A stretch of DNA of 64,000 nucleotides. It comes from Symbiodinium sp. CCMP2592 (taxonomy: Eukaryota; Sar; Dinophyceae; Suessiales; Symbiodiniaceae). The stretch is taken from assembly GCA_905221615.1 (NCBI GenBank), contig CAJNDT010000127.1, positions 189,501 to 253,500 of the forward strand. Direction: 5' to 3'. Position 1 is the stretch's first letter; each line of letters opens with the position of its first letter. Positions 1 through 64,000 of this stretch are shown here, in pieces. The position numbers were made by a program, and so were the translations under genes. A model generated the notes under the pieces. That model had not been told where the DNA came from. It worked only from the letters and a program-made list of their open reading frames with translations, and did no database searches.

Positions 1-2
1 AG

Positions 3-464
3 ATGCCGGAGGTGCCTGCAGTGCCTATCCCAGCACTCGAGCCACGGGAGGTTGCAGTCCGTGGCCCCCAACATCAGCGGCGGCCGAACCGTGTTGACTA
101 CCAAGGGGTATGGACACCTTTTCAATGCCCGGAGTGTCCCAAGATCGCTGGTGAGATGAAGTACGACCCGAATCCTGGTGGCACTGACAAAGCAAAATGG
201 TTTCTCCGAGTTCGTGTGACAGACGGCGGTCTCTTGGAAAGATTCGGAACATTTGTTATAGCTTCGATGTGGTTGCCTGATCTGCTGTGTGTTGTGTCAC
301 ATTACATGAACCCATGTGTGTCTGGCATTGAAGGCGAGTGGAGCCACCTCGTACCCTATCACTGGGGACGTGTGGCTTCCAAGATGACAGAAGCGCAGGC
401 CAGACAACACGTCATTGACCATAGGCCCTGTTGTGGCCCGACCAGGAGGCCTGGCAACAACTAG
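3..464 (+). CDS. Unrecognised coding stretch, possibly partial
   Basis: A 153-codon frame opens at the first bases of the window, so its true start may lie outside. It is Pro-rich at first, then holds a C-x2-C pair (residues ~42-45) and two further Cys/His groups near the end, loosely suggesting a metal-binding protein. I recognise no family. It is unclear whether this is an exon of a host gene or a decayed element; the rest of the left edge (to 1230) shows the same unplaced character. Confidence 0.3.
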   Translation: MPEVPAVPIPALEPREVAVRGPQHQRRPNRVDYQGVWTPFQCPECPKIAGEMKYDPNPGGTDKAKWFLRVRVTDGGLLERFGTFVIASMWLPDLLCVVSHYMNPCVSGIEGEWSHLVPYHWGRVASKMTEAQARQHVIDHRPCCGPTRRPGNN

Positions 465-744
465 AGGATTCATCCTGCGCTGCAAAGAAAAGTTGTGTGT
501 CTGTCTGTGTGCTTGCATTGATGGCAGCGGGTCCTGCTAGATTGGAATGCGTCCGAGAGACTGTGTGTTTCTGCTTGGGGAAGACGGATTGCGAAAGCAT
601 GTTCGCATTTTCACACATGTGGAATTTGTCACGTGCAAGCACATGGACAATCATTTCGAGTGCCACAACCCGGAAGCCGCACAAACTAGCACATGTGGTT
701 TGAAGCCGTGCGTGCTTGTGACTGAACAGTAGCCGTCCAGAGCA

Positions 745-1229
745 ATGCATTTCGCCCCGATCGAACGAGGAGAGTGTTTCTTCAGAGGCGAGCTCTCCCC
801 AATCTTGATCAAAACCGCTTGCGAAAAATTGGCCAAAGCGCCTGACCAGTGGAAACCAGCTGAGAGATGGAAGGAAGTTTATGACGACGTGCCTTGGGAA
901 ATCATGGTTCGCTACCTGCGTTACTGGCCACGTATTGGCTCCCGCATTACAGAGGCCTCAGGCTTCTTCGACGGTACGAAGGCCCCTTCCCGAAGTGTTA
1001 TCAGGTGGGTGAAGGAGAAGAACCGCTGGAGTTGCCGCGCGTTTCTCTCGTTTGTGATTTTGTTTATGTTTGGAACGACGAAGATGAACAACAACGGCAG
1101 TTTGTCCTTCAGATGAAACACCTCTCACTTGTTGCCATCCGTCTCGGTGGTCCGGGGGAACTTCCTGACCTTGATGCTGGAGCAATACCTTTGACCGACC
1201 AGCTTTGTGCAAAGTTGGGGTGGCAATAA
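745..1229 (+). pseudogene. Unrecognised protein fragment with a frame change
   Basis: Two overlapping frames look like one protein. The first (from ATG 745) runs plausibly to about 1015 with many Trp/Arg/Glu residues. From about 1010 the next frame becomes the more protein-like one and runs to a stop at 1229 (DEDEQQRQFV followed by a hydrophobic Leu/Ile-rich stretch). A frameshift or a small unspliced intron around 1005-1030 would join them. No family is recognised. 465-744 between the two stretches holds only short frames. Confidence 0.3.
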
Positions 1230-1247
1230 TTAATGGATCTTGAGGCG

Positions 1248-1287
1248 GGAAGGCAGAGTGCCAGCAGCTGGGAAGGCAGAGTGCCAG
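1248..1287. repeat. Two inverted copies of the tandem-array core
   Basis: GGAAGGCAGAGTGCCAG occurs at 1248-1264 and again at 1271-1287. It is the reverse complement of the CTCTGCCTTC-type core carried by every unit of the array that starts about 150 bp downstream, so core copies in opposite orientation sit beside the array. Confidence 0.75.
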
Positions 1288-1412
1288 ACGTTGTCGCGTC
1301 ACCCAGCTGTACCCTGCTTCGCCTGCACGTGATTCGCTTGACAGTGTGGTCAACGCAGAAAAGCGCAACATCCAGCAGTTCGTAGCCACTTCACGCGATT
1401 TGTGCATCCCTA

Positions 1413-2225
1413 ATACTATCAAACCCTAAAACTATGGCACTCTGCCTTCTAGCCCCAAACCCTAAATACTAAAGACCCTGAAACTCTAACCCTAACCCTT
1501 TCATTACCCTCAAACCCTAACACTATGGCACTCTGCCTTCTAACCCCAAACCCTAAATATACTAAAGACCCTGAAACTCTAACCCTAACCCTTTCATTAC
1601 CCTCAAACCCCTAATACTATGGCACTCTGCCTTCTAACCCCAAACCCTAAATATACTAAAGACCCTGAAACTCTAACCCTAACCCTTTCATTACCCTCAA
1701 ACCCTAACACTATGGCACTCTGCCTGCTAACCCCAAACCCTAAATACTAAAGACCCTGAAACTCTAACCCTAACCCTTTCACTACCCTCAAACCCCTAAT
1801 ACTATGGCACTCTGCCTTCTAACCCCAAACCCTAAATATACTAAAGACCCTGAAACTCTAACCCTAACCCTTTCATTACCCTCAAACCCTAACACTATGG
1901 CACTCTGCCTGCTAACCCCAAACCCTAATACTAAAGACCCTGAAACTCTAACCCTAACCCTTTCATTACCCTCAAACCCCTAATACTATGGCACTCTGCC
2001 TTCTAACCCCAAACCCTAAATATAATAAAGACCCTGAAACTCTAACCCTAACCCCTTTCATTACCCTCAAACCCCTAATACTATGGCACTCTGCCTTCTA
2101 ACCCCAAACCCTAAATATAATAAAGACCCTGAAACTCTAACCCTAACCCTTTCATTACCCTCAAACCCCTAATACTATGGCACTCTGCCTTCTAACCCCA
2201 AACCCTAAAGACCCTGAAACTGTAA
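1413..2225. repeat. ~93-bp tandem array built from CCCTAAA telomere-type words
   Basis: Nine units carry the core ATGGCACTCTGCC at 1434, 1525, 1619, 1712, 1804, 1897, 1988, 2083 and 2177, so the period is 91-95 bp. Each unit also holds several CCCTAA/CCCTAAA words, the C-strand of the plant and dinoflagellate telomere repeat, plus AAAGACCCTGAAACTCTAACC. Units differ by single substitutions and small indels. The last unit is cut short and grades into unrelated sequence near 2225. This is a composite satellite rather than a true telomere, because coding elements follow on both sides. Confidence 0.85.
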
Positions 2226-2261
2226 ACCCTGTGCCAGGTCTTCTTCATCCTCGTCTTCTCG

Positions 2262-2600
2262 GAAAAAACATTAGTTTTTTGTTTTAAAGTTTTTAAAATT
2301 TTTTAAAAGTTGTTTAAAGTCTTTAAAAGTCTTTCAAATTCTTTTTAAAGTTTGTAGAAGCTTTTAAAAGCGTTTAAAAGTCTTTTAAAGTATTTTTAAA
2401 GCTTTTAAATGTATTTTAATGTTTTTAAAAGTCTTTTAAATATTTTAAAAGCCTTTTAAAGTTTTGAAAAGTCTTTTAAAGTTTGCAAAAGTCTTCTAAA
2501 AGTTTCTAAAAGTCTTTTAAAGTCTTCTAAAAGTTTTAGAATGTTTTTTCTTGCATTTGAAAGTTTTTAAAAGTCTGTAAACGTCTTTAAAAGCCAACTC
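2262..2600. repeat. Degenerate AT-rich array of TTTTAAAAGTC-like words
   Basis: About 340 bp consist of imperfect repeats of TTTTAAAAGTC or TTTAAAGT, period roughly 11-16 bp, with no open frame. It directly follows the telomere-type array and stops just before Copia-1. It may be a satellite or an AT-rich spacer. Confidence 0.75.
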
Positions 2601-2661
2601 TGTCGAAAAAGCCCTGTGGATCTAAACCTTGTGGTTCTGGTTCGGTGCAAAAGGGCAATGA

Positions 2662-3492
2662 TTGTACTCGGACTATGGTTCAATCAGGAGCCACAATGTG
2701 GACATTGCAGAGTGTCATGGGACACCAAAGAGGATCTGTACTATCCTTCATGCAGTGAGTGGAAACTTTTTCACTTTCTGTCGAGACTTTGAAGCAGTAA
2801 TGGTTGCGAGAGGACCGGACGCACCTTTCGCAAGAGGAGAGCAGAGAGTTCCGGAGGAACTGAGCACGCCGATCGCCCCTGGACGGAGCGAAGGCGTATT
2901 GGGACCAACCTACGATGGAGACGGAAATCCTTTGTCAGAGTTGGAGATGCAGAAGTCTGCGCAGAAGATACAGAGCGAAGAGAAGGAGAAAGTACGAGTA
3001 GAGTCACAACCGTACACACCCTCAGAGGAAGAACGACTAGCTCATGAAGCAACACACCTACTGTTTGCTCATTGGTGTGAGTCATGCGTGGAAGCAAAGA
3101 GTAAACAGGATCACGAGAAAAAGAACCAAGAGGCAGGAAAGGACTCAGTGGGAGTACCCTATCCTATTATTCAGCTGGATTTCATGTTCCTACAAGGAAA
3201 GGAAACCCCAGCACTGGTTGGAATTTGTTCATGGGCACGTATGTCAGTTGTGATCCCAGTATCTGGAAAACAGACAGAGAGGAAGACAGTGGAAAAAGTA
3301 CTGAAAAGGGTACACAGTCTTGGACACTTGGATGAAGTAGGATTTGGCGGAGACTCAGAAGAAGCAATGTTGTCTCTGATAGCTGCAATCGTGGAAACTC
3401 GGAGAAAGATAACAGGAAGACCCACGACCAGAACAACAAGCCGTATCAGAAAGGAAGAACGGCAAGAGTGGAACGGTTCATCCAGACAGTGA
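2662..3492 (+). pseudogene. Copia-1 integrase region, first part
   Basis: This frame covers the pre-integrase zinc motif (H-A-T-H...HWCESCVEAK, about residues 128-143) and the start of the DDE integrase core: Asp in IQLDFMF (~174) and Asp in GGDSEE (~230). Upstream residues resemble the spacer between protease and integrase. After about 3425 the homologous frame switches, so the last ~20 residues listed in this frame are not integrase. The family role is insertion of cDNA into the genome. It is inactive through the frameshift. Confidence 0.8.
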
Positions 3493-3778
3493 GGAACCAA
3501 ACGGTATGTCTAGTACGACCAGCAGAAAGAAAGCGTGGTGTTGAGATCCCGGAAGGCCACGCAATGTGGGCCTGGGGACTATGCCATGCATCATGGTTGC
3601 TGAACAGGTATCACCGACACGCCGCGATAGGATCTTGTTGGTAGAGCCCTACCTAGGGAAGATTGCCCCATTTGGTGAGTATGTATTTGGGCTGAAGAAA
3701 CCGGAGAAGAAAGGAACAGCGAATTGGATTGGAGGAATCTATCTAGGTAAGAACTCCCAGGATATGCACTACTGAGTC
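3430..3778 (+). pseudogene. Copia-1 integrase, catalytic Glu and C-terminal part
   Basis: In the frame beginning near 3426 the sequence reads PYQKGRTARVERFIQ, where ARVE holds the third catalytic residue (Glu) of the integrase triad. Typical C-terminal text follows (HAMWAWGLCHASWLLNRY). At about 3600 the frame shifts again to give YLGKIAPFGEYVFG and IYLGK, the usual Copia post-integrase motif. It stops at 3775. Together with 2662-3425 this would make one integrase broken by two frameshifts. 3779-3982 continues as linker in shifted frames. Confidence 0.75.
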
Positions 3779-3982
3779 TTGGCCACAGGATCGGTAAGAC
3801 GTATCGCCACTGGATGGAGAAAGGAGCCAGTGTTGTTAACTCCATGGAACCCTCAGAAGCCAAAAGGAACATACAACAGACAGCCGTTGCCAGCCGCAGC
3901 GTTGGCAAGTATAGCCGAAGAGGAAACAGCACAGGAACCAGTAGTTAGAGCAGAGGACAGAGGACAGTCCTAGGAAGAACAA

Positions 3983-4957
3983 GTGGAAGAACTCTTGGAT
4001 ATGCTGGACACAAGTGGAGCCTCAAGCAGAGGCAGGGCCTCAGACGGAGGCAGGGCCAGCACAGGATCGAGTTCTCACTCGAGGAGCTCAAGCTCAATGA
4101 ACGACGCACCTCCTGGAGAAGCCGGAGGAGAAGCGCTAGTAAGCGACGACACAATGTTGGATGCGTTTCGGAAACGACCTGCAGAAGGAGGACAAGGAGT
4201 TGAAGGATCACCAAAGAAATCTCGTGAAGAACCATCTGCACCCTCGTCACCGTCGAGAGGAATCTACCCGCCACTGTTCGCAGGCAGGGTATTTCAGGAA
4301 GAGGGCCCATTTCATTGGGATGAGCATGAGGATCTCACAGCGGTAGAAGGAGAAGATATAGAGTATGAAGACCTCATGGAAGAAGAGATGGAGGAAGTAC
4401 CCAAGAACGACCAAGGAGAAACACCACCAGAATTAAGCCCGGAAGAATTGGATGTTCTGGATCAGGAAGCGGCAGTGGAAGAATTGAATCGCCTCAGTAA
4501 AATCGGAGTGATCGAGGAAAACATGGAGGCAAACGCCGCTGGAGACGAGAAGCGCATGGACTTGCGCGAGGTGTATGATTGGCGGCACAGAGATGGAAGA
4601 TGGAAGAGAAGATGCAGGATTGTCGCGCGAGAATACCGTGTTGGAGCAAGCTCGACAGCAGAAACGTTTTCGCCTACGGCGTCTAGCGCAGCGTCGCGGT
4701 TAGTTCTTCTTTTGCACTTAGTATACCCCAGTTGGGTTGTTGTGGTGTTGGACATCAAAGATGCCTATCTGCACGTACCTCAACAGGAGGAGGTGTTGGT
4801 AACGATCAGCGCCTGGATGAAGAGTGCATGTAACCTCTCAGATGGAATCGTTTGGAGGCTGAAGCGGTGCCTACCAGGACAGAGGAACGCAGCAACAAGA
4901 TGGTATGAGCACTTGCGGAGTATTCTGGACAAGCTTGGATTTATCTTCTCAGTACAT
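3983..4957 (+). pseudogene. Copia-1 acidic linker and RT N-terminus
   Basis: About 180 Ser/Glu-rich residues (a common linker before Copia RT) are followed by an RVT_2-type domain: LNRLSKIGVIE, the YDWR motif (~198), REYR, then VVVLDIKDAYLHVPQ carrying the motif-A Asp (~255), and RLKRCLPGQRNAATRWYEHL. The frame runs on to a TAG ending at 4999, but the last ~13 residues come from the inserted DIRS-1 end. The RT lacks its VDD box and palm C-terminus, which are not found on the far side of the insertion either. Confidence 0.85.
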
Positions 4958-4998
4958 TTCTGGATAAAGTCCCCCATCAGGGGGGTAATTTTGAAGTA
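4958..4998 (+). repeat. DIRS-1 A1 terminal repeat (truncated)
   Basis: 41 bp starting TTCTGGATAAAG and containing CCCCC-ATCA-GGGGGG, a hairpin, then TAATTTTGAAGTA. An identical copy is at 13703-13743. DIRS-2 has the same design (CCCCC-AGCTACT-GGGGGG followed by CAAATTTCGA). The start coincides with the break in the Copia-1 RT reading frame. Confidence 0.85.
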
Positions 4999-5039
4999 GA
5001 GGGGGGAGAAGGGGAACTTGGCTAACTAGCCAAGCGAGA

Positions 5040-6571
5040 ATGGCAGCCTCTCCTCGCACCCCCTCTGCTTCGCGAACGGAGAGTCCCAGATCACCGGCTA
5101 CGACAGTGGTTCCGGCTAGTCCTGGGGGAGAGCAGCTGGAGAGTCCGTCCATCCTGCCGACGGTTTTGCCGAGCGAGCAGGATGCGGGACCGAGTTCTCC
5201 ACCCGGTGGGATAGGAAGCCCCATTGCCCTTCCGTCCTTGAGGGATAGCGCCTTGGTACAGAAGCGTGCGGTGCTGGATAGGTGCCACGAGCACCTGGCG
5301 TCGCGGGGCTTCGGTGTACTCGAGCTGGCTACCCTTAGTCTTGAGGACGCGGAAGAGGTGGGGCACCAGGAAGCTGAGGAACTCGGCGTGGGCTACGACG
5401 AGTACATCGGGGGACTAGATCTATCTCTGGATACAAGAAGCCCGTAAAGCTAGAGACCTTGTGGAGAGGACCTCTGGCTACAGGGCTACCTCGTTGGCCT
5501 GGATGAACCTCAGCAAGCGGCCGGCGATTGAAGGGATAGACCTTCAAGAGGATAGCGAGCCAGAACCTCCGAAGGGGGATAGGCAGAAACGCTTGGTCAA
5601 CGAGGGCTCCCTGGCACAGGCGAGAGAAGAACGGCTACAGGCTACTTGGGCTACCAGACTGAAGGAGGAGCTAGAGCTTTGCAAGGCGCCTGCCTGTCCT
5701 GAAGAAACTTCAGGGCAGTCTGGACCCGGATAGAGCCATACTGGCACTGGCTGGGAAGACGCGGGCCCTCAAGCGCTACGTCTCCATGTACGCCCGCTGG
5801 CGCCTATGGCTAGAGCAGGCGAAAGATGGGCGACCGCCAGGGCTACCCGCAGACCTCGCAGACTATATCATGGCTAGGGGCGATGAGCCCTGTGGAAGAA
5901 CCGTCCCGAAGGCTATCCTCAAGGCGGTTAGCTGGATAGAGCGAGTGGCGGAGTGGTCGGTCGAGGCTAGAGCAACCTCTGGTCGGATAGCGTGGGCGAT
6001 CAAGGACACGGTGGTCGAGAAGCTATCGTGGGAAGGCGCCTTGGACCAGGAGAGCACCCAGGTACCCGGCGGCCTGGTGAGATGGGAGCGGCTGGTATTA
6101 GATGCTAGCGTCGCCGTGGAGTGGCGCGTTTGGGCCTGGGCTAAGCTCTTGAAGGTGTGGGGCAGCCTTCGTTGGTCCGAAGATTCGGCTAGTGAGCCAG
6201 AGTTGGGACCGGAGCCACACCGGAACCGGCCGAGGCAGCTACTTTTGAAGGCTAGGTGCACTAGCTACATAATAGTTGAGCTTCCAGGTAAGAAGTTACA
6301 CAAGGGGGGCCAGGCCGGGTGCTGGATGGGCCGTCGCCGGAGATTAAAAAACTCCCAGGAGTTCTGGGCTAGACCGGAGACCGACCAGTACATGTTTGCA
6401 GGCTATGCTGGCCTAAGGGCCAGCGAGAAGGTCCCCAGTCCAGTGATAGCGACACCTCTCAGGCTAACACAGCCAACGAGAGACCTGGGCCGGGAGAGGA
6501 AGAAACTTCAGGAGAGGCCCCGGCGAACAGCTGCTAGGGGGACCCCCAGGGGGCTACCGTTCACGAACTGA
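5040..6571 (+). pseudogene. DIRS-1 tyrosine recombinase, broken
   Basis: Three frames (5040-5447, 5461-5733, ~5705-6571) make up a YR protein. The first is a Pro/Ser-rich N-terminus ending in HLASRGFGVLELATLSLEDAE, which matches DIRS-2. The third holds a SAM-like core-binding domain (LKRYVSMYARWRLWL... ADLADYIMARGDEPCG... AILKAVSWIERVAEW) and the start of the catalytic domain (WAKLLKVWGSLRWSE). After that it no longer resembles the family: the RTKT-type and RDYL-type segments seen in DIRS-2 are gone. The family integrates element circles by recombination. At least two frameshifts and a catalytic deletion make it non-functional. Confidence 0.75.
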
Positions 6572-6785
6572 ATGGATAGACGCACCGGAGGAACAGTGGG
6601 GCTAGGGCGACGGGGGGGATGCTTGGGGGGGTGCCGATCGAGGGGGATAGAAAGAAGGGGAGAGAGGTGCGAGAGAGGAGAGAATCACGTTCTTGCACTT
6701 GTGCTGCTTGTTGTCTGTCTGGCTAGGGCGTAGGCTGCGAGGTTCTGAGGCAGGCTAGTCTGCATGTGCACATGTGCGGCTGTGA
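6572..6785. other. Spacer between recombinase and Gag-like ORF
   Basis: About 210 bp rich in G runs and GAGAG, with no convincing frame. The corresponding interval in DIRS-2 is about 1.9 kb and carries extra coding stretches, so DIRS-1 has probably lost material here. Confidence 0.5.
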
Positions 6786-8102
6786 GTGTTGTTGCTGGCT
6801 AGGGCACTGCACAAAAGAATCTGCCGTGGCTACTGCTGGCTAGAAGTAACGGCCCACCAAGATCGAGGAGCCAACTGGGCAGACCAGTCGCGGCTAGGCA
6901 ATGGAAAAACCCAGGCTAGAGGGTCCAAAGGGCTCCACGGATTTTCGCTACAGAACCGGGTGCCGGATACATCCCAGGCGACCTTGTTCAAAGCCGGGAT
7001 AGACACGATAGCGAAGTTTTCGGCGAGTTTCAAGGACGAAGCCGATCTGAAATCGGTGCTAGTCAAGGACTTCTCGATAGAGCCGGAGAGCACACTTGCT
7101 AACAGGGCGCTAGCAGCTGCCTTTGTGGTGGCCTGGAGAGCGGCCCAGGCTCGGACCCGCGAGCAAGCAGATAGAGAAGCGGCTAGCGAGGTCCGGGAGT
7201 GGGCTAAGCCCATTCCTCAAACGGAGTACATGGCTATGCGCCAGTCCTTCGCACACAAATTTGGCGAGCCTGAGGATAAGCATGTTCCGGCGAAGGAATA
7301 TATTGAGCGAAAGCTGCATGAGCTAGAGACGGGCGAGTTCAGGGCTGAGCCCCTGAACGAGGTGCTATCCAGAGACGAGATAGACCCGGATGTGCTAGTC
7401 CCGCAGTGGGATAGCAAAGGCACCGCCCTTATGCTCAAGAAAGCTACCTTGAAAGGGGCTATGCCGTCAGGTCCGGAACAGCTCCGACTCCGGCTAACCG
7501 TCATGCAGAATGCACTCCTGATGATAGGCTTGCAGCACCCCGGGCGATCGGAGCTGAAGGATATCGACTTCCAGCTCTTCGAAAAGTACAAAGACTACCT
7601 GCTCGGCGATTTCTGCTACGGGCTACGCTCCAACGAGGCTAGCGGCTCCTTGGCTCCTCCATGGACGCTGGTGCTATCCTACGAGAATGCTATCCGGAAG
7701 CAGACGTACAAGCAGATGGTCTTGAAGGGGATAGGTTTCGCAGACGCGCTAGTCCAATCCTGGAAGGATGCGGCTACTAAAGAGCGCCACTTCACGACCC
7801 CGCTAGCACTCTGCGCCAAGAGGCCACAGCCCTGGTCTTGGGATAACACCCAGCCGGATAGGCCCAGCAAGAAGGGCAAAGGCAGAGGCAAGGGCAAGGG
7901 CGGCAAGGATGGCAACAAGAAGGCTAAGACCGGCACCTTCAACCGCACCGAGGATAATAAGCCGATTTGTTTTCGGTTTAATTTGAAAGGTGGCTGTAAG
8001 AAGGGGGATAAGTGTCACTTCGTACACGTCTGTACGAAGTGTCGGGGCGAGCACTCGGCGATCAACCGGGGCGCGGCTTCCTCGACGGCAGCGGCTAACT
8101 GA
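6786..8102 (+). CDS. DIRS-1 Gag-like protein with CCCH zinc finger
   Basis: A 438-codon frame with a non-ATG first codon; homology to DIRS-2 begins near residue 55 (FKAGIDTIAKF... DEADLK), so the true start is uncertain. It is helical and charged in the middle. A basic segment (KKGKGRGKGKGGKDGNKKAK, ~360-380) leads to one CCCH finger, ICFRFNLKGGCKKGDKCHFVH (C-x7-C-x5-C-x3-H, ~395-415), then C-x2-C. Such fingers and basic tails suit RNA binding, the expected role of a Gag or nucleocapsid protein. It is the longest undamaged frame of DIRS-1. Confidence 0.65.
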   Translation: MLLLARALHKRICRGYCWLEVTAHQDRGANWADQSRLGNGKTQARGSKGLHGFSLQNRVPDTSQATLFKAGIDTIAKFSASFKDEADLKSVLVKDFSIEPESTLANRALAAAFVVAWRAAQARTREQADREAASEVREWAKPIPQTEYMAMRQSFAHKFGEPEDKHVPAKEYIERKLHELETGEFRAEPLNEVLSRDEIDPDVLVPQWDSKGTALMLKKATLKGAMPSGPEQLRLRLTVMQNALLMIGLQHPGRSELKDIDFQLFEKYKDYLLGDFCYGLRSNEASGSLAPPWTLVLSYENAIRKQTYKQMVLKGIGFADALVQSWKDAATKERHFTTPLALCAKRPQPWSWDNTQPDRPSKKGKGRGKGKGGKDGNKKAKTGTFNRTEDNKPICFRFNLKGGCKKGDKCHFVHVCTKCRGEHSAINRGAASSTAAAN

Positions 8103-8710
8103 CTTCCTGCGCCACCGGCTGCGGCGTCCCCTTTGGCTACTCCACCGCCAGCTCCTGCCAACCGTCGGCTACAAGTCTTGTACCTCTTCTCAGGTCGGGA
8201 GAGGCAGGGGAGCTTTCAGTGGCATCTCCGACGGCTCCTATGACATCGTGGCTATGTCCCCGGCGGTGGCTACCTTCTCACGTGCCACCTGGGCTAACCG
8301 CAAGGGTCCCAGGCCAGTTCGCAGCTTCGACGAGCCGCGTGGATTGGCTAAGCTCACGGCAAAGGAGCGAGACCGGGCTATTCTTGGTAACATTTTTGCT
8401 GATTTTTCTTTTGAGATAGCTAAAGCGGCCCTTGCCTCGGCTACCTTCTTCGTCTTGGAGCAACCAGAAGATCTTGGGGCTATGCCGGCAGGACCCCACC
8501 ACGGCTAGTATGTGGCAATGGTCGGCTCACACACAGCTCACCGGCCAGGGGCTACGCTCTGTTGCACTACATCTGGATAATTTTGGTGCCACGTCGGCGA
8601 AACCGACAAGGTTGTTGCTCAAGACTCCACTGGATATGCCGGCTACAGTACATGAAGGCCTTCCCACCTTCGATGACACAGGTGGCTACTTAGGGCCTCT
8701 TCCGCCTTCG
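8103..8710 (+). pseudogene. DIRS-1 methyltransferase-like domain, frameshifted
   Basis: VLYLFSGRERQG near 8170-8205, then SYDIVAMSPAVATFSRA (8248-8290), GPRPVRS, ...FVLEQPEDLG (8452-8480), and in the next frame ASMWQW, FGATSAKPTRLLL and GGYLGPLP (to ~8703). The order resembles the DNA methyltransferase-like domain that DIRS-type elements often carry beside RT: a cofactor-loop-like LFSG, an SP..TFSRA motif, and E-P-E-D-L-G. The usual double Pro-Cys of PPC appears as SPAVA, so activity is doubtful. At least two frame changes are needed (near 8215 and 8490). The assignment is by remembered family pattern. Confidence 0.5.
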
Positions 8711-8868
8711 GCTACAACCACGGCTAAACAAAGCCCACGCTGGCTAAGGCTACTCTCGGCGAATGGCCCTCAGACTTCGCTCGTTGGCTAGCACAACTCG
8801 CTCTGGCTACCTGCACGGCGACTGCTACGACTGCCTCCGGAGAGGGAGAACAACCGCTGCAGGATACG
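8711..8868. other. Linker between methyltransferase-like region and RT
   Basis: Short overlapping frames without recognisable motifs; it still shows the element's dense GCTA words. Confidence 0.4.
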
Positions 8869-10262
8869 TTGGACTCCGAAGAACTGGGCTACATCACGAA
8901 CCAACCAGAGGGACCTCGGCTATGGCGGACAAGGGGGATAAAGGAGTTCCATGATGGTGGTGGGCTATGCTCCCCCGGGCGATGGCCACGGCATGCTCGA
9001 GGTCATGCCGAGGGAGAATCCTGGAACTGGCTACGAGCTAAGATCCGGGAGCTGGCTCCGAGAATGAACTGGAGAAGGAGGCCTTCCGTATGGCTAGCGG
9101 GCGACCCGGATAGAGACTTTCTACCCCGGGCCGAGGAGGGCCTACCCTTGGGGATACTTAGAACTCCGCATGTGTTCGAGGAGCAGACTTCCTGGCGGCT
9201 AGACAATACTCCTTGGGAGCCGGCGCTAGCTTGAAGAGGGCCTCATGGAGAAGATGACCCTCGGCGAGTTCAAGGCGAGGTTTGGCGAGCACAGGGCGAT
9301 CGCTTCCCTGGCCGTGATAGTCGAGGACGAGGAGAAGGACAAGAAGAGGATAATCCACGATGCAACCCACGGCGTCAGGGTACGCTGTAGAGATAAGATC
9401 CGGGCTCCAGGGGCCAGAGAGAAGAAGCAGATCCTCCGCGAGCTGATCCGATGTGGCGAGATTGCCTTTTCGGTAGCGGGGGATATTTCGAAAGCCCATC
9501 GGCGATACAAGCATCAGGCTAGTGAACATGGCTTCATGGGTTGCCAGATAGACACCGAGGAGACGATCCCCGGGGTTCCGGGGATAGCCAGATCGTCTAC
9601 ATCAACAAGGTGGGCACCTTCAAACTCTCCCCGGCGAGCTACTGGTGGACTAGGATAGCCGCATGTGGGCTACGGGCAACCCATCACCTGTTGGGTCCCC
9701 GCTACCCCGTCGACCTCCTGCTATACGCCGATGACCTCGAGGCCCTAGGGATAGGGACGGAGGGGAGGAAGGGGATTCCTCTGAGTTACCTCCTCCTTTC
9801 TGTCCTGGGATATCCCTTCAAGTGGGCGAAGACTCGTGGTGGCTATAGAGTGGAGTGGCTGGGGATGGAGACGGAGTATTCCTCCCACAGGCTAGGAATG
9901 TCGAAGAAGCGAGCGTCCTGGCTATCTACCTGGCTAAACGACAAAGTGACCTCGGGCAAAGTCACCGCCAAGGAGATGCAGCAGGGACTCGGAAGGCTAG
10001 GGTTTGCTACCATAGCCCTTGACTGGCAGAGGCCCTTCCTGGGCCCTCTCCATGCTTGGAGTGCATATCTCATTATCCCGACGATGCTACGGGTCCTGAT
10101 GAGGTGGCTAGCCGACAAGCTTGACCAGGGGGAGAGGCTACAACGTCCTGTGACCCTCTACGCTGGGATACCACCACTGAGCTTTTTCACAGACGCTAAA
10201 GCTGAGTCCGATAGGGCCTGGATAGGGGGCCAAAGGGAAGCCGGGACCCTGGTTTTCGCTAG
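8869..10262 (+). pseudogene. DIRS-1 reverse transcriptase and start of RNase H
   Basis: Three frames are involved: 8869-9234 (DGGGLCSPGRW, TPHVFEEQ..W), 9245-~9560 (MTLGEFKARFGEHRAIASLAV, IHDATHGVRV, then motif A as GDISKAHRRYKH), and ~9541-10272 with motif C YADDLEALG (9724-9750), GYPFKWAKTRGGYRVEWLGME and FFTDAKAESDRAWIGG, where RNase H begins. DIRS-2 shows a matching sequence with ~35 extra residues around 9235, so DIRS-1 has a small deletion there. The RNase H is cut at ~10262 by a LINE fragment. The family role is copying element RNA into DNA. Confidence 0.8.
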
Positions 10263-10284
10263 AAGTGGATAGGGCCTGGGCTCC

Positions 10285-11208
10285 TTGGGCCTCTTCGAAG
10301 GGCGATCCATTGGTGCTCAAATTTTCATGGATGACCGCACTCTCTGGGTGGAACCCCAGGGATCTCTTCAGGACCTTGATGCCGCTTTGCATGCAAGTGC
10401 TGACTTTGATCAGGCTTTCTCGTTGAAGCTCGCGGAGGACAAATGTTTTATTGCTGCCAAGCATCACACGGACACCACCCGCCTCCTTGCTACCAAGTGG
10501 AACTTCCTGACTTGCGGGTCCCTTGAGCTTTTGGGCGTGTCCTTTAATTTTGAGGGGTCAGGGGCTATCCCTAAATTTTCGCTCCGAAAGGCGGTTCTCC
10601 GGTTGAGATTGCTTCGGTGGACCCAAGCCGCAACCACTTCCCGAATCATGCTTGTGAGGTCGCTCGTCATGCCTTGTTTGGCATGGGCGGCGGGTTTCGC
10701 CAGACCGAGTGAAACTGATGTCAAAGCCGTGCAGCACGAAGTCCGCTTCCTGTTCAATTTGGGTTATGGGGGTGATGTTGCCACGGTTGCTTTCTATGAG
10801 CTTTTAGGTTGGGGCCTTGAACCATCTTTCGCCCTTGACTTGGGCCTGTGCCGACTGTTCTGGCGATGGGTCTCCAAGCCACCAGTGTGGCAGGAAGAAG
10901 TCCCGATAGGCTACTGCCCGGGGAGCTGGCATGTTCAACTTCCCGAAACTGAAAACCTACTCAATCGCACTGGCTGGTGGTTTTCTCGTGATGCCACTAC
11001 CTTGTGCAGAAGGGATGCTGCTGGAGCCCTTCGCAAGGTTCACATAGGCCTCGAAAGCTTTCGCATTGTTCAGGATTGGCTTGAGGGGTTTTATCGTCAG
11101 CAATACCTCCGTTGCCGGAGAGTGTCGCATAACATGCACCGGGTGCTTGAAGATGATGCAGCCCGAGGTCTCGAGCTTCCGGCCCCACCGAGGGGTTTTC
11201 GCATCTAG
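10285..11208 (+). pseudogene. LINE-a RT, C-terminal part
   Basis: It begins inside the palm with IFMDDRTLWV, the F-x-D-D active-site box of non-LTR RT. It continues through FSLKLAEDKC, LELLGVSF and the thumb (WTQAATTSRIMLVRSLVMPCLAWAAGF). The N-terminal half of RT and any endonuclease are absent, consistent with 5' truncation. It ends at a single TAG (11206-11208), after which the same frame stays open into the next segment, so the two were one protein. Confidence 0.8.
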
Positions 11209-12195
11209 TTGCAAGGCCACAAAAGGGTTCTAGCTGACAGATCGTCGATCTACAACCGTAGGGCGGCCTTTCTTTCAGGCGGCACCACGTGGCACTTTGA
11301 GAAAAGCGTAGGGCCTCGCCGAGACCAACAGCACCATCGGTGCCTTTGTGGGGCGCCCCGGCCGAGCCGTGCCCATTTGCTATGGGCATGTCCTTCTACT
11401 GCTGACCTCAGGAGCAACATCGAGGCACCCAGGCATAGAGGTGAAGAGCGGTTACTGGCCAAACACATTGCCGAATCTCCGCTTCCGCCGCCTGCTGTTG
11501 ATGCTGAAGGCCTAGTTGACGAAACGGCAGAAGCCATTCTGACTGAAATGTTGGGATCCAATTCCATTGCGATTGCGACCGACGGTTCCTCAAAGGACGG
11601 AGTCGCGGCCCACGCTGTCGTTGTGCACAAGTGCACAAACGCTTTTGCGGGCGGCAACAGCTGTGAAGATCAGTCATCATTTCGGGCAGAGTTGAGCGCC
11701 ATGCTTTTGGCCCTTAAAGCTGTGGTGGTGGCTGCTTCGCGAGGAGCCAGAGGGAGCATCACAATCGCTGTCGACTGTTCAGCGGCCCTTCAAGCTCGCT
11801 TTAGTTGCCCGTCTCTCCCGTTGTTTACCGCTCATTTCCAGCAGCTCGCTGCTGAGATACGCGGCTTTGATGTGGAACTTCGCTTCATGTGGATCCCTGC
11901 ACACAACCGCAAAGCGACCTGGGCCCCTCCCAACTCTCCGTTCAGCGCTGCATTCCTGCGATCTTTGAATGACGCCGCAGACCGTGCTGCCAAGGATTGT
12001 GTCGCCAGGCGACTTAAAGGGTCCCTCAGGGAAAAATGGGTGGCCGAGGCTGCTCGTGTTAAAGCGTGGGAGGAGGCTGCCGTCAGAGCTTCTGCAAAGG
12101 CTGCCGAAAGGCTCCACTGCTTCCTTGAAAGTCTTCCCCGTGTTGGGACTGAAGTTGCCTGCGATGCCAGCTCTCCCCCGGGAGCTGGTACTTAG
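11209..12195 (+). pseudogene. LINE-a zinc motif and RNase H
   Basis: In frame with the RT after the TAG at 11206-11208. HRCLCGAPRPSRAHLLWACP gives C-x-C...H...C, the zinc motif usual near LINE C-termini. RNase H follows: IAIATDGSSKDG (first Asp), FRAELSAMLLAL (Glu), ITIAVDC (Asp) and FMWIPAHN...DAADRAAKD (His, Asp). Together with the RT this would be an RT-RNase H protein as in I-like LINEs. Apart from the TAG, the frame is intact. Confidence 0.8.
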
Positions 12196-12890
12196 TGATA
12201 GGGTTTAGGCCCGGTTCCCCAACCCTCTTGTGTGCTGGCACTACAGTGCCCTGGGCTGCTGTGGGGCTGCTGACTACTGAGCAGCATGGGCGCTTTGGTG
12301 CCTCTGCTGCGGGCTGCGAGCCCACGGGAATCCTGAACAGGACTGAGGCTCTGAACCTTCTTCAAAGGTGGGGCACCACGACGTGCTCCTCTCCTTGGCT
12401 CTCGTTCAACGGTGAGCCGCTGTCGCTGTCAAGTTCTACCTCTTTTCGGTGTCGCTGGCACTGAAACCTCTTGGCTCTGGCTGGGCTGCTGCTGCTGCGC
12501 GGCTGTGGTGCTGCTGGCGCCGCTGTGGGGCTGCTCAGCCGAGGTGGACTGAGCTCAAACAACGCCGTCTCGACTGAACTGCTGCTGTACAGTCTTTCTG
12601 TAGGGTCCTCAAGTGTTGCTTGCCGGACTTGTCGTAGAAGAACAGTTGAGCTACCTGCTCATCTTCATGTGTGCCATGAGTTCACCCTGTACACCCCGAA
12701 CTCCAATGCCACATGTTTTGAAAGTCGTAGGCTCCCGAAGCTGCTTGTAAACGTAGCAAGCGGAGCTTTCTTCACTCGAGTGCCGAAGACTCTCACGTCG
12801 GACCTCTGGCTACCGTGCGAGCCGGCATCTTGTACAGTTTTATTTTGATACTCGTATCTCTTGCAGTACAGTGCGTGAGACACCTGTATC
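12196..12890. other. LINE-a 3' region
   Basis: About 690 bp, rich in GCTGCTG, with short frames only. It would be the 3' untranslated part of LINE-a. The border with DIRS-1 lies between 12840 and 12900. No poly(A) or tandem tail is seen. Confidence 0.45.
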
Positions 12891-12899
12891 CTGACGCCG

Positions 12900-13296
12900 A
12901 CAGCTTGACACGTCGCTTGCGCTTGCGTGGGCGGCGCGAGAACTCAACAAGCAAAAAGAGGCACTTGTGAAGAAGGCTATGACGACCAAGTATCCATCCA
13001 TGCTAATTTTAATGGAGGTAGCCGAAGAGCTATCCCAGAAGAACTGTGAGCTACAGCTCCAGTGGATACGAAGAGACATCAACCAGCTAGCGGACGATCT
13101 CACCAATGAGGAATTCAAGGAGTTCGACCCCGATCAGAGGATAGATCTGAAAGGGGAGGACTTCAAGTGGCGAGTCCTTGGCCGGCTACTCGCGCATGCA
13201 GATAGCTTCTATAAGGAGCTAGGCACGCGGAAGCGAGGGACCCCGGATAGGGTGTCGAAGTTTAGCCGAAAGGCCAGGAAGCTAGATCCCTGGTAG
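12900..13296 (+). pseudogene. DIRS-1 RNase H, C-terminal part
   Basis: WAARELNKQKEALVKK, then LQLQWIRRDINQLADDLTNEEF (13050-13120) and FDPDQRIDL. The W-x-x-R-D-x-N-x-x-A-D-x-L-T-N text is the typical end of the RNase H domain in DIRS and related RTs. A Lys/Arg-rich C-terminus ends at a TAG at 13294-13296. It is the continuation of 8869-10262 across the LINE-a insertion, and perhaps 60 residues are missing at the junction. Confidence 0.75.
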
Positions 13297-13312
13297 CCTG
13301 AGTGGCGATGCG

Positions 13313-13513
13313 TGGGGATAGATAGCCGAAGGCTATCGGATCTCCAGGCAACCTGGGATAGTTGCCACTTCAGACAAAAAGTCGTCCGTGCTAGCTGAGT
13401 GTGTTTGTCCTGTTTGGTTGTCGCTCGGCTAGCTCGCAAGCTAATTATTCGCTACTACTATCGTCCTGGAGGTGTTCTGGGGATGGTGGTGGGATATAGG
13501 AGCTAGTGCACGT
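13313..13513 (+). repeat. DIRS-1 B1 repeat
   Basis: About 201 bp from TGGGGATAGATAGCCGAAGG to AGCTAGTGCACGT. It repeats at 13760-13959 with one 1-bp indel in a T run and one substitution that I could see. It immediately follows the RNase H stop. Confidence 0.9.
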
Positions 13514-13743
13514 ACCTCGTGACGAGGAACGAGTTACGACTATGTGTGCTAGCTAACCTATTTCCACTCAAAGCTATTGAAGGTAGCTTCGCTAGAAACG
13601 AAGTTTCGTTCGCTATCGTCGCTCGCAGGAGAGTTGCCTCTGACATGCGAAGACAGGATAGCTGTGACTTGGAATGGCTACGAATGTGTGTGACCGTTGC
13701 CATTCTGGATAAAGTCCCCCATCAGGGGGGTAATTTTGAAGTA
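13514..13743 (+). repeat. DIRS-1 A2 repeat
   Basis: It starts with an imperfect palindrome (CTCGTGACGAGGAACGAG) and ends with the 41 bp shared with A1. The start aligns with the left end of DIRS-2 (CTCGTGCCGAGGCACGAG), and later blocks (TTCGCTAGAAA, GAAGG) also align, so the full A repeat is ~230 bp. Confidence 0.8.
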
Positions 13744-13759
13744 CCCACCCTACCCACCC

Positions 13760-13959
13760 TGGGGATAGATAGCCGAAGGCTATCGGATCTCCAGGCAACC
13801 TGGGATAGTTGCCACTTCAGACAAAAAGTCGTCCGTGCTAGCTGAGTGTGTTTGTCCTGTTGGTTGTCGCTCGGCTAGCTCGCAAGCTAATTATTCGCTA
13901 CTACTATCGTCCTGGAGGTGTTCTGGGGATGGTGGCGGGATATAGGAGCTAGTGCACGT
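13760..13959 (+). repeat. DIRS-1 B2 repeat and right end
   Basis: A near-identical copy of B1. It ends at ...GTGCACGT, exactly where the Copia-1 reading frame resumes (YLKRKYV from ~13962). Between A2 and B2 lies a short CCCACCC-type linker (13744-13759) also present in DIRS-2. Confidence 0.88.
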
Positions 13960-14260
13960 GTTATCTCAAAAGGAAGTATGTGTTTGTTCCTGAAGGAATT
14001 GTGGTACAACCAAACCAAAAGTACGTCAGGAAGCTCATTGAGTTGTGCGACCTTGGAAGGTTGAAGAGTAAGGCCACGCCAGAGCATGTGGATCTGGTAA
14101 AGGAAGACCGGAGTAAGGAGTTGAGTGCTGAAGAGACAAAACGGTTTAGATCTGGACTTGGATCTATCTTGTACCTAGCGCAGGACAGGATTGACTTCAG
14201 TATGCCTCAAAGTGTTTGGCATCAAGTATGTCGAAGCCGACAGTGCAGGCACTAAAGTGT
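13956..14260 (+). pseudogene. Copia-1 RT, C-terminal part
   Basis: The frame reads YLKRKYVFVPEGIVVQPNQKYV, KATPEHVDLV and LGSILYLAQDRIDFSM, the standard connection between Copia RT and RNase H (compare ALGCLLYLAPDRPDAQY in Copia-2). It changes frame near 14215 to ASSMSKPTVQALKCLKHLIVYL. It is the far side of the DIRS-1 insertion. Confidence 0.85.
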
Positions 14261-14933
14261 CTGAAGCACTTGATTGTGTATTTGAGCGGAACAGCCACAA
14301 GGGCTACCCTGTTACAGTATACCGAAATCGGAAGCCGGTTGATCACGAAGCTGAATGGCCAAGAGGATGACGAAATAGTCAAGGACACCGGACATGTTGT
14401 GGAAGTGTCTTCGGGATTGGGCAAGTCTGAAAACACCTGAAAAGGCCAGAAGGAAGAGTACCTCATCAGGTATCATCGTACTGAACGGAGTACAAGTGTT
14501 ATCGTTTTCAAGGACCCAGAAGGCCACATCATCATCAAGCTGTGAAGCAGAGTTGTACGCACTAAGTGGAACCTGTGGAGAAGCTATCCTAGTCGGAAGG
14601 CTATTTGAGTTCCTAATCAACACTCCTGTACGAGTGGAGATACGGTGCGATTCCTCATCTGCGCGGCAGTGGAGTCAACGAAGAGGAGTTGGACGTCTGA
14701 AGCATGTGGACGTTAGGCTGTGTCAACTGCAAGATTGGGTACGAGACAATCTTGTGAAGCTTGGAACAGTAAAGACTGCTCTAAATGTAGCGGACTTGAA
14801 CACCAAGAAGTTGTCGTATGCCAGAAGGTCATTTCTATTGTATCACTTGTCCCAAGTGGAGTATGCCGAGGATGCAGTATTGAGTATACAGGAGAGAAAG
14901 AGTATCAAAAGTACGAACAGGAAAAGAAATTGA
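14216..14933 (+). pseudogene. Copia-1 RNase H
   Basis: Two frames: 14216-14440 (KHLIVYLSGTATRATLLQ) and 14394-14933, with ARRKSTSSGIIVLNGV, SSSSCEAELYALSGTCGEA (catalytic Glu), RVEIRCDSSSARQWSQRRG (catalytic Asp) and HVDVRLCQLQDWV. The first Asp box is degraded in the frameshifted zone around 14390-14450. RNase H removes the RNA strand during reverse transcription. Confidence 0.85.
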
Positions 14934-15015
14934 AAGAGTATGTCGGAAGTGGTCAGATCAAGAACCTGATCAGAGCAATACAGATTTTCCATTTGATGAA
15001 ACCGACTACCGCAGT

Positions 15016-15303
15016 TTGGCTCAAAGGAGAAACAGAAGAAGAAGCCAACGTATCCCTTGGAAAAGGATGGACAACATGGAAGGAAACTTCAGCAAGTTTG
15101 AAGTTGGGATGATCGTATGCGTGCTGTTGTTGTCGACCCCCTACATCATCACGCTGTGGAAGAAGATGAAGCGGATGTTGGATTTGGCATTTGGACTTGG
15201 AAAGGTAAAGATTTCAACTGCGTCGAAAGCAAGAGTATTCCATAAGCCGACCTGTTACCATGTGCAGGGAGAAGCACGAGCAGGACGTTGGGAATGGAAG
15301 TAA
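15016..15303 (+). CDS. Copia-1 C-terminal membrane segment and His-Cys motif
   Basis: A continuation of the Pol C-terminus in a shifted frame. VGMIVCVLLLSTPYIITLW is a clear hydrophobic segment followed by KKMKRM, so one membrane span with a basic stop-transfer side is likely. Next comes VFHKPTCYH (His 15241-15243, Cys 15252-15254). The matching second half, AEGFRHCWICYPE with C-x2-C at 15341-15352, lies in the next frame. The H-x3-C...A-x-G-[FY]-R-x-C-x2-C layout resembles small Ada-like metal-binding motifs. An analogous region exists in Copia-3. Confidence 0.55.
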   Translation: MAQRRNRRRSQRIPWKRMDNMEGNFSKFEVGMIVCVLLLSTPYIITLWKKMKRMLDLAFGLGKVKISTASKARVFHKPTCYHVQGEARAGRWEWK

Positions 15304-16057
15304 TTACGAGGAACAGGCATTGGCAGAAGGATTTCGCCATTGCTGGATATGTTATCCAGAAACCCGTCCTGGAGGAGTAGTTCAAAGTAAAGGACGTGGA
15401 AGACGCATGGAACCTCGTGTACAAGAAGACAGCGATGACTGTTGGGAAGTCATGGAGTATACCGTGGAGTCAACTTCAGGATGTCCGAAGAAATGCTACT
15501 GGTGCGGAGAAAGGAAGTGTACTCGTGAGAAACAGGACCATACTTGGTGTGCATGTGGGCCATGCATATCGGAGTACGCGACGAAGAAGTGGAGGATGGA
15601 CTACGACCAGACAAAGGAACCTCCCAAAGCTCAGGAAGCACCAGAACAAGGAGCACGTGGATCTGGAGAGTCAGATCATGGATGGAATGCCGGAGTGCAG
15701 CGCCGGAACCTAGGAAAAGGATCTCTGAGAAAGCGTGGAAGAGCAGCGTTGGGAACGCCGGATATCGTACACACGGATGGAACAAGGATGCCTATCATAA
15801 GTGAGGAAGACTTTCGTCGTGGAGGAAGAATTCTCTCTGGGAAGAACAATGCAGAGAATCCGGCAATGATGGAATTCCGTGGAAAGATGATGACAATGGA
15901 AGAAGTCGGAGAGACGGTCATGGAAGGCGATTGCGTAGCATCGTATGAGGACTACTGTGAGAGACAGAACCAGGAGCAAGGAAAAGAACCGGACAAAGAT
16001 CCGGAACCTGGCACCCCAGACAGTACGGAACGTCGTACTGAGGGACCCCTCGCCTGA
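15260..16057 (+). CDS. Copia-1 Cys-rich terminal region
   Basis: A 265-codon open frame. It holds HCWICYPE (~27-34), then a dense Cys cluster SGCPKKCYWCGERKC...HTWCACGPC (~73-100), then a charged Lys/Glu-rich tail to a stop at 16057. It has no known enzymatic motif. The Cys cluster suggests zinc binding. Its place after RNase H and the membrane segment makes it either a third ORF of Copia-1 or an extended Pol C-terminus. It could alternatively be adjoining sequence unrelated to the element. Confidence 0.4.
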   Translation: MCREKHEQDVGNGSNYEEQALAEGFRHCWICYPETRPGGVVQSKGRGRRMEPRVQEDSDDCWEVMEYTVESTSGCPKKCYWCGERKCTREKQDHTWCACGPCISEYATKKWRMDYDQTKEPPKAQEAPEQGARGSGESDHGWNAGVQRRNLGKGSLRKRGRAALGTPDIVHTDGTRMPIISEEDFRRGGRILSGKNNAENPAMMEFRGKMMTMEEVGETVMEGDCVASYEDYCERQNQEQGKEPDKDPEPGTPDSTERRTEGPLA

Positions 16058-16616
16058 GAGGACGGTCACCTGTATCCGTAAGACCTACGCGGAGTACATG
16101 GTTGAGAAGCAGCAGTGAGTGTATGCCAGAAGACAGAAAGAAAAGTTCCACCCAACGAACGTAACGGCAGAAACTCCAAAGAAGGAAGAGCGTCAGCGTT
16201 GTTTCACTAGGACGAAATACTTGTTACTGTATGAACGTCAGGACATGGACGGTCTGACAGACCCCATAATTGGGGGCAGGTCAAAAGGTGGGTTGCGTGG
16301 AATGTTTAACCCAGGAGCTGTGGAGGCAAAGCCTGAAACAGTCAGGGCAGGAGGTTGGCCCGACCGCGGACCGTTGCAGCAGTACAGCACAGGGACTTCG
16401 AGGCAGGGTGTTAAGATTTGTGCATAGAACGCCCACACCTTTGGAGAGCCTAGGCTACGGCACATAGAATGTCATAGAACGACTATGCAGCGCCTTTAGC
16501 TTAAGCAGGAAAAGCGTGAACGCTCAGGGTCTTACAGTTTAACTCTATCAGTGGGCAGCAAGGATGGTCAAGGTGAGTGGTGAAGAAGAACAGATAAAGA
16601 CTGTACTTGTTGCAAC
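16058..16616. other. Non-coding stretch after Copia-1
   Basis: No convincing gene. It contains a short near-palindrome, CCCCATAATTGGGGGC, at about 16262-16277. It may hold the Copia-1 3' LTR, but I found no matching copy upstream of 2662 to prove this. Confidence 0.4.
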
Positions 16617-17280
16617 ATGGCAAGCGAGAGTGATGAAGGTGACGAAGATTATCGAGATGATGAACTGTTCAAATTGTATGAAGACCGAGACATTGACAAG
16701 ATCAATGCTGAGAAAGCAAAGCCAGGAGAGAACATCGTGAGATGGTGTGAGATCAATCAAGATTGGATGGTGAAACCATTTGAGATTCCAAGTCAAGGTT
16801 TTTCAGATTCAGAAGAAGAGATAATTCTCAAGCAAGATTGGATGGAGAAACCAGTTGAGATTCCAAGTCAAGGTCACAAGATTAGAGCAGTGAGTGCAAC
16901 GTACTCAGAGCTGGTAGAGGTCGTTCTCGACAGTGGTGCAGATTGCCACGTGTTACCTCTGGCGTACTATAGTGAAGACTCAGGTAGAGTTTCCAGCGTT
17001 GAGAATGGTTATTCAAGATGCTCAAGGAAACAGGATCAAGCCCACAGAGACAAGGGCGAACATCACGTTTGATTTTCAGAGAACAGATGGAAGTGTGATA
17101 AAGGTGAGAGACTCAGCTGTGTTCGGAGATGTTACTCAACCATTGTTTTGTTGTAGGCAAGCTTTGGAAAGTTGGATGGGGACTCGACCCCACAGATGAG
17201 TGGAATGCGTATCTGAAGAAAGGAGCGGCAAGAGTGCCAGTCAGGCTTGTGAGGAAATCTACGGAGCTCAAGTGAGAGAG
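16617..17280 (+). pseudogene. Copia protease fragment (separate copy)
   Basis: The ATG frame begins acidic, then carries a direct duplication of a ~13-residue block (QDWMVKPFEIPSQG and QDWMEKPVEIPSQG, ~47-87). Next is VEVVLDSGADCHVLP (~102), the D-S-G active site of a retroviral-type aspartic protease, matching VEVVLDSGADVSVMP of Copia-2. At about 16980 the frame changes (PALRMVIQDAQGNRIKP, FGDVTQPLFCC) and again near 17150 (VGWGLDP). The later blocks match the rest of the Copia-2 protease. It is probably a fragment of a Copia-1-like element. Gag and integrase are missing. Confidence 0.75.
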
Positions 17281-17379
17281 GTGACTGAAGAAGTCCAGAA
17301 GGTGAGAAAGCTTACGTTGACGAAGCAGTTCTGTGGAGTTTCCCCTTAACAGCGGTGCGCGACACACCTCGCATCACAC

Positions 17380-17453
17380 GCGAACGCTTCGCGAACGCTT
17401 GCGGACGCTTGCGGACGCTTTGCGGACGCTTGCGAACCCTTCGCGAACGCTTT
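17380..17453. repeat. 10-bp tandem repeat GCG[A/G]ACGCTT
   Basis: About seven units of GCGAACGCTT or GCGGACGCTT with 1-bp slips, immediately downstream of the protease fragment. Confidence 0.85.
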
Positions 17454-17545
17454 AACAACGGTCGCTGGTCACTTGCTGGACCCCTGGACCCCAACCTTTA
17501 AAACGGGAACCCTTCTGCAGAGCATTCGGGAAAAAGGGCACCAAG

Positions 17546-17707
17546 ATGAAAGAGGAAAAGAAAAGTGACAAGAAGAAAGACGATCGCAAGAAGGACAAGA
17601 AGGATGAGAGAAAGAAAAGTGAGAAGAAGAAGAAGAAGGAAAAGATAACGGAAAGTCCCGAAAAGCGGGGACGAAAGGAAGCTGAGGACAGCGACCATCT
17701 TTATTAG
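17546..17707 (+). CDS. Short Lys-rich ORF
   Basis: A 53-codon ATG frame, almost entirely Lys, Glu, Asp and Arg until its last third (ESPEKRGRKEAEDSDHLY). It could be a basic piece of a Gag protein or simple purine-rich sequence that happens to be open. No relation to a family is claimed. Confidence 0.2.
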   Translation: MKEEKKSDKKKDDRKKDKKDERKKSEKKKKKEKITESPEKRGRKEAEDSDHLY

Positions 17708-17820
17708 GTGGTAGTGAGGGCAAAAGGCCCAGGACGTCCCACAATGCGAGAAAGGAGGAAGCTTGTGAGAAGGGAAGTAAGTTGAAACAGACTTACAAAC
17801 GACAGCGAATGTACTTTTGA

Positions 17821-18072
17821 GCTGAAGAGGATGCCGCGTACAAGGCTCCTGAAGCACACGTCAAAGCACTACGATCACGTTTCAAGTGGAAAAAGCCAAA
17901 GGCTATGTCGTTCTATCGACAACCACAACGAGCACCGCAACGTCAGCGAAAAATGAGTGCGACTGTCAGTGAGCGTAGGTTGCATATGGTCAAGCCTGGG
18001 ATTGTATGTTTCACTTATCAATTTTCAGGACATCCACAAAGAAGAAGGCTCAATGGAGCATGCGATAAATGA
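17821..18072 (+). other. Open stretch without an initial Met
   Basis: 83 codons are open between a TGA before 17821 and a TGA at 18070-18072. The text is basic (ALRSRFKWKKPKAMSFYRQ) and rich in Gln/Arg/Pro. It may be an exon or a retroelement remnant. Nothing else is supported from 18073 to 18430. Confidence 0.2.
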
Positions 18073-18429
18073 CAAGGCTCTGAGTCAGCGTGAGACAACG
18101 GTGAAGTGGATGGTAGAAAGTGTTTGAAGATCGCATCAAGTTGTACAATACAACCTGAGTCGATGAGGGCGTAACAAACATTTCACTTTAGTTGGTATGC
18201 CCAATTTAGTATGCTTCACTGCGTTCTCCGTAGGTCAAACGACGGCTCAAGCCCAGCGGGAAAATAGTGTGGGCCGCCCCGTGTGTTGACAAGGTTTAGA
18301 AGTTGACGTTGGTAAAAGGTTTTAAACTTTCAGAGGGCACTGCCAAGTGAAAGGCACTGAGCAGCCGATTAATTTAGGGGTGCCTTGTGAATGCGATTGT
18401 TTTGCAAATGTGAAGTTCTTCGTGAAATG

Positions 18430-18895
18430 TTGAATGGATTTCTTCCGTGGATTGCAAAGAATGAAGTTCTCGGATTCAGTCGAATGTAGCATGAGCCGAC
18501 TGTCTGCAATTCTCACTGTGTACAGTGCAAGCCGGCCTCCGAATGCCGGCTTCGTCAAGACTCGAATGTCATCCCGAATTCCGGAATGAGACCAATGATC
18601 CTTTCGCTGCTTTGATTGGTGACTGTCATAATTGTTGCTTTTGATCGCTTCGAGAATGCCACTACCAATGCTCGTTTGTTTGATTTGGAATGGTCTTCGA
18701 CTGAAGTCAAGATCAATGGACTCTGTTAAATGACACGAGCCCAACGTGCACCCGAATGTTCTTGATGCATTACAGAATGTTACGATGCCGAATGGCATTG
18801 GCTCAAGACTGGACCGAGGCTGGATGTCACAAAGGAATGTCTGCTTGAGTGTGATTGGGGAAAGTGATTGATCTTGGGTTACTCCCTAGGACTGA
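18430..18895 (+). repeat. Dispersed repeat R, copy 1
   Basis: Sequence here recurs in diverged form at about 45480-45925. Shared blocks include TCGGATTCA, ATGACACGAGCCCAA (ATGACATGAGCCCAA in copy 2), GATGCCGAATGGCATT and GGGGAAA.TGATTGA. Both copies are in the same orientation and lie upstream of an AG-terminated pyrimidine tract that precedes coding-like sequence. The long open frame on the opposite strand (18322-18798) is probably incidental, because copy 2 does not keep it open. Confidence 0.65.
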
Positions 18896-18941
18896 CTTGT
18901 ATTGTTGAAATTTTTCACTCTCTCTTTCGCTTCCTTCGCAG

Positions 18942-21900
18942 CCGATCCCACCGCGAAGCACTAAGTGCGTCCAGTGCTGCCTGGACTGCTTCCGACAGAT
19001 CGTTGAGTTCCTGAACAAGAACGCCGGCACCCTTATTAAGAGTCGCAGCTTGTGTGGATATCAGAAGAGTGCTCTCAGCGGGTGGTTCTAGCTGAGAGGC
19101 CTACGTGCACATGGCGATGAAGTCCAGTGACTACTGTGCATCCGCCAGGTGAGAGAGAGATTCTTCTCTGGTGGAGATGTGTGCGTGTGTGCTGTGCTGC
19201 TGTGCTGTGCTTTTTGCAGGGAGGCTGTGTCCGTGATCGCGCAGTCTGGGCCCCTTTGGAGAGGAGTAGAGCCCGGGACCACGTTGACACGCCGTATGCC
19301 GGTCTCAGGCTGCCGGTGGCCATGGCGGTGCTCAACGGCGCAACGCTGGCCGGGGGGGGACCCGGTCCGCTCTGCTCTCTCTCTGCTCCTTTGTGCTCTA
19401 TCTGCGAGGTCTTCACCTTCTTCGGCGGACTCTTCAGTGTGCTCTGCACCTCGGCTTTCGCCTGAAATCCAAAGTCCGGAGATCGATTGAAAGAGAACTG
19501 CCGACGGCGCCATAGTAGAAGCGGTGGAGCCTGCGGAGCCCGTCAAAGCCGCCTCGAAGACTCGCCCAAGGCCGGGCCAACGGCGAAAGGACTCTGTAGC
19601 AAAGTCCTTGTTTAGCTGAGCTTAGCTCATGTCGAGAGAAAACGCAGGCCCCAGCACTGACGCTATCCGCTTAGCGAGCGGATGCCCGCACACTGGCGTT
19701 GTTTTAATTGGCCCGATGTATGCTCAGTTCCCAAGAGCTCAGTGTCCAATTCGACCCATCGCATCTTTCGCGTCCCTTGGTGTACACACGCCTCAGCGAA
19801 GTGCGCTAAGCCGCTAACTCACCTGTCTACTCTACTCCGCTAGTGAAGGTGGTTGTACTTGCAGCACCTGCGGTGCAGTGTTGCATGGCTGCTGCTGCGC
19901 TGCTATGCGGCTTGCTCCTATGCCCAACCAAATCCTAATAAGAGCTCGAAGGTCCGAGCCAACTTGCCTTCATGGACGCACGTGGAGCTGCGGCAACATG
20001 TGTCCTTATACTTGCTGGCTGGCCAAAGCTATCAGCAGGGCTTCAGGTGAGTTGTAAGGTCCGCACCACCTCTCGAATAAAGAGAAGGGAAGCTCCGCGG
20101 GAAGCCGCGCAGATGGTCGGCAGAAGATGTCGAGCCGCCCCTCGTCCCATTTCCATCCTTTGTCGACAACGGCCTCCCTCTGGGACCCGGATGGGGCGAG
20201 CCACCTCTGCTCGAGGACTGAAGAGGTCCGAGCTCTTCCGGCACGCTGCGCTGGAATTAACCTTGCCCCTGTATTCCTTGCTTCTCGAAAAGCCGATCGA
20301 CAACGTCGAACATGGACACAAGCCTACGATTGATTAAGGCACGTCGCGTGGCCAACGGTGATCTGAAGGGAAGGTCCTTAGGCGTGGTTCCGTCGAAGTC
20401 CTCGGATGCGAGACGCGAGCATCATGCCCCAGTCCTAGCGGCCCCTCTGGCGCAGTAGCAAAAGCTCCTTGCCATTCAAGCGTTTGCTGACCTGGTCGAG
20501 GGCTTCAGAGACCACTTGCAGTTCTATGTCGAGCCTATTGCACACCTCCTGTCCGCGCGCCTTAGCAGCGACACCAACAGTATCCGCGGCCTGCTTGCCG
20601 GTCAGTCGTCGGGACACAGCTGATACAAACTGGCCCAATGTGTCTTGGTGGCAAGATTTTTTGAACAGAGGATCTAATGGTTCATCTCGAAATCCTTCGA
20701 GGACCAATACCTGATGTTTTTCCCCTGTATCTCCACCCTACAGGTACAAGTGCCCATCAGGGTTCACACACAGAAGCCGCTCACGCCAGACTGTACCCAA
20801 GTACACACCATGCCCAATGACAGACAAGATCGGCAGAAGATGGGACGTTGTTACATCGTCCAGCCTCCAGGTCCCACACACTGCGATCTACACAGCCGAA
20901 CACATCAGAACTACCTAGCGGCTACTAGCGGTTCTTAGCGGACTCCAGGCTAAGCAGAAGATCTGAAGTCAACTCCTTGCCCTGCGCTTGCCCTGCGTCA
21001 GCGTCGGTAGCAGCAAGTTTTTTCACATCTAGAGTGTCCTAAAGGAACGAAGGAACCCCAACAGAGATATCCGCTGCGATCTGAATCGGTTTGCCATACC
21101 GATCCACCCAATCCCAGTAGCCCATCGACCAAACAGGTGCGCATTCGATTTTAGATTGGTCGGTCTAAGGCATCAAGCTAATCAAACCCGCAGTTCCTCG
21201 AATCGCTAGGATACTGCCTCGAAAGCAGGGGCAATAGGCCAATCCACGACCGTTCAAAACGGCAAGAGCATTCAGCCGTTAAGCGATCGTTGTGCCAGGC
21301 TTCTTGAAGGCTTCTACCGTTTAGCACGTTCCCGTTGCTGTTGATGCTGATGCCCTGCACGTACGTGTTCCAGACGGTGCGACTCGCAGAGATGAGAGAA
21401 GAATTCCTTCGAACACTATTAGATCCGGAATCGCCGGATGCCCGTAGGACACATGTCAGCGGACACACCCGCAGCCGCCGGGGGATCCGGCGTGCATGTT
21501 GTTTCCTTTGTCTAAGGCTGCGCCGCAGTTACGTTCCTGCTCACCAGCACGCCCTCCTTCTCGGCGCCAGACGCGCCGCTGCTTGGACCGCAAAACACCG
21601 CAAGCCTCCCTTCCCGCTCCGCTTTCCCATCACTTCGCCAGCTGGCAGGCTCTTCGTCGACCAGCCGGTGGCAGTGGCTTGTGCTGCCGGTTTCATCGGA
21701 GGTGCTGTGTCGTTGCACCTCGGACAAAGTGCCGCGTCATGCGCAGGTTTTACAGCTGCACACCAGAGCCGTCCTGTTATCCAGAGCCGCTCAGGTGCTT
21801 CATGGCCGTCTTTGACATGGCCACGGATGCCTTGCTGTACTACTATGGTAGCTGCCACAGCTTTTGCCTCGCTCCTCGCTGGCAGCTGGCAGTGAAGTCT

Positions 21901-21996
21901 GAAGCGGAGGCCTGGACTGGCTCTATGGCCGAGGAGGCGAGTTTAGCAATGCACCGGATGGTATCAAAGTTGGGACCTGAAGAGAAGCCTGTCTGA
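18942..21996 (+). CDS. Choline transporter-like (CTL/SLC44) protein, multi-exon, 5' part missing
   Basis: The CTL family comprises multi-pass membrane proteins for choline and related solutes. Exon-like pieces in order: 18942-19022 (TKCVQCCLDCFRQIVEFLNKN); 19099-19148 (AYVHMAMKSSDYCASA); 19220-~19300 (EAVSVIAQ); 19409-~19465 (VFTFFGGLFSVLCTSAFA, hydrophobic); ~21648-21700 (LFVDQPVAVACAAGFIGG); 21795-21847 (CFMAVFDMATDALLYYY); 21893-21996 (VKSEAEAWTGSMAEEAS...EEKPV, stop). The first two joined match the CTL hallmark K-C...C-C...FLN-x-N-A-Y...F/Y-C-x-S-A, and the later ones match its F-M-x-V-x-D-M-A-x-D-x-L block. Introns: 76 bp (GC-AG), 71 bp (GT-AG) and 45 bp (GT-AG). Phases of some junctions, notably before 21795, do not close, so it may be mis-split or decayed. 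Confidence 0.65.
19470..21640. other. Long intron-like interval of the CTL-like gene
   Basis: Only 20-30 residues are expected between the flanking CTL segments, so most of these ~2.2 kb would be intron. It holds short frames on both strands, none recognisable except the minus-strand stretch noted separately. Confidence 0.4.
20435..20707 (-). CDS. Unrecognised minus-strand ORF inside the intron-like interval
   Basis: A 90-codon frame with balanced composition: FVSAVSRRLTGKQAADTVGVAAKARGQ, then an amphipathic, probably helical tail ending RLNGKELLLLRQRGR. It may be an exon of an antisense gene or a remnant. I recognise no family, and the opposite strand also has an open frame of similar length. 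Confidence 0.25.
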   Translation of the reverse strand: MVLEGFRDEPLDPLFKKSCHQDTLGQFVSAVSRRLTGKQAADTVGVAAKARGQEVCNRLDIELQVVSEALDQVSKRLNGKELLLLRQRGR

Positions 21997-22680
21997 GCAG
22001 AGAGCTGTAACACAACTGACAGCATTAAGGAGCTGATGCACGGCAATCGGCACTGAAGGGCAGCTGCGAACAGTGCCTCCTCTCCGTCTCCGTCTCCCTG
22101 CTTTCGCTCGCCGCCCTCGGCCTCGGCCCTCGTCGCTCCCAATTTGTCTGCAAGCAGAATGCCACGCACGCGCCTCGAATGCATGCGCAGCGCAGTGCTG
22201 CAGCGCTCGAGGCCCCTTTCGGGGCCCCGCAATTAGTGTGTGGGAGCATAGCATAAGTCTTATGTGCTCAGCCGCCTGCACAATTCGACCTGCAGCGAGC
22301 CTCAGCACAGGGAGCGAAAATTGGGGGCGAACTGCTCGCTTCATTTGGCCTGGAGTCGAGTTGGCTTGGCTCGGAGCTGCGAGCTGCCATTTTGGTTGTT
22401 GGCTCTCAAGGCATTGCAATGGAACGCACAGGTAGAGGAGTTATGCGAGGGGTCTCTCAGGCCGTTTCCACCTCTACACAGCTCAGCTCAGCACCCGCTA
22501 CCAGCCGTACACTACCCGGTCACTACCCGCTATCTGTATCTCTCTTGGCCGCTAACGGTCGTATCTGCGACCGTTCGCCATGGCCAATGGCAGTAGGAGC
22601 GCAGACGAGAGTGAAGGGAAGGGGATTCAAAAAAACCCATGTGCACATATCTTTAGGTATTTATGATTTATGTATTAATA
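21997..22680. other. Non-coding stretch
   Basis: Overlapping short frames on both strands without motifs. I see no gene here. Confidence 0.4.
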
Positions 22681-22681
22681 T

Positions 22682-22683
22682 GC

Positions 22684-22730
<47 letters not shown>

Positions 22731-22751
22731 TATATATATATATATATATAT
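22682..22751. repeat. (TA)n microsatellite
   Basis: About 70 bp of alternating T and A with two short interruptions (ATTATATTA). Confidence 0.95.
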
Positions 22752-22759
22752 GGTCACCC

Positions 22760-23340
22760 CCCAAGATATACGCCCGCCTCTTCCACACAATTCCACAGGT
22801 TGCTTCTCTACATTGGTCGACTACTCATATATGCCGAAAACACCGTAAATACCGATACAATCGTGCTTTACTCCATGTGCATGCGAACCGTGCTGCTACA
22901 AGTCGCGGGTTTGATATGTGTAAAAATCTGGCGCCGAATCTCGGCCGCAGATTTATGGTAGTTTATGTGTTGGAGAAGCTGAAATGCTGGAGGGCATGTT
23001 ATTTTTGTTCATGTAATACTAAAAAATCTAGTGTTTTTTGCGTTTTATGGTGTGTTGTTTAACAACATTCCTCTAATAAAAAATACTATTGTCTCTCTTT
23101 CGAAGACGTCTGTGTGCGTAGGCCATCTCTTTCCCGCTGCTCGTGAAGCGTCCGATTCTGATGCGGCCTAATAGCTCTAGCATTTGATTTATGAGTCACG
23201 AAACACAAAGAGCTCCTTTCATGTCTTGTCCATTATACATGAAGGAATTCGAATATACGGGCGCGTCTATTTTTGAAACAATAGTCCAATAGTTGTTCTT
23301 TGCCTCATACAAAATGGGAAAGCTCCCCCCTGGAGTTGAA
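22760..23340. other. Non-coding stretch
   Basis: AT-rich compared with its surroundings and with only short frames. No feature can be supported. Confidence 0.4.
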
Positions 23341-23360
23341 TCACTGCCTCAAAGCTCACT

Positions 23361-23847
23361 TTTTCTGAGCATAGCAGTGTTTCGTTGCCTGAACCTCGCA
23401 AAGCACTGGAAACTTGAACATAGCAGTGTTTCGTGGCCTAAACCTTACAAAACACTGTAATGCTCAAAAAACTCCAAAATTTCCAACCCTTAAACTCACG
23501 AAACACTGTAATGCTCAAAAAAATCCAAAAATTCCAAAATTCTGTCATCTATGGCCAGGCCGGGGGCAGATTCCTTAAAAGTTTGGAATTTTTTTGAGCA
23601 TAGCGGTGTTTCGTGCGTTTCAAGGCTTGCAAAAGTTGATCTTTTTTGAGCATTACAGTGTTTCGTGGCTTTAACATCACAAAACACTGTAATGCTCAAA
23701 AAAATCAGCTTTTCACTGCTTCAAAGCTCACTTTTTTTTGAGCATAGCAGTGTTTCGTGGCCTGAATCTCACAAAACACGGTAATGCTCAAAAAAAGTCA
23801 ACTTTTCACTGCCTCAAAGCTCACGAAACACTGTAATGCTCAAAAAA
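23361..23847. repeat. Array of ten alternately oriented 26-bp motifs
   Basis: The motif is TTTTTTGAGCAT, two variable bases, then CAGTGTTTCGTG. Forward copies start near 23361, 23416, 23590, 23642 and 23732. Reverse-complement copies start near 23447, 23497, 23678, 23770 and 23822. Neighbouring forward and reverse copies are 10-20 bp apart, so several pairs could fold into hairpins. Between pairs run AT-rich words such as CCAAAATTCC. Two more copies are at 37031-37098. Confidence 0.85.
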
Positions 23848-23879
23848 TTCCGAAATTTTATAGAATTTGCCACCGGGCT

Positions 23880-24110
23880 GGCCATACATGATGCAGGGCT
23901 GCCACCCCCCTCCCCCTCCCCCCCCCCCATGGTATCCCCCCCTTCCCTCCCCTGTGGTGTCCCCGCCCCGCTGTGGTGTGGGCACAGGTGCTTTTCCCCC
24001 CCCGCTGCCCCTGCGGTATCCCCCCCCTCCCCTCCCCTGTGGTGTGGGGTCCCCCCGCCCCCCCCCTGTGGTGTGGGCCCTGTGGTGCGGTATCCGGTGG
24101 TGCTCTGCAT
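23880..24110. repeat. Poly-C/CCCCT low-complexity block (P repeat, copy 1)
   Basis: It starts CATACATGATGCAGGGCTGCCACC, then long C runs and CTCCCCTGTGGTGTGG words. The same start and C-rich text recur at 31166-31270, directly after the right 184-bp repeat. Open frames here encode only Pro/Gly/Val runs and are not genes. Confidence 0.85.
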
Positions 24111-24600
24111 GATCATCATCATGAACATGAACATGATGGTCCCCCTGCCCCCCCGTGGTGTGGTGTGGTGTGGTTCGGGGTTTGGGATGGTTTGGGTCTG
24201 CGTGGGGTGCCTCCCCCCCCCTGTGGTGTGGTGTGGTGTGGTTCGGGGTTTCGGTCTGCTTGGGGTGCTTTGTATAATCATCAGCATCACCATCATCATC
24301 ATCATCATCATGATCATCATCATGAAAATGATGGTCCCCCTGCTCCCCCCCTGTGATGTGGCGTGGTTCGGGGTTTTGGTCTGCGTGGGGTGCCTCCCCC
24401 TGGGTCTGCGTGGGGTGCCTCCCTCCCGGTGTGGCGTGCTTCGGGGTTTCGGGACCTGCTTGGGCTGTTTGGTATAATAATCATCATCACCATCATCACC
24501 ATCATCACCATCATCACCATCACCATCATCACCATCATCACCATCATCAAGATCATGAACATGATCATCATGATCATCATCATGTCGTTCCTTTCTGTTT
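24110..24600. repeat. Simple repeats CATCATCAC and GTGGTGTGGTGTGG
   Basis: Trinucleotide-based runs (ATCATCACC, around 24280-24330 and 24477-24585) alternate with C-rich GGTGCCTCCC blocks. Apparent His-rich, Met/Ile-rich and Pro-rich proteins are by-products of these repeats. Confidence 0.9.
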
Positions 24601-24894
24601 ATTTATCTTGTGTCACACTGGCAATCTTCCTGACAATTGGGCACAGAGATCGGGCCTGTCAGGGACGCGGTCCTGTTCACAGTTGCCTGGGTTCGGACGG
24701 AAGGTGTCCACTGTCACAAGGATCGGGCGTGTTTGGAACGCGATCCTCGTGACGGTTACCGGTTGTGGTGCCTTCATGTGGGAGACGTGCACGGTGAGGG
24801 GCGCCGTCCTCGTGACAGTTGATGGTTTTGGAGCCTTTACGTGGGATCACAGAAAAGGCCTCCGGGGGGGGGGGGATACCATGGGGGTGGGGGG
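24600..24894. other. Non-coding stretch ending in G-rich tract
   Basis: No gene. GGGGGGGGGGGATACCATGG and further G runs at about 24864-24894 form an inverted counterpart to the C-rich CCATGGTATCCCC at 23926-23943. The 184-bp repeat begins straight after the final G run. Confidence 0.5.
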
Positions 24895-25078
24895 TGAAAC
24901 ACTGAATGTTACACATCCAGGTGCCTGTCTGTTTCACGTATCACTTGCATGTATCCATGCCTGTTGCTCAAGGTTCTAGTGCAGTGGACTACAGCTGTGC
25001 GCCTGTAGCAAAAGAGACACCTGAGTGCCTGTGTTCCTGTACGCCTAGCGAGGGGATACACGTCCAGGTTACATCTCA
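24895..25078 (+). repeat. Left 184-bp direct repeat (LTR-like)
   Basis: It starts TGAAACACTG and ends ACATCTCA, and matches 30949-31132 without any difference that I could find. It contains no long gene; the short frames through it are identical in both copies. Confidence 0.85.
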
Positions 25079-25081
25079 ACG

Positions 25082-25093
25082 TGGTAGCGGAGC
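25082..25093 (+). promoter_or_regulatory. Primer-binding-site-like sequence
   Basis: TGGTAGCGGAGC lies 3 bp inside the left repeat. It begins with TGG, complementary to tRNA CCA ends, and differs at two places from TGGTATCAGAGC, the initiator-Met primer site of many plant LTR elements. The identical 12-mer is at 37200-37211 upstream of Copia-2. Confidence 0.5.
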
Positions 25094-25272
25094 TCCCGGG
25101 AAACGGGAAGCTTCACACTTGTGGAGGTACCCGTTCGGTACTCTCTACACAGGTTGTGCTTCATGAAGAGTTGTTGGTCTCTTTTTAAATTTGTGCCTGC
25201 ATTGCTCAAATCAGCTGGTTCAAAACTCAAGTGAGAAAGTAGCCCACAACTTCCTCTTCTTCTGTTACCAGC

Positions 25273-28200
25273 ATGGCTGCGGCAGGACCCTCGATGGACA
25301 CTGGACGCTCCTCTCATGAGGAGGCACCATTCCAGGTCTACTGGACACCGACAACGGGATGCAACTTCAAGATTGACGTCCGCACTGGTGTCCCCGACCT
25401 GTCCTTGTACCAACAGAGCGCGTCCTGGGCAAACCGTCGTGTACTCCGAACAGTTGGAGATGGCGACGGTAATGCCAGCTATCCTACAAGGGATCGTCGA
25501 GCCTATCCTGCGAGTGCTCCGGTGGCCTCCCTCAGGATCATCCCAGAAGGTGTTCCACGGTTTTTCCGTCAGCAGGACACCACGGCGTACTTCCCTCAGG
25601 GGGAGATGGCCGCGGTGAACATTCTGGAAGGACAGTTGGCCTTTCTGTCACACGTCCTGCTGTACGAGGAAACTCACCCTGGGACCCATGTGTTGCAGCG
25701 GCACCTCACGTGGAAGTTCGACTTCCTCCGGTGCTTTCTTGGATGTCTGACCGGCGACGAGCTCACCGAGCTCGATCGTGAAATCTTCAACATTCACCAG
25801 ATGCGCCACAATCACGGTGGATGGGCGGTGAAGTCATCCAAACAGCTGTCATCATTGACCAGGCACGACACGAGGGTCACGCCGGGTCGATACATGGAGA
25901 TCCCGTTGGAGACGATGATGAAGCACCCCATCAGGCCTTTCGAGTGGGAGCCCAAGAAGTTCTTCGCCTTCTTGATGGCGAACTCGAAGGGTCGCTTCAA
26001 CATCTGGGTGGCCCCGGTGGCTCTGCAGTTCGAGCGGTTCTTTGACTTCGACTTCTATGTCGGGGTCTCCGCCGTCCAGGGTCACTCACGGATGCCCGAG
26101 CGGGTCTCTGATGTTGCTCTCGGGGAAAGGCTCACTTTGGAGCGATGCCGCCAGCTTGGAACGATTTTCCACGCCTCGGATAACTCCAACTACGAGAGCA
26201 TCCGGGAAAACGGCTTAAAGCTGGAGGCGACGAAGGCGGCGTGGCAGCGGCACAGGAAGGCCATCCACCTCGTTTATGCGGGTGGAGTGGTTTCTCCTGG
26301 GGCTGGGACCGTCATTAAGTACGGTACCTACGTCTTCTACGCCAAGCTCGATTACGAGTGCTACCTGAGTCACGGCCACAATCTGTTTCTTACAGACAAC
26401 GGCGTGGTGCTCTCGTACCAGGACATTCCGGCGATGTATCTCACACATCACTACCGTCCTCCTCACGAGCAAGATCCGGGTGGCATTCGCCACGAGAGGA
26501 AGCAGCAAAGCGCAGGGGTAGGCTCTTCTCAGGAAGAGGGAACCTCAGCGTCTGCTTCCGCATCTGCTTCCGGAGGCCCTCCACAGGGAGGGGTACCGGG
26601 TAGCAGCTCGGATCCAATGCCTTCGAAGCCAGCTCCCAAGAAGCGGCCAAAGACATCTCAGGATGCAGGCCAAGCGTCACCGGGAAGCTTCTCTCAGGAG
26701 AAGGTACCCACATTGGACGCGGCAGCTCTCCAGAAGCTTATTCGTGACAATGAGCTTAAGGCAGAGCGGGAGCGGCAAGCCACAGCCTCCGAAGGAGACA
26801 CCAAGTATGCGTATCAGTCTGGGGACACCGTCCACGGCAAGATTGATGCGCATAAGTCCCAGCAGCAGGAGGAGCTCAACGAGGTTCTCCGCAAGGCCAG
26901 GACGAATCCATGGCATCTCTTCGCGCACGGCAAGTTGCACATGGTGGACTCCTCTGGCCAGCCGATGCTTAGCACCTATGGCGATGCCCTCGTTCAGGTC
27001 ACCCCCTGGCACACTTTGACTACTTCTATGAGAGAGTCTTTGGGTGGTGAATACGATTGGGCATCGTGGTTGCAGCATCCTCTTTCGGGGTACTCCCTGC
27101 ACTTCTTCCTCAAGGCCTTCGAGATGGGGAAGTTGCAGGGGAACTACCTCGTGGAGCTGGACAAGAAACCGAAGGTTTACTCCAACGGTTACACGTCACC
27201 TTGGATGAACTTTAAGCGTCATCCTGGCGGTCTTGCCCAGATGCTGGACGATGTCTCCGTTGCCGCGTCGAACGAATTCAGGCCCAACTTGGGTAACATT
27301 GGATTCGATCGCCCTCGGGACAATGACTCTCGTGCAAAGATGCCAAGGACAGAGGATCCCGACTACTCTCGCAAGCTCGCCGCACACAAGGCTTTCCTCA
27401 GGGAAAGGTATGTGTATGAAGAGGTTGGCTATGTGCGAGAGGATTTCCAGATGCTCGTCCGCGTCATCAATGAGGCTTATGGAGTGGACTTCTTCTCCTA
27501 CATCCAGCGCCACGCCGGTGATCTGGAGGTTCGCCGTAAATACACGGTGCGAACCCCTGAGGGCTATTGTCTCTATGACAGTACCCTGAAGCAGCCGTTC
27601 AACGGCAGCTACCTCCTGGCGGTTCTGGAGAAAGTCTTCGCTGAGTCTGACCAGCGCGATTTCAAGTCGGCTTTCGCCCGCAAGGCAAAAGCTGATTTAG
27701 TGGCGTACGAAGACTTGAAGGCGAAGAAGGAGTCTGAGCTGAATGAGCTCCTCACCCGACCATATGACGACATTATGATTGAGGAGTTCATCGAGCGACT
27801 CCCATGTCCACAGATCGAGGAGATCGAAGAGCCTCCCGCGGCTACTCAGATGGATACCTCCGAACCGTCGTCTGGATCCACGGACTTGCCACAGGGCAAG
27901 AAGGTTGATCCGGTTAAGACCGAGCCGACCGATGTGCCAATGGAGACTGATGCTCCAGGAAGCTCTCCACAGGGAGAGGTACCTGGGGCTACTGTCGAGT
28001 CAATGGAGACCGAAGCCACGGAAAGCTCTCCACAGGGAGAGGCATCCGAGGTGAAGGTCGAACCTGATGTGCACATGGGTCAGGAAGGAGGTAAGTCCGA
28101 GAACATTGAAATGGCTGAGGAAGGCTCACCACAGGGTGAGGAATCCATGCCAGACATTTCTCCCGAGAAGGATGATGAAAGTGAACTTCACGATCAAGGC

Positions 28201-28950
28201 ATCTGGGGGAAATGCAAGACTGTTCCGGATCCTGAGTACTACCAGGCCGCGAAGGATGCAGAGGACCAGAATGAGAACGCGTTCGACAAAATGGGCAAGG
28301 CAAAGGAAAAGATCGAGCTCGTTGATCTCGAAGAGTTCAAACATTTCCTTAATCAGCTCACCGAAATCGAACGACAAAGCCCTATGCGGATGCTCTGCAA
28401 GCAGCTGCATGGATATGGCTATTCAGGCTTGTATCATACAGGACTTCGTGATCCTGATTACGAGCCCGTTCTCGCCTACAAGGTGCAGCATATGAGTTGG
28501 AGGGTAAATGTTCCGAACCACAAGGGACAGAAATACTCTCTCTCTATGGTGGATCTATTCGACCAACTCAACAAGATGGATCCCATCTATGAGCGTCGTC
28601 CCGACAAAAAGGACGTTGTTTTTCGTTCTGGGGACGTTCGTAGCACCTTGGACGACAAGCTCATGGGCAAGGCCTCTGACATCCGAGAATCAGCACTGGA
28701 TGTTATGGAAGCACTTCTTGATAAGCTGAAGTCCCTGGATGCAAGCGGCAATCCGGCAACTCGAGAAGAACTTTTGAATGCTATGCTTCACTACTTCTTG
28801 AGCACCGGAGTCGATGAAGAGGAGATCGGGGACCTCTCTCTTGAGAAGACGCCGAATCCTTATATTCATCGTTTTGGTCTGGCAGAGGACTCCAATGTCC
28901 CTATCTTCACCAGCAAGACCAAGTATGCCGCCTCAATCTCGGCAACATGA
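25273..28950 (+). CDS. KptA/Tpt1-like RNA 2'-phosphotransferase-fold protein (N-terminal part of KptA-EEP fusion)
   Basis: Starts at ATG 25273 (1225 residues to a TGA). Residues ~262-395 match the KptA/Tpt1 C-terminal half: VSAVQGHS (267-272; family R-A-x-Q-G-H-S), IFHASDNSNYESIRENGL (family H-G-T...I...G-L), AIHLVYAGG (family H-x-H-L), then GHNLFLTDNGVVLS..DIP. KptA/Tpt1 removes an RNA 2'-phosphate using NAD+. The Arg usual just before A-x-Q-G-H-S is Ser here, and the later Arg near the fold end is Lys, so activity is doubtful. A low-complexity linker repeats SSPQGE-type blocks (~900-990). Residues ~500-880 are unrecognised. The frame continues past the TGA. Confidence 0.7.
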   Translation: MAAAGPSMDTGRSSHEEAPFQVYWTPTTGCNFKIDVRTGVPDLSLYQQSASWANRRVLRTVGDGDGNASYPTRDRRAYPASAPVASLRIIPEGVPRFFRQQDTTAYFPQGEMAAVNILEGQLAFLSHVLLYEETHPGTHVLQRHLTWKFDFLRCFLGCLTGDELTELDREIFNIHQMRHNHGGWAVKSSKQLSSLTRHDTRVTPGRYMEIPLETMMKHPIRPFEWEPKKFFAFLMANSKGRFNIWVAPVALQFERFFDFDFYVGVSAVQGHSRMPERVSDVALGERLTLERCRQLGTIFHASDNSNYESIRENGLKLEATKAAWQRHRKAIHLVYAGGVVSPGAGTVIKYGTYVFYAKLDYECYLSHGHNLFLTDNGVVLSYQDIPAMYLTHHYRPPHEQDPGGIRHERKQQSAGVGSSQEEGTSASASASASGGPPQGGVPGSSSDPMPSKPAPKKRPKTSQDAGQASPGSFSQEKVPTLDAAALQKLIRDNELKAERERQATASEGDTKYAYQSGDTVHGKIDAHKSQQQEELNEVLRKARTNPWHLFAHGKLHMVDSSGQPMLSTYGDALVQVTPWHTLTTSMRESLGGEYDWASWLQHPLSGYSLHFFLKAFEMGKLQGNYLVELDKKPKVYSNGYTSPWMNFKRHPGGLAQMLDDVSVAASNEFRPNLGNIGFDRPRDNDSRAKMPRTEDPDYSRKLAAHKAFLRERYVYEEVGYVREDFQMLVRVINEAYGVDFFSYIQRHAGDLEVRRKYTVRTPEGYCLYDSTLKQPFNGSYLLAVLEKVFAESDQRDFKSAFARKAKADLVAYEDLKAKKESELNELLTRPYDDIMIEEFIERLPCPQIEEIEEPPAATQMDTSEPSSGSTDLPQGKKVDPVKTEPTDVPMETDAPGSSPQGEVPGATVESMETEATESSPQGEASEVKVEPDVHMGQEGGKSENIEMAEEGSPQGEESMPDISPEKDDESELHDQGIWGKCKTVPDPEYYQAAKDAEDQNENAFDKMGKAKEKIELVDLEEFKHFLNQLTEIERQSPMRMLCKQLHGYGYSGLYHTGLRDPDYEPVLAYKVQHMSWRVNVPNHKGQKYSLSMVDLFDQLNKMDPIYERRPDKKDVVFRSGDVRSTLDDKLMGKASDIRESALDVMEALLDKLKSLDASGNPATREELLNAMLHYFLSTGVDEEEIGDLSLEKTPNPYIHRFGLAEDSNVPIFTSKTKYAASISAT
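28948..28950 (+). other. Single in-frame TGA between KptA-like and EEP parts
   Basis: The frame opened at 25273 is broken only here before 30216. Sequence just upstream (TKYAASISA) looks like the first strand of the EEP domain and sequence just downstream (ALIKSIAQSKTHLFMLCEA) like its first helix and catalytic Glu, so the stop falls inside a domain. A nonsense mutation or stop readthrough would both explain it. Confidence 0.85.
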
Positions 28951-30216
28951 GCCTTGATAAAATCGATTGCACAGTCGAAGACGCATTTGTTCATGCTCTG
29001 CGAAGCGGCTAAGATCGATGACTCCGAAGAGGCCTTCCTCAAGTCACGCGGTTGGCAATTCCTTCGTAACGAGTCCAAGGACCTGATGGTGGGAAGTCGT
29101 ACAAATGGTGTCGGATCTTCGATCACCCGTCTTGCCGGCTCCACTCTCAGTGGATATGCCCACGAGTCCCTTCCAATAACCTATATGGTCGCGGAAATCG
29201 TGTATGGCATGACGTTACCGACCGGTCTCCAGGGCAGTCGTGGTGATGTTCCAGATGAGTCACTGACCAAGGTCTTGGAGCGAGCTGGATCCGACCGGCT
29301 CAGAGTTTGTGTCTTCCACCTCCACAATGACGCGGCGGCAGACAAGGTGGCGTTGGCTCATGAAGTGTTGGGCAACATGTTCATCGACTGCTTGCACTAC
29401 CAAGTCGACCTCATCGGTGGCGACGCCAACATGGCCCTCTACCGGGCCACCGGCAGAAAGCAGGAGTCGATGGATATTCGTGGCGGGATGTACCAAAGCC
29501 TTCTCGACTACTTCTTGGAGGCATGGTCAGAAAGCCCAAAGTGCCCACACTTCTGTTCGCCTCGTGCGAGACATGTGTCAGCAAACGCCATGTGGCTTCT
29601 GAAACAGTATGAGGACACGCTGGGAATGCCATACAAGGAAGCTAAGCAACCAGACTGGAATACTTTTCCTGGTTTGGATCCTGTTATGGCTACAGTCATG
29701 GAATGGGGACACAGCATGTCGGACGATCAATGGGCGGAGTTTCCGTCTTCAAAGACTGAGTTCGACATCCATGTCTCTGAGTGGCTGTTAAACTCCACCA
29801 GCGCCGCGTACCTTCTCAACGATCGGGACTATGACGCTCACACTCCGCTCCTCATCGAGGTTCACGCGAACCAGTACTCTGGAGGCAGGATGAGAGCGCT
29901 CAACCGCAATCCCGACACCGTGAAGGAAGCCGCGGACAGAAGAAAAGAGAGACAGAAGCTGAACAAGGCGCGTGGTTCTGGTTCTACTGGTCCTGCAGCC
30001 GCACCACAGGGAGCAAGCTCTTCTCAGGAAGAGGCAGCTTCTGGTGCTAAAGCTTCTGGTTCTCAACGTCCTCCAGAACCCGCACAACCTCCTGGTGGCA
30101 AGGAAGGCGGCAAAGGAGGCAAGTCCTCCAAAGGAAAAGGCAAGGACGCCGACAAGGGCAAGTCCAAGGGCAAGACCAAGGACAAGTCCAAGGGCAAGTC
30201 CAAGGGCAAAAACTGA
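28951..30216 (+). CDS. EEP-family nuclease-like domain with KGK-rich tail
   Basis: Same frame as 25273-28950. The endonuclease/exonuclease/phosphatase motifs appear in order: HLFMLCEA (Glu, codon 29002-29004), LRVCVFHLHND, VDLIGGDANMA (Asp-Asn, 29421) and DYDAHTPLLIEV (Asp/His, ~29830). A Pro/Ser/Gln linker and a basic tail of KGK, KDK and KSK units (30102-30213) follow, like the nucleocapsid tails of the Copia Gag in this window. The family cuts DNA or RNA phosphodiesters, and LINEs use relatives to nick targets. No ATG lies at the start of the segment, so separate translation is unlikely. Confidence 0.7.
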   Translation, partial: ALIKSIAQSKTHLFMLCEAAKIDDSEEAFLKSRGWQFLRNESKDLMVGSRTNGVGSSITRLAGSTLSGYAHESLPITYMVAEIVYGMTLPTGLQGSRGDVPDESLTKVLERAGSDRLRVCVFHLHNDAAADKVALAHEVLGNMFIDCLHYQVDLIGGDANMALYRATGRKQESMDIRGGMYQSLLDYFLEAWSESPKCPHFCSPRARHVSANAMWLLKQYEDTLGMPYKEAKQPDWNTFPGLDPVMATVMEWGHSMSDDQWAEFPSSKTEFDIHVSEWLLNSTSAAYLLNDRDYDAHTPLLIEVHANQYSGGRMRALNRNPDTVKEAADRRKERQKLNKARGSGSTGPAAAPQGASSSQEEAASGAKASGSQRPPEPAQPPGGKEGGKGGKSSKGKGKDADKGKSKGKTKDKSKGKSKGKN

Positions 30217-30948
30217 CTAGGTTCAGATGAGGGCGAGGACGCAGACGTTGACGTTCGTGACGAAGACGTTGGTCCTGGCCCAGCATCCTTTGGTGATAGA
30301 CCGTGGTTCCCATTTCGCCTGCAGCTTTTTCACTGGCATTTGGAGAGATGGTACTACCCTCACCACCATTTGCCTCATCCTGATGACAGTCCTCGTACTC
30401 GTCGTAGGGTGGAGCAGTACAACCAGAGGGTGATGAACCAAGGTCCGATGGAAGAAGTGGAGTGAGTGTTTCACGGAATGCTTCTTTCATAAGAAGGTAT
30501 CCAGTTTGAGCATTCGCCATTTCATAGGAAGATGCTTTTCTCATGAAGAGGTACTTCCTTAAAGACCTTGTCAGAAAGAAGATACTTATCTCAGGATAAG
30601 ATACTTCTCATGCCCTTATATATTTGCCGTGTCGCAAGATGTCATGCTGGCATCAAGTGGAGCTAAGCTCTACAATCTTTTATGTGACAGTAAGCTTTCC
30701 GCCTGGAGAGGAAACTGAACACAAGTGGGCAACTTTCAAGCAAAAGTTTTCAGTTGAAGATCCGTTTGCGTTTTCGTGCGTGTTCTGCTCTTTTCATTGA
30801 AGCTGTCTTCAGGTGAGAGATGTATAGATTCTCTTCAAGTCGCAGATGTAGCTCAATACTCCGCTAATTCGACCGAGAGCAATAACAGGCTAGTTGAATG
30901 CCGACTCCACGGCCATGCAGCTCTACGTGTTTTAAATTTGTGCCTGGT
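30217..30948. other. 3' non-coding part of the LTR-like element
   Basis: No gene. From about 30470 to 30610 there are several imperfect AAGA.G.TACTT/CTCATGA words. TTTTAAATTTGTGCCTG at 30930-30946, just before the right repeat, also occurs at 25182-25198 shortly after the left repeat. Confidence 0.45.
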
Positions 30949-31132
30949 TGAAACACTGAATGTTACACATCCAGGTGCCTGTCTGTTTCACGTATCACTT
31001 GCATGTATCCATGCCTGTTGCTCAAGGTTCTAGTGCAGTGGACTACAGCTGTGCGCCTGTAGCAAAAGAGACACCTGAGTGCCTGTGTTCCTGTACGCCT
31101 AGCGAGGGGATACACGTCCAGGTTACATCTCA
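30949..31132 (+). repeat. Right 184-bp direct repeat (LTR-like)
   Basis: The copy of 24895-25078. It is followed at once by a run of 11 G and then the P repeat. Confidence 0.85.
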
Positions 31133-31280
31133 GGGGGGGGGGGTGGGGGCCTGGGACCCGAGACCATACATGATGCAGGGCTGCCACCCCCCTCCCCCTC
31201 CCCCCCCCCACATGGTTTCCCCCCCTTCCCTCCCCTATGTGGTGTGGGTTCCCCCCTGCCCCTCCCCCCCTGTGGTTGCG
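31133..31280. repeat. G-run and C-rich P repeat, copy 2
   Basis: GGGGGGGGGGG, then CATACATGATGCAGGGCTGCCACC and CCCCT-rich text matching 23884-23960. Confidence 0.85.
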
Positions 31281-31848
31281 GTCGGCTGCGCCCCCGTCCA
31301 TGGCTATTGCTGGTTGGGCATCTGGTTGCTGAGGGTTTGGACCGTAGGGTGTGATACAGTTCTATTGAACTCCGACCTGCCCTGAGCTCCAAAGCCAATG
31401 ATAGTGATGAATATGATGGTGATGATGATGACGAAAATGGTGGTCATGATCCCCATCCGCACTCTCCTCCGGTCCCTTGTTCAAAAGTCCCGAATGGAAA
31501 CCATTCAAAAACGTGCTCAAGCTTACTTGTAGCGAACCCAACCGAAACTTGGCTTGGAATGACAACGGTCGATACAGTTTTCGCAAGAACATCACAAGCC
31601 AAGCACTTTTTTTTTAAACTAGATAAAGCAAGGAACATGCGGTGCCGAAGCCCAGAGCAACATAACAGCAAAGGTACCACCAACAGCCACACCGGGATTA
31701 GCACATCAACATCATTGTGCGCAACATTCTCATTTGTGTTCGAAGAGAGGGGAAGGGAAGGCGCCCGGTGGTTCCCTGTGTGGTTTATCCTTCCCCACCC
31801 CGCCCCTGTGGTTCGCCGTCTTGTGGTTCCACTGTTGTGGGTTATGCA
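31281..31848. other. Non-coding stretch left of DIRS-2
   Basis: It includes a GATGATGATGACG run near 31400-31445. No gene is supported. Confidence 0.4.
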
Positions 31849-32072
31849 CTCGTGCCGAGGCACGAGGTACGACAGTGTATGCTATAGCGCTAGTATCCCT
31901 GTAAGAAACATCGAAGGTGTTTCGCTAGAAAACGTCGAAGGGGTTTTCCTCTGAAGCTAAACAGAACGAAGCCTGTCTGTTTGCTAGAGTGGCTGCACAT
32001 GGCCGGTGAAGCACGCGCTACTCCGTGGCCATTGTGCTGAAAGGCCCCCAGCTACTGGGGGGCAAATTTCGA
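31849..32072 (+). repeat. DIRS-2 A1 repeat
   Basis: It begins with the palindrome CTCGTGCCGAGGCACGAG (8-bp arms) and ends GGGGGGCAAATTTCGA after a CCCCC-AGCTACT-GGGGGG hairpin. Bases 31977-32072 recur exactly at 36750-36845. Confidence 0.85.
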
Positions 32073-32125
32073 TTGGGGGTAGGAAGGGGAACAGGGCTAA
32101 TTAGCCCTGCTTTGGGTTCGCTGCC

Positions 32126-32728
32126 ATGTCGGAGGTGCCGACCACGCCAGATGGTGCAGCTGCTACAGCCGTCGACTGCGCTACTGTGGTTGGGGACTCC
32201 CCGCCCCCGCTAAGCTCCTCGTGTCCAACTGAGGCTCCCACGGAGCCAGGGGGGGACGTTGCCACGGGGGCTCTCCAGGTACGTGGGTCCCGCAGACCCC
32301 AGCTAGCGACCCGAGGCAGAGCTAGATGCGCAGGCTACGGTCCAGCAGGAACGTAGGCGCACGCTAGACAGGGCCTACCGGCACCTCTCCAGCCAAGGGT
32401 TCGGGGTCTTGGAGCTAGCAGTGGTGGACCTGGACGACGCGGAGGACGTCGCCAAGCAGCGGTATTCCTTACCAGCCGTGGCTATGGGATGGCGTTTACT
32501 GCTGGCTACAAGAAGCGCGGCAGGAAGCTACGGTTTACCAAAGGGTGCACGGCTACTTCCAGGACGACATCACCTGGAGAGCCCGGATGCCACCGCTACC
32601 GGCCAAGAGACGGGGCCAGCTACGGTGCGCTAAGGCCTCCGCCCGGGGAGCGGAACCGAAGGGTGCTACAGCCCCGGCACGATTAGTAGCGACTGCTGGA
32701 AGTTTGGGCAAGGAAGCTCCGCGAGGAA
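32126..32728 (+). pseudogene. DIRS-2 recombinase N-terminal region, broken
   Basis: ATG 32126 opens a Pro/Thr-rich segment like DIRS-1 5040. In another frame (~32362-32455) the sequence reads LDRAYRHLSSQGFGVLELAVVDLDDAED, matching DIRS-1 LDRCHEHLASRGFGVLELATLSLEDAE. Several frames are needed, so the N-terminus is not translatable as one piece. Confidence 0.6.
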
Positions 32729-33751
32729 GTGCTAGAGATACACGCCCCTGTTCTCGCTAAAGTGGATGGGAGTCTGGACCCCGTGCGGGCCGCTATGTTG
32801 CTCCCAAAGAAGACGCGGGCTTCTACCTTGAAGCGCTACCTGAGCTACTACAGGCAGTGGCGCCAATGGCTCCACGCTGCTAAGCTCAGGCCGCCTCCGG
32901 GCACCGCCGCGGACTTGGTGGATTACCTCCTCGCTAGGAGCGACGAACCCTGCGGTTGGTCGGTTCCGGAAGCTATTCTCAAGGCTATCTCCTGGATGGA
33001 GAAGGTGGCCGATTTTCCAGTCGAGCTACGGACCACCTTTGGCCGCCTAAGGACAGCATCGTGGAGCAACTGATCAAGAGGGGCCCCGGTCTACATGCTG
33101 GTGCAGCTAGAGCTGGTGGTGGTCAATGCCGCCCTGGCTGTGGGCTGGCGCGTCTGGGCCTGGGCTAAGCTGGTCAAGGTCTGGGCCACGCTAAGGTGGT
33201 CGGATCTCCAGGCTATCTTGCCAGCGGAGCTAGTGATGGTGGAGGGGCGTCTCACCACCATCCTCCCAAAAACGAAGACTTCCGGCGCTACGAGAAGGGT
33301 CAAGGAGCTACCGGTCGTGGTGTCCGAGCACGCCTTTATGGTCGCTAAGAGCTGGCTGGTGACCGGCTTTGATCTCCTGAAGGCCCACGCTAACTACGCC
33401 CGGGACTACCTCATGCCGCGGCTGGGCCGGGCAGGGCAGCTGGAAAAGAAGATCGCTACCTATGCGGACGCTATGGTGGCAACTGCGGGGCTGCTGGCTA
33501 CCACGGCTACCTCAGTGCTACCAACGGGGTTGGCGCTAAAAAAGATCCCGCCGCAGGATAAGGATCTGCTAGGACGTTGGAAGCCCGAGGGGCAGGGCGT
33601 GCTAAGCCGCCGAACTCGCACCAAGGCTAGAAAGACTGGCGAAACGCCGCTAAAATTTTTGAAGGGGTGTGCTTGGGAGGGGGGGAGGGGGGGGTCTTGT
33701 GGGCCGGGGGGGGGTGCAAAGAAACTTGCTGTGTTGCCTGTGTTGTGTTAG
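32729..33751 (+). pseudogene. DIRS-2 tyrosine recombinase core
   Basis: 32729-33073 holds the core-binding domain (TLKRYLSYYRQWRQWL, LVDYLLARSDEPCG, AILKAISWMEKVA). After a frameshift, 33095-33751 holds the catalytic domain: WAKLVKVWATLRWSDLQAI (likely first Arg), PKTKTSGATRRVKELPV, a YARDYLMPRL block and LGRWKPEGQGVLSRRTR. In relatives the last block carries the nucleophilic Tyr as ...Y-x-R; Leu or Ser stands there here, so the Tyr seems lost. The family recombines circular cDNA into target DNA. Confidence 0.75.
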
Positions 33752-34738
33752 GAGGAGCAAGGAGCGAAGGCAGGCGCTAGGAAACCGGGGCCGGGCGACC
33801 CTTCTCTGGCCACCCAGGGAACACAGGAGCTAGGAGAGGAGCCAGTGCTTGCGCTAGGTCCGTCCTGCAGGAAGGAGCGGAGGCGCTACGAAACGGGCGG
33901 GGTTTTGGACCCCGCTAGGCAACAGGGCTACAAAGGAGCCAGGCGCAGGACTCCCCACGGATAGCCCTCGGCTTCGCTACCTTGAGGTAGCGAGATTTTC
34001 TTCCAGGACGACATCGCTAGCTTGGATGCCGCTATGTCTGCGGGCCTAACACAGAGGTTCGCCGCTACGGAGGCTGCGGCCGCAGCCGCCAAGGCCCAGC
34101 TAGACCAGCTCGCCGCAGCCAATGCGGCCGCTAGTGCTGCAAAGGCCAAGGCCCGCAAGGAGGCGGAGGCACTGGCAGCTAAGATAGCGCTAGAGAAAAG
34201 GCCGAGCACGACCAGAGGGTCGCCGCGCTAGAGCAGAAGAAGAAGGAAGCCGCGGAGCGGCTCGCTAAGAGGAGGCTGCCGAGCGGGAGTTCCAGGAGGC
34301 GGTGGCCGCTAGCAAAGCCTCCCTGCAGGCCGCTGAGGAGGCCGCTAACAGAGATACAGCAGCTTGGGGCAGCGCCGATCCGGCGCCCGCAGCCACCGCT
34401 GCAGCCGCTACCATGGACCCCACGCCGGCCTAGTCCGCCGCTAAGAAGTTCATGGAAGTAGGGCCGGGCCCCGACCGCTAGCCCCTCGTTCGCTCGTGCT
34501 ACCAGCCCGAGCCGAGGCTGAGGCGAGAAGGGCGCTAAGGGCAAGCCGGCCGAGGGCAAGGGCCAGCCGGCCGCTACAATCAACGTGTTCGACTACACGT
34601 GGAGCGCGCTATTTGACGATCCTGACGCTGCTACGCCGGGAGCTCAGTGTCGCGCTAAAGGGCCGGGCCAGACCGCCGCCCGGGGCCCACGCTAACAGCC
34701 CTTCCCAGAGGGAAGGGCTACTGGTACCTTGAGCTATC
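33752..34738 (+). pseudogene. Ala-rich coiled-coil-like region of DIRS-2
   Basis: 34022-34231 encodes AATEAAAAAAKAQLDQLAAA and similar Ala/Lys/Glu repeats, which would form a long helix. The same character continues across frames to about 34400. There is no counterpart in DIRS-1. GCTA words are again dense, so it belongs to the element rather than to a later insertion. Function unknown. Confidence 0.45.
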
Positions 34739-35212
34739 ATGGTCGAGCATCGACCGCGATCTCTGGCCGTTGGGCTCGTGTGGGATCGCCGCTATGATAT
34801 GGGGAAGGGCAAGGGGCCCAACCCCCGCTATGGGAAAGGCGAGGACAATGTGCTATTGAAGAACGCTATCCACCATGGAGAGCATCTGTATACGCTAGGC
34901 AGGGAGGATGCTGCACTGATGTGCCACTACGTCCACCCGCCAGCTAACACCCCCCAGGTGGAAAGGGCTAGCGAGTTGCTAGCCATGCTATTGCCCAGCT
35001 GCTATACCCAGTACCAGGCTGGGCGCTGCCGCTACTCCCTGGGCCACTGGGACGCTAACGCCTGTATTTTCAGGTGCGCTACGACCTGCGAGGTCTGTTC
35101 GCTAAGAGCCTGTAACAGGCGTATGTGGTTTAAAGTGGATGACCACGCTAGTCACTGTTGTGACGGGTGTAAGAAGTGGAGCCGCGGGGAGGATTGTTGG
35201 GGCGGCCGCTAA
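34739..35212 (+). CDS. Cys-rich ORF of DIRS-2, unrecognised
   Basis: A 157-codon frame whose first plausible Met is ATG 34739. MGKGKGPNPRYGKGED (~21-36) is basic. The second half has twelve Cys (C-x2-C, C-x4-C, C-x2-C-x7-C and similar) plus His, as in CATTCEVCSLRAC and HCCDGCKKW, so multiple zinc sites are likely. No domain name can be given. It sits between recombinase and Gag in DIRS-2 and is absent from DIRS-1. It may be an accessory nucleic-acid-binding protein. Confidence 0.5.
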   Translation: MVEHRPRSLAVGLVWDRRYDMGKGKGPNPRYGKGEDNVLLKNAIHHGEHLYTLGREDAALMCHYVHPPANTPQVERASELLAMLLPSCYTQYQAGRCRYSLGHWDANACIFRCATTCEVCSLRACNRRMWFKVDDHASHCCDGCKKWSRGEDCWGGR

Positions 35213-35625
35213 AAGTGGCCCCGGCCTCGCTACAGGCCCCGGCCTCGCTACTTCCACTCGCTACTTTCAAGATGCATGCGGCTACCCTTGCAGCGCCCTC
35301 TGCTTGCCGACCGCTAGCCGCAGCAAAAGCTCAGGGCTGCGCGCCGCTACGGCTGCAAGTGTGCATGCAACAGTTCACGCTACACACATGTCGGCGGACA
35401 GACAGAAGGGAAGAGCTAGAGCAAGAGAGAGTGTCGAGAGTCACGGGGGGAAGGGCCGGTCGGTGGGGCTGCTAGGGCTGCCTGCTACTGCAGTGCCTTT
35501 TCAGCGAAAGCTATCGACTGGCACTCCCGCACAAACTCTCACGCTATAGAAGCTTTCCCCCAATGTGCTAGCAGGAACATATTTCTTTCTAGGCAGTTTT
35601 TCCTAAGGTGGCGTAGGGCCCTTCC
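35213..35625. other. DIRS-2 spacer
   Basis: Two tandem copies of GGCCCCGGCCTCGCTAC at about 35216-35250, then short frames only. Confidence 0.5.
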
Positions 35626-36760
35626 GTGCCTGCTACCATGGCAGAGGCTCTGGCAAAGAAGCTAGCCCTCGGAAGCAGCGAGCTGCGGTTCCTGCTAGTG
35701 CAACACAAAGTCTCGGATGCTATCCAATCTGAGCTCTTTTCCAACGGTATTGATACCGTCGCTAAGTTCGCCGCCTCAGCGACGGACGAAGCTGACCTCA
35801 AGAAGATGCTAAAGGACAGTTTCGCGATCGAGCCTGCCACCTCGCTCGCTAGCCGGGCTCAGGCCGCTACCCCGCACACCCCACGTCTTTGAGGAGCAGC
35901 TAAAGTGGCCCTTGGAGAATGCACCTTGGGAGGCGGCGCTAGCCTGGGTCCCGAACTACGCCTCGGTGGAGGAATACCGAGAGTTTGTTAGGGAGAAGTT
36001 CGAGGAGGACGTGGCGGAAGGTCTCATGGCTAAGATGACGCTAGGCGAGTTCAAAGCCCGCTACGGTGAGCATCGAGCCATCGCCGCGCTAGCGGTCATC
36101 GTCGAGGACGAAGCTAGTGGAAAGAAGAGGATGATCCACGATGCTACCCACGGGGTCCGGGTCAACCATCGCATCAAGTGCCGGGACAAGATCCGGGCCC
36201 CAGGGGCTAGGGAAAAGAAGCAGCTACTCCGTGAACACATCGACGCTAACGAGGTGGCTTTCTCCGTGGTAGGCGACATTGCTAAAGCCCACCGACGCTA
36301 CAAGCATGGCGAGGGAGAGCATGGCTATCTGGGGGTGTCAGATCGACACCGAGGAAGCTATACCGGGGGACCCCGACAGCCAGACGGTCTACGTGAACCT
36401 GGTGGGGACCTTCGGGCTATCATGTGCGAGCTACTGGTGGACCCGGATAGCGGCGTGTGGGCTTCGGCTCACGTACCACCTGCTAGGGCCATCGTTCCCG
36501 CTAGACATGCTACTCTATGCCGACGACCTCGAGTCTTTGGGCCGAGGGGGATCCCGCTAAGCTATCTCTTCCTCGCTAGTCTTGGGTACCCTTTCAAATG
36601 GGCCAAGACGAGGGGGGGATTTCGGGTGGAGTGGCTAGGCATGGAAACGGAGTACTCCACGTGGAGGCTAGGCTTGTCCCAGAAGAGGACCGACTGGCGA
36701 GTGGAATGGCTCCGGAAGCTAGTCCGTGAGGGGAGGTGTGAGGCCTGTCCTGTTTGCTAG
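35626..36760 (+). pseudogene. DIRS-2 Gag N-terminus fused by deletion to RT
   Basis: 35638-35870 (from ATG 35638) matches the start of DIRS-1 Gag (NGIDTVAKFAASATDEADLKK...). At ~35870 the sequence jumps to TPHVFEEQ of the pre-RT region, so ~2 kb have been deleted. The RT frame from 35912 gives GEFKARYGEHRAIAALAV, MIHDATHGVRVNHRI and VVGDIAKAHRRYKH (motif A). It then shifts at ~36330 to the frame of 36279-36560, with LLYADDLESLG (motif C, ~36510), and back for GYPFKWAKTRGGFRVEWLGME. It ends by joining A2 at 36750; RNase H is missing. Confidence 0.75.
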
Positions 36761-36930
36761 AGTGGCTGCACATGGCCGGTGAAGCACGCGCTACTCCGTG
36801 GCCATTGTGCTGAAAGGCCCCCAGCTACTGGGGGGCAAATTTCGAGTGCCCACCCAACCCACCCTGGAGATTAGCTAGCCGAAGGCTAGAGTTCTTCCAA
36901 GGCGAGAGGCGAGGCCTGGCTTGCGGGGGG
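36750..36930 (+). repeat. DIRS-2 partial A2 and start of B2
   Basis: 36750-36845 repeats the last 96 bp of A1 exactly. The CCCACCCAACCCACCC linker follows, then TTAGCTAGCCGAAGGCTAG, which resembles the start of DIRS-1 B2 (ATAGATAGCCGAAGGCTAT). Similarity fades near 36930. Confidence 0.75.
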
Positions 36931-37030
36931 AGTTACGCGGATGACGTGTGACTGTTTGATGGGACGAGACGCCCGGGGGGGGGGCCTGCGACGCGGCGAC
37001 GCGGCACCATACATGCCAGAATTTTCGGAA

Positions 37031-37098
37031 TTTTTTGAGCAGTACAGTGTTTCGTGAATTTCAGGGTTGGAAATTTTGGAATTTTTTGAGCATTACTG
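37031..37098. repeat. Two more copies of the 26-bp GAGCAT...CAGTGTTTCGTG motif
   Basis: TTTTTTGAGCAGTACAGTG...TTCGTG at 37031-37056, and a truncated copy TTTTTTGAGCATTACTGC at 37082-37099, both forward. GGAATTTT-type words around them match the spacer text of the 23.4-23.8 kb array. Confidence 0.75.
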
Positions 37099-37199
37099 CA
37101 AACCATAAATTTTCCTGTGTGGCACTGCGTGCATGTGAAGACTCAAACGACGGAGGCTTTGGTTTCAAGTGAAAAAGTGAAGTTTGCTGCCGCTTTACA

Positions 37200-37211
37200 T
37201 GGTAGCGGAGC
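37200..37211 (+). promoter_or_regulatory. Primer-binding-site-like sequence of Copia-2
   Basis: TGGTAGCGGAGC, identical to 25082-25093, directly after TTTACA, which could be the CA end of a 5' LTR. I found no second copy of the preceding bases downstream of the element, so the LTR itself is unproven. Confidence 0.45.
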
Positions 37212-37340
37212 ACGTCGGTCCACGGGACTGAGTGCTCGGTGGCCAGGACCCTAGCCACCTGTGTTGTGGCCAGGACCCAAGCCACGTGTGTGTGTGTGTG
37301 TAGAGTAGTGCCCAAGTGTGTGACGGCCCGCTTGCCATAG

Positions 37341-37919
37341 TTTCGACTGTGCCTGGCGGCTGTGCGCTCCTCCTCAGTGTCTACTACAACCGCTGCGGCC
37401 ACGGCGACCTTGGCGGGATTGGAAAGCTTCAAGGGAGCCTTGAGCGAGTTTGCGGTTGAACAGGTGTTGGAGAACCATCGTGTGGAGCGTCCCGACACCA
37501 TTAGTCAACGTGCCTGGAGCAGAAAGCAGACCAGGGAGATCGAACGAGCCCATACGCGTATTCAACTGTGTGAAACCTTGGATCAGTTGGTTAACTACGC
37601 AGCGACTCTCCTTTCTCCGGACAACCTAGAGGCATTCCTGTTTCTGAATTTGTCGGAGAGAGACCTTGAAGAGCCGTTGTTCCTCCCGAACCACCTGGTT
37701 GAGTCTACGGTACACCCGGTAGAAGACCACCCTCCGTTGCCAGCTAGCCTAGACGCCTTGGTGTTGGAGTACGAAACCCAGCAGCACGACAAGCATCTAG
37801 AAGAACTCCTCAAGAACGACTTCGGCATCATCCTTGGTGGTGGTACACGCGAAAGTAAGAAGAGAACCTTTGAGGGACCTCTTAAGGCTGCACCGGCTGC
37901 TGTCATTGACCTGGATTAG
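37341..37919 (+). CDS. Met-free ORF just upstream of Copia-2 Gag-Pol
   Basis: Open from after a TAG at 37338-37340 to a TAG at 37917-37919, with no ATG anywhere. From ~37378 it reads as a normal acidic helical protein (ESFKGALSEFAVEQVLENH, TLDQLVNYAATLLSPDN, EELLKNDFGIILGGG). CTCCTCCTCAG at 37367-37377 could be a splice acceptor, so this may be the last exon of a spliced leader ORF or be translated from a non-AUG codon. The stop is 5 bp before the Gag-Pol ATG, in another frame, a layout that would permit reinitiation. Confidence 0.5.
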   Translation, partial: FRLCLAAVRSSSVSTTTAAATATLAGLESFKGALSEFAVEQVLENHRVERPDTISQRAWSRKQTREIERAHTRIQLCETLDQLVNYAATLLSPDNLEAFLFLNLSERDLEEPLFLPNHLVESTVHPVEDHPPLPASLDALVLEYETQQHDKHLEELLKNDFGIILGGGTRESKKRTFEGPLKAAPAAVIDLD

Positions 37920-37924
37920 GCGTG

Positions 37925-40900
37925 ATGGCGACTTCAGGATCTGCGGACCCTGGACCTCAACTACCACAACCTCCCCAAGGGAGCAATCCGTTTCAGGGAG
38001 CACCGGTGAGCCCTACGAGTCCTAGTCAGCAACCTTTCGAGCGAGTTCTAGAGATGCTGACAGCGTCGGTTCTGCAGAGTGCCGAGAATTCTCAGCAGAT
38101 GAAAGAGACTCTTGAAGCCTTGACCAGACGTACTTTGAATGAGAGTGGATCGACTCAGTCTGGTATGTGGTCTCGTGTGATCAGCAAGCCAGATGTCTTC
38201 AAGCCAAAGGACAGGGAGGAAGAGCTCTCCCAGTTTTCAGAGTGGTCGTGGCAATTCAAACAGTATGTGCGCGTGATCTGTCCAGGGATGCATAAGTTGC
38301 TTGAGAGCGTGGAGTCTGATCTTGATGACAGTAACGTGCACTCGGAGATGTCTGCAGAAACAGTGGATTTGTCAAAGCAGCTGTACGCCTTGCTTGCTAG
38401 TTTGTTGAGAGAGCGTCCTGTGCAAATCTTGAAGGCCATCCCAGATGGCAATGGATGCGAAGTGTGGCGGACCTTGGTTCGCACCCTGGCGCCTAGCAAC
38501 AAAGCTCGGTCGTTGGCGCTGCTTGGAGCAATTTCTCAGTTTCCAGCAATGACAAATTCCAATTACCATGAGCAGATTTTGAAGTTGGAAGAGTTGTGCC
38601 GTAAGTACAGCCAGTCGTCCGGCAAAGAAGTGGATGTGGAGTTGAAAGCAGCTATTCTTTTGAGATCGCTGCCGGCAACTTTGCGTACACATGTGAGCGT
38701 GAACTGCAGTGAAAGTGCTACGTATGAAGAGCTTCGAGAAGTAATTCTTCGTTATGAGCGAGCAACCCAGAAGTGGACCACCCAGTTGGTTTCAGGTACA
38801 ACCCTACCTCCTGCTGGTGATGGTGCTGTGCCTATGGATGTTGACATGGTGAAAGGAAAGGTTGGTAAAGACAAAGGCAAAGGTGGGTGGAAGCATTACA
38901 ACAACAACCCCAAAGGGAAGGACAACAAAGGCAAAGGAAAAGACTACTCCCAGTACTACCAGAAGGGCAAGCATGGAAAAGGCAAAGGTGGTTACAAAGG
39001 AAAGGACCATAAAGGGAAAGGCAAAGGCTATAACCACGACAACTCGAAGGGCAAGAGCAAAGGCAAGACCAACGTTCCCTACAACAATTGCAAGATTTGT
39101 GGTAAGCCAGGTCATTGGAGCAATGAGTGTTGGATGAAGAAAGTGAACCAAGTGAACAACAACCCTGGAACCCCAAATGTGCCTCAACCACCTGCGGCTC
39201 CTGGAGGATCGACGAGTACCACTGCGACTACAGCCACGGTGAAGCGCGTCTTCAACTTGGCAGAAGACACGGACGCAGTTCAGTTTCCGGTTGCAGGGGA
39301 TTTGGTTGGTGGCTTTGAAGAATCGTGGGATGATGAAGAGTGGTCTGAGTGGTGGTGCTATCATGTCACCGCTTCGGAGTGCGAGTACTATGACATGAGC
39401 ACGGAAGACAGCTCTGAAGAAAACTGGACGTACGATGACACAGCAGTTTCCGTGTTCGACATGACCATGTCTGATGCCCTTCCAGGTGATGAAGATTGGG
39501 TCCAATGCGATTGGGCCAAGACCTACGTGCAGATGGTACAACAGGGACCATCTGAAGGCTGGAACAGTGAAGGGATCAAGGTTGAAGTGGTTCTTGATTC
39601 AGGCGCTGATGTTAGTGTGATGCCAGAGCAGTGGTTGCAGATGGATGTGGGGCAGAATGCACCGGGTGAGCGCGTTCTCATGAGGGATGCACAAGGTCGT
39701 GAGATGCCGAATCTCGGCACTCGTAATGTGTCGTTAGATCTTGGCCAAGCAGTCCTTCATGAGCGCTTTCATGCATCATCAGTGGCGACCCCTTTGCTGA
39801 GCCTGGGTCGACTGTTGAGGAAAGGATGGAGTTTGAACCATCGCAACAACATGTTGTGCTTGTGCTTCGAGGATGTGGCAGTACCTGTGAGTTTTCGGAG
39901 AAATTCATTGGTGGTGGAAGCTACAGTGCACAATGTGGAAGCAAGTGACATGAGCCCAATCATTGAAGAAGTTGTCGAAGAACCCAGCTCTCCACTAGAA
40001 GTACGGCCATTGCTAGAAGGGCGACGCCACTATGCTACGTTTGATTTCAACCCTGATGCTCTCTCCACATCTGAGGCTGGTGAGCTCGATCCACGTGGTC
40101 GACGGTGGCTATTTTTGCCAACGGGAGACCCGGTTTGCCTCTCTGTGGGTTTGAACTTTGTTGACCCTAGTGCTATGATGAACACTGCGCTTTGGAAGTT
40201 TCGGACTACAGTCGTGAAGATTGCCGAGCGTTGGGAGGTTTTGGAGTTACACCAGGATTTGACCTCAATGCCAACCATGATTGGTGCTCTGTCAGCGCTG
40301 GATGATTCTCTTCCTGGAGTGATGTATGAGAGCCTGACCATGACGGTGATGCACCGAACAATCGTGGAGCCCGAGAAGTTTGGGTTTCATGTGAAGCCCG
40401 AGGCACCAAACCCTTTGCTGGATGAACCTCTGCCTCAGGTACCTCCGGAACCAATACGAGCTGATGAAGGGATGCCGGATGGTGCCAACGACTCCAATGC
40501 GGAGGATGAGCAGCCTGGCGCGCAACCTGTGTTGCCTGGGGTTCAGCTAGAGAAGTCTATTCCAGATGAGATTGACGTTGAAGGCAAGAGGTTGACTGCG
40601 GAGTCCCCAGCGGCTGAGTTGAAGTTGGCGTGCCGTGCGTTGGGTATAGGTGCTACGGGGTCCAAGAATGTCCTGTACAAGCGGTTGGTGAAACACGTGT
40701 GGCGTAGGAAGATGGAAGATGACTTAGCTCTGTTTGAAGCTGCGAAACTACCAGAACGCAATCCTCGCTCGTCTCCAGTTCCTACAGAACCATCTCCTGA
40801 AGAAGTTGCCAAACATCGGCTAACACACGTACCTTACCAACCATGGTGCCCGTTGTGCGTGGCGACAAGAGGAAGAAGGGATGCTCATCGAGGTGATGAG

Positions 40901-43900
40901 GCTCACCGCTCTGCTGGCGGTTGGCCAGTCCTGTGCATGGACCTCATGTATGCCTCTCTGGAAGGTTCAGTATGCGAGTTCATGAAGCAAGCCCCAACGA
41001 GCAAAGAGAAGAAGTTGACTGTGTTGGTGTGCGTAGATCGGGATACTGGGATGATTCATTCAGTGCCTCTTCCTGGAAAGGATACTACAGCTTTACAACA
41101 TGCTGCCAAAGAAGTTCTTGGGTTTCTGTCCTACCTTGGTAGGACTGAAGTGGAGATCAGGGGCGACAATGAACCACCGATGGTAGCCCTGTGCGATAAG
41201 GTCGTGGAAGCTCGAAACAAAGCCGGTTTGTCAACCCGCAAGACTCCTTCTCAACCCTATGAACACCAGACCAATGGAGCAGCTGAGCAAGCAGTCTTGA
41301 GCATGCGGGACATTGGCAGCACTCTCCTACAGCAGGTTGAGCAGAGTGGATTTGCCCCCAGTTTGAACCCCGAGTTGATCCCGTGGGCCTATGTGCACGC
41401 ATCGACTTTGCATAACTGCTTTTCAGTGTCTGCGGGAACCACACCTTATGAGCGCGCCTTTCAGGTGAAGTACAATGGACGGCTGGCGATGTGGGGCGAG
41501 ACGATGCTGTTTGCTATTTCCGAGCCCCATCGACGTAAAGGCCGGCCGAAGTTTGCGAAGGGCGTGTTCTTGGGTAAAACCATGTTGAATGACCTCAACA
41601 TTTGTGGCACAGCGTTGGGAGTATATTTGTCGTCAACAGTCAAGCGTCTTCCAGAAGCACAGCAATGGGACAAAGTGTTACTCAAAGAAGTTCAAGGTAA
41701 GCCTTGGAGGTACGGTTTGTCATCTATGGGGATGAAGATAGTACCTGGATTACGTGAACGCAAGCCGCGTCCAGAGCCCATGGCCGAACTACCTGTGCCT
41801 CTGCATCCATTACCTCCTCGTGGTGGATCAAGCCCAAGAGAGGAAGCTGTGTCTGACCCCACGTCAGAACCTGCGTCGCCTGACGCAGAGTCGGCTTCAG
41901 AGTCTAGCAGTGAACACCCAGGAGGGGATGCCAGAGGAGCCAAGCGAGATCGTGAGCCAGGAGGGGATGACGATGATTCGTCTCCTCAAAGCTTCCCTTC
42001 AGATCTGTTGAGTCCAACTGCTGAGCCAGCTCCGATGGTTGTTGAAGAACGTGGGGAAAAGCGAGATGTCCCAGAGTCGTCTGGGAGTGACCAACCGGTC
42101 AAGAAAGTTCGAGCTGTACGAGTTGGTGATGTGGACTACTTCGTCGCGGATGAGGAGATGGAGGACTGGTGGCAAGGCTTGGAGTTTGATGCCCAGTACT
42201 ATGATGATGATTGGATGGACTTCACACCAGAGACGGATCCAGAGGTGTTCTGGGAAGATCAAGGAGAAGAGGAAGGACCTCCTGTCCTCTCTGCAGACCA
42301 GCTGGAGAAAGTGGAAGCCACATCGAGGCTGGACGAGAAGTCCAGACTCATTGACATGGGTGTGTTGGAGAAGGTGGAGATTGACCCTCCAGCGGACAAG
42401 ACCTTGCAGTGCCGGTATGTGTATGACTGGCGGTTTAGGAAGCAGCACTGGTTGCGTCGCGCGCGGCTAGTGTGCAAGCAGCTGAAAGCATGGAGTCCGT
42501 TCAGGCAGGATACCTATGCTCCCTCAACATGTCCCTCGATGCTGCGTCTTCTACCTCACATGTTTGTGAGCACTCCAGGCTGGGTCTTGAGATCGTTCGA
42601 TGTGTCGGATGCTTTCTTGATGGTGAAGCAGCGTGAAGAGTTGTACATCAGGTTGGACAATGAAGTTTACCGTGTCTGGAAATGTTTGCCGGGCCAACAA
42701 CTTGCTCCTGTGTATTGGCATGATGAACTGAGTGGAGATCTTCAGACTTGTGGCCTTACCGGCAACGTTGCATGCCCAGTTGTGTATGGTGGCAAAGATC
42801 AAGCCGCTACGGTCCATGTCGATGATGGCCTACTTGGAGGGTTCGAGGATCAGGTTGACCAGACGGTTGGCGTGCTGAAAGAAAAGTATAAGCTCGAGTG
42901 CAGTCCTCCGCTGAAGGAAGTTGGTGATCAGTTGAGGTTTCTCAAACGTACGCTGGAGGTAGTGCCAGAAGGACTGCGGATAGTGATCGATCCAAAGTAT
43001 GTGGAGAAAATCCTCCAAGTCCTTGGGATTTCCAAACCTCGCTCCCGCAAGGTACCTTCGACTACAGACTTGACGGCCCTCGATGAGACGGAGAAGCTTG
43101 ATGCTATGTGGACCGGGAGGTACAGAGCAGCTTTAGGATGCTTGTTGTATCTGGCTCCTGATCGACCTGATGCGCAGTACACGATTGGTGTGTTGGCTAG
43201 GGGAATGTCATCGCCTACAGCAAAGCAGTTGTCTCATGTGATGTACCTAGCAGAGTACTTGTACTACACCCGGGACTATAGCTTGGTTTTGCGGTGGAGC
43301 AGCCCAGGGCGATCTTATTTGGACGAAAGCCCACGTGTCAGGCCGAGGCTTGATGATGGCGGAGAACCTGGGCCGCCTGGTGGAACCTTGGAAGCCAAGC
43401 CGAGGTTGCTGGAGGCCGTAAGTGATGCAGACTGGGCAGGAAGTGCTGATAGGAGGTCGGTTACGTCGGGACACATATTCTTGGATGGGAATCTGATGTT
43501 CTCGTACAGTCGACGGCAATCTACGATAGCATTGTCTTCATGCGAGTCGGAACTGATGGCCTCTACCTCTGCAATCGCGGAAGCACTTTTCCTGAAGAAC
43601 CTTTTGACAAGTTTGACCAAGGACGCTGTGGACCTTGCTGCTCGGCTGGACAGCTCGAGTGCGCGCAGCCTTCTTACGAAGGCCGGTGTCTCTCGCATAA
43701 GACACCTCGATGTACGGCTGCTATGGACTCAGAGTTTGGTCCGTGAGAAAGTTTTGTCAGTGCGTCCAGTGGGTACTCTTGTCAACACCAGTGATCTCGG
43801 CACCAAAGTTTTGACCTCAAACAGGGTGAAGTATCTACTGTACCTGTTGGGCATGTACAACACCGACGGCTTGATAACTCCGGGAAAGTTTCCAAAACCA

Positions 43901-44419
43901 GCAGGGTCAGATAAATCGCAGGCAGCTGAAATCCTTAGAGTTCTTACTGCGGCCATAGCCTTGAGTCGAGCTACGGCATCTGATCCCGAGCCGAAGTGCA
44001 ACGTTCCTGCTGAGCCCTACGGTGTGGTCAGCGGGATCCTCACGGTGCTGACTGAACCGTTCTTCTATATGTTCATGCTTGCGGTCTCAGTCGTGGCGAT
44101 CGTTGTGTTTATGGCACCAAAGCGACGATGGAACAGGATTCGATGTGTGGACCCTGATGCTGGTGGTGATGGAGAAGGTGAGAAGGCAGTGCGAGAACCC
44201 TCTCAAGAGCCGAACTACTTCGATGACAGTTGGCTGTTTGCCGCATCTGATGACGACGAGGGCGGTGCTACGGAAGCCTATGTGCAAAGTTTTGTGTATG
44301 AGCCAGAACCAAGAGGGCAGACCCCAGATCTACCTGGACCTTCTACGGGACCTCATGAGCATGTTCGGGAAGGTGAGCATTTGGTCTGCGCTTGGTCTGC
44401 GCCCAATTTTGCCCGGTGA
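37925..44419 (+). CDS. Copia-2 Gag-Pol polyprotein (2164 aa)
   Basis: ATG 37925 is the second of two possible starts. In order: Gag helical domain (~80-270); KGK/KGKD-rich basic region (~305-385); CCHC knuckle CKICGKPGHWSNEC (389-402); aspartic protease VVLDSGADVSVMP (Asp 558); a SAP-like motif (~893-930, AAELKLACRALGIGATGSKNV); integrase zinc motif HRLTH...CPLC; DDE triad Asp 1006, Asp 1081, Glu 1121; RT with FDVSDAF and HVDD (1633-1634); RNase H AVSDADW (Asp 1834) and SSCESELMAS; then a membrane segment (~2048-2066, FFYMFMLAVSVVAIVVFM) before a basic stretch. No stop or frameshift: probably recently active. The last ~14 residues come from the 3' tandem repeat. Confidence 0.92.
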   Translation: MATSGSADPGPQLPQPPQGSNPFQGAPVSPTSPSQQPFERVLEMLTASVLQSAENSQQMKETLEALTRRTLNESGSTQSGMWSRVISKPDVFKPKDREEELSQFSEWSWQFKQYVRVICPGMHKLLESVESDLDDSNVHSEMSAETVDLSKQLYALLASLLRERPVQILKAIPDGNGCEVWRTLVRTLAPSNKARSLALLGAISQFPAMTNSNYHEQILKLEELCRKYSQSSGKEVDVELKAAILLRSLPATLRTHVSVNCSESATYEELREVILRYERATQKWTTQLVSGTTLPPAGDGAVPMDVDMVKGKVGKDKGKGGWKHYNNNPKGKDNKGKGKDYSQYYQKGKHGKGKGGYKGKDHKGKGKGYNHDNSKGKSKGKTNVPYNNCKICGKPGHWSNECWMKKVNQVNNNPGTPNVPQPPAAPGGSTSTTATTATVKRVFNLAEDTDAVQFPVAGDLVGGFEESWDDEEWSEWWCYHVTASECEYYDMSTEDSSEENWTYDDTAVSVFDMTMSDALPGDEDWVQCDWAKTYVQMVQQGPSEGWNSEGIKVEVVLDSGADVSVMPEQWLQMDVGQNAPGERVLMRDAQGREMPNLGTRNVSLDLGQAVLHERFHASSVATPLLSLGRLLRKGWSLNHRNNMLCLCFEDVAVPVSFRRNSLVVEATVHNVEASDMSPIIEEVVEEPSSPLEVRPLLEGRRHYATFDFNPDALSTSEAGELDPRGRRWLFLPTGDPVCLSVGLNFVDPSAMMNTALWKFRTTVVKIAERWEVLELHQDLTSMPTMIGALSALDDSLPGVMYESLTMTVMHRTIVEPEKFGFHVKPEAPNPLLDEPLPQVPPEPIRADEGMPDGANDSNAEDEQPGAQPVLPGVQLEKSIPDEIDVEGKRLTAESPAAELKLACRALGIGATGSKNVLYKRLVKHVWRRKMEDDLALFEAAKLPERNPRSSPVPTEPSPEEVAKHRLTHVPYQPWCPLCVATRGRRDAHRGDEAHRSAGGWPVLCMDLMYASLEGSVCEFMKQAPTSKEKKLTVLVCVDRDTGMIHSVPLPGKDTTALQHAAKEVLGFLSYLGRTEVEIRGDNEPPMVALCDKVVEARNKAGLSTRKTPSQPYEHQTNGAAEQAVLSMRDIGSTLLQQVEQSGFAPSLNPELIPWAYVHASTLHNCFSVSAGTTPYERAFQVKYNGRLAMWGETMLFAISEPHRRKGRPKFAKGVFLGKTMLNDLNICGTALGVYLSSTVKRLPEAQQWDKVLLKEVQGKPWRYGLSSMGMKIVPGLRERKPRPEPMAELPVPLHPLPPRGGSSPREEAVSDPTSEPASPDAESASESSSEHPGGDARGAKRDREPGGDDDDSSPQSFPSDLLSPTAEPAPMVVEERGEKRDVPESSGSDQPVKKVRAVRVGDVDYFVADEEMEDWWQGLEFDAQYYDDDWMDFTPETDPEVFWEDQGEEEGPPVLSADQLEKVEATSRLDEKSRLIDMGVLEKVEIDPPADKTLQCRYVYDWRFRKQHWLRRARLVCKQLKAWSPFRQDTYAPSTCPSMLRLLPHMFVSTPGWVLRSFDVSDAFLMVKQREELYIRLDNEVYRVWKCLPGQQLAPVYWHDELSGDLQTCGLTGNVACPVVYGGKDQAATVHVDDGLLGGFEDQVDQTVGVLKEKYKLECSPPLKEVGDQLRFLKRTLEVVPEGLRIVIDPKYVEKILQVLGISKPRSRKVPSTTDLTALDETEKLDAMWTGRYRAALGCLLYLAPDRPDAQYTIGVLARGMSSPTAKQLSHVMYLAEYLYYTRDYSLVLRWSSPGRSYLDESPRVRPRLDDGGEPGPPGGTLEAKPRLLEAVSDADWAGSADRRSVTSGHIFLDGNLMFSYSRRQSTIALSSCESELMASTSAIAEALFLKNLLTSLTKDAVDLAARLDSSSARSLLTKAGVSRIRHLDVRLLWTQSLVREKVLSVRPVGTLVNTSDLGTKVLTSNRVKYLLYLLGMYNTDGLITPGKFPKPAGSDKSQAAEILRVLTAAIALSRATASDPEPKCNVPAEPYGVVSGILTVLTEPFFYMFMLAVSVVAIVVFMAPKRRWNRIRCVDPDAGGDGEGEKAVREPSQEPNYFDDSWLFAASDDDEGGATEAYVQSFVYEPEPRGQTPDLPGPSTGPHEHVREGEHLVCAWSAPNFAR

Positions 44420-44480
44420 AACATTGGTCTGCGCTTGGTCGACACTTGGCCTGCGCTTGGTCTGCGCTTGGTCTCTGTGG
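44380..44480. repeat. 11-12-bp tandem repeat CTTGGTCTGCG
   Basis: Six or so imperfect units, partly spaced by CCCAATTTTGCCCGG. It overlaps the end of the Copia-2 frame and supplies its stop. Confidence 0.8.
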
Positions 44481-45480
44481 TGAAGACCACTGGCCCTGAC
44501 AGCATTGCACGTGCATGATACCACATATGTTGCAATGTGCAAATCATGTATTTTTTTATATGGATGGTGTTTGCCATTGCGGCTTTCTTGAGTGACTCAA
44601 TAGTCTTCTATGCATTGCCGTTTCTTTCTGGATGCATGAGAGCAATGCAGACAATGCAGCTGATCTGCTATTATGGTTCAAACTTAATGGTCGTTTGTCC
44701 CTGTGCAACCAAGCATCGGGAGGCTTGAGAAACAACATGCCGCAGACAGCTCGGGTTTGCAATTCGTGTTAGAAGCATATAAGGTGTTGAAGCCAACTCA
44801 CAACGAGCCCGAAAAGAGTGACATCAGCCAGAACGATGGGCTAATGTGGTCATTGCAACCCCTGCTGATTTCAAGCAACACGGTTATATCTCACAGAGTG
44901 CCCTCCCCATGACTACGGCCAAATGGTTTAACCGGAGTAGGGCATCGTGCAGATTGGGGGGCTTTCTGTTTTGTTGCCACACCCGCAGGACATCACATCC
45001 GCAAATCCACCCAGAGAGTTTTTCCCAGACACACACGCTGGACCATTGGATGGTCTTCATGGTGTTGCAGCCTCTACTCAAACAATTAAGCTCAAGATGC
45101 GGACACCGCATCACAAACACATTTTGATCTTTGGGTGTAAAAACTAAGCACCTGACAGAAACGATGCGACGCTGCAGAAATAAGCCCTGCACCTAGTCTT
45201 TTCTTTACGTTGGCATTCTTAACTTTTGCTCCCATGTTGCTTTGCATGCTGCCAAAACGATGCCACACAACCCTCAGAACCGACCCTCGCCCAACTTGAG
45301 CCGCCAAGAGACACAAGGGGTACGGGTATCCCTGCCATACGCCCTTCCCCGCCTATGGTCCCCAACATACCTTTGTGATCGTCCGACCACAATCCATTCT
45401 GGTGATCACTGTGGCAATCGCAAGATTCGCTGGCCCATTTCAGCGGATCTCTTCCACAGTCCAATGCCGCAATGTTGAAT
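44481..45480. other. Non-coding stretch right of Copia-2
   Basis: Short frames only on both strands. No repeat partner or RNA gene is recognised. Confidence 0.4.
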
Positions 45481-45925
45481 GGATGTTCTCTGTGATCAGT
45501 AGAGACCGAGGTTCTCGGATTCAATCTGAACCCTGGTACAATGCAATCAGTGTCCAATGTTTTCAGCAGTAATCCGAACGTGCTTCTAGTCCAGCCAACA
45601 GTGTCCAGAATGAGTGCAATGGCTTTTGCAGCTTTGATAGGTTAGTGTCTTAATGTTTCCTGCTTCGCTCCGCGATTGATGCTTCCCAATGGCGAAATGT
45701 TTCAGTGATCCTCGACTATTGTCAGTATGAAGGGGTTGTGTTACATGACATGAGCCCAAGAATGCAGAATGCACTTCATGGACATGATGCAGTTGTGAAT
45801 GCTCTGATGCCGAATGGCATTTGCTCAAGTCTGGACCGAACGGCTTGACGTCACAAAAGAAAGTTTGCTTGACTGTGTGACGATCTGGGGAAAATGATTG
45901 ACGTTGGTTGCTCGGGTAGGTTTAG
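45480..45925 (+). repeat. Dispersed repeat R, copy 2
   Basis: The diverged counterpart of 18430-18895. It ends GGGGAAAATGATTGACGTTGG, and a CTGT microsatellite (45958-45981) and pyrimidine-rich sequence follow. Confidence 0.65.
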
Positions 45926-46161
45926 ATTGTCCACTTGAGTTTTACACGTTCACTTCGTCCGTCTGTCTGTCTGTCTGTCACTTCGGGCTCGCCCAGCGCG
46001 GGTGTTGCTGCAGGATCGACCGTGGTCGTTTCCTCCGAGACCGAGAGTATCTGTTACACGCAGTGTGCGCGGAGTTCCAGAAGGCCAGAAGGCCTTTGGC
46101 ATTCCTCCACTCCCCGTCACCCCCCCCGCCCTTCTCCTCCGTTGCTTGCCTTGCGCCTTCA

Positions 46162-46288
46162 GGTGGATACATACCACCGTGGGCTTATCACCTCGTCGAA
46201 CTTCGCCAAGGCAAGCAATCGCAAGCAGACCGTCGAGCGTGATCAGTGTTTGTCCCGTCGTGTCCAGCAGTTGCGTGCCAACGCTTGA
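46162..46288 (+). CDS. Exon-like segment, unrecognised
   Basis: It follows a good acceptor (CTCCTCCGTTGCTTGCCTTGC then GCCTTCAG). It reads VDTYHRGLITSSNFAKASNR, then KQTVERDQCLSRRVQQLRAN and a stop at 46286-46288. Basic and hydrophilic, with no family recognised. It could be the last exon of a gene whose earlier exons lie upstream of repeat R, or one exon of the region that follows. 45926-46161 is non-coding. Confidence 0.3.
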
Positions 46289-47046
46289 TGCCGTAGGCTC
46301 CCGTGAACCTGCCGCGCAACCAAAGCATGAGCTACTACTTCTCGTCTACCTCGCACCGAAGACATATCGATTCGGCGCAGCGATGGTGCAAAGGGAGAAT
46401 CAAAAGGCAACCTACAAATCTCACAGGTGCCACAAAGCCCAGCAGAGCCCTCCTGGAAGCATGCATTCTATGCGTCGTTAGTTTCATGATCCGGCCGGAT
46501 TCCCAGGGTGCCAAGGTCAGCCACCGCTAGGCATCCGGAGGGCCAAAGTTCAAGGAATCTTCTGAAGGTCTGTGGCAGACGCGCATTTGATTTTGTTCAA
46601 ATTTCAAACGTGGAGCGGAAAGCTGAAGAATTCGATGTACTGGCATCTACTCACTCGCGCAGCGTACTTGTGCTTTTCTCTGTTATTTTCCCATAAAGAC
46701 GAGCAGGAGGCCTTGACCAGAAAGCTCAGCCACATGTAGAGCATTCAACAACAGATAGCCTCAGCTTGAACGATCACAACCCATTTCATACAGCTATTGA
46801 ATTACATAGCTCGTGGTGGGCACGAATGCTTTCCAGCAAACACCGTCGAGTAGTGACGATCGCGAGTCAGGAGTGGCACAGGCAAGTACAGTACACAAGA
46901 ACTACAGGTCAAACGACCTGAATCTTAGTTTTCTGTCTCCTATTGTCGCAGTTGTGGTGGAATTGAAGTCCAAGACAGCTTTCATTGGCAGACTGAGGTG
47001 ACACTGGTAGGATTGTTGAGGTTGGCCCACCGTCTTATCCGTACCC
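46289..47046. other. Non-coding stretch
   Basis: No frame or motif stands out. Confidence 0.4.
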
Positions 47047-49430
47047 GTGCCTGATTGCACGGACCCAGGACACTGCAAGAAGTGTGGAATTGGTGAGACG
47101 AACCCTGAAAAGCGTGAGAGGCCTGAGAGCCGCTTAGCAGCCGCTTTGTCGGAGGCCTTGGCCAGCCTTGGCCTGCAGTACGGACAGCCCGAGGCCGCCG
47201 CCGCAGAGCGTCGCAAAAATTTCCAGAGCACTTCACTGTCGCGGCGCCTCTGCAGGTGGATGATTTACTCCAGTACTGCCAAGTCACTGACGATGGCTAC
47301 GTGCATTACAAGGCTGCCGTGCTCATGCTGCCCCATAGCAGTGCATGCTATCTTGCCTCTTGGGAGGAGCTCAGTGCGTTCCTGTCCCCACAGCAGCCCC
47401 GAGCCAAGCAGAGCCAGACGCTCAGAACTCCCAGCTGCCGGCCTGGAGAAGGGGCGGCTCCTTTGTCGCCGGTCACGCCCCGTATTTCGGCTCGCCCGGC
47501 CCGCCTCGCTCACGCTCTCTCTCTTTCGCTCTTTGTCTCTCGCTCTTTCGGCTTTCGAGGCAGCTTGAAGCAGACCCTCTACCCAGCAGAGGCTCTGAGC
47601 TCGTTTGCGGGCTCAGCGTTTCGGGTCAGCTCTGTCTCTGAGGTGGCTGCTCCGCTGCCGCAGGACCAGCACCACGGTTTCTTCGTGGCGCGAACGGAGG
47701 ACATCCGAAAGGCTTGGGCCTGGGTGGAATGGGCGGCTTGGAGCCAGCGTAAGTGGCTCTGGGCTCTGCACAGGTTTATTCACTCTGGGAGCGTGGCCGC
47801 ATCTCGAACGATCAGTTCAAAGACGGGTTGCAGAGCAGGGAGACCCTGAAGCTCATTTCCTCTACCTAGCTGACCTAGCTGCTGCTTGAAAACGAGGCGC
47901 TGGTGCACCCTCTCCGTTGCCAGAAGAGCTCGACCGGCTGCTGGTAACGTGCGCAGTCGGGAGGGGTCGCATCATGGGGCCAGCGGATCTGGCGTCTACT
48001 GTAGGTACGGACCGGCCCGGTCCTTGCCATTCAGTCCCTGGCCCAGACCGGAGACTGAGAATTTTGAGAGGTCGCGGTCAGCGGTTCGTTTCGACTGCAG
48101 GCAAGCTGATGTATGCTCTGCAGATCGACGCGAACGACGGCCGTCGAGCTCGGAACGTGCCGCTTGCCTGGAGGCGACAGGCTAAGCGCGTCTTCGGGGC
48201 CAAGCACCACGGATCTGCACCTGAGGCTAGGGGTGCCCCCTGCGGCCGCGGGCCTCGGAGAGTCTAAGTCCAATAGACACGCAGAGCTGCTGCGCTGCTG
48301 AGAGTGGCTGCGGCTTCGAGGTTTTCTCGGAGAGCCGCCGCTGGGGCCCCGGCCCTCCCGGCCCTCCCTTCGCCTTTCTGCGCCCTGCGGACTGCAGGTG
48401 CGGGTGCCGCTGGGGGAGCGCCCTCGGAACTGTCGCTTGGACTCTATAGACTTTGCAGACTCCGCAGTGTGCCGAGAGGGACTTGCGCCTCGCGCTGGGT
48501 TCCACCTCGGGGCGGGGTTTCGGGGGCACGTGCCGGGCGGGCCGTCGAGCCGCCGAGCCGCCGGAGCCGCCGACCGCAACCGCGGTGTGCGTTTGAAGGG
48601 GTCTGAATCGGAACGAGACCGAGGCGAATCCCGTCGTCTTTCCGTGTTGCTGGTTTTAAACCGCGTTGAGCGCGACGGAGGCGTTTTCACGGTTCCTGTC
48701 TCGGCCCTCCTTCGTCCACTGCAAGGAGCGGCAGCTTTAAGTGCAAGCTGGGAGTGCTGCATGTGCTGCATGCGCTGCATGCCGCATGCCGCATGCCAGT
48801 CTGTGTGACGAGCTGCCTGTGCCTCGGATGGCGGCTGCGTGAGAGATCGCGGGGGCGACAGTGGGTAATGACACCGAGGGCGAATCCGGGCTCCTTGCGC
48901 CAGGCGAGGGCGTGAGAGAAAAGGAGAAGACAGAGCGCTCGAGAGAGCCTCCGAGCCTTTTTCTCCTCTCTCTCGTCGTTCCGGCTCACAGGCGCTCTCG
49001 GACTTCGTGGATGGGTTGATCCCAGCAGCAGCTCAGCTCTGTTTAAGGCCGAAGTTCGGCCAAACGGCGGCGGCCCGCCGCCGGACCCCTTCCGCCGCTC
49101 CCAGGTGACCTTCCGTCTGCAGCTGCAGCGTCGGGAAGCCCGTACATGAGTACATGGAGTACACTGTGGGAAGACAAAAGCTTTCAGATGAGTGATGTCG
49201 CTGAACTTCATGTGTCTAAGTCTGTGTTTTTCTTTTTAGGCTTCGGCGTGGCTTTGACGCCGGAGCTGGAGAAGAGGATCCGCACGCACGAGCCCGGCAA
49301 CCCAGCTGCCCAGCTCCGGTGGGCCCTTGCCACCTTGCTCGGTACCGAAATGTACCCTTGTTGCAAAAGGCCAAGTGGAAAGGTTCGACTCCCACGTCTC
49401 CACTTGCTGCTAGTTACTAGTTGATTGCTC
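47047..49430 (+). other. Possible multi-exon host gene, unrecognised
   Basis: Protein-like pieces are separated by plausible splice sites: 47047-~47240 (CKKCGIGETNPEKRERPESR, ALSEALASLGLQYG); from CTCTGCAG 47253 (VDDLLQYCQVTDDGYVHYKA); 47663-47749 (DQHHGFFVARTEDIRKAWAW) with GTAAGT after it and CTCTGCACAG before 47775 (LWERGRISNDQFKDGLQSRE); from ACTGCAG 48103 (GKLMYALQIDANDGRRARNV); from ACTGCAG 48398 (RVPLGERPRNCRLDSIDFAD); from CTTTTTAG 49240 (GFGVALTPELEKRIRTHEPG). Phases were not reconciled, so this is a region call, not a gene model. Short CATGCTGCATG words occur at 48757-48797. Confidence 0.3.
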
Positions 49431-50690
49431 AAAAGCAAAGCCTGACTTAGCCGATTTGTTTTAAGTCTGTTTTGTCGCTTCACTCGCTGCGCCGTGGTTG
49501 GGTCTTCCCCGCTTCGCTTGCATGGCTTGGCCTAACAGAGGTTGTTCTGGTTTGAGTTGACGGCTTACAGTCCAGGTTTGCAGCGGTGCAAGCTTTGCAT
49601 TTTTGGCAGAACACAGCTTTGGCAGGCCAGCAGACCCCGATAAGGAGAGTTAAAACTGCCCGTAGCGAGTACTTCCGAAGATCATTTGAGTTTTGAGCTT
49701 CACTGTGCAGCATTCGAACTTTAAGCTGTGCGAAGTGATTGGATCTCACGGTTGGCATGCAACGCTTTAATTTGAAAGTGGCCACAGGCGGTCGTACAAA
49801 CTGTTGAGAAGGCCATTTTTAGTGGAAATGTATTTTGTTGCATTTGCGGGAGGTTTTTCTCCTTGTTCGCTTTTCTTTTGTGTTTCTTCGCTTTTCCGCT
49901 TCGGAGCACGAGCTGTCATTGAAAATTGTTTGGAACACCAGACGAGTAAACAAAGACACGCATCCGCATTCTCACATCCTTGTTTTGAGACCTTGTCACA
50001 TTGATTCCAATCGCGATCAAGACATGTATGTCGCAAAACAAGCGCCATGTGCCACCTATGGTGATTTTGAGGTTCCCAAGATGTGGAAGCAGTCAGACAG
50101 GAGAGCAAGACAAAATAGTGGGGCTAACACCAGGCCAGGAGACATGTGCATTGCATGTCGAAAACGCGCGGGTCTGCATCGTCTTTGCGCAAGAGGTCTG
50201 AGGAAGATTTTTTGACCCGGTGCTTCGGAAGATCACTGCAAAGGTATGAGTCCCGCACATAGCCATCGCCGTGGCGTGCTGCCTTAAATACCGGCGGTTT
50301 TAATTGCCCAAGATGCCAAAGACTGGTGGCACTTAGAATCACACCCAAAATATCAGCTACTTCAACAAGTATTAATTTACAATGATCTCCTCACGGGGTC
50401 CGCATCTTGTGCACATGCCAGGGACACGCCGAAGCTTGTCCCAAGGAGCACCTTGTCGCCTCGCACCCCGAGTAACCACCGCTCTGTATGTTTAACGCAA
50501 TTCCCAACTAGGCGCATGGCCGGCGGGTCATTTCCCAGGCGCTCAAACGACCATCGCCCAATAAATGCAAATAAAATTCCCACAGGCGCAAAGAATTCCA
50601 CGGAAATTCGACAGCCAAAATACTGGGGAGCATGCATCGGCACCCCGTCAGAAGAATTAAAGAGGATCTTCAGAACCAGCAGTGCAAGCC
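49431..50690. other. Non-coding stretch
   Basis: Only short frames and no recognisable motif. Confidence 0.4.
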
Positions 50691-50880
50691 ATTCTGTGTC
50701 TGTATTTATATCGGTCCCACCATGGGCATTGGCCATATCTTTGATCATATTTGTATCTCTATCAGTTTTCTCATGTCCATGTCTGTGTCTAAGTCTATGC
50801 CTATGCAAAGGCATATGGGTACATCTGCGTCTATATCTATTGTCTATTGTTAATATTTCTATTTCTGTATCTATGTTGAC
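50690..50880. repeat. Degenerate TCTATATCTGTATC-type hexamer array
   Basis: Imperfect repeats of TCTATN/TCTGTN words with period near 6 bp. Confidence 0.7.
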
Positions 50881-51540
50881 CCCACCAGATGGAGCAGCCT
50901 GCAGTGCGACGCATTTATTCGGATTCCAGCATGACTATACCTCAACAAAGCAAAGTGCACGTATGTGCAAAGCAAAATGTGGCAGTCCCCGATTTCATCA
51001 ACGAGCTGGCCGTTATCTCCTCCGACTCGCTACGTCGAGTCCCTCGTTGCAATCCCGACAAGCCGAACCCAGTGAACTGTTTGGGGGGCTGGTGGTGTTG
51101 ATGTTGAGGAAGGTAGTGGAGTTGCCGGAAAAAGAGTTGAAGTCGCGCTTGCGGAACCCGAAGTGGAGAGTGCTATTGGTGAACAGCTTGAAAATTTTCA
51201 TACTCCGCCATGAACAAGATTTCGGCCGCGTGTATCCCACAGGATGAAGCAAATGAACATGTCCATCATGCGGTCATGGAGTCTCTGGCTTTCCTGACGG
51301 ATGGTTCTCGACACCTTCTTTGCATTCTATGTGGTCACATAAAAGCAAGTGAAGACAAATAAACACAAACAAACACAAGCAAAGAAAGCACGCAGACATC
51401 AAAAGCCACCATGGTTTCAGATTAATCGTGTCTGCAGGGATCTGAACCGCGAGTATCCGAGGTTGCAAATCATGTCAATGGAGCAACCATGCTTTCGTTC
51501 GAATATTCGGCAGCAAGTAACATCGTTTTTTCAAGAGCTG
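50881..51540. other. Non-coding stretch
   Basis: Short frames only. Confidence 0.4.
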
Positions 51541-51544
51541 CTGT

Positions 51545-51780
51545 CAGATGAGCAGATGATGTAGAGGATGTTGATGATGTAGATGGCGTAATGACGTAGA
51601 CGTATAACGCATAAGGATAGGTCTGGGTCTAGGGTTAGGTCTAGGTCCAGGTCTAGGTAGAGGTAGTGGTAGAGGCAGAGGTAGATGTGGATGTAGGTGT
51701 GGACGGATATGTCGATGGATGTAGATGTAGATTGAGATGGAGTTGGAGCTGTAGATGTAGATGTACAGGTACATGTATGG
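51545..51780. repeat. Degenerate GTAGATG/GGTCTAG hexamer array
   Basis: About 235 bp of GTAGAT, GTAGAG, GGTCTA and GGTAGA words, period near 6 bp, broadly the reverse complement in style of the 50690-50880 array (TCTA versus TAGA). The middle includes CTAGGGTTAGG. Confidence 0.8.
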
Positions 51781-52509
51781 TTAGATGCGGGGCAGAATTA
51801 TAAGAGGCGAAACCTATTAGCTACACAATATGTCATGTATGCCGTGCGTGTAGACTTTCGACTGGCACCATGCTCTTCTCTCTGTCTCTCTTTCTCTCTC
51901 TGTCAATCTTTCTCATTTCTCTGTGTCCAAGGTCCGACAGCTCCGTTCGCTTCCAGGACTTTGCGCGGCTCCTGCTGCGCCAGGACATCGAAACAGTGTG
52001 CAGAGTTGCAGCAGAAATCAGCGACATAGGCAAAGTACAAGCAACATGATGTAGAGTTGTGAAAACGTTGTAGAGGCTTGAAAGGCTGCTTAGCTTGGGT
52101 TCGCTTGATCTTCTCGGTATCGTTCCAAGTTTATCGGAGGGCCATGAACCACGCGGAGGCTTGCCACACTTTTCGCCTAGCACATTGAAAGTCCTGAGTG
52201 TGCTGAACGGCTTCTGTCTACCGATTGTGGCAAACTAAAGCTGGCTTCTGCCGATCATGGCACCCCAAGGTGCTGGCTCTGCCGATCATGGCATGCACTT
52301 CAAACGGCATCAGCATCCCACACACAAGGTTTTCTATGACAACTTGAGGGATTGCATACTCCTCCTTAACTTCCATTGTTCAATTGAGGTCACATTGCGT
52401 AAAATCGTATGAACCGTTGGTTCTAGTGCTGCAAGGCTGCTCCACAGTCCGCCACAAGCAAACAGTTGCCTAAGATGACAACCGCTCAAAAGAGACAAAC
52501 TCTTTGTCA
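51781..52509. other. Non-coding stretch
   Basis: It contains CTCTCTGTCTCTC runs (51875-51905). A 20-25-bp word with GCTTCTGCCGATCATGGCA (52241-52260) is partly repeated at 52276-52292. No gene. Confidence 0.4.
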
Positions 52510-52513
52510 TCAT

Positions 52514-53202
52514 TCACCTCGTATTCTCAAAACGGAGAGTTCGTCTGGCAGATCCGTCATGAGTTCGCTTCTGGTAAATGGGATGTTGCCTGCTGCAGAA
52601 ATTGCACAAGCGATGCTGAGTAATCCGATGCGAAGCCAGCCTGGAACCCTGACAACTTGGATTCATGTGCACAGTATCTTCGAACTCTGAGCGAAAGAAC
52701 GGACCATCGAAGTGCACATACCAGTCATCGTCTTGAATCGTCAACCTCACTTGTCGTGGCGGTGTCACCACCACCGGCGCTGACACTTGCATCCAATCCT
52801 CAGTTTGCGTTGCTATCGATCGTTGCCGAACTTCCAGGGAGGAAGGGAACCAGGCAGTGCTTGACATAGCACCCAATGTAGATCGTCTCGCAGTCGCCTT
52901 CGCTCTGGACAGCTTCTGCTGCAGCCTGCGCTAGGTCCCTGAGCTTCGGACGGAAGCAACAAATCCACTTCGGACGGAAGCAACAAATCCACACCTGCTT
53001 GCCAGTTGCCTTTACAATTTCCCACACCAAAATCGCAGCTGCACACGCCAGGATTGCAACAAACACCAGCTCATCAACACCAACCATTTTCACTGAATCC
53101 TTGACTTCCTCTGCATCCGCTGCCGTTGCCCTTGGCAACGAGTCTAGCAACCGAAGTAGCCACATGATCGCCGTCATACGATCAACCAGGAAAGCTTCAG
53201 CC
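52514..53202 (-). pseudogene. Copia-3 C-terminal membrane segment and His-Cys motif
   Basis: DELVFVAILACAAAILVWEI is a strong membrane segment, followed by a direct duplication of WICCFRPK. After a frame change near 52870 the text DDDWYVHFDGPFF leads to VHMNPSCQG (His, Cys; ~52645-52672) and HRLCNFC (C-x2-C, 52595-52609). The layout repeats that of Copia-1 (membrane span, H-x3-C, C-x2-C), which suggests a shared C-terminal module. Its function is unknown; the motif would bind a metal. Confidence 0.55.
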
Positions 53203-54080
53203 TCATGTGGGAGCTGCTCGAACCTCCACAGCCTTTGAGTGAACCTTAGTTGACAGGTCCGCTCGTTGTTTCTCGCCATCAACATGTTCCACGAAGCGTC
53301 TTTTCTTGAACCCTCTGAAGTGTCGTGTGCGCCAGCTTCCGGGCCCACCCAGGATCATTGCTGTAGCCGCCGAATTATCTACACACAACTTTCGAGGCAC
53401 CACAAACTGTGTGCCAGTTCGTCCAAAAGAACGCCCACATTCTCAAGAAGTACTGCCGCCTCTGTTGCTTGGTAGAGCTCCGATTCCATGATTGACAGCA
53501 TAACAAACGGCTGTTTGCCGCAGCGCCAGCTCACGGGTGAGTCTTCCACCGTAAGCAGGGACGCCCCAAAGGACTTATCGTCAAATGGTGCATAACTAGC
53601 GTCAGAAAAACCTACTAATCTGAGACCACTAAAACCGTTGGGCTTGCTTGCTGCTTCTGTGTCCTGCTGGTTGGTGTTGTTGTCTGCTGCAGCTTTATTG
53701 GCAGGCTTTCCCAAGATCATCCTCATGCCCGCCGTCTTGTGCAAGTAGGACAACACCCTGTAAGCGATCCTCGTCACTCTTCTTGGATGCCTTCCAACCC
53801 AGCTGGCCATGTAGCTTACAGTGAAGTGAACATCTGGACGGCATCTCATCGCTAGCCAAAACTTCTCTCCGACCAAGCGTTGGGCAAGCCGTAGGTCTGC
53901 TTCACTGAACTCTTCGGCTTCCATGTCCACGTTGTCCGAGATCCACTCCTTCGGGCATGGAAGAACGGTTTGAGGGGCCTCAAACAGATCATGACCACGA
54001 TGCCAACCCATGAGTCACCTCATACTCTCCAGTCTCCCGCTGGAAAATCTCCATTCCAAGGTAACTCCAGGATGAACTGA
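53203..54080 (-). pseudogene. Copia-3 RT C-terminus and RNase H
   Basis: Directly after the LINE-b target duplication the sequence gives YLGMEIFQRETGEYEV in one frame. After a frameshift, 54011-53379 gives LPCPKEWISDN, FWLAMRCRPDVHFTVSYMAS (the RT to RNase H connection), GFSDASYAPFDDKSFGA (first Asp) and LSIMESELYQATEAAVLLE (Glu). A further frame change gives KLCVDNSAATAMI (Asp), ending in the 53403-53203 frame with VDGEKQRADLSTK. Broken by at least two frameshifts. Confidence 0.8.
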
Positions 54081-54099
54081 AGCCCACTGGAGCTCAGAA
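54081..54099. repeat. LINE-b target-site duplication, one copy
   Basis: AGCCCACTGGAGCTCAGAA (19 bp), identical to 59531-59549. The Copia-3 sequence continues across the two copies. Confidence 0.85.
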
Positions 54100-54142
54100 G
54101 TAGTAGGGACGTGCCTGAACAGATGAACTTCCGTACATCTGC

Positions 54143-54745
54143 TCATGGATGACGTCTCTTATCCAATACCCTGGCTGCAAACTCGGTAGAAACTGAAAGG
54201 CCATGCATAGTCATGTCATGGCTTACTTCGGCAGCAGTCATAGCTGTGACCCATTCGGGTGGGCTAAGCTTGTTGTCGAGAGGTCGACATACAGTCTTGG
54301 GAAGGTTGTTGTGTCTGTAGCGCCACGCAAACGTGCGACCACACAAACGGCACCAAAGCTTACCGTATGAGTCTTCGTCTTTTGGCTCCTTTCCAAGCTT
54401 TCGGTTCCAAACCAAACAGTGTTTTGGGATGTTGTACTTGGTGTTCATATCGCGCTCCAACTTGTCCAAACGAGCTTTGGCATTGATCTTACCAGGAGTG
54501 TCCATCCAAGCGCTGGGTGGAAGATTCGGAAATGGACATTTGTTTTTGGAGAATACGAAGATTGAGATGTTCCAAGCGCGATGTGCATTTGCCACATTTG
54601 ACGCAAAAAGCGCCCCCTCCATGATACCGTATCCGATGACCGCGCTGTTCTCGGTCGGATGTTTGCAGGTTCACTGGCGCGCTGCTGGATGGCGGCTGCG
54701 AAGGTGGCGGACTTGTTTGACTCCCAGAAGGCAATCCATTACCTT
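54143..54745 (-). pseudogene. LINE-b C-terminal zinc-finger region
   Basis: Two frames: GGGAFCVKCGKCTSRLEHL (~54640-54590) and then SKNKCPFPNLPPSAW...KLWCRLCGRTFAWRYRH...LPKTVC (54622-54143). The C-x2-C...H and C-x2-C...H...C patterns are plausible zinc fingers at the end of LINE ORF2. A frameshift near 54590 and the stop at 54748 separate it from the RT. It probably aids RNA or DNA binding. Confidence 0.6.
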
Positions 54746-54747
54746 GA

Positions 54748-56724
54748 CTATTGTCTGTCTGATGGGGGTGGAGGAGCTTGATCATCAGGAGGATCTTGAC
54801 CGTGAATGTCCGTATCGTGCCACTCCCTGATGTGTTTTCGCCATATATCAATGAGCACGTCTTGGATCTGTTTGATCTCTTTAAGCGTGAAAGACATACG
54901 GGTTGTGGGAATGGCGGCATAACGAAAGCATTGAGGGCTGCGCAAAATGCGCTGTCTCAGATGTTGGATTGGAGCCCTTTGAGCGCTGTAACGCTTGCAA
55001 TTCCAGTGAATATGTAAAACTTCGTTGGGCACTTTACATACTGGACAGAGCACAGACTGTTGCTGTCTATGACGACCATCACGTGAAGGACACATGAGGC
55101 CACCCGTCAAGATGTAAATGAGGATTTTGCTTCGCGATCTAGGATCTTTTTCAAAGTGGGGGCCTGGAATGCCGCGATCAAGAAGGAGCTGCAAGCCATC
55201 GGATTGCAGATGTAGATCATGAAGAAGAGCTGTAGCTTTTGTCCTGTCCACCCGCTCAATGCCCTGGAAATCTTGACGTGAGTGAGGAATTTGTCGCAGA
55301 TGGTGTTCACGCCAACGTTCACGGAGATTATGTTCCCAGGAACGATCCTTGTCGGATAATTGTAGAATTTGTTGGATTGCAGGTCTGTAAACGGGGTCCG
55401 AAAACAGTTGCTGGGCACGACGTAGAGGGCCTTTCTGTTGTCCGGGGACAGAATGAAGATTGTTATTGATGTATTGGCGTTGGGGAGCTTTGGAGCAGAA
55501 TCGCTGAAGTGATCGTAGAGCGGCAAAGTTCATGGCAAAAAGCGGTTCCAAAGTGGGCATAACGACTACCGTGTACAGAACCATGGGCGTGAGGCTGTAG
55601 TAGCTGATGCGAAGAAGTGCTCGCGTCATCGAGGCTCGCATGGTCGTAATGCGCGATTGCGGAATATAAAGATCATGAGTACCTTGACCCCATGTTAACC
55701 GATTCATCAATTGTTGTTGTGCGAGAAGTCTGGCGCGCCATCCAAGCGGAAGAAGACTGCAAGCCCGAACTGATGCCAACCAGCCGTCCACGCGTTGTTG
55801 CATGAGTGATGTCCACGACGATGCGGTGCCACAAACAATGCTTCCTCCGACGAGTCGAAATGCTTCTTTGTGATTTGGTATGTCAGGCAGAAGATTATGA
55901 GGATCCCCATATGTGAAGCATTTACCGGGATTGAGCTTACTACCAGAGAGTGTCGAAAAAGTTTGCACGGTTTCGTGCGTGGAGCGCAATCCTGCACGTA
56001 AATGTCGTAAGTCCTCGGCAATAACAGTTGCAGAAATATCGTCCACATAGGCCTTGGGCACAATTTTCGCGCGAGCTTGACCAAAGTGACCGTGTTGTAA
56101 CCGTTCCAACCAGCATGCAATCAGACTGGCTAAAAGGATGTTGCTCAAAGGATCTCCCTGTATGATGCCATTGGATGGAGTATATGCTTCACTGAACGCC
56201 TGTCCAAGTTTGAAGTGCTTTTTGTGGGACTTGTAAAAGCCCCGCAAGCCCTGTATGACCGACAGAGGAGCTCCTCTGTAAGTTAAGGTGTCGATGGCAA
56301 GGTTGGGAAGGATGTGATCGTAGCATTTGGAAAAGTCGTATGATAGTCCAGCGCTACAGTGATCATCTTTTTCGGCAACCTCCAACAAATAACTCACATC
56401 AACTGCTAAATCATCGGCACCTTGCCCTGGACGTAGTGCGTAGACTTCAGGAGGTAGTATACGGAGAATCCACGGCATGATGTGTCGACAGCGAGTGCGA
56501 CTCCATAAGCGGTAAAGTGCGCTTACTACACTTATTGGTCTCATGTCATATGCACTTTCTACCTGTCCTTGAGAGTTCAAATTTTTGGGCAACATTGCCA
56601 CATATCCAACAGTCCAGCTGCGAGGCCAAGTAGCCAGTTTTTCACACATGTTCATAAGCCGTGCCAGGTACTGAAACGCTGTGGGCATGCGTTTCCCAGC
56701 AATCTCAAATCCTGAGGCCGCCAA
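54748..56724 (-). pseudogene. LINE-b reverse transcriptase
   Basis: RMPTAFQYLARLMNMCEKLATW, MLPKN, AYDMRPISVVSALYRLW, GLSYDFSKCYDHILP (motif A), GIIQGDPLSN (motif B), PKAYVDDISATV (motif C, ~56035-56055), GSKLNPGKCF. A CCHC motif CPVC...HIHWNC lies near the C-terminus. The RT itself is uninterrupted. The first ~15 codons listed in this frame are out of phase with the upstream endonuclease frame, so a frameshift near 56700 separates them. Confidence 0.88.
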
Positions 56725-58500
56725 CCGTCCAAACCCGCCGCACTAGGCTTCAAGGATAACACCGTTTCCAGAATGTCATGTTGCTGCAGCTCGTCAAGGT
56801 CATGAGGCTCCCGCTTGAGGAAAGGACCATAATGTTGAACAAAAGCCCAAGTCGTAGGAGGGTTCTTACGGTGTTTACCGAACACTTTGTCCCATTCTTG
56901 TATTAGTGACCGAAGTTGTCGAGATGGGTCGATGGTGAAAGCATTGCCGACCTTCATAACAATAGAAGAATAATGTTTGTGATCGCGTAAATACGGATTG
57001 TCCTTGAGTGCTTGCTGTTTCTTTCGCCAAGAAGAGGACGCACTGACATTGTTCCGCATCTGCTGCTTCCAAAGCTTCAAGCGATGCCATTTTTGTTGAT
57101 ATTCCACATGTTGAATAATACGTTGAATGAGCTTGGCCACGGCCTCAGCAATATCCGCATTTGGAGCGCCTCGGAGAAGGGGTTCAAGTTCGTCCTTCCA
57201 AGCTTCAGGGCATACCTCGAGGACTGATTGAAGATTTTTCCAGGTGCGAGAAGTTCTTGTGCCCGGTTTCGCCATGGTAATTTCTAACGCTCTTCGATAT
57301 GCTTGTGAAAGTTTTCGTAGTTGTAGGTTGCCAGCATGTTCCTGATGAGCTTTGGGGGTTTGTCTTGTGCAGTCGAGTTGTACTTTGCCCCGTGGTTGAC
57401 CCAATCTTAATTCGGAACCATCTTGTTGTTCATGAAGAAAAAGCAAGATCTGCTCAGCTTGTTGTGACCAGATTGCAGCCGCAGAATCGACATCACGATG
57501 TCGTAAAGCTTCCTCGAATGATGAAGGCATGCGCAGATGACAATAAGCGTCTGGAGCCTTCAAGTGGTCAAAGCAGCACGATCTTCGAGGTGTAAGTCTC
57601 GGCTTTGCGCGACAAGGAATGTCCATTGCGACTTCCAGAACACAATGGCCTTTGCGAGTGAAAGGAGTGGGATGAAGATCAAAATGTAGCATCGTGGAAG
57701 AACAACCTTGCGAGCACCAGATGTGATCAATGCGCGAACCAGAACCTTTGTTACAAGTGTTTCGAGTCTCACCGCTACCGACCACAGCAACATCATGCCA
57801 GTATGTTTGCAACAGAGTTTGCATGTACTGATTTTCCTCCACCTCAGCGTTGAAATCCCCCACCAAGATAGAAGGCAACGAACGAGTCGCGGCGTCCTCA
57901 GTGACTGCTTGGAGTAGAAGTCGCAACGTCCTTTTGGCGGATGCAGTTTCCCGTGCTCCTGCTGGCCCGTATATGTTGTACAAGATCACAGCACTACCAT
58001 CATGTAAGTAAAGAACAACCGCCTGAAGGCGTCCCGAAGCCCAAAAAGCATGACATGAATGATTTGAGTCCCAAGTAATCGGTGATACCATGGCAAATCG
58101 AGTAGGGTTGATGACCATACCCACGCCGCATTTGGAACTGCCTGTTACAGGAGCTCCCCAAATACAATGAGATGTTGAATTCGCTGAACTAGTGAGAACT
58201 TGTTGTTTTGTAACGTCCAAGTGTGTTTCTTGGAGGCACAGAATGTCGTAACCAAAATTCCTGACTGAGGCCCATCTGCCGGGACTCGAAAGTCCATCCG
58301 CATTGAATGATCCAAGCCAGCAGGTGGGCGAACACGGCATATTACCATGTAGAGCATGAAGAAAACGAGAACGTCCGTTGCGAAGAACTTCTCCCCAACT
58401 TCGTTTAACGAGGCGAGGAAGTGGTGCATTAACGATAAGAAAGGGACTACTTTTGCTCGTTATGCGCACCTGGATTGGCGCGCTGCTTCTGAAGGTCTGG
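56652..58500 (-). pseudogene. LINE-b AP-type endonuclease and RT N-terminus
   Basis: From about 58450 on minus: WLGSFNADGLSSPGRW, YDILCLQETHLDV (catalytic Glu), NIYGPAGARET, PSILVGDFNAEVEEN (Asp-Asn), SGSRIDHIWCSQ (Asp-His) and FTRKGHCVLEVAM. The end reads LKPSAAGLDGWRPQDLRLL, the usual start of LINE RT, then loses phase. The endonuclease nicks target DNA to prime reverse transcription. The same frame stays open further upstream to 59537, through the ORF1 region, but that part is not endonuclease-like. Confidence 0.85.
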
Positions 58501-59530
58501 CGTATCACCCATGGGCTCATGATGACGCTTATCCTGAGGCTTACGCGGAGTAAGCATACCGAGAAAAGCATGTTGCTGCTTGCCAAGCACACTGGCCCTG
58601 GAAGGATCATGAACGTCTGTGTCCATGGGAGTCTGGGATGCCGCATTTTTGGCCGCCACAAGCTTTTTCGCAACCCCATTGATGGCTTTGAAGCGAATTT
58701 GTACGGCATGATCACGAGATGATTTGAACTGGAGAGGCTCGTCCTTACCGCACATCGCCGCCAAGAATGAAAGGCTCTTGCTGTCGTGGTGCTCGATGGT
58801 GTTAACATTCCAACCTCGTTTTTGGAGTAATTCAAACGCTCCTTGCAAACCGGCCGATACAGGAAGACCAAAAAAATTCCATCGTCCCAATGACGTGATG
58901 TCCTCAAGACGGTGCTTTTTGCTGAACACTTGTAGAGCCTGCTGGGTGGCAAACCTGACTCCCAATCGATGTGGAGCAAATTTACGCTTGCATACCAATC
59001 CCAAATGCTCCATGCCTTCCAACATCTTTTTGGCCCCCTGTAGCGAAATGCTGTCTGGCAACCAAATAAGCAACTGCTCAAGCTCAGTTTTATCATCTTG
59101 ACTGCTGTGATGAACTTTGAAAAAGGTGCCCGATTCACCGCTGATACGAAGGATTTTCTGAACCATGTTCTCATGAGCCATGAATATCGTGGTAATGACG
59201 GACCTGACCTGAACTTCTGCAATGGCCAACAAAGGTATTCCATGCTTTTCCAAAACAGTGGTAATGTTAGATGCTCTTGCCTGTGCTGGCCATCCGTATT
59301 CCTCGGGTTGTTTGCACACCATTCGCGCCATGGTTTGTGGAATCTCAATGCTAGGACCCTCCGCGATTCGCGACACATGCGAAGTGAATCCGAGTTGAGC
59401 CACCCATCGCTGAACTCGCACTTCGCGATCCTCTGGTCCTTCACGAACGAGAATGGTGAGATCGACCTGTGAGTGTGGGTAAGATTCCAAACCCAACGAG
59501 CTAGGTGCCTGCGTAATGCAAGTGGCTGTG
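58447..59530 (-). pseudogene. LINE-b ORF1 remainder
   Basis: From the LINE border the frame reads TATCITQAPSSLGLESYPHS to a stop at 58447 (~360 residues). It is rich in Gln/Lys, with a plausible nucleic-acid-binding globular part (QVDLTILVREGP, VCKRKFAPHRLGVRF, FFGLPVSAGLQGAFELLQKR) and a charged tail. The codons upstream of 59530 in this frame belong to Copia-3. The position before the endonuclease fits ORF1, but I see no named domain. Confidence 0.6.
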
Positions 59531-59549
59531 AGCCCACTGGAGCTCAGAA
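59531..59549. repeat. LINE-b target-site duplication, other copy
   Basis: Identical to 54081-54099. Confidence 0.85.
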
Positions 59550-60455
59550 CACGGCCACTCACCTTCACCCACTCATGGAGCATCTTCACTATCTTCTCAG
59601 GCCCATATAGAACAAGTCATCCACATAGGTGATGATGAGAGCAAGTAGAGTGCCATGCGCTTGCATGTCTCCACTTTGATCAACTGCATACCACAACTCA
59701 GAGTCAGTCTTACACTGCTGTAGCGTGATGAAGCCATCGCCATAAGGGATTTTCAAGGTCCTCAACCTGTTGTTGCGATAATTGGCCCATATCGATGGTG
59801 ACTGCCGAAGTCCGTAAAGGGGGCGGCATACAAGCCACGCTTCTCCATCCTCCGCGTACACAAGCTCTTGTAGTAGACGGGGTGGAACCACCGCATACAT
59901 GGGAAGCCCTTCAGGATACTCAGTATGGATGAAAGCAGAAACGATATCTGTTGTAGCTCCCAGCCAGCCCAGACTCGTGGTAGCCGCCAGCAATGTTCTC
60001 AAACTCTCGGCGCCAACTCCTCCAGCATAAAGGGAACCTTGAGAATCACTGGGGTCAACGAAGTTCCTGCGCAGAACAAGCCTGTACTTCTGCTTGAATC
60101 CTTGCCCCTTTTTGGCAGGAGGCTTGATCGTATGAACGCCCTTGCTGGGGACTAGTCGTAGTCGCCCTTCCGCTTCCATTCTGCGAGCTTGTGACATCTT
60201 GATCCTCTTGAGGGTCCCGGGATTGAAAAGGTTGAGGATCTCCTTTTGGATCGCCGTCCTCCATCTATCCGCAACTGGCTTCACCTGACACAAAGGCACC
60301 GCGTGAGTCACTTGAAGATCTTCTTGAAGACCCTCCAACAACTTCTCATAATCCTGATCCACGGTTTCAGACGACATCGCCCGCAGATAGTAGCCCTCAT
60401 CACGTAGCTGGATCTCCTTCTTGATCTTCATGGCCAAATTGCCAAGGACCTGCAT
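59550..60455 (-). pseudogene. Copia-3 reverse transcriptase, N-terminal part
   Basis: VADRWRTAIQKEILNL, KQKYRLVLRRNFVDP, TDIVSAFIHTEYP (motif A), LVCRPLYGLRQSPSIWANYR and ITYVDDLFYMG (motif C, ~59615). The frame ends at a TAG at 59589, but the next frame continues PEKIVKMLHEWV to the LINE-b border, so one frameshift lies near 59607. The gene resumes at 54080. Confidence 0.88.
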
Positions 60456-60536
60456 GATCTCACCATGGGCCTGCTTCGCAGTTTCCAGGCACCCTTCTTG
60501 AAAGGAAGGTCCTCTAGTCTCTCTTCCTCCTCCTCT

Positions 60537-61010
60537 CTAGTCTTTCTTCCTCCTCCTCAAGTAGATCTTGAAGCAATGCCGACCGATCCAACATCTCGAG
60601 CATCTGTTGCTGATACTTGTTTGCCGGAGGAAGAGCACCGTCCAGCACCGCTTCCCCTTTTGCCTCTTGATCAAGTTGAGGGTAAGGCTCCAGCGCTCCA
60701 TCTGCATCCATAACATACTGTTGCTTGCGTAAGCAGGAAGCCAGGAAGCCACTACCGGAAGAGCAGGAGGATCTGGGTCACGCTCAGGAACATGAAAACC
60801 AAGTTTTCGTAGTTTCTGCTTGTCCTCTAGTTTCAACTTAGATGTCCTCGGGGTATACGTCATCATCACCACGCGGTCTCCCTCAAAGTCCTGCGTCTCA
60901 TGCCACATCCTCGGGTTGAAGCGCGCCGGGGATCCAAGCTCCAACTCTAGAGTCCCTCCTTGAACCCTCCTCCCAGGAAGAACTTCTCGCCGTTCGGTTC
61001 CACGGCCCAC
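60537..61010 (-). pseudogene. Copia-3 linker region before RT
   Basis: RMWHETQDFEGDRVVMMTYTPRTSKLKLEDKQKLRKLGFHVPERD resembles a conserved segment upstream of RT in related algal retroelements (W-H...G-D-R-V-V...Y-T...L...L-G-F). The last third is out of phase. No enzymatic motif. Confidence 0.5.
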
Positions 61011-61520
61011 GTTGGAAATCCGTCAAAGCGAGGACCGCATTCTTTGATTTGACCTCATTATATGAATCTCAATGAGCTCGTAGCCGGGCCCCATGCGTGA
61101 TAGCAACAACTGCAAACTTGTCACTGCCAGTCAACTCCTTAGCTGCCTTCAGCAGAAATGTCGTAGTTGACGGAAGCCTTATGGCAGTGGTTCTCAAGCC
61201 CAACTCCCCCCCATGCGTAAACATCCCCGTTGCTCATGATGTTGAACTCATCGTGGACTTCCTGATGACTGCCGTGGACCCTTGAAGCCGGGTTCGCTCC
61301 AACATCTCATAGACCCGGAGAACAGCCTCTTCGTCATACTGTTCATCCACATCATCGTTCACTGCCATCTCTCAATCTCCTCTTCCAGCAAGGTCAACGG
61401 ACGCATAGCCATCAGTCGTGATTTTCCTTTCAGACGACGACCTGGTACTCGACATGCGCCGTGTGCCCCAGACTCCTCTCGTTCCATGCAACGGTTCGGG
61501 TACTACGACTTCCCCTTCAC

Positions 61521-61956
61521 TCAGGACCCAGTGATGGTTGTTGGTAGTGGCATGTCTCCCTCATCGGGTACTACGACTTCCCCTTCAAGACCCAGCGATG
61601 GGCTATTGAACTCGGAATCTCTTGTTGGTAGTGGCATGTCTCCATCGTATCCCCTTGCAACCCTAGACTTCCTTCGCACTCTTGTCTCAGGCACAGGGAG
61701 GATTGCCTCCACCTGGTCGGGTTTGAGCTCCTGGTCCACAGCAGTTGGGTGCGATCACTCGTCGGTGACTTCGGCCCGTGGCGTCCGTTTCTATGCAAGT
61801 CCTACACCTCTTGTTGTAAGGAAGGTGACCACTTTCAACATGTCTCCTCCACTTCCTCACCTCCTCCTGGCTCCAAGGTGAGTCAGGAACAGCCCCACTG
61901 CACAGGACCAGTGGCTCAGGTCGCCTGCGCCAGCACTCAATTCCATTCGCCACCAT
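61521..61956 (-). pseudogene. Copia-3 pre-integrase zinc motif and remnants
   Basis: WRRHVESGHLPYNKRCRTCIETDATGRSHRRV (61840-61750) is the H...H...C-x2-C motif that precedes Copia integrase. The DDE core that should follow is missing; the sequence passes into acidic linker text (LPVPETRVRRK, DGDMPLPT appearing twice). An internal deletion is likely. Confidence 0.6.
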
Positions 61957-62457
61957 CCGCGCAAAGCTTCTTGATTATGTCCTTGAAGAACTGCTTGTAG
62001 GATCCACTAGCAGCTCCAAGCATGAGCTGCTGGCGGAGAACCACAAACTCCTTCAATCTGGCCCCTGCATGCTGCCCAAACCAAAGCCTTGTACGCTGCA
62101 CTGTCACCCTTGAGGTTGAACATCTTGCTGCGACTCAGGTTGAAGTTCACCAGGACTGAAGTTTCTCAGGCTAACAGCTAAGCACGGCTAAGTACCGGTA
62201 AGTCAACCCTGTGGTCTTTTTCCAATGGGGACTTGGGCCAAGCGCGCGTCGCGTAACGATGTAGCTAAGGACCATAGAAATAGTCATGGAGGCAGGGTAA
62301 AATCTACACCCCCCTCCCCGTGCTGCTCGAGCTAAGACAAGTACATGGCTCCAGGTTGCCCTGGGCTTCAACGTTTTGAGAAAGACTTGCCAAAGCGAGC
62401 ATATATAAAGCACAACGGGGAAGCCCTGCGGGTCCGAAGCAAATCAAAATCGAGGAC
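61957..62457. other. Non-coding stretch
   Basis: Short frames only. It separates Copia-3 from the KptA-family gene. A GGCTAA/GGCTAAG cluster occurs at 62170-62200. Confidence 0.4.
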
Positions 62458-63870
62458 TCAGCGCCTATGGGTGCGGTTCCATGCATCCCACTCGGCCTGA
62501 GTGTATCCTCCACGGCGGTGGCGATAATACTCATCCCACTGGGACTGAGTGTAGCCTCTGTACATTGGCTCAGGGTCAGCCGCTCGACCGCGTCCCTTTT
62601 GGGATGGGCGGTTCTGCGCTGCAGCCTGACGGTTACGCTCGGCCAAACGTTCCGTTTGGCGGGTCTGGTCCTGAGCGCTACGGAGGCTATCCGAAATGAT
62701 TTGAGCGATCTCAGCAGTGATGCCCTCGGGAGTCGTCGCCGACACATAGACCTCGCCGTCAAAGGTTAGGATCCGCTTAACAGCATCGTTCACTGCTGCC
62801 ACCTCTGCAAAGAGCCTCGGAGGGAGGAAGGCGCCCATGTAGGTCAAGCCGATTGGGACGTCTGCGGTATCATCGATAAACCGCAAGCTGCTCAACGGCT
62901 CCACTTCGCAGTGGGCATAAAAGACAAGCTTCGCAGGTGGGACACTGCCGCCACCGTAATGGGCTCCGGCACGCAAGTACCGTTGCTCCTCACTGCGTCC
63001 GGGGTCCGGGAGCACAGCGTTCGCAAGTTCGCAAGGTGGTCGAACTTTTGCATGTCCTCGATGCTGCGGCCTTCCTGCATCATCCTCGTGTTGAACTGGT
63101 TGTCATGCTCGAAGCGACAGGACAACGACTCATAGTTCAACTTCGCAGCTCTCAGCTTTCGGTCTTTGGCATCACGGATCACAGCTGCCTCTGCGCTCAT
63201 TTGGCCGCGCTTCTTTGGTCCGTCACCAAGGCCTCGAAGATCACTCGTGAGAAGGTCCTCGATGGGCTTCTGGGCTCCGGCTGCGGCGGTAGCGAGAAGG
63301 CGCTGGCGAAGCCTTGAGTTCTCGAACACCCGCTTGGTCACCTTTGCAGAATCGTCCGTCTGGGGAGCCTTGCAGCGGAGGCAGAACAGCATGCCATTGG
63401 CAACGACTGCGGCGCACTCCCTGCATGGATGCGAGCCAAGAGGATATGGCTCATCTTCACCCGCGTCCGTCGTGTCACCCTCCTCTTCCTCGGCCTTGGT
63501 CTGGGCTTCGGGGGCGAAACCATCAGCATCGGCAGGCTCACCCTCGCGGGTGGCTTCATCCAAGGCCATAGCGTCGTCTTCTTCGACAACAGTGGTGGGC
63601 TTGGGAGCCACCTTCGGCACCTTCTTCGAAGCAATCGCTTTTGGAGCGATAGCCGCCTGCTTTGGAGGCGGTGCCGACGATGAGCTTGCTGCCGCCTCCT
63701 CATAGTCGCGCTTAGCACGGAAAGTGTGCTCTGGCTCACCCTCGCGGGTGGCTTCCTGATTTTCAGCGACATAGAGGGGAAGATTCTTCTTGGTAGTGTC
63801 AACGGCGGACAGGATACAGTCAGGGGGAATGTTGTCGCGGGTGAGAACGCCATCGGTCTCCGGTCTCCGT
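62458..63870 (-). pseudogene. KptA-family gene, linker, zinc ribbon and C-terminal part
   Basis: Downstream of the KptA end described at 63857-64000. From ~63865 the frame gives GVLTRDNIPPDCIL, then an Ala/Pro/Glu linker with EATREGEP twice, a zinc ribbon CRECAAVVANGMLFCLRC (C-x2-C-x10-C-x2-C, ~63428-63370), a basic helical part and LANLRTLCSR. At ~63025 the frame changes to PGRSEEQRYLRAGAHYGGGS, AKLVFYAHCEVEPLSSLRFI, ...QNRPSQKGRGRAADPEP to a stop at 62458. Two frameshifts suggest a pseudogene, unless an intron lies in between. No EEP domain follows here. Confidence 0.55.
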
Positions 63871-64000
63871 GATGAAGAATACACATCCAGCGGCGATTGC
63901 GCGCTGCGTGTCGATGGCGAGCTCAATTGGCTGATTGGATCGCACACCACTCTTGTAGTTGGTATCGTCCAGGCGATACGGCGACAGACATGTGTGACCT
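63857..64000 (-). pseudogene. KptA/Tpt1-like domain, C-terminal end, running out of the window
   Basis: Reading in from the edge on minus: YRLDDTNYKSGVRSNQPIEL, AIDTQRAIAAGCVFFITETG, then a frameshift near 63857 into GVLTRDNIPP. This matches the end of KptA/Tpt1 (S-G-M-R-x3-E-x2-I-x-I-D...A-L-x-x-G-x-x-F-F-x-S-x-N-G-V-x-L-T...P-P). Unlike the 25273 protein, it keeps the Arg of S-G-[VM]-R. The N-terminal part, including A-x-Q-G-H-S, lies beyond 64000. Confidence 0.65.

Follow-up and report, generated by a model that had tools for sequence, protein, structure and literature searches.

The locus studied here raises the question of what kind of mobile unit would be bounded by long terminal repeats and would carry, as its sole cargo, a protein related to KptA/Tpt1 RNA 2'-phosphotransferases. 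A preliminary description of the window, the 64-kb stretch of dinoflagellate DNA that was analysed, had portrayed a unit without reverse transcriptase (RT) and integrase, encoding a fusion of KptA with an EEP nuclease in one 4.9-kb frame and borrowing its RT from Copia elements by way of a shared primer site. Its observations were partly confirmed: the direct repeats agree at all of their 184 bp and end in TG...CA, G-runs adjoin their outer ends, the primer-site-like 12-mer TGGTAGCGGAGC begins 3 bp inside the left repeat, and the translation shows both the KptA blocks and a KGK tail (Table 1), whereas the single frame consists of two ORFs (25273-28950 and 28954-30216) in the same frame, split by a TGA. 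The interpretation stands in part as well. A Copia element does have the 12-mer too, at 37200, upstream of the other Copia ORF in the window, whereas a family that carries cargo only and borrows its RT is refuted, as longer copies contain gag-like and integrase-like ORFs and an RT of the PF07727 type. The preliminary description had overlooked that gag-pol was deleted from a longer parent, that insertion is into G-tracts and that a hairpin family and a possible readthrough context, TGA-CTA-G, are present.

Table 1. Features of the locus, in positions of the 64-kb window.
Feature	Position	Strand	Basis or remark
Target G-run, left flank	24889..24894	+	GGGGGG abuts LTR
5' LTR, 184 bp	24895..25078	+	identical to 3' LTR
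Primer-binding-site-like TGGTAGCGGAGC	25082..25093	+	also at 37200
Hairpin 1	25102..25135	+	non-coding; unfolded in its 200-nt context
Gag-pol deletion junction	25154..25155	+	comparison with longer copies
16-nt repeat TTTAAATTTGTGCCTG, central copy	25184..25199	+	longer copies have it between the RT and KptA ORFs
Pyrimidine tract and AG immediately 5' of KptA ATG	25250..25271	+	also in three longer copies fetched
Third ORF, first part	25273..28950	+	ORF call; 1225 aa, then TGA
Hairpin 2	25299..25332	+	hairpin model
Hairpin 3	25435..25468	+	hairpin model
Hairpin 4	25581..25614	+	hairpin model; stretch aligns gap-free to relatives
KptA/Tpt1-fold domain	25822..26460	+	residues 184-396; fold span 177-396; Pfam and fold
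Hairpin 5	26514..26547	+	hairpin model
Hairpin 6	26568..26601	+	model-found; outside model-building set
Hairpin 7	26679..26712	+	hairpin model
Middle region, residues 483-850	26719..27822	+	mostly helical; no Pfam family
Hairpin 8	27383..27416	+	hairpin model
Hairpin 9	27876..27909	+	hairpin model
Hairpin 10	27954..27987	+	hairpin model
Hairpin 11	28017..28050	+	hairpin model
Hairpin 12	28116..28149	+	hairpin model
Doubtful hairpin	28824..28857	+	E 0.013
84-bp deletion site relative to other copies	28935..28960	+	anchor spacing
EEP-like motif region	28951..29952	+	GGDxN, DxH; first motif deleted in window copy
Hairpin 13	30009..30042	+	hairpin model
Basic tail rich in KGK	30097..30213	+	ORF translation
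TGA CTA G stop with 82 in-frame codons beyond it (likely readthrough product)	30214..30465	+	conserved open extension
Hairpin 14	30472..30505	+	3' non-coding
Hairpin 15	30526..30559	+	3' non-coding
Hairpin 16	30576..30609	+	3' non-coding
Hairpin 17	30686..30719	+	3' non-coding
16-nt repeat, second copy	30931..30946	+	2 bp before 3' LTR, in the place of a polypurine tract
3' LTR, 184 bp	30949..31132	+	identical to 5' LTR
Target G-run, right flank	31133..31143	+	begins with G-run

It is virtually certain that the locus represents a copy, shortened by internal deletion, of a young Copia-type LTR retrotransposon of about 14.95 kb that is present in multiple copies. The genome search with the 184-bp repeat that the preliminary description had proposed returned 610 first-look candidates in the 1.1 Gb host genome, the best 40 of which were scored and are all 100% identical, and several candidates pair at a spacing of about 14.77 kb; inside the window, no other LTR match exceeds 34 bp. 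These 40 LTRs, and the 28 ORFs considered below, are the best-scoring and hence the youngest and most intact. All three longer copies that were fetched share the order LTR, putative PBS, gag-like ORF, integrase-like ORF, RT, KptA-fold/EEP-like ORF and LTR. The RT of copy L009 (5134-8877) matches PF07727 with 60.3 bits against a cut-off of 31.6, and residues 142-224 of the ORF upstream of the RT in a longer copy match rve with 15.8 bits, under the cut-off of 32.6, in the order expected of Ty1/copia. In P0015 and P0016, which stem from other sources, gag-pol likewise adjoins KptA. The 12-mer is presumably complementary to the 3' end of initiator tRNA-Met, and a scan of the 64-kb window found no tRNAs; upstream of the 3' LTR, no polypurine tract is visible. 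Literature searches found no report of a Copia element with such content, and among viral contigs and GTDB prokaryote genomes, with 8 and 74 pattern-matching stretches, tblastn found no relatives.

The window copy is without its own gag-pol, with 8.57 kb missing, and the contiguous junction was found in one of 40 scored sites (of 482 candidates), which is the window copy itself. This deletion is apparently private to the window copy. It is very unlikely that the locus represents a separate kind of non-autonomous LTR element, evolved with the KptA-EEP gene as its sole content and dependent on Copia for RT: the absence of RT and integrase from the window copy by itself and the PBS 12-mer common to a Copia element speak for such an origin, but the singular junction, the gag-pol of the longer copies and its position next to KptA in P0015 and P0016 oppose it, and for the family it is already refuted. 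An amplified derivative of the LARD or TRIM type was rejected on the same count of junctions, and splicing as the source of the deletion was rejected since its 3' side has no terminal AG. A second deletion, of 84 bp, is evident from two anchors that are 52 bp apart in the window copy, 136 bp in eight of nine other copies and 138 bp in the ninth. It accounts for the in-frame TGA at 28948 and for the absence of the first EEP-like motif; readthrough at this internal TGA was discarded, since the codon accompanies the deletion. What appears to be a cargo-only element may thus be a one-off deletion form of a longer one.

Of the 28 best-scoring copies, 27 have the extra ORF uninterrupted; among the three longer copies retrieved by LTR pair, only one has it open. 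The ORF is under purifying selection, and its relatives reach down to about 35% identity. The KptA assignment is upheld by a match to PF01885 that exceeds the cut-off and by a fold that agrees with Tpt1/KptA chains, with ADP-ribosyltransferases filling the rows beneath Tpt1 in the comparison with PDB chains. Neither the window piece nor A3, A4 or the KptA piece of P0020 gave a meaningful match in sequence or profile searches of PDB sequences. The blocks RH, QGHS and RxAIH, the presumed sites of the essential catalytic residues, are visible in the domain, whose 2'-phosphotransferase activity is putative. Judged by its sequence, the tract preceding the ATG is splice-acceptor-like and may function as such, and the TGA-CTA-G context with its conserved open extension suggests stop-codon readthrough. 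Concerning the proposed EEP signature, the later motifs are seen, whereas the first is deleted in the window copy and profile and fold support are absent: the Pfam EEP profile has no match in the P0020 region and four whole proteins, and in hhalign against the LINE endonuclease of the window the region does not rise above five shuffled controls. The structure check that had been suggested thus supports the KptA fold and leaves the EEP half, with an AlphaFold2 pLDDT of 40, unsupported. Residues N254, E302, F409-H410, G444-D445-x-N447 and D581-x-D583-S-H585 are invariant in alignment A4 and follow the order N-E-FH-GDxN-DxDSH, ending in DSH, whereas EEP nucleases have SDH in this motif. With motifs as its sole basis, the EEP identity is unproven.

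The element carries a 34-nt two-stem hairpin with a 3x3 internal loop, which is found 17 times in the window copy and 26 times in one longer copy. All matches of the hairpin model reside on the sense strand, and compensatory changes occur in both stems. In the proteins of the family, outer-stem pairing rules are obeyed at 86 of 93 sites, and joint amino-acid changes track base-pairing (P-G, S-E and A-A in the inner stem; G-P, E-S, A-A and V-T in the outer stem), with Fisher values that overstate independence, given the relatedness of the sequences that supply the peptides. The inner stem guided the choice of the 16 founder hairpins, and inner-stem pairing and paired wobble bases are to this extent given by construction. 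The rows of alignment A7 were equally picked by the hairpin model, and its pair types, one of five measures, show no excess over shuffles (188/500). Hairpin-compatible hexamers are not in excess over shuffles in two of eight proteins (P0010 and P0020), the P0003 group is without the motif at sites 28026 and 30018, and Rfam returned only miRNA matches within a G-run, far under the cut-off. Because the complementary strand would also fold at most hairpins, with 14 of 18 inner stems reaching at least 0.67 there, their polarity rests on 13 G-U versus 5 A-C cells and on the one-strand model hits. We conclude that the hairpins are very probably selected RNA structures.

It is unlikely that the hairpins are instead functionless for the element, being tiny mobile or self-copying palindromes or palindromes maintained by arm-templated repair. 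Quasi-palindrome correction is able to create complementarity without selection, and several hairpins nearly copy one another (families D6, D7, D11 and D12). Yet the model finds nothing in the window's remaining elements and seven other ORFs contain no hairpin-compatible peptides, the hairpins have a common consensus of loop and internal loop on one strand, G-U is commoner than A-C, many homologous sites are retained with joint changes in relatives at 35-60% identity, and hairpin 4 falls into a gap-free aligned stretch. We find it extremely improbable that the encoded peptides (GSSPQGEVP etc.) were selected as protein linkers, with the hairpins as a by-product of codon use. Many hairpins do fall into linkers of low predicted confidence, but this explanation is largely refuted by the five non-coding copies (25102, 30472-30686) and by the outer stem, which pairs despite being unused in picking; the joint amino-acid changes that follow base-pairing also oppose it, as does, weakly, the pairing of synonymous wobble bases in all 11 coding hairpins of this peptide register, which were picked on inner stems.

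Insertion flanks are G-rich in 38 of 40 sampled cases, with the G always on the sense strand. A check of 10 LTR pairs for target duplications, as the preliminary description had advised, found them in seven and none in three: they are mixed-base 5-bp sequences in two (C414 and C32) and G/C-runs in five, one of 4 bp only. Within the window, a look for an empty site gave a weak, low-complexity match of 41 nt between the joined flanks and a local G-run repeat in inverted orientation. The strict G-strand orientation in the sample and the invariant motif order in A4 would suit a selection of G-runs by the EEP-like domain and not by integrase alone, through one-strand nicking as by the APE endonucleases of LINEs; we regard this as improbable, given that the duplications in C414 and C32 fit an ordinary integrase and that the EEP fold is unproven.

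Our best explanation as a whole, combining the element, its hairpins, a spliced and readthrough ORF and template cleaning, appears reasonably probable. The extra ORF would be translated from a cis- or trans-spliced mRNA of its own, with some ribosomes continuing past UGA-CUA-G. The resulting protein, or Gag, would bind the hairpins along the genomic RNA and mark it for particle assembly and reverse transcription; that the hairpins are candidate protein-binding sites on genomic RNA is the mechanism we favour, with an even chance of being correct. The KptA domain could remove 2'-phosphates that block RT on a nicked and re-ligated template, a tentative assignment as template-cleaning enzyme that we consider less likely than not, or might alternatively ADP-ribosylate nucleic acid ends. 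The deletion that removed gag-pol from the window copy would have preceded or followed its insertion; in the former case, this copy would have been mobilised in trans by copies sharing its LTRs, PBS and hairpins. We doubt a scheme in which a KptA/EEP-like protein reads about 25 two-stem hairpins, most of them in frame, that mark the genomic RNA throughout, selects and repairs this RNA prior to reverse transcription and steers oriented G-run insertion with its EEP-like part. It is also somewhat unlikely that KptA-EEP is an accessory ORF in env position directed against host defence (NAD+-dependent or based on RNA ends) and not at the element's own RNA: 3' position and splice-acceptor-like tract do resemble accessory or env genes, and the rank of ADP-ribosyltransferases beneath Tpt1 would be compatible with such a role, but the conservation of the ORF together with the hairpins weakly favours a function in the element's own cycle.

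The locus belongs to a dinoflagellate Copia family that is very young, is present in multiple copies and has, in env position, a conserved gene with an RNA-repair fold; its hairpin code is strong enough to be read from amino acids even where relatives retain only about 35% identity. Its G-run target with fixed orientation makes the choice of homopolymer and strand by an LTR element testable, as are now the use of RNA-end repair to a retrotransposon and dispersed packaging hairpins in LTR elements.

Some Ty1/copia elements (Pseudoviridae; Sirevirus) have an extra 3' env-like ORF. The family described here resembles Ty1/copia in its LTRs, the putative PBS just inside the LTR, an integrase-like ORF upstream of an RVT_2-type RT, the 5-bp duplication (two clear cases) and the extra ORF between RT and 3' LTR, but differs in the KptA/Tpt1 fold of this ORF in place of an envelope, in about 25 covarying hairpins, in the lack of a visible polypurine tract and in a G-run target with orientation fixed in the sample. 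With Tpt1/KptA RNA 2'-phosphotransferases (PF01885; PDB 7yw2, 7yw3, 8tfz, 6ede) it shares fold and Pfam match, yet the full-domain chains that it matched comprise 176-206 residues whereas here the domain is embedded in a retrotransposon protein of 1.65-1.7 kaa. Single-stranded RNA viruses contain dispersed packaging signals, many degenerate copies of one stem-loop, which similarly repeat along genomic RNA and overlap coding sequence; the hairpin described here has two stems and a 3x3 internal loop and belongs to an LTR retrotransposon, and its binding is putative. In Rickettsia, repeated palindromic elements are inserted into genes and read in frame within proteins, as are the palindromes found here, but theirs are longer, sequence-related insertions, unlike these 34-nt structures with changing stems. 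According to PMC5890265, a paper in which the word 'phosphotransferase' does not occur, the Symbiodinium retrotransposons bearing a DNA methyltransferase (DNMT) are LINE and DIRS elements, and Copia elements lack DNMT. Both cases concern dinoflagellate retrotransposons with a conserved captured enzyme and high copy number, which in one combine LINE/DIRS elements with a DNA methyltransferase (PMC5890265) and in the other a Copia element with a KptA fold.

The unit in the window, which the preliminary description had read as a mobile element without reverse transcriptase and integrase carrying a KptA-EEP protein as cargo, is real and odd, but its oddness belongs to a longer Copia-type element, whose KptA ORF is under purifying selection, and not to a cargo-only unit. 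The described 184-bp direct repeats with TG...CA ends, the PBS-like 12-mer 3 bp inside the left repeat and the G-runs outside both are all present, whereas the proposed single 4.9-kb frame, although in the same register throughout, is split by a TGA (see table). When its own genome (1.098 Gb, 5383 contigs) was searched for further copies of the LTR, as had been suggested, 610 first-look candidates were obtained, of which the best 40 were scored and found to be 100% identical (40/40). LTRs are spaced by 14.70–15.58 kb in six pairs, and by 14.77 kb in four of these. Three longer copies were fetched as overlapping stretches, and the one contained in L009/L010 shows the order LTR, PBS, KGK-tail ORF, weak-rve ORF, RVT_2 ORF, KptA ORF and 3' LTR. 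Its first ORF combines the KGK tail with a protease-like stretch recognized by eye and has no Pfam match, the second matches rve weakly (15.8 bits vs a cut-off of 32.6) and the third matches RVT_2 (60.3 bits vs 31.6), the Copia-type RT. The same neighbourhood of gag-pol and KptA recurs elsewhere, in two gene models that were found as relatives: P0015 matches KptA together with the gag/protease (48%) and integrase (53%) ORFs, and P0016 matches the RT ORF (79% over 452 aa) and KptA (48%). Protein relatives with a named organism (P0011, P0014, P0023) are all from Symbiodinium, for which reason we regard the genome as that of a dinoflagellate.

Features of the element in the window copy
Feature	Coordinates	Remark
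5' LTR	24895-25078	identical to 3' LTR (184/184)
3' LTR	30949-31132	identical to 5' LTR (184/184)
ORFs between LTRs	25273-28950 and 28954-30216	one frame, TGA between
16-nt repeat	25184-25199 and 30931-30946	where polypurine tracts (central, 3') would lie

Since the match of the window copy to L009 breaks at base 358 and restarts at 8925, 8.57 kb of gag-pol are missing. With a query spanning this junction (window 25079-25272), a full-length match is obtained in the window only, whereas the other 39 of the best 40 scored out of 482 candidates cover just bases 77-194; the junction displays no clear microhomology and no AG at its 3' side. A second deletion, of 84 bp, accompanies the TGA, with anchors that are 52 bp apart in the window copy compared to 136 bp in 8/9 other copies and 138 bp in L014. 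Because the LTRs are identical, neither deletion can be dated by their divergence.

The window also contains a second Copia element (37200-44419) with a single ORF of 2165 aa (37922-44419) and the same PBS 12-mer, for which a 3' LTR matching the 5' side was not found and whose ORF has no blastp match at E 1e-3 to the ORFs of the longer copies. LINE-like ORFs at 54748-60455 (-), with an APE-endonuclease-like stretch and RT recognized by eye, are adjoined by a Copia-like RT fragment, and self-comparison reveals a tandem array at 1419-2228 with units of roughly 93 bp.

The sampled insertions target G-runs. Counting the window copy, 18 LTRs that stand singly and ten pairs, the sample comprises 29 insertions; it uses all 40 scored LTRs and assumes one-element membership for three pairs that are 25-39 kb apart. 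The first 10 bases of the outer flanks contain, on the sense strand, at least 7 G in 38/40 and at least 7 C in 0/40 cases, against a window background of 0.57%. Exceptions are the left flank of C536, with 5 G adjoining the LTR, and the flank of L042, where a G-run follows after an LTR-like fragment. Target duplications, whose search had been proposed, were found in part of the ten pairs: 5-bp mixed-base duplications in C414 and C32 and run-type duplications in five pairs, with none in C458, C269 and C385. Self-comparison also detects inverted and direct repeats around the target at 23341-23960 and 31164-31245, the latter repeated by 23882-23960 at 95%.

The 17 hairpins of the window copy are built alike: an outer stem (5-6 bp) and an inner stem (6 bp) are separated by a 3x3 internal loop, which is ANG/GNA in 13/17, and the tetraloop reads ACAG in 6/17, TCAG in 6/17 and TCAT in 3/17. 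A CTNNNN-4-NNNNAG scan finds 11 perfect matches in the element vs 3 in the remaining 57.8 kb, with a mean of 0.17 and a maximum of 2 in dinucleotide shuffles of the element (n=200). Allowing wobble or one mismatch gives 16 matches inside and 14 outside, all 14 lacking the loops ACAG, TCAG and TCAT, and a looser structural scan gives 16 vs 9 in the other 57.6 kb. As hairpins were chosen on the inner stem, with the outer stem playing no part, pairing in the latter is the test that matters. At an offset of exactly 3 nt, it amounts to 66/80 Watson-Crick positions, or 70/80 counting G-U, vs permuted means of 30.0 and 40.5 (0/5000 permutations as high), and other offsets yield 17-25 Watson-Crick pairs. 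The hairpins covary: in the alignment A5, 91.1% of cells are paired (inner stem 100%, partly by construction; outer stem 82.3%, not by construction), both sides change in 10/12 pairs and covariation is 0.785 vs 0.228 shuffled and at most 0.222 slid.

A search model built from 16 hairpins and run unfiltered over both strands of the 64 kb returned 17 matches at E <= 4e-8, all inside the element on the sense strand, followed by one at E 0.013, also within the element, and none further above 13.6 bits; the second Copia element has no strong match. In one longer copy, 31 model rows, four of them overlap repeats, define 27 distinct places (26 strong, all sense), nine of which lie upstream of the KptA ORF, including eight new ones. 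The eight new hairpins and the one at 26568 alone show covariation of 0.618 vs 0.239 and 74.1% outer-stem pairing, figures that lean towards structure because the model picked the hairpins. In local folding, inner-stem pairing probability is at least 0.77 in 17/18 cases and 0.00 in the non-coding hairpin 1, and on the opposite strand 14/18 inner stems reach 0.67. Rfam contains no family matching the hairpins at its cut-off.

The pairing is reflected in the proteins. In a common register, synonymous bases are paired in 11/11 coding hairpins (partly by construction), and 6/8 proteins tested contain more hairpin-compatible hexamers than any of 200 shuffles, the two without such an excess being P0010 and P0020. 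Among 332 unique candidate sites in protein-only relatives, hexamer residues 3/5 are P-G in 54, S-E in 33, P-E in 3, S-G in 6 and A-A in 3, with 15 P and 27 S sites having other partners. At 93 sites selected by the inner stem alone, facing outer-stem residues are G-P (39), E-S (21), A-A (18), V-T (6), T-V (1) and D-S (1), with 7 exceptions. Complementarity of the first two codon bases is obeyed at 86/93 sites vs a permuted mean of 28 (maximum 42), and in 62/69 distinct 9-mers vs 18.3 (maximum 31). Seven other ORFs of the window contain no inner-stem sites. At homologous sites the pairing rule is often kept though the peptide changes, the site of window 27963 reading GSSPQGEVP, ESSPQGEAS, EHSSFEETS, GGSSFEEVP or EGSSLEEVS; the P0003 group lacks the motif at the sites of 28026 and 30018. 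In the relative P0025 (149 member sequences), linkers repeat GS[MV]DP, which agrees with the palindrome GGATC-NNNN-GATCC; this distant branch may use another hairpin word.

A pyrimidine tract and AG directly precede the KptA ATG in the window copy and all three longer copies, and the ORF stops at TGA CTA G in the window copy and 9/9 other copies inspected. UGA-CUA is a leaky stop context. Beyond it, the frame of the window copy and of eight others contains no further stop for 80-84 codons, and that of L057 none within the 90 codons read. We infer that the ORF may be spliced and its stop read through. The extension (30217-30465 in the window) occurs as two almost unrelated sequence types (L010, L012, L014 and L055-L060 included), and copies differing in type are otherwise about 99% identical, as if types had been swapped by recombination or were under unusual selection. 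Between L012 and L014, pS of 0.29 and pN of 0.10 in the extension fit coding sequence. The window copy and the three longer ones each contain a 16-nt sequence twice, one copy lying between the RT ORF and the KptA ORF and the other 2 bp ahead of the 3' LTR. Central and 3' primers for the plus strand are placed in this way, but the sequence is not purine-rich.

In the favoured mechanism, the hairpins would bind an element protein and mark genomic RNA; KptA might clean RNA ends for reverse transcription. Our literature search found no report of a retrotransposon with KptA or Tpt1, nor of such hairpins. The nearest case seen is found in Symbiodinium itself, where LINE and DIRS elements carrying DNMT exist (PMC5890265).
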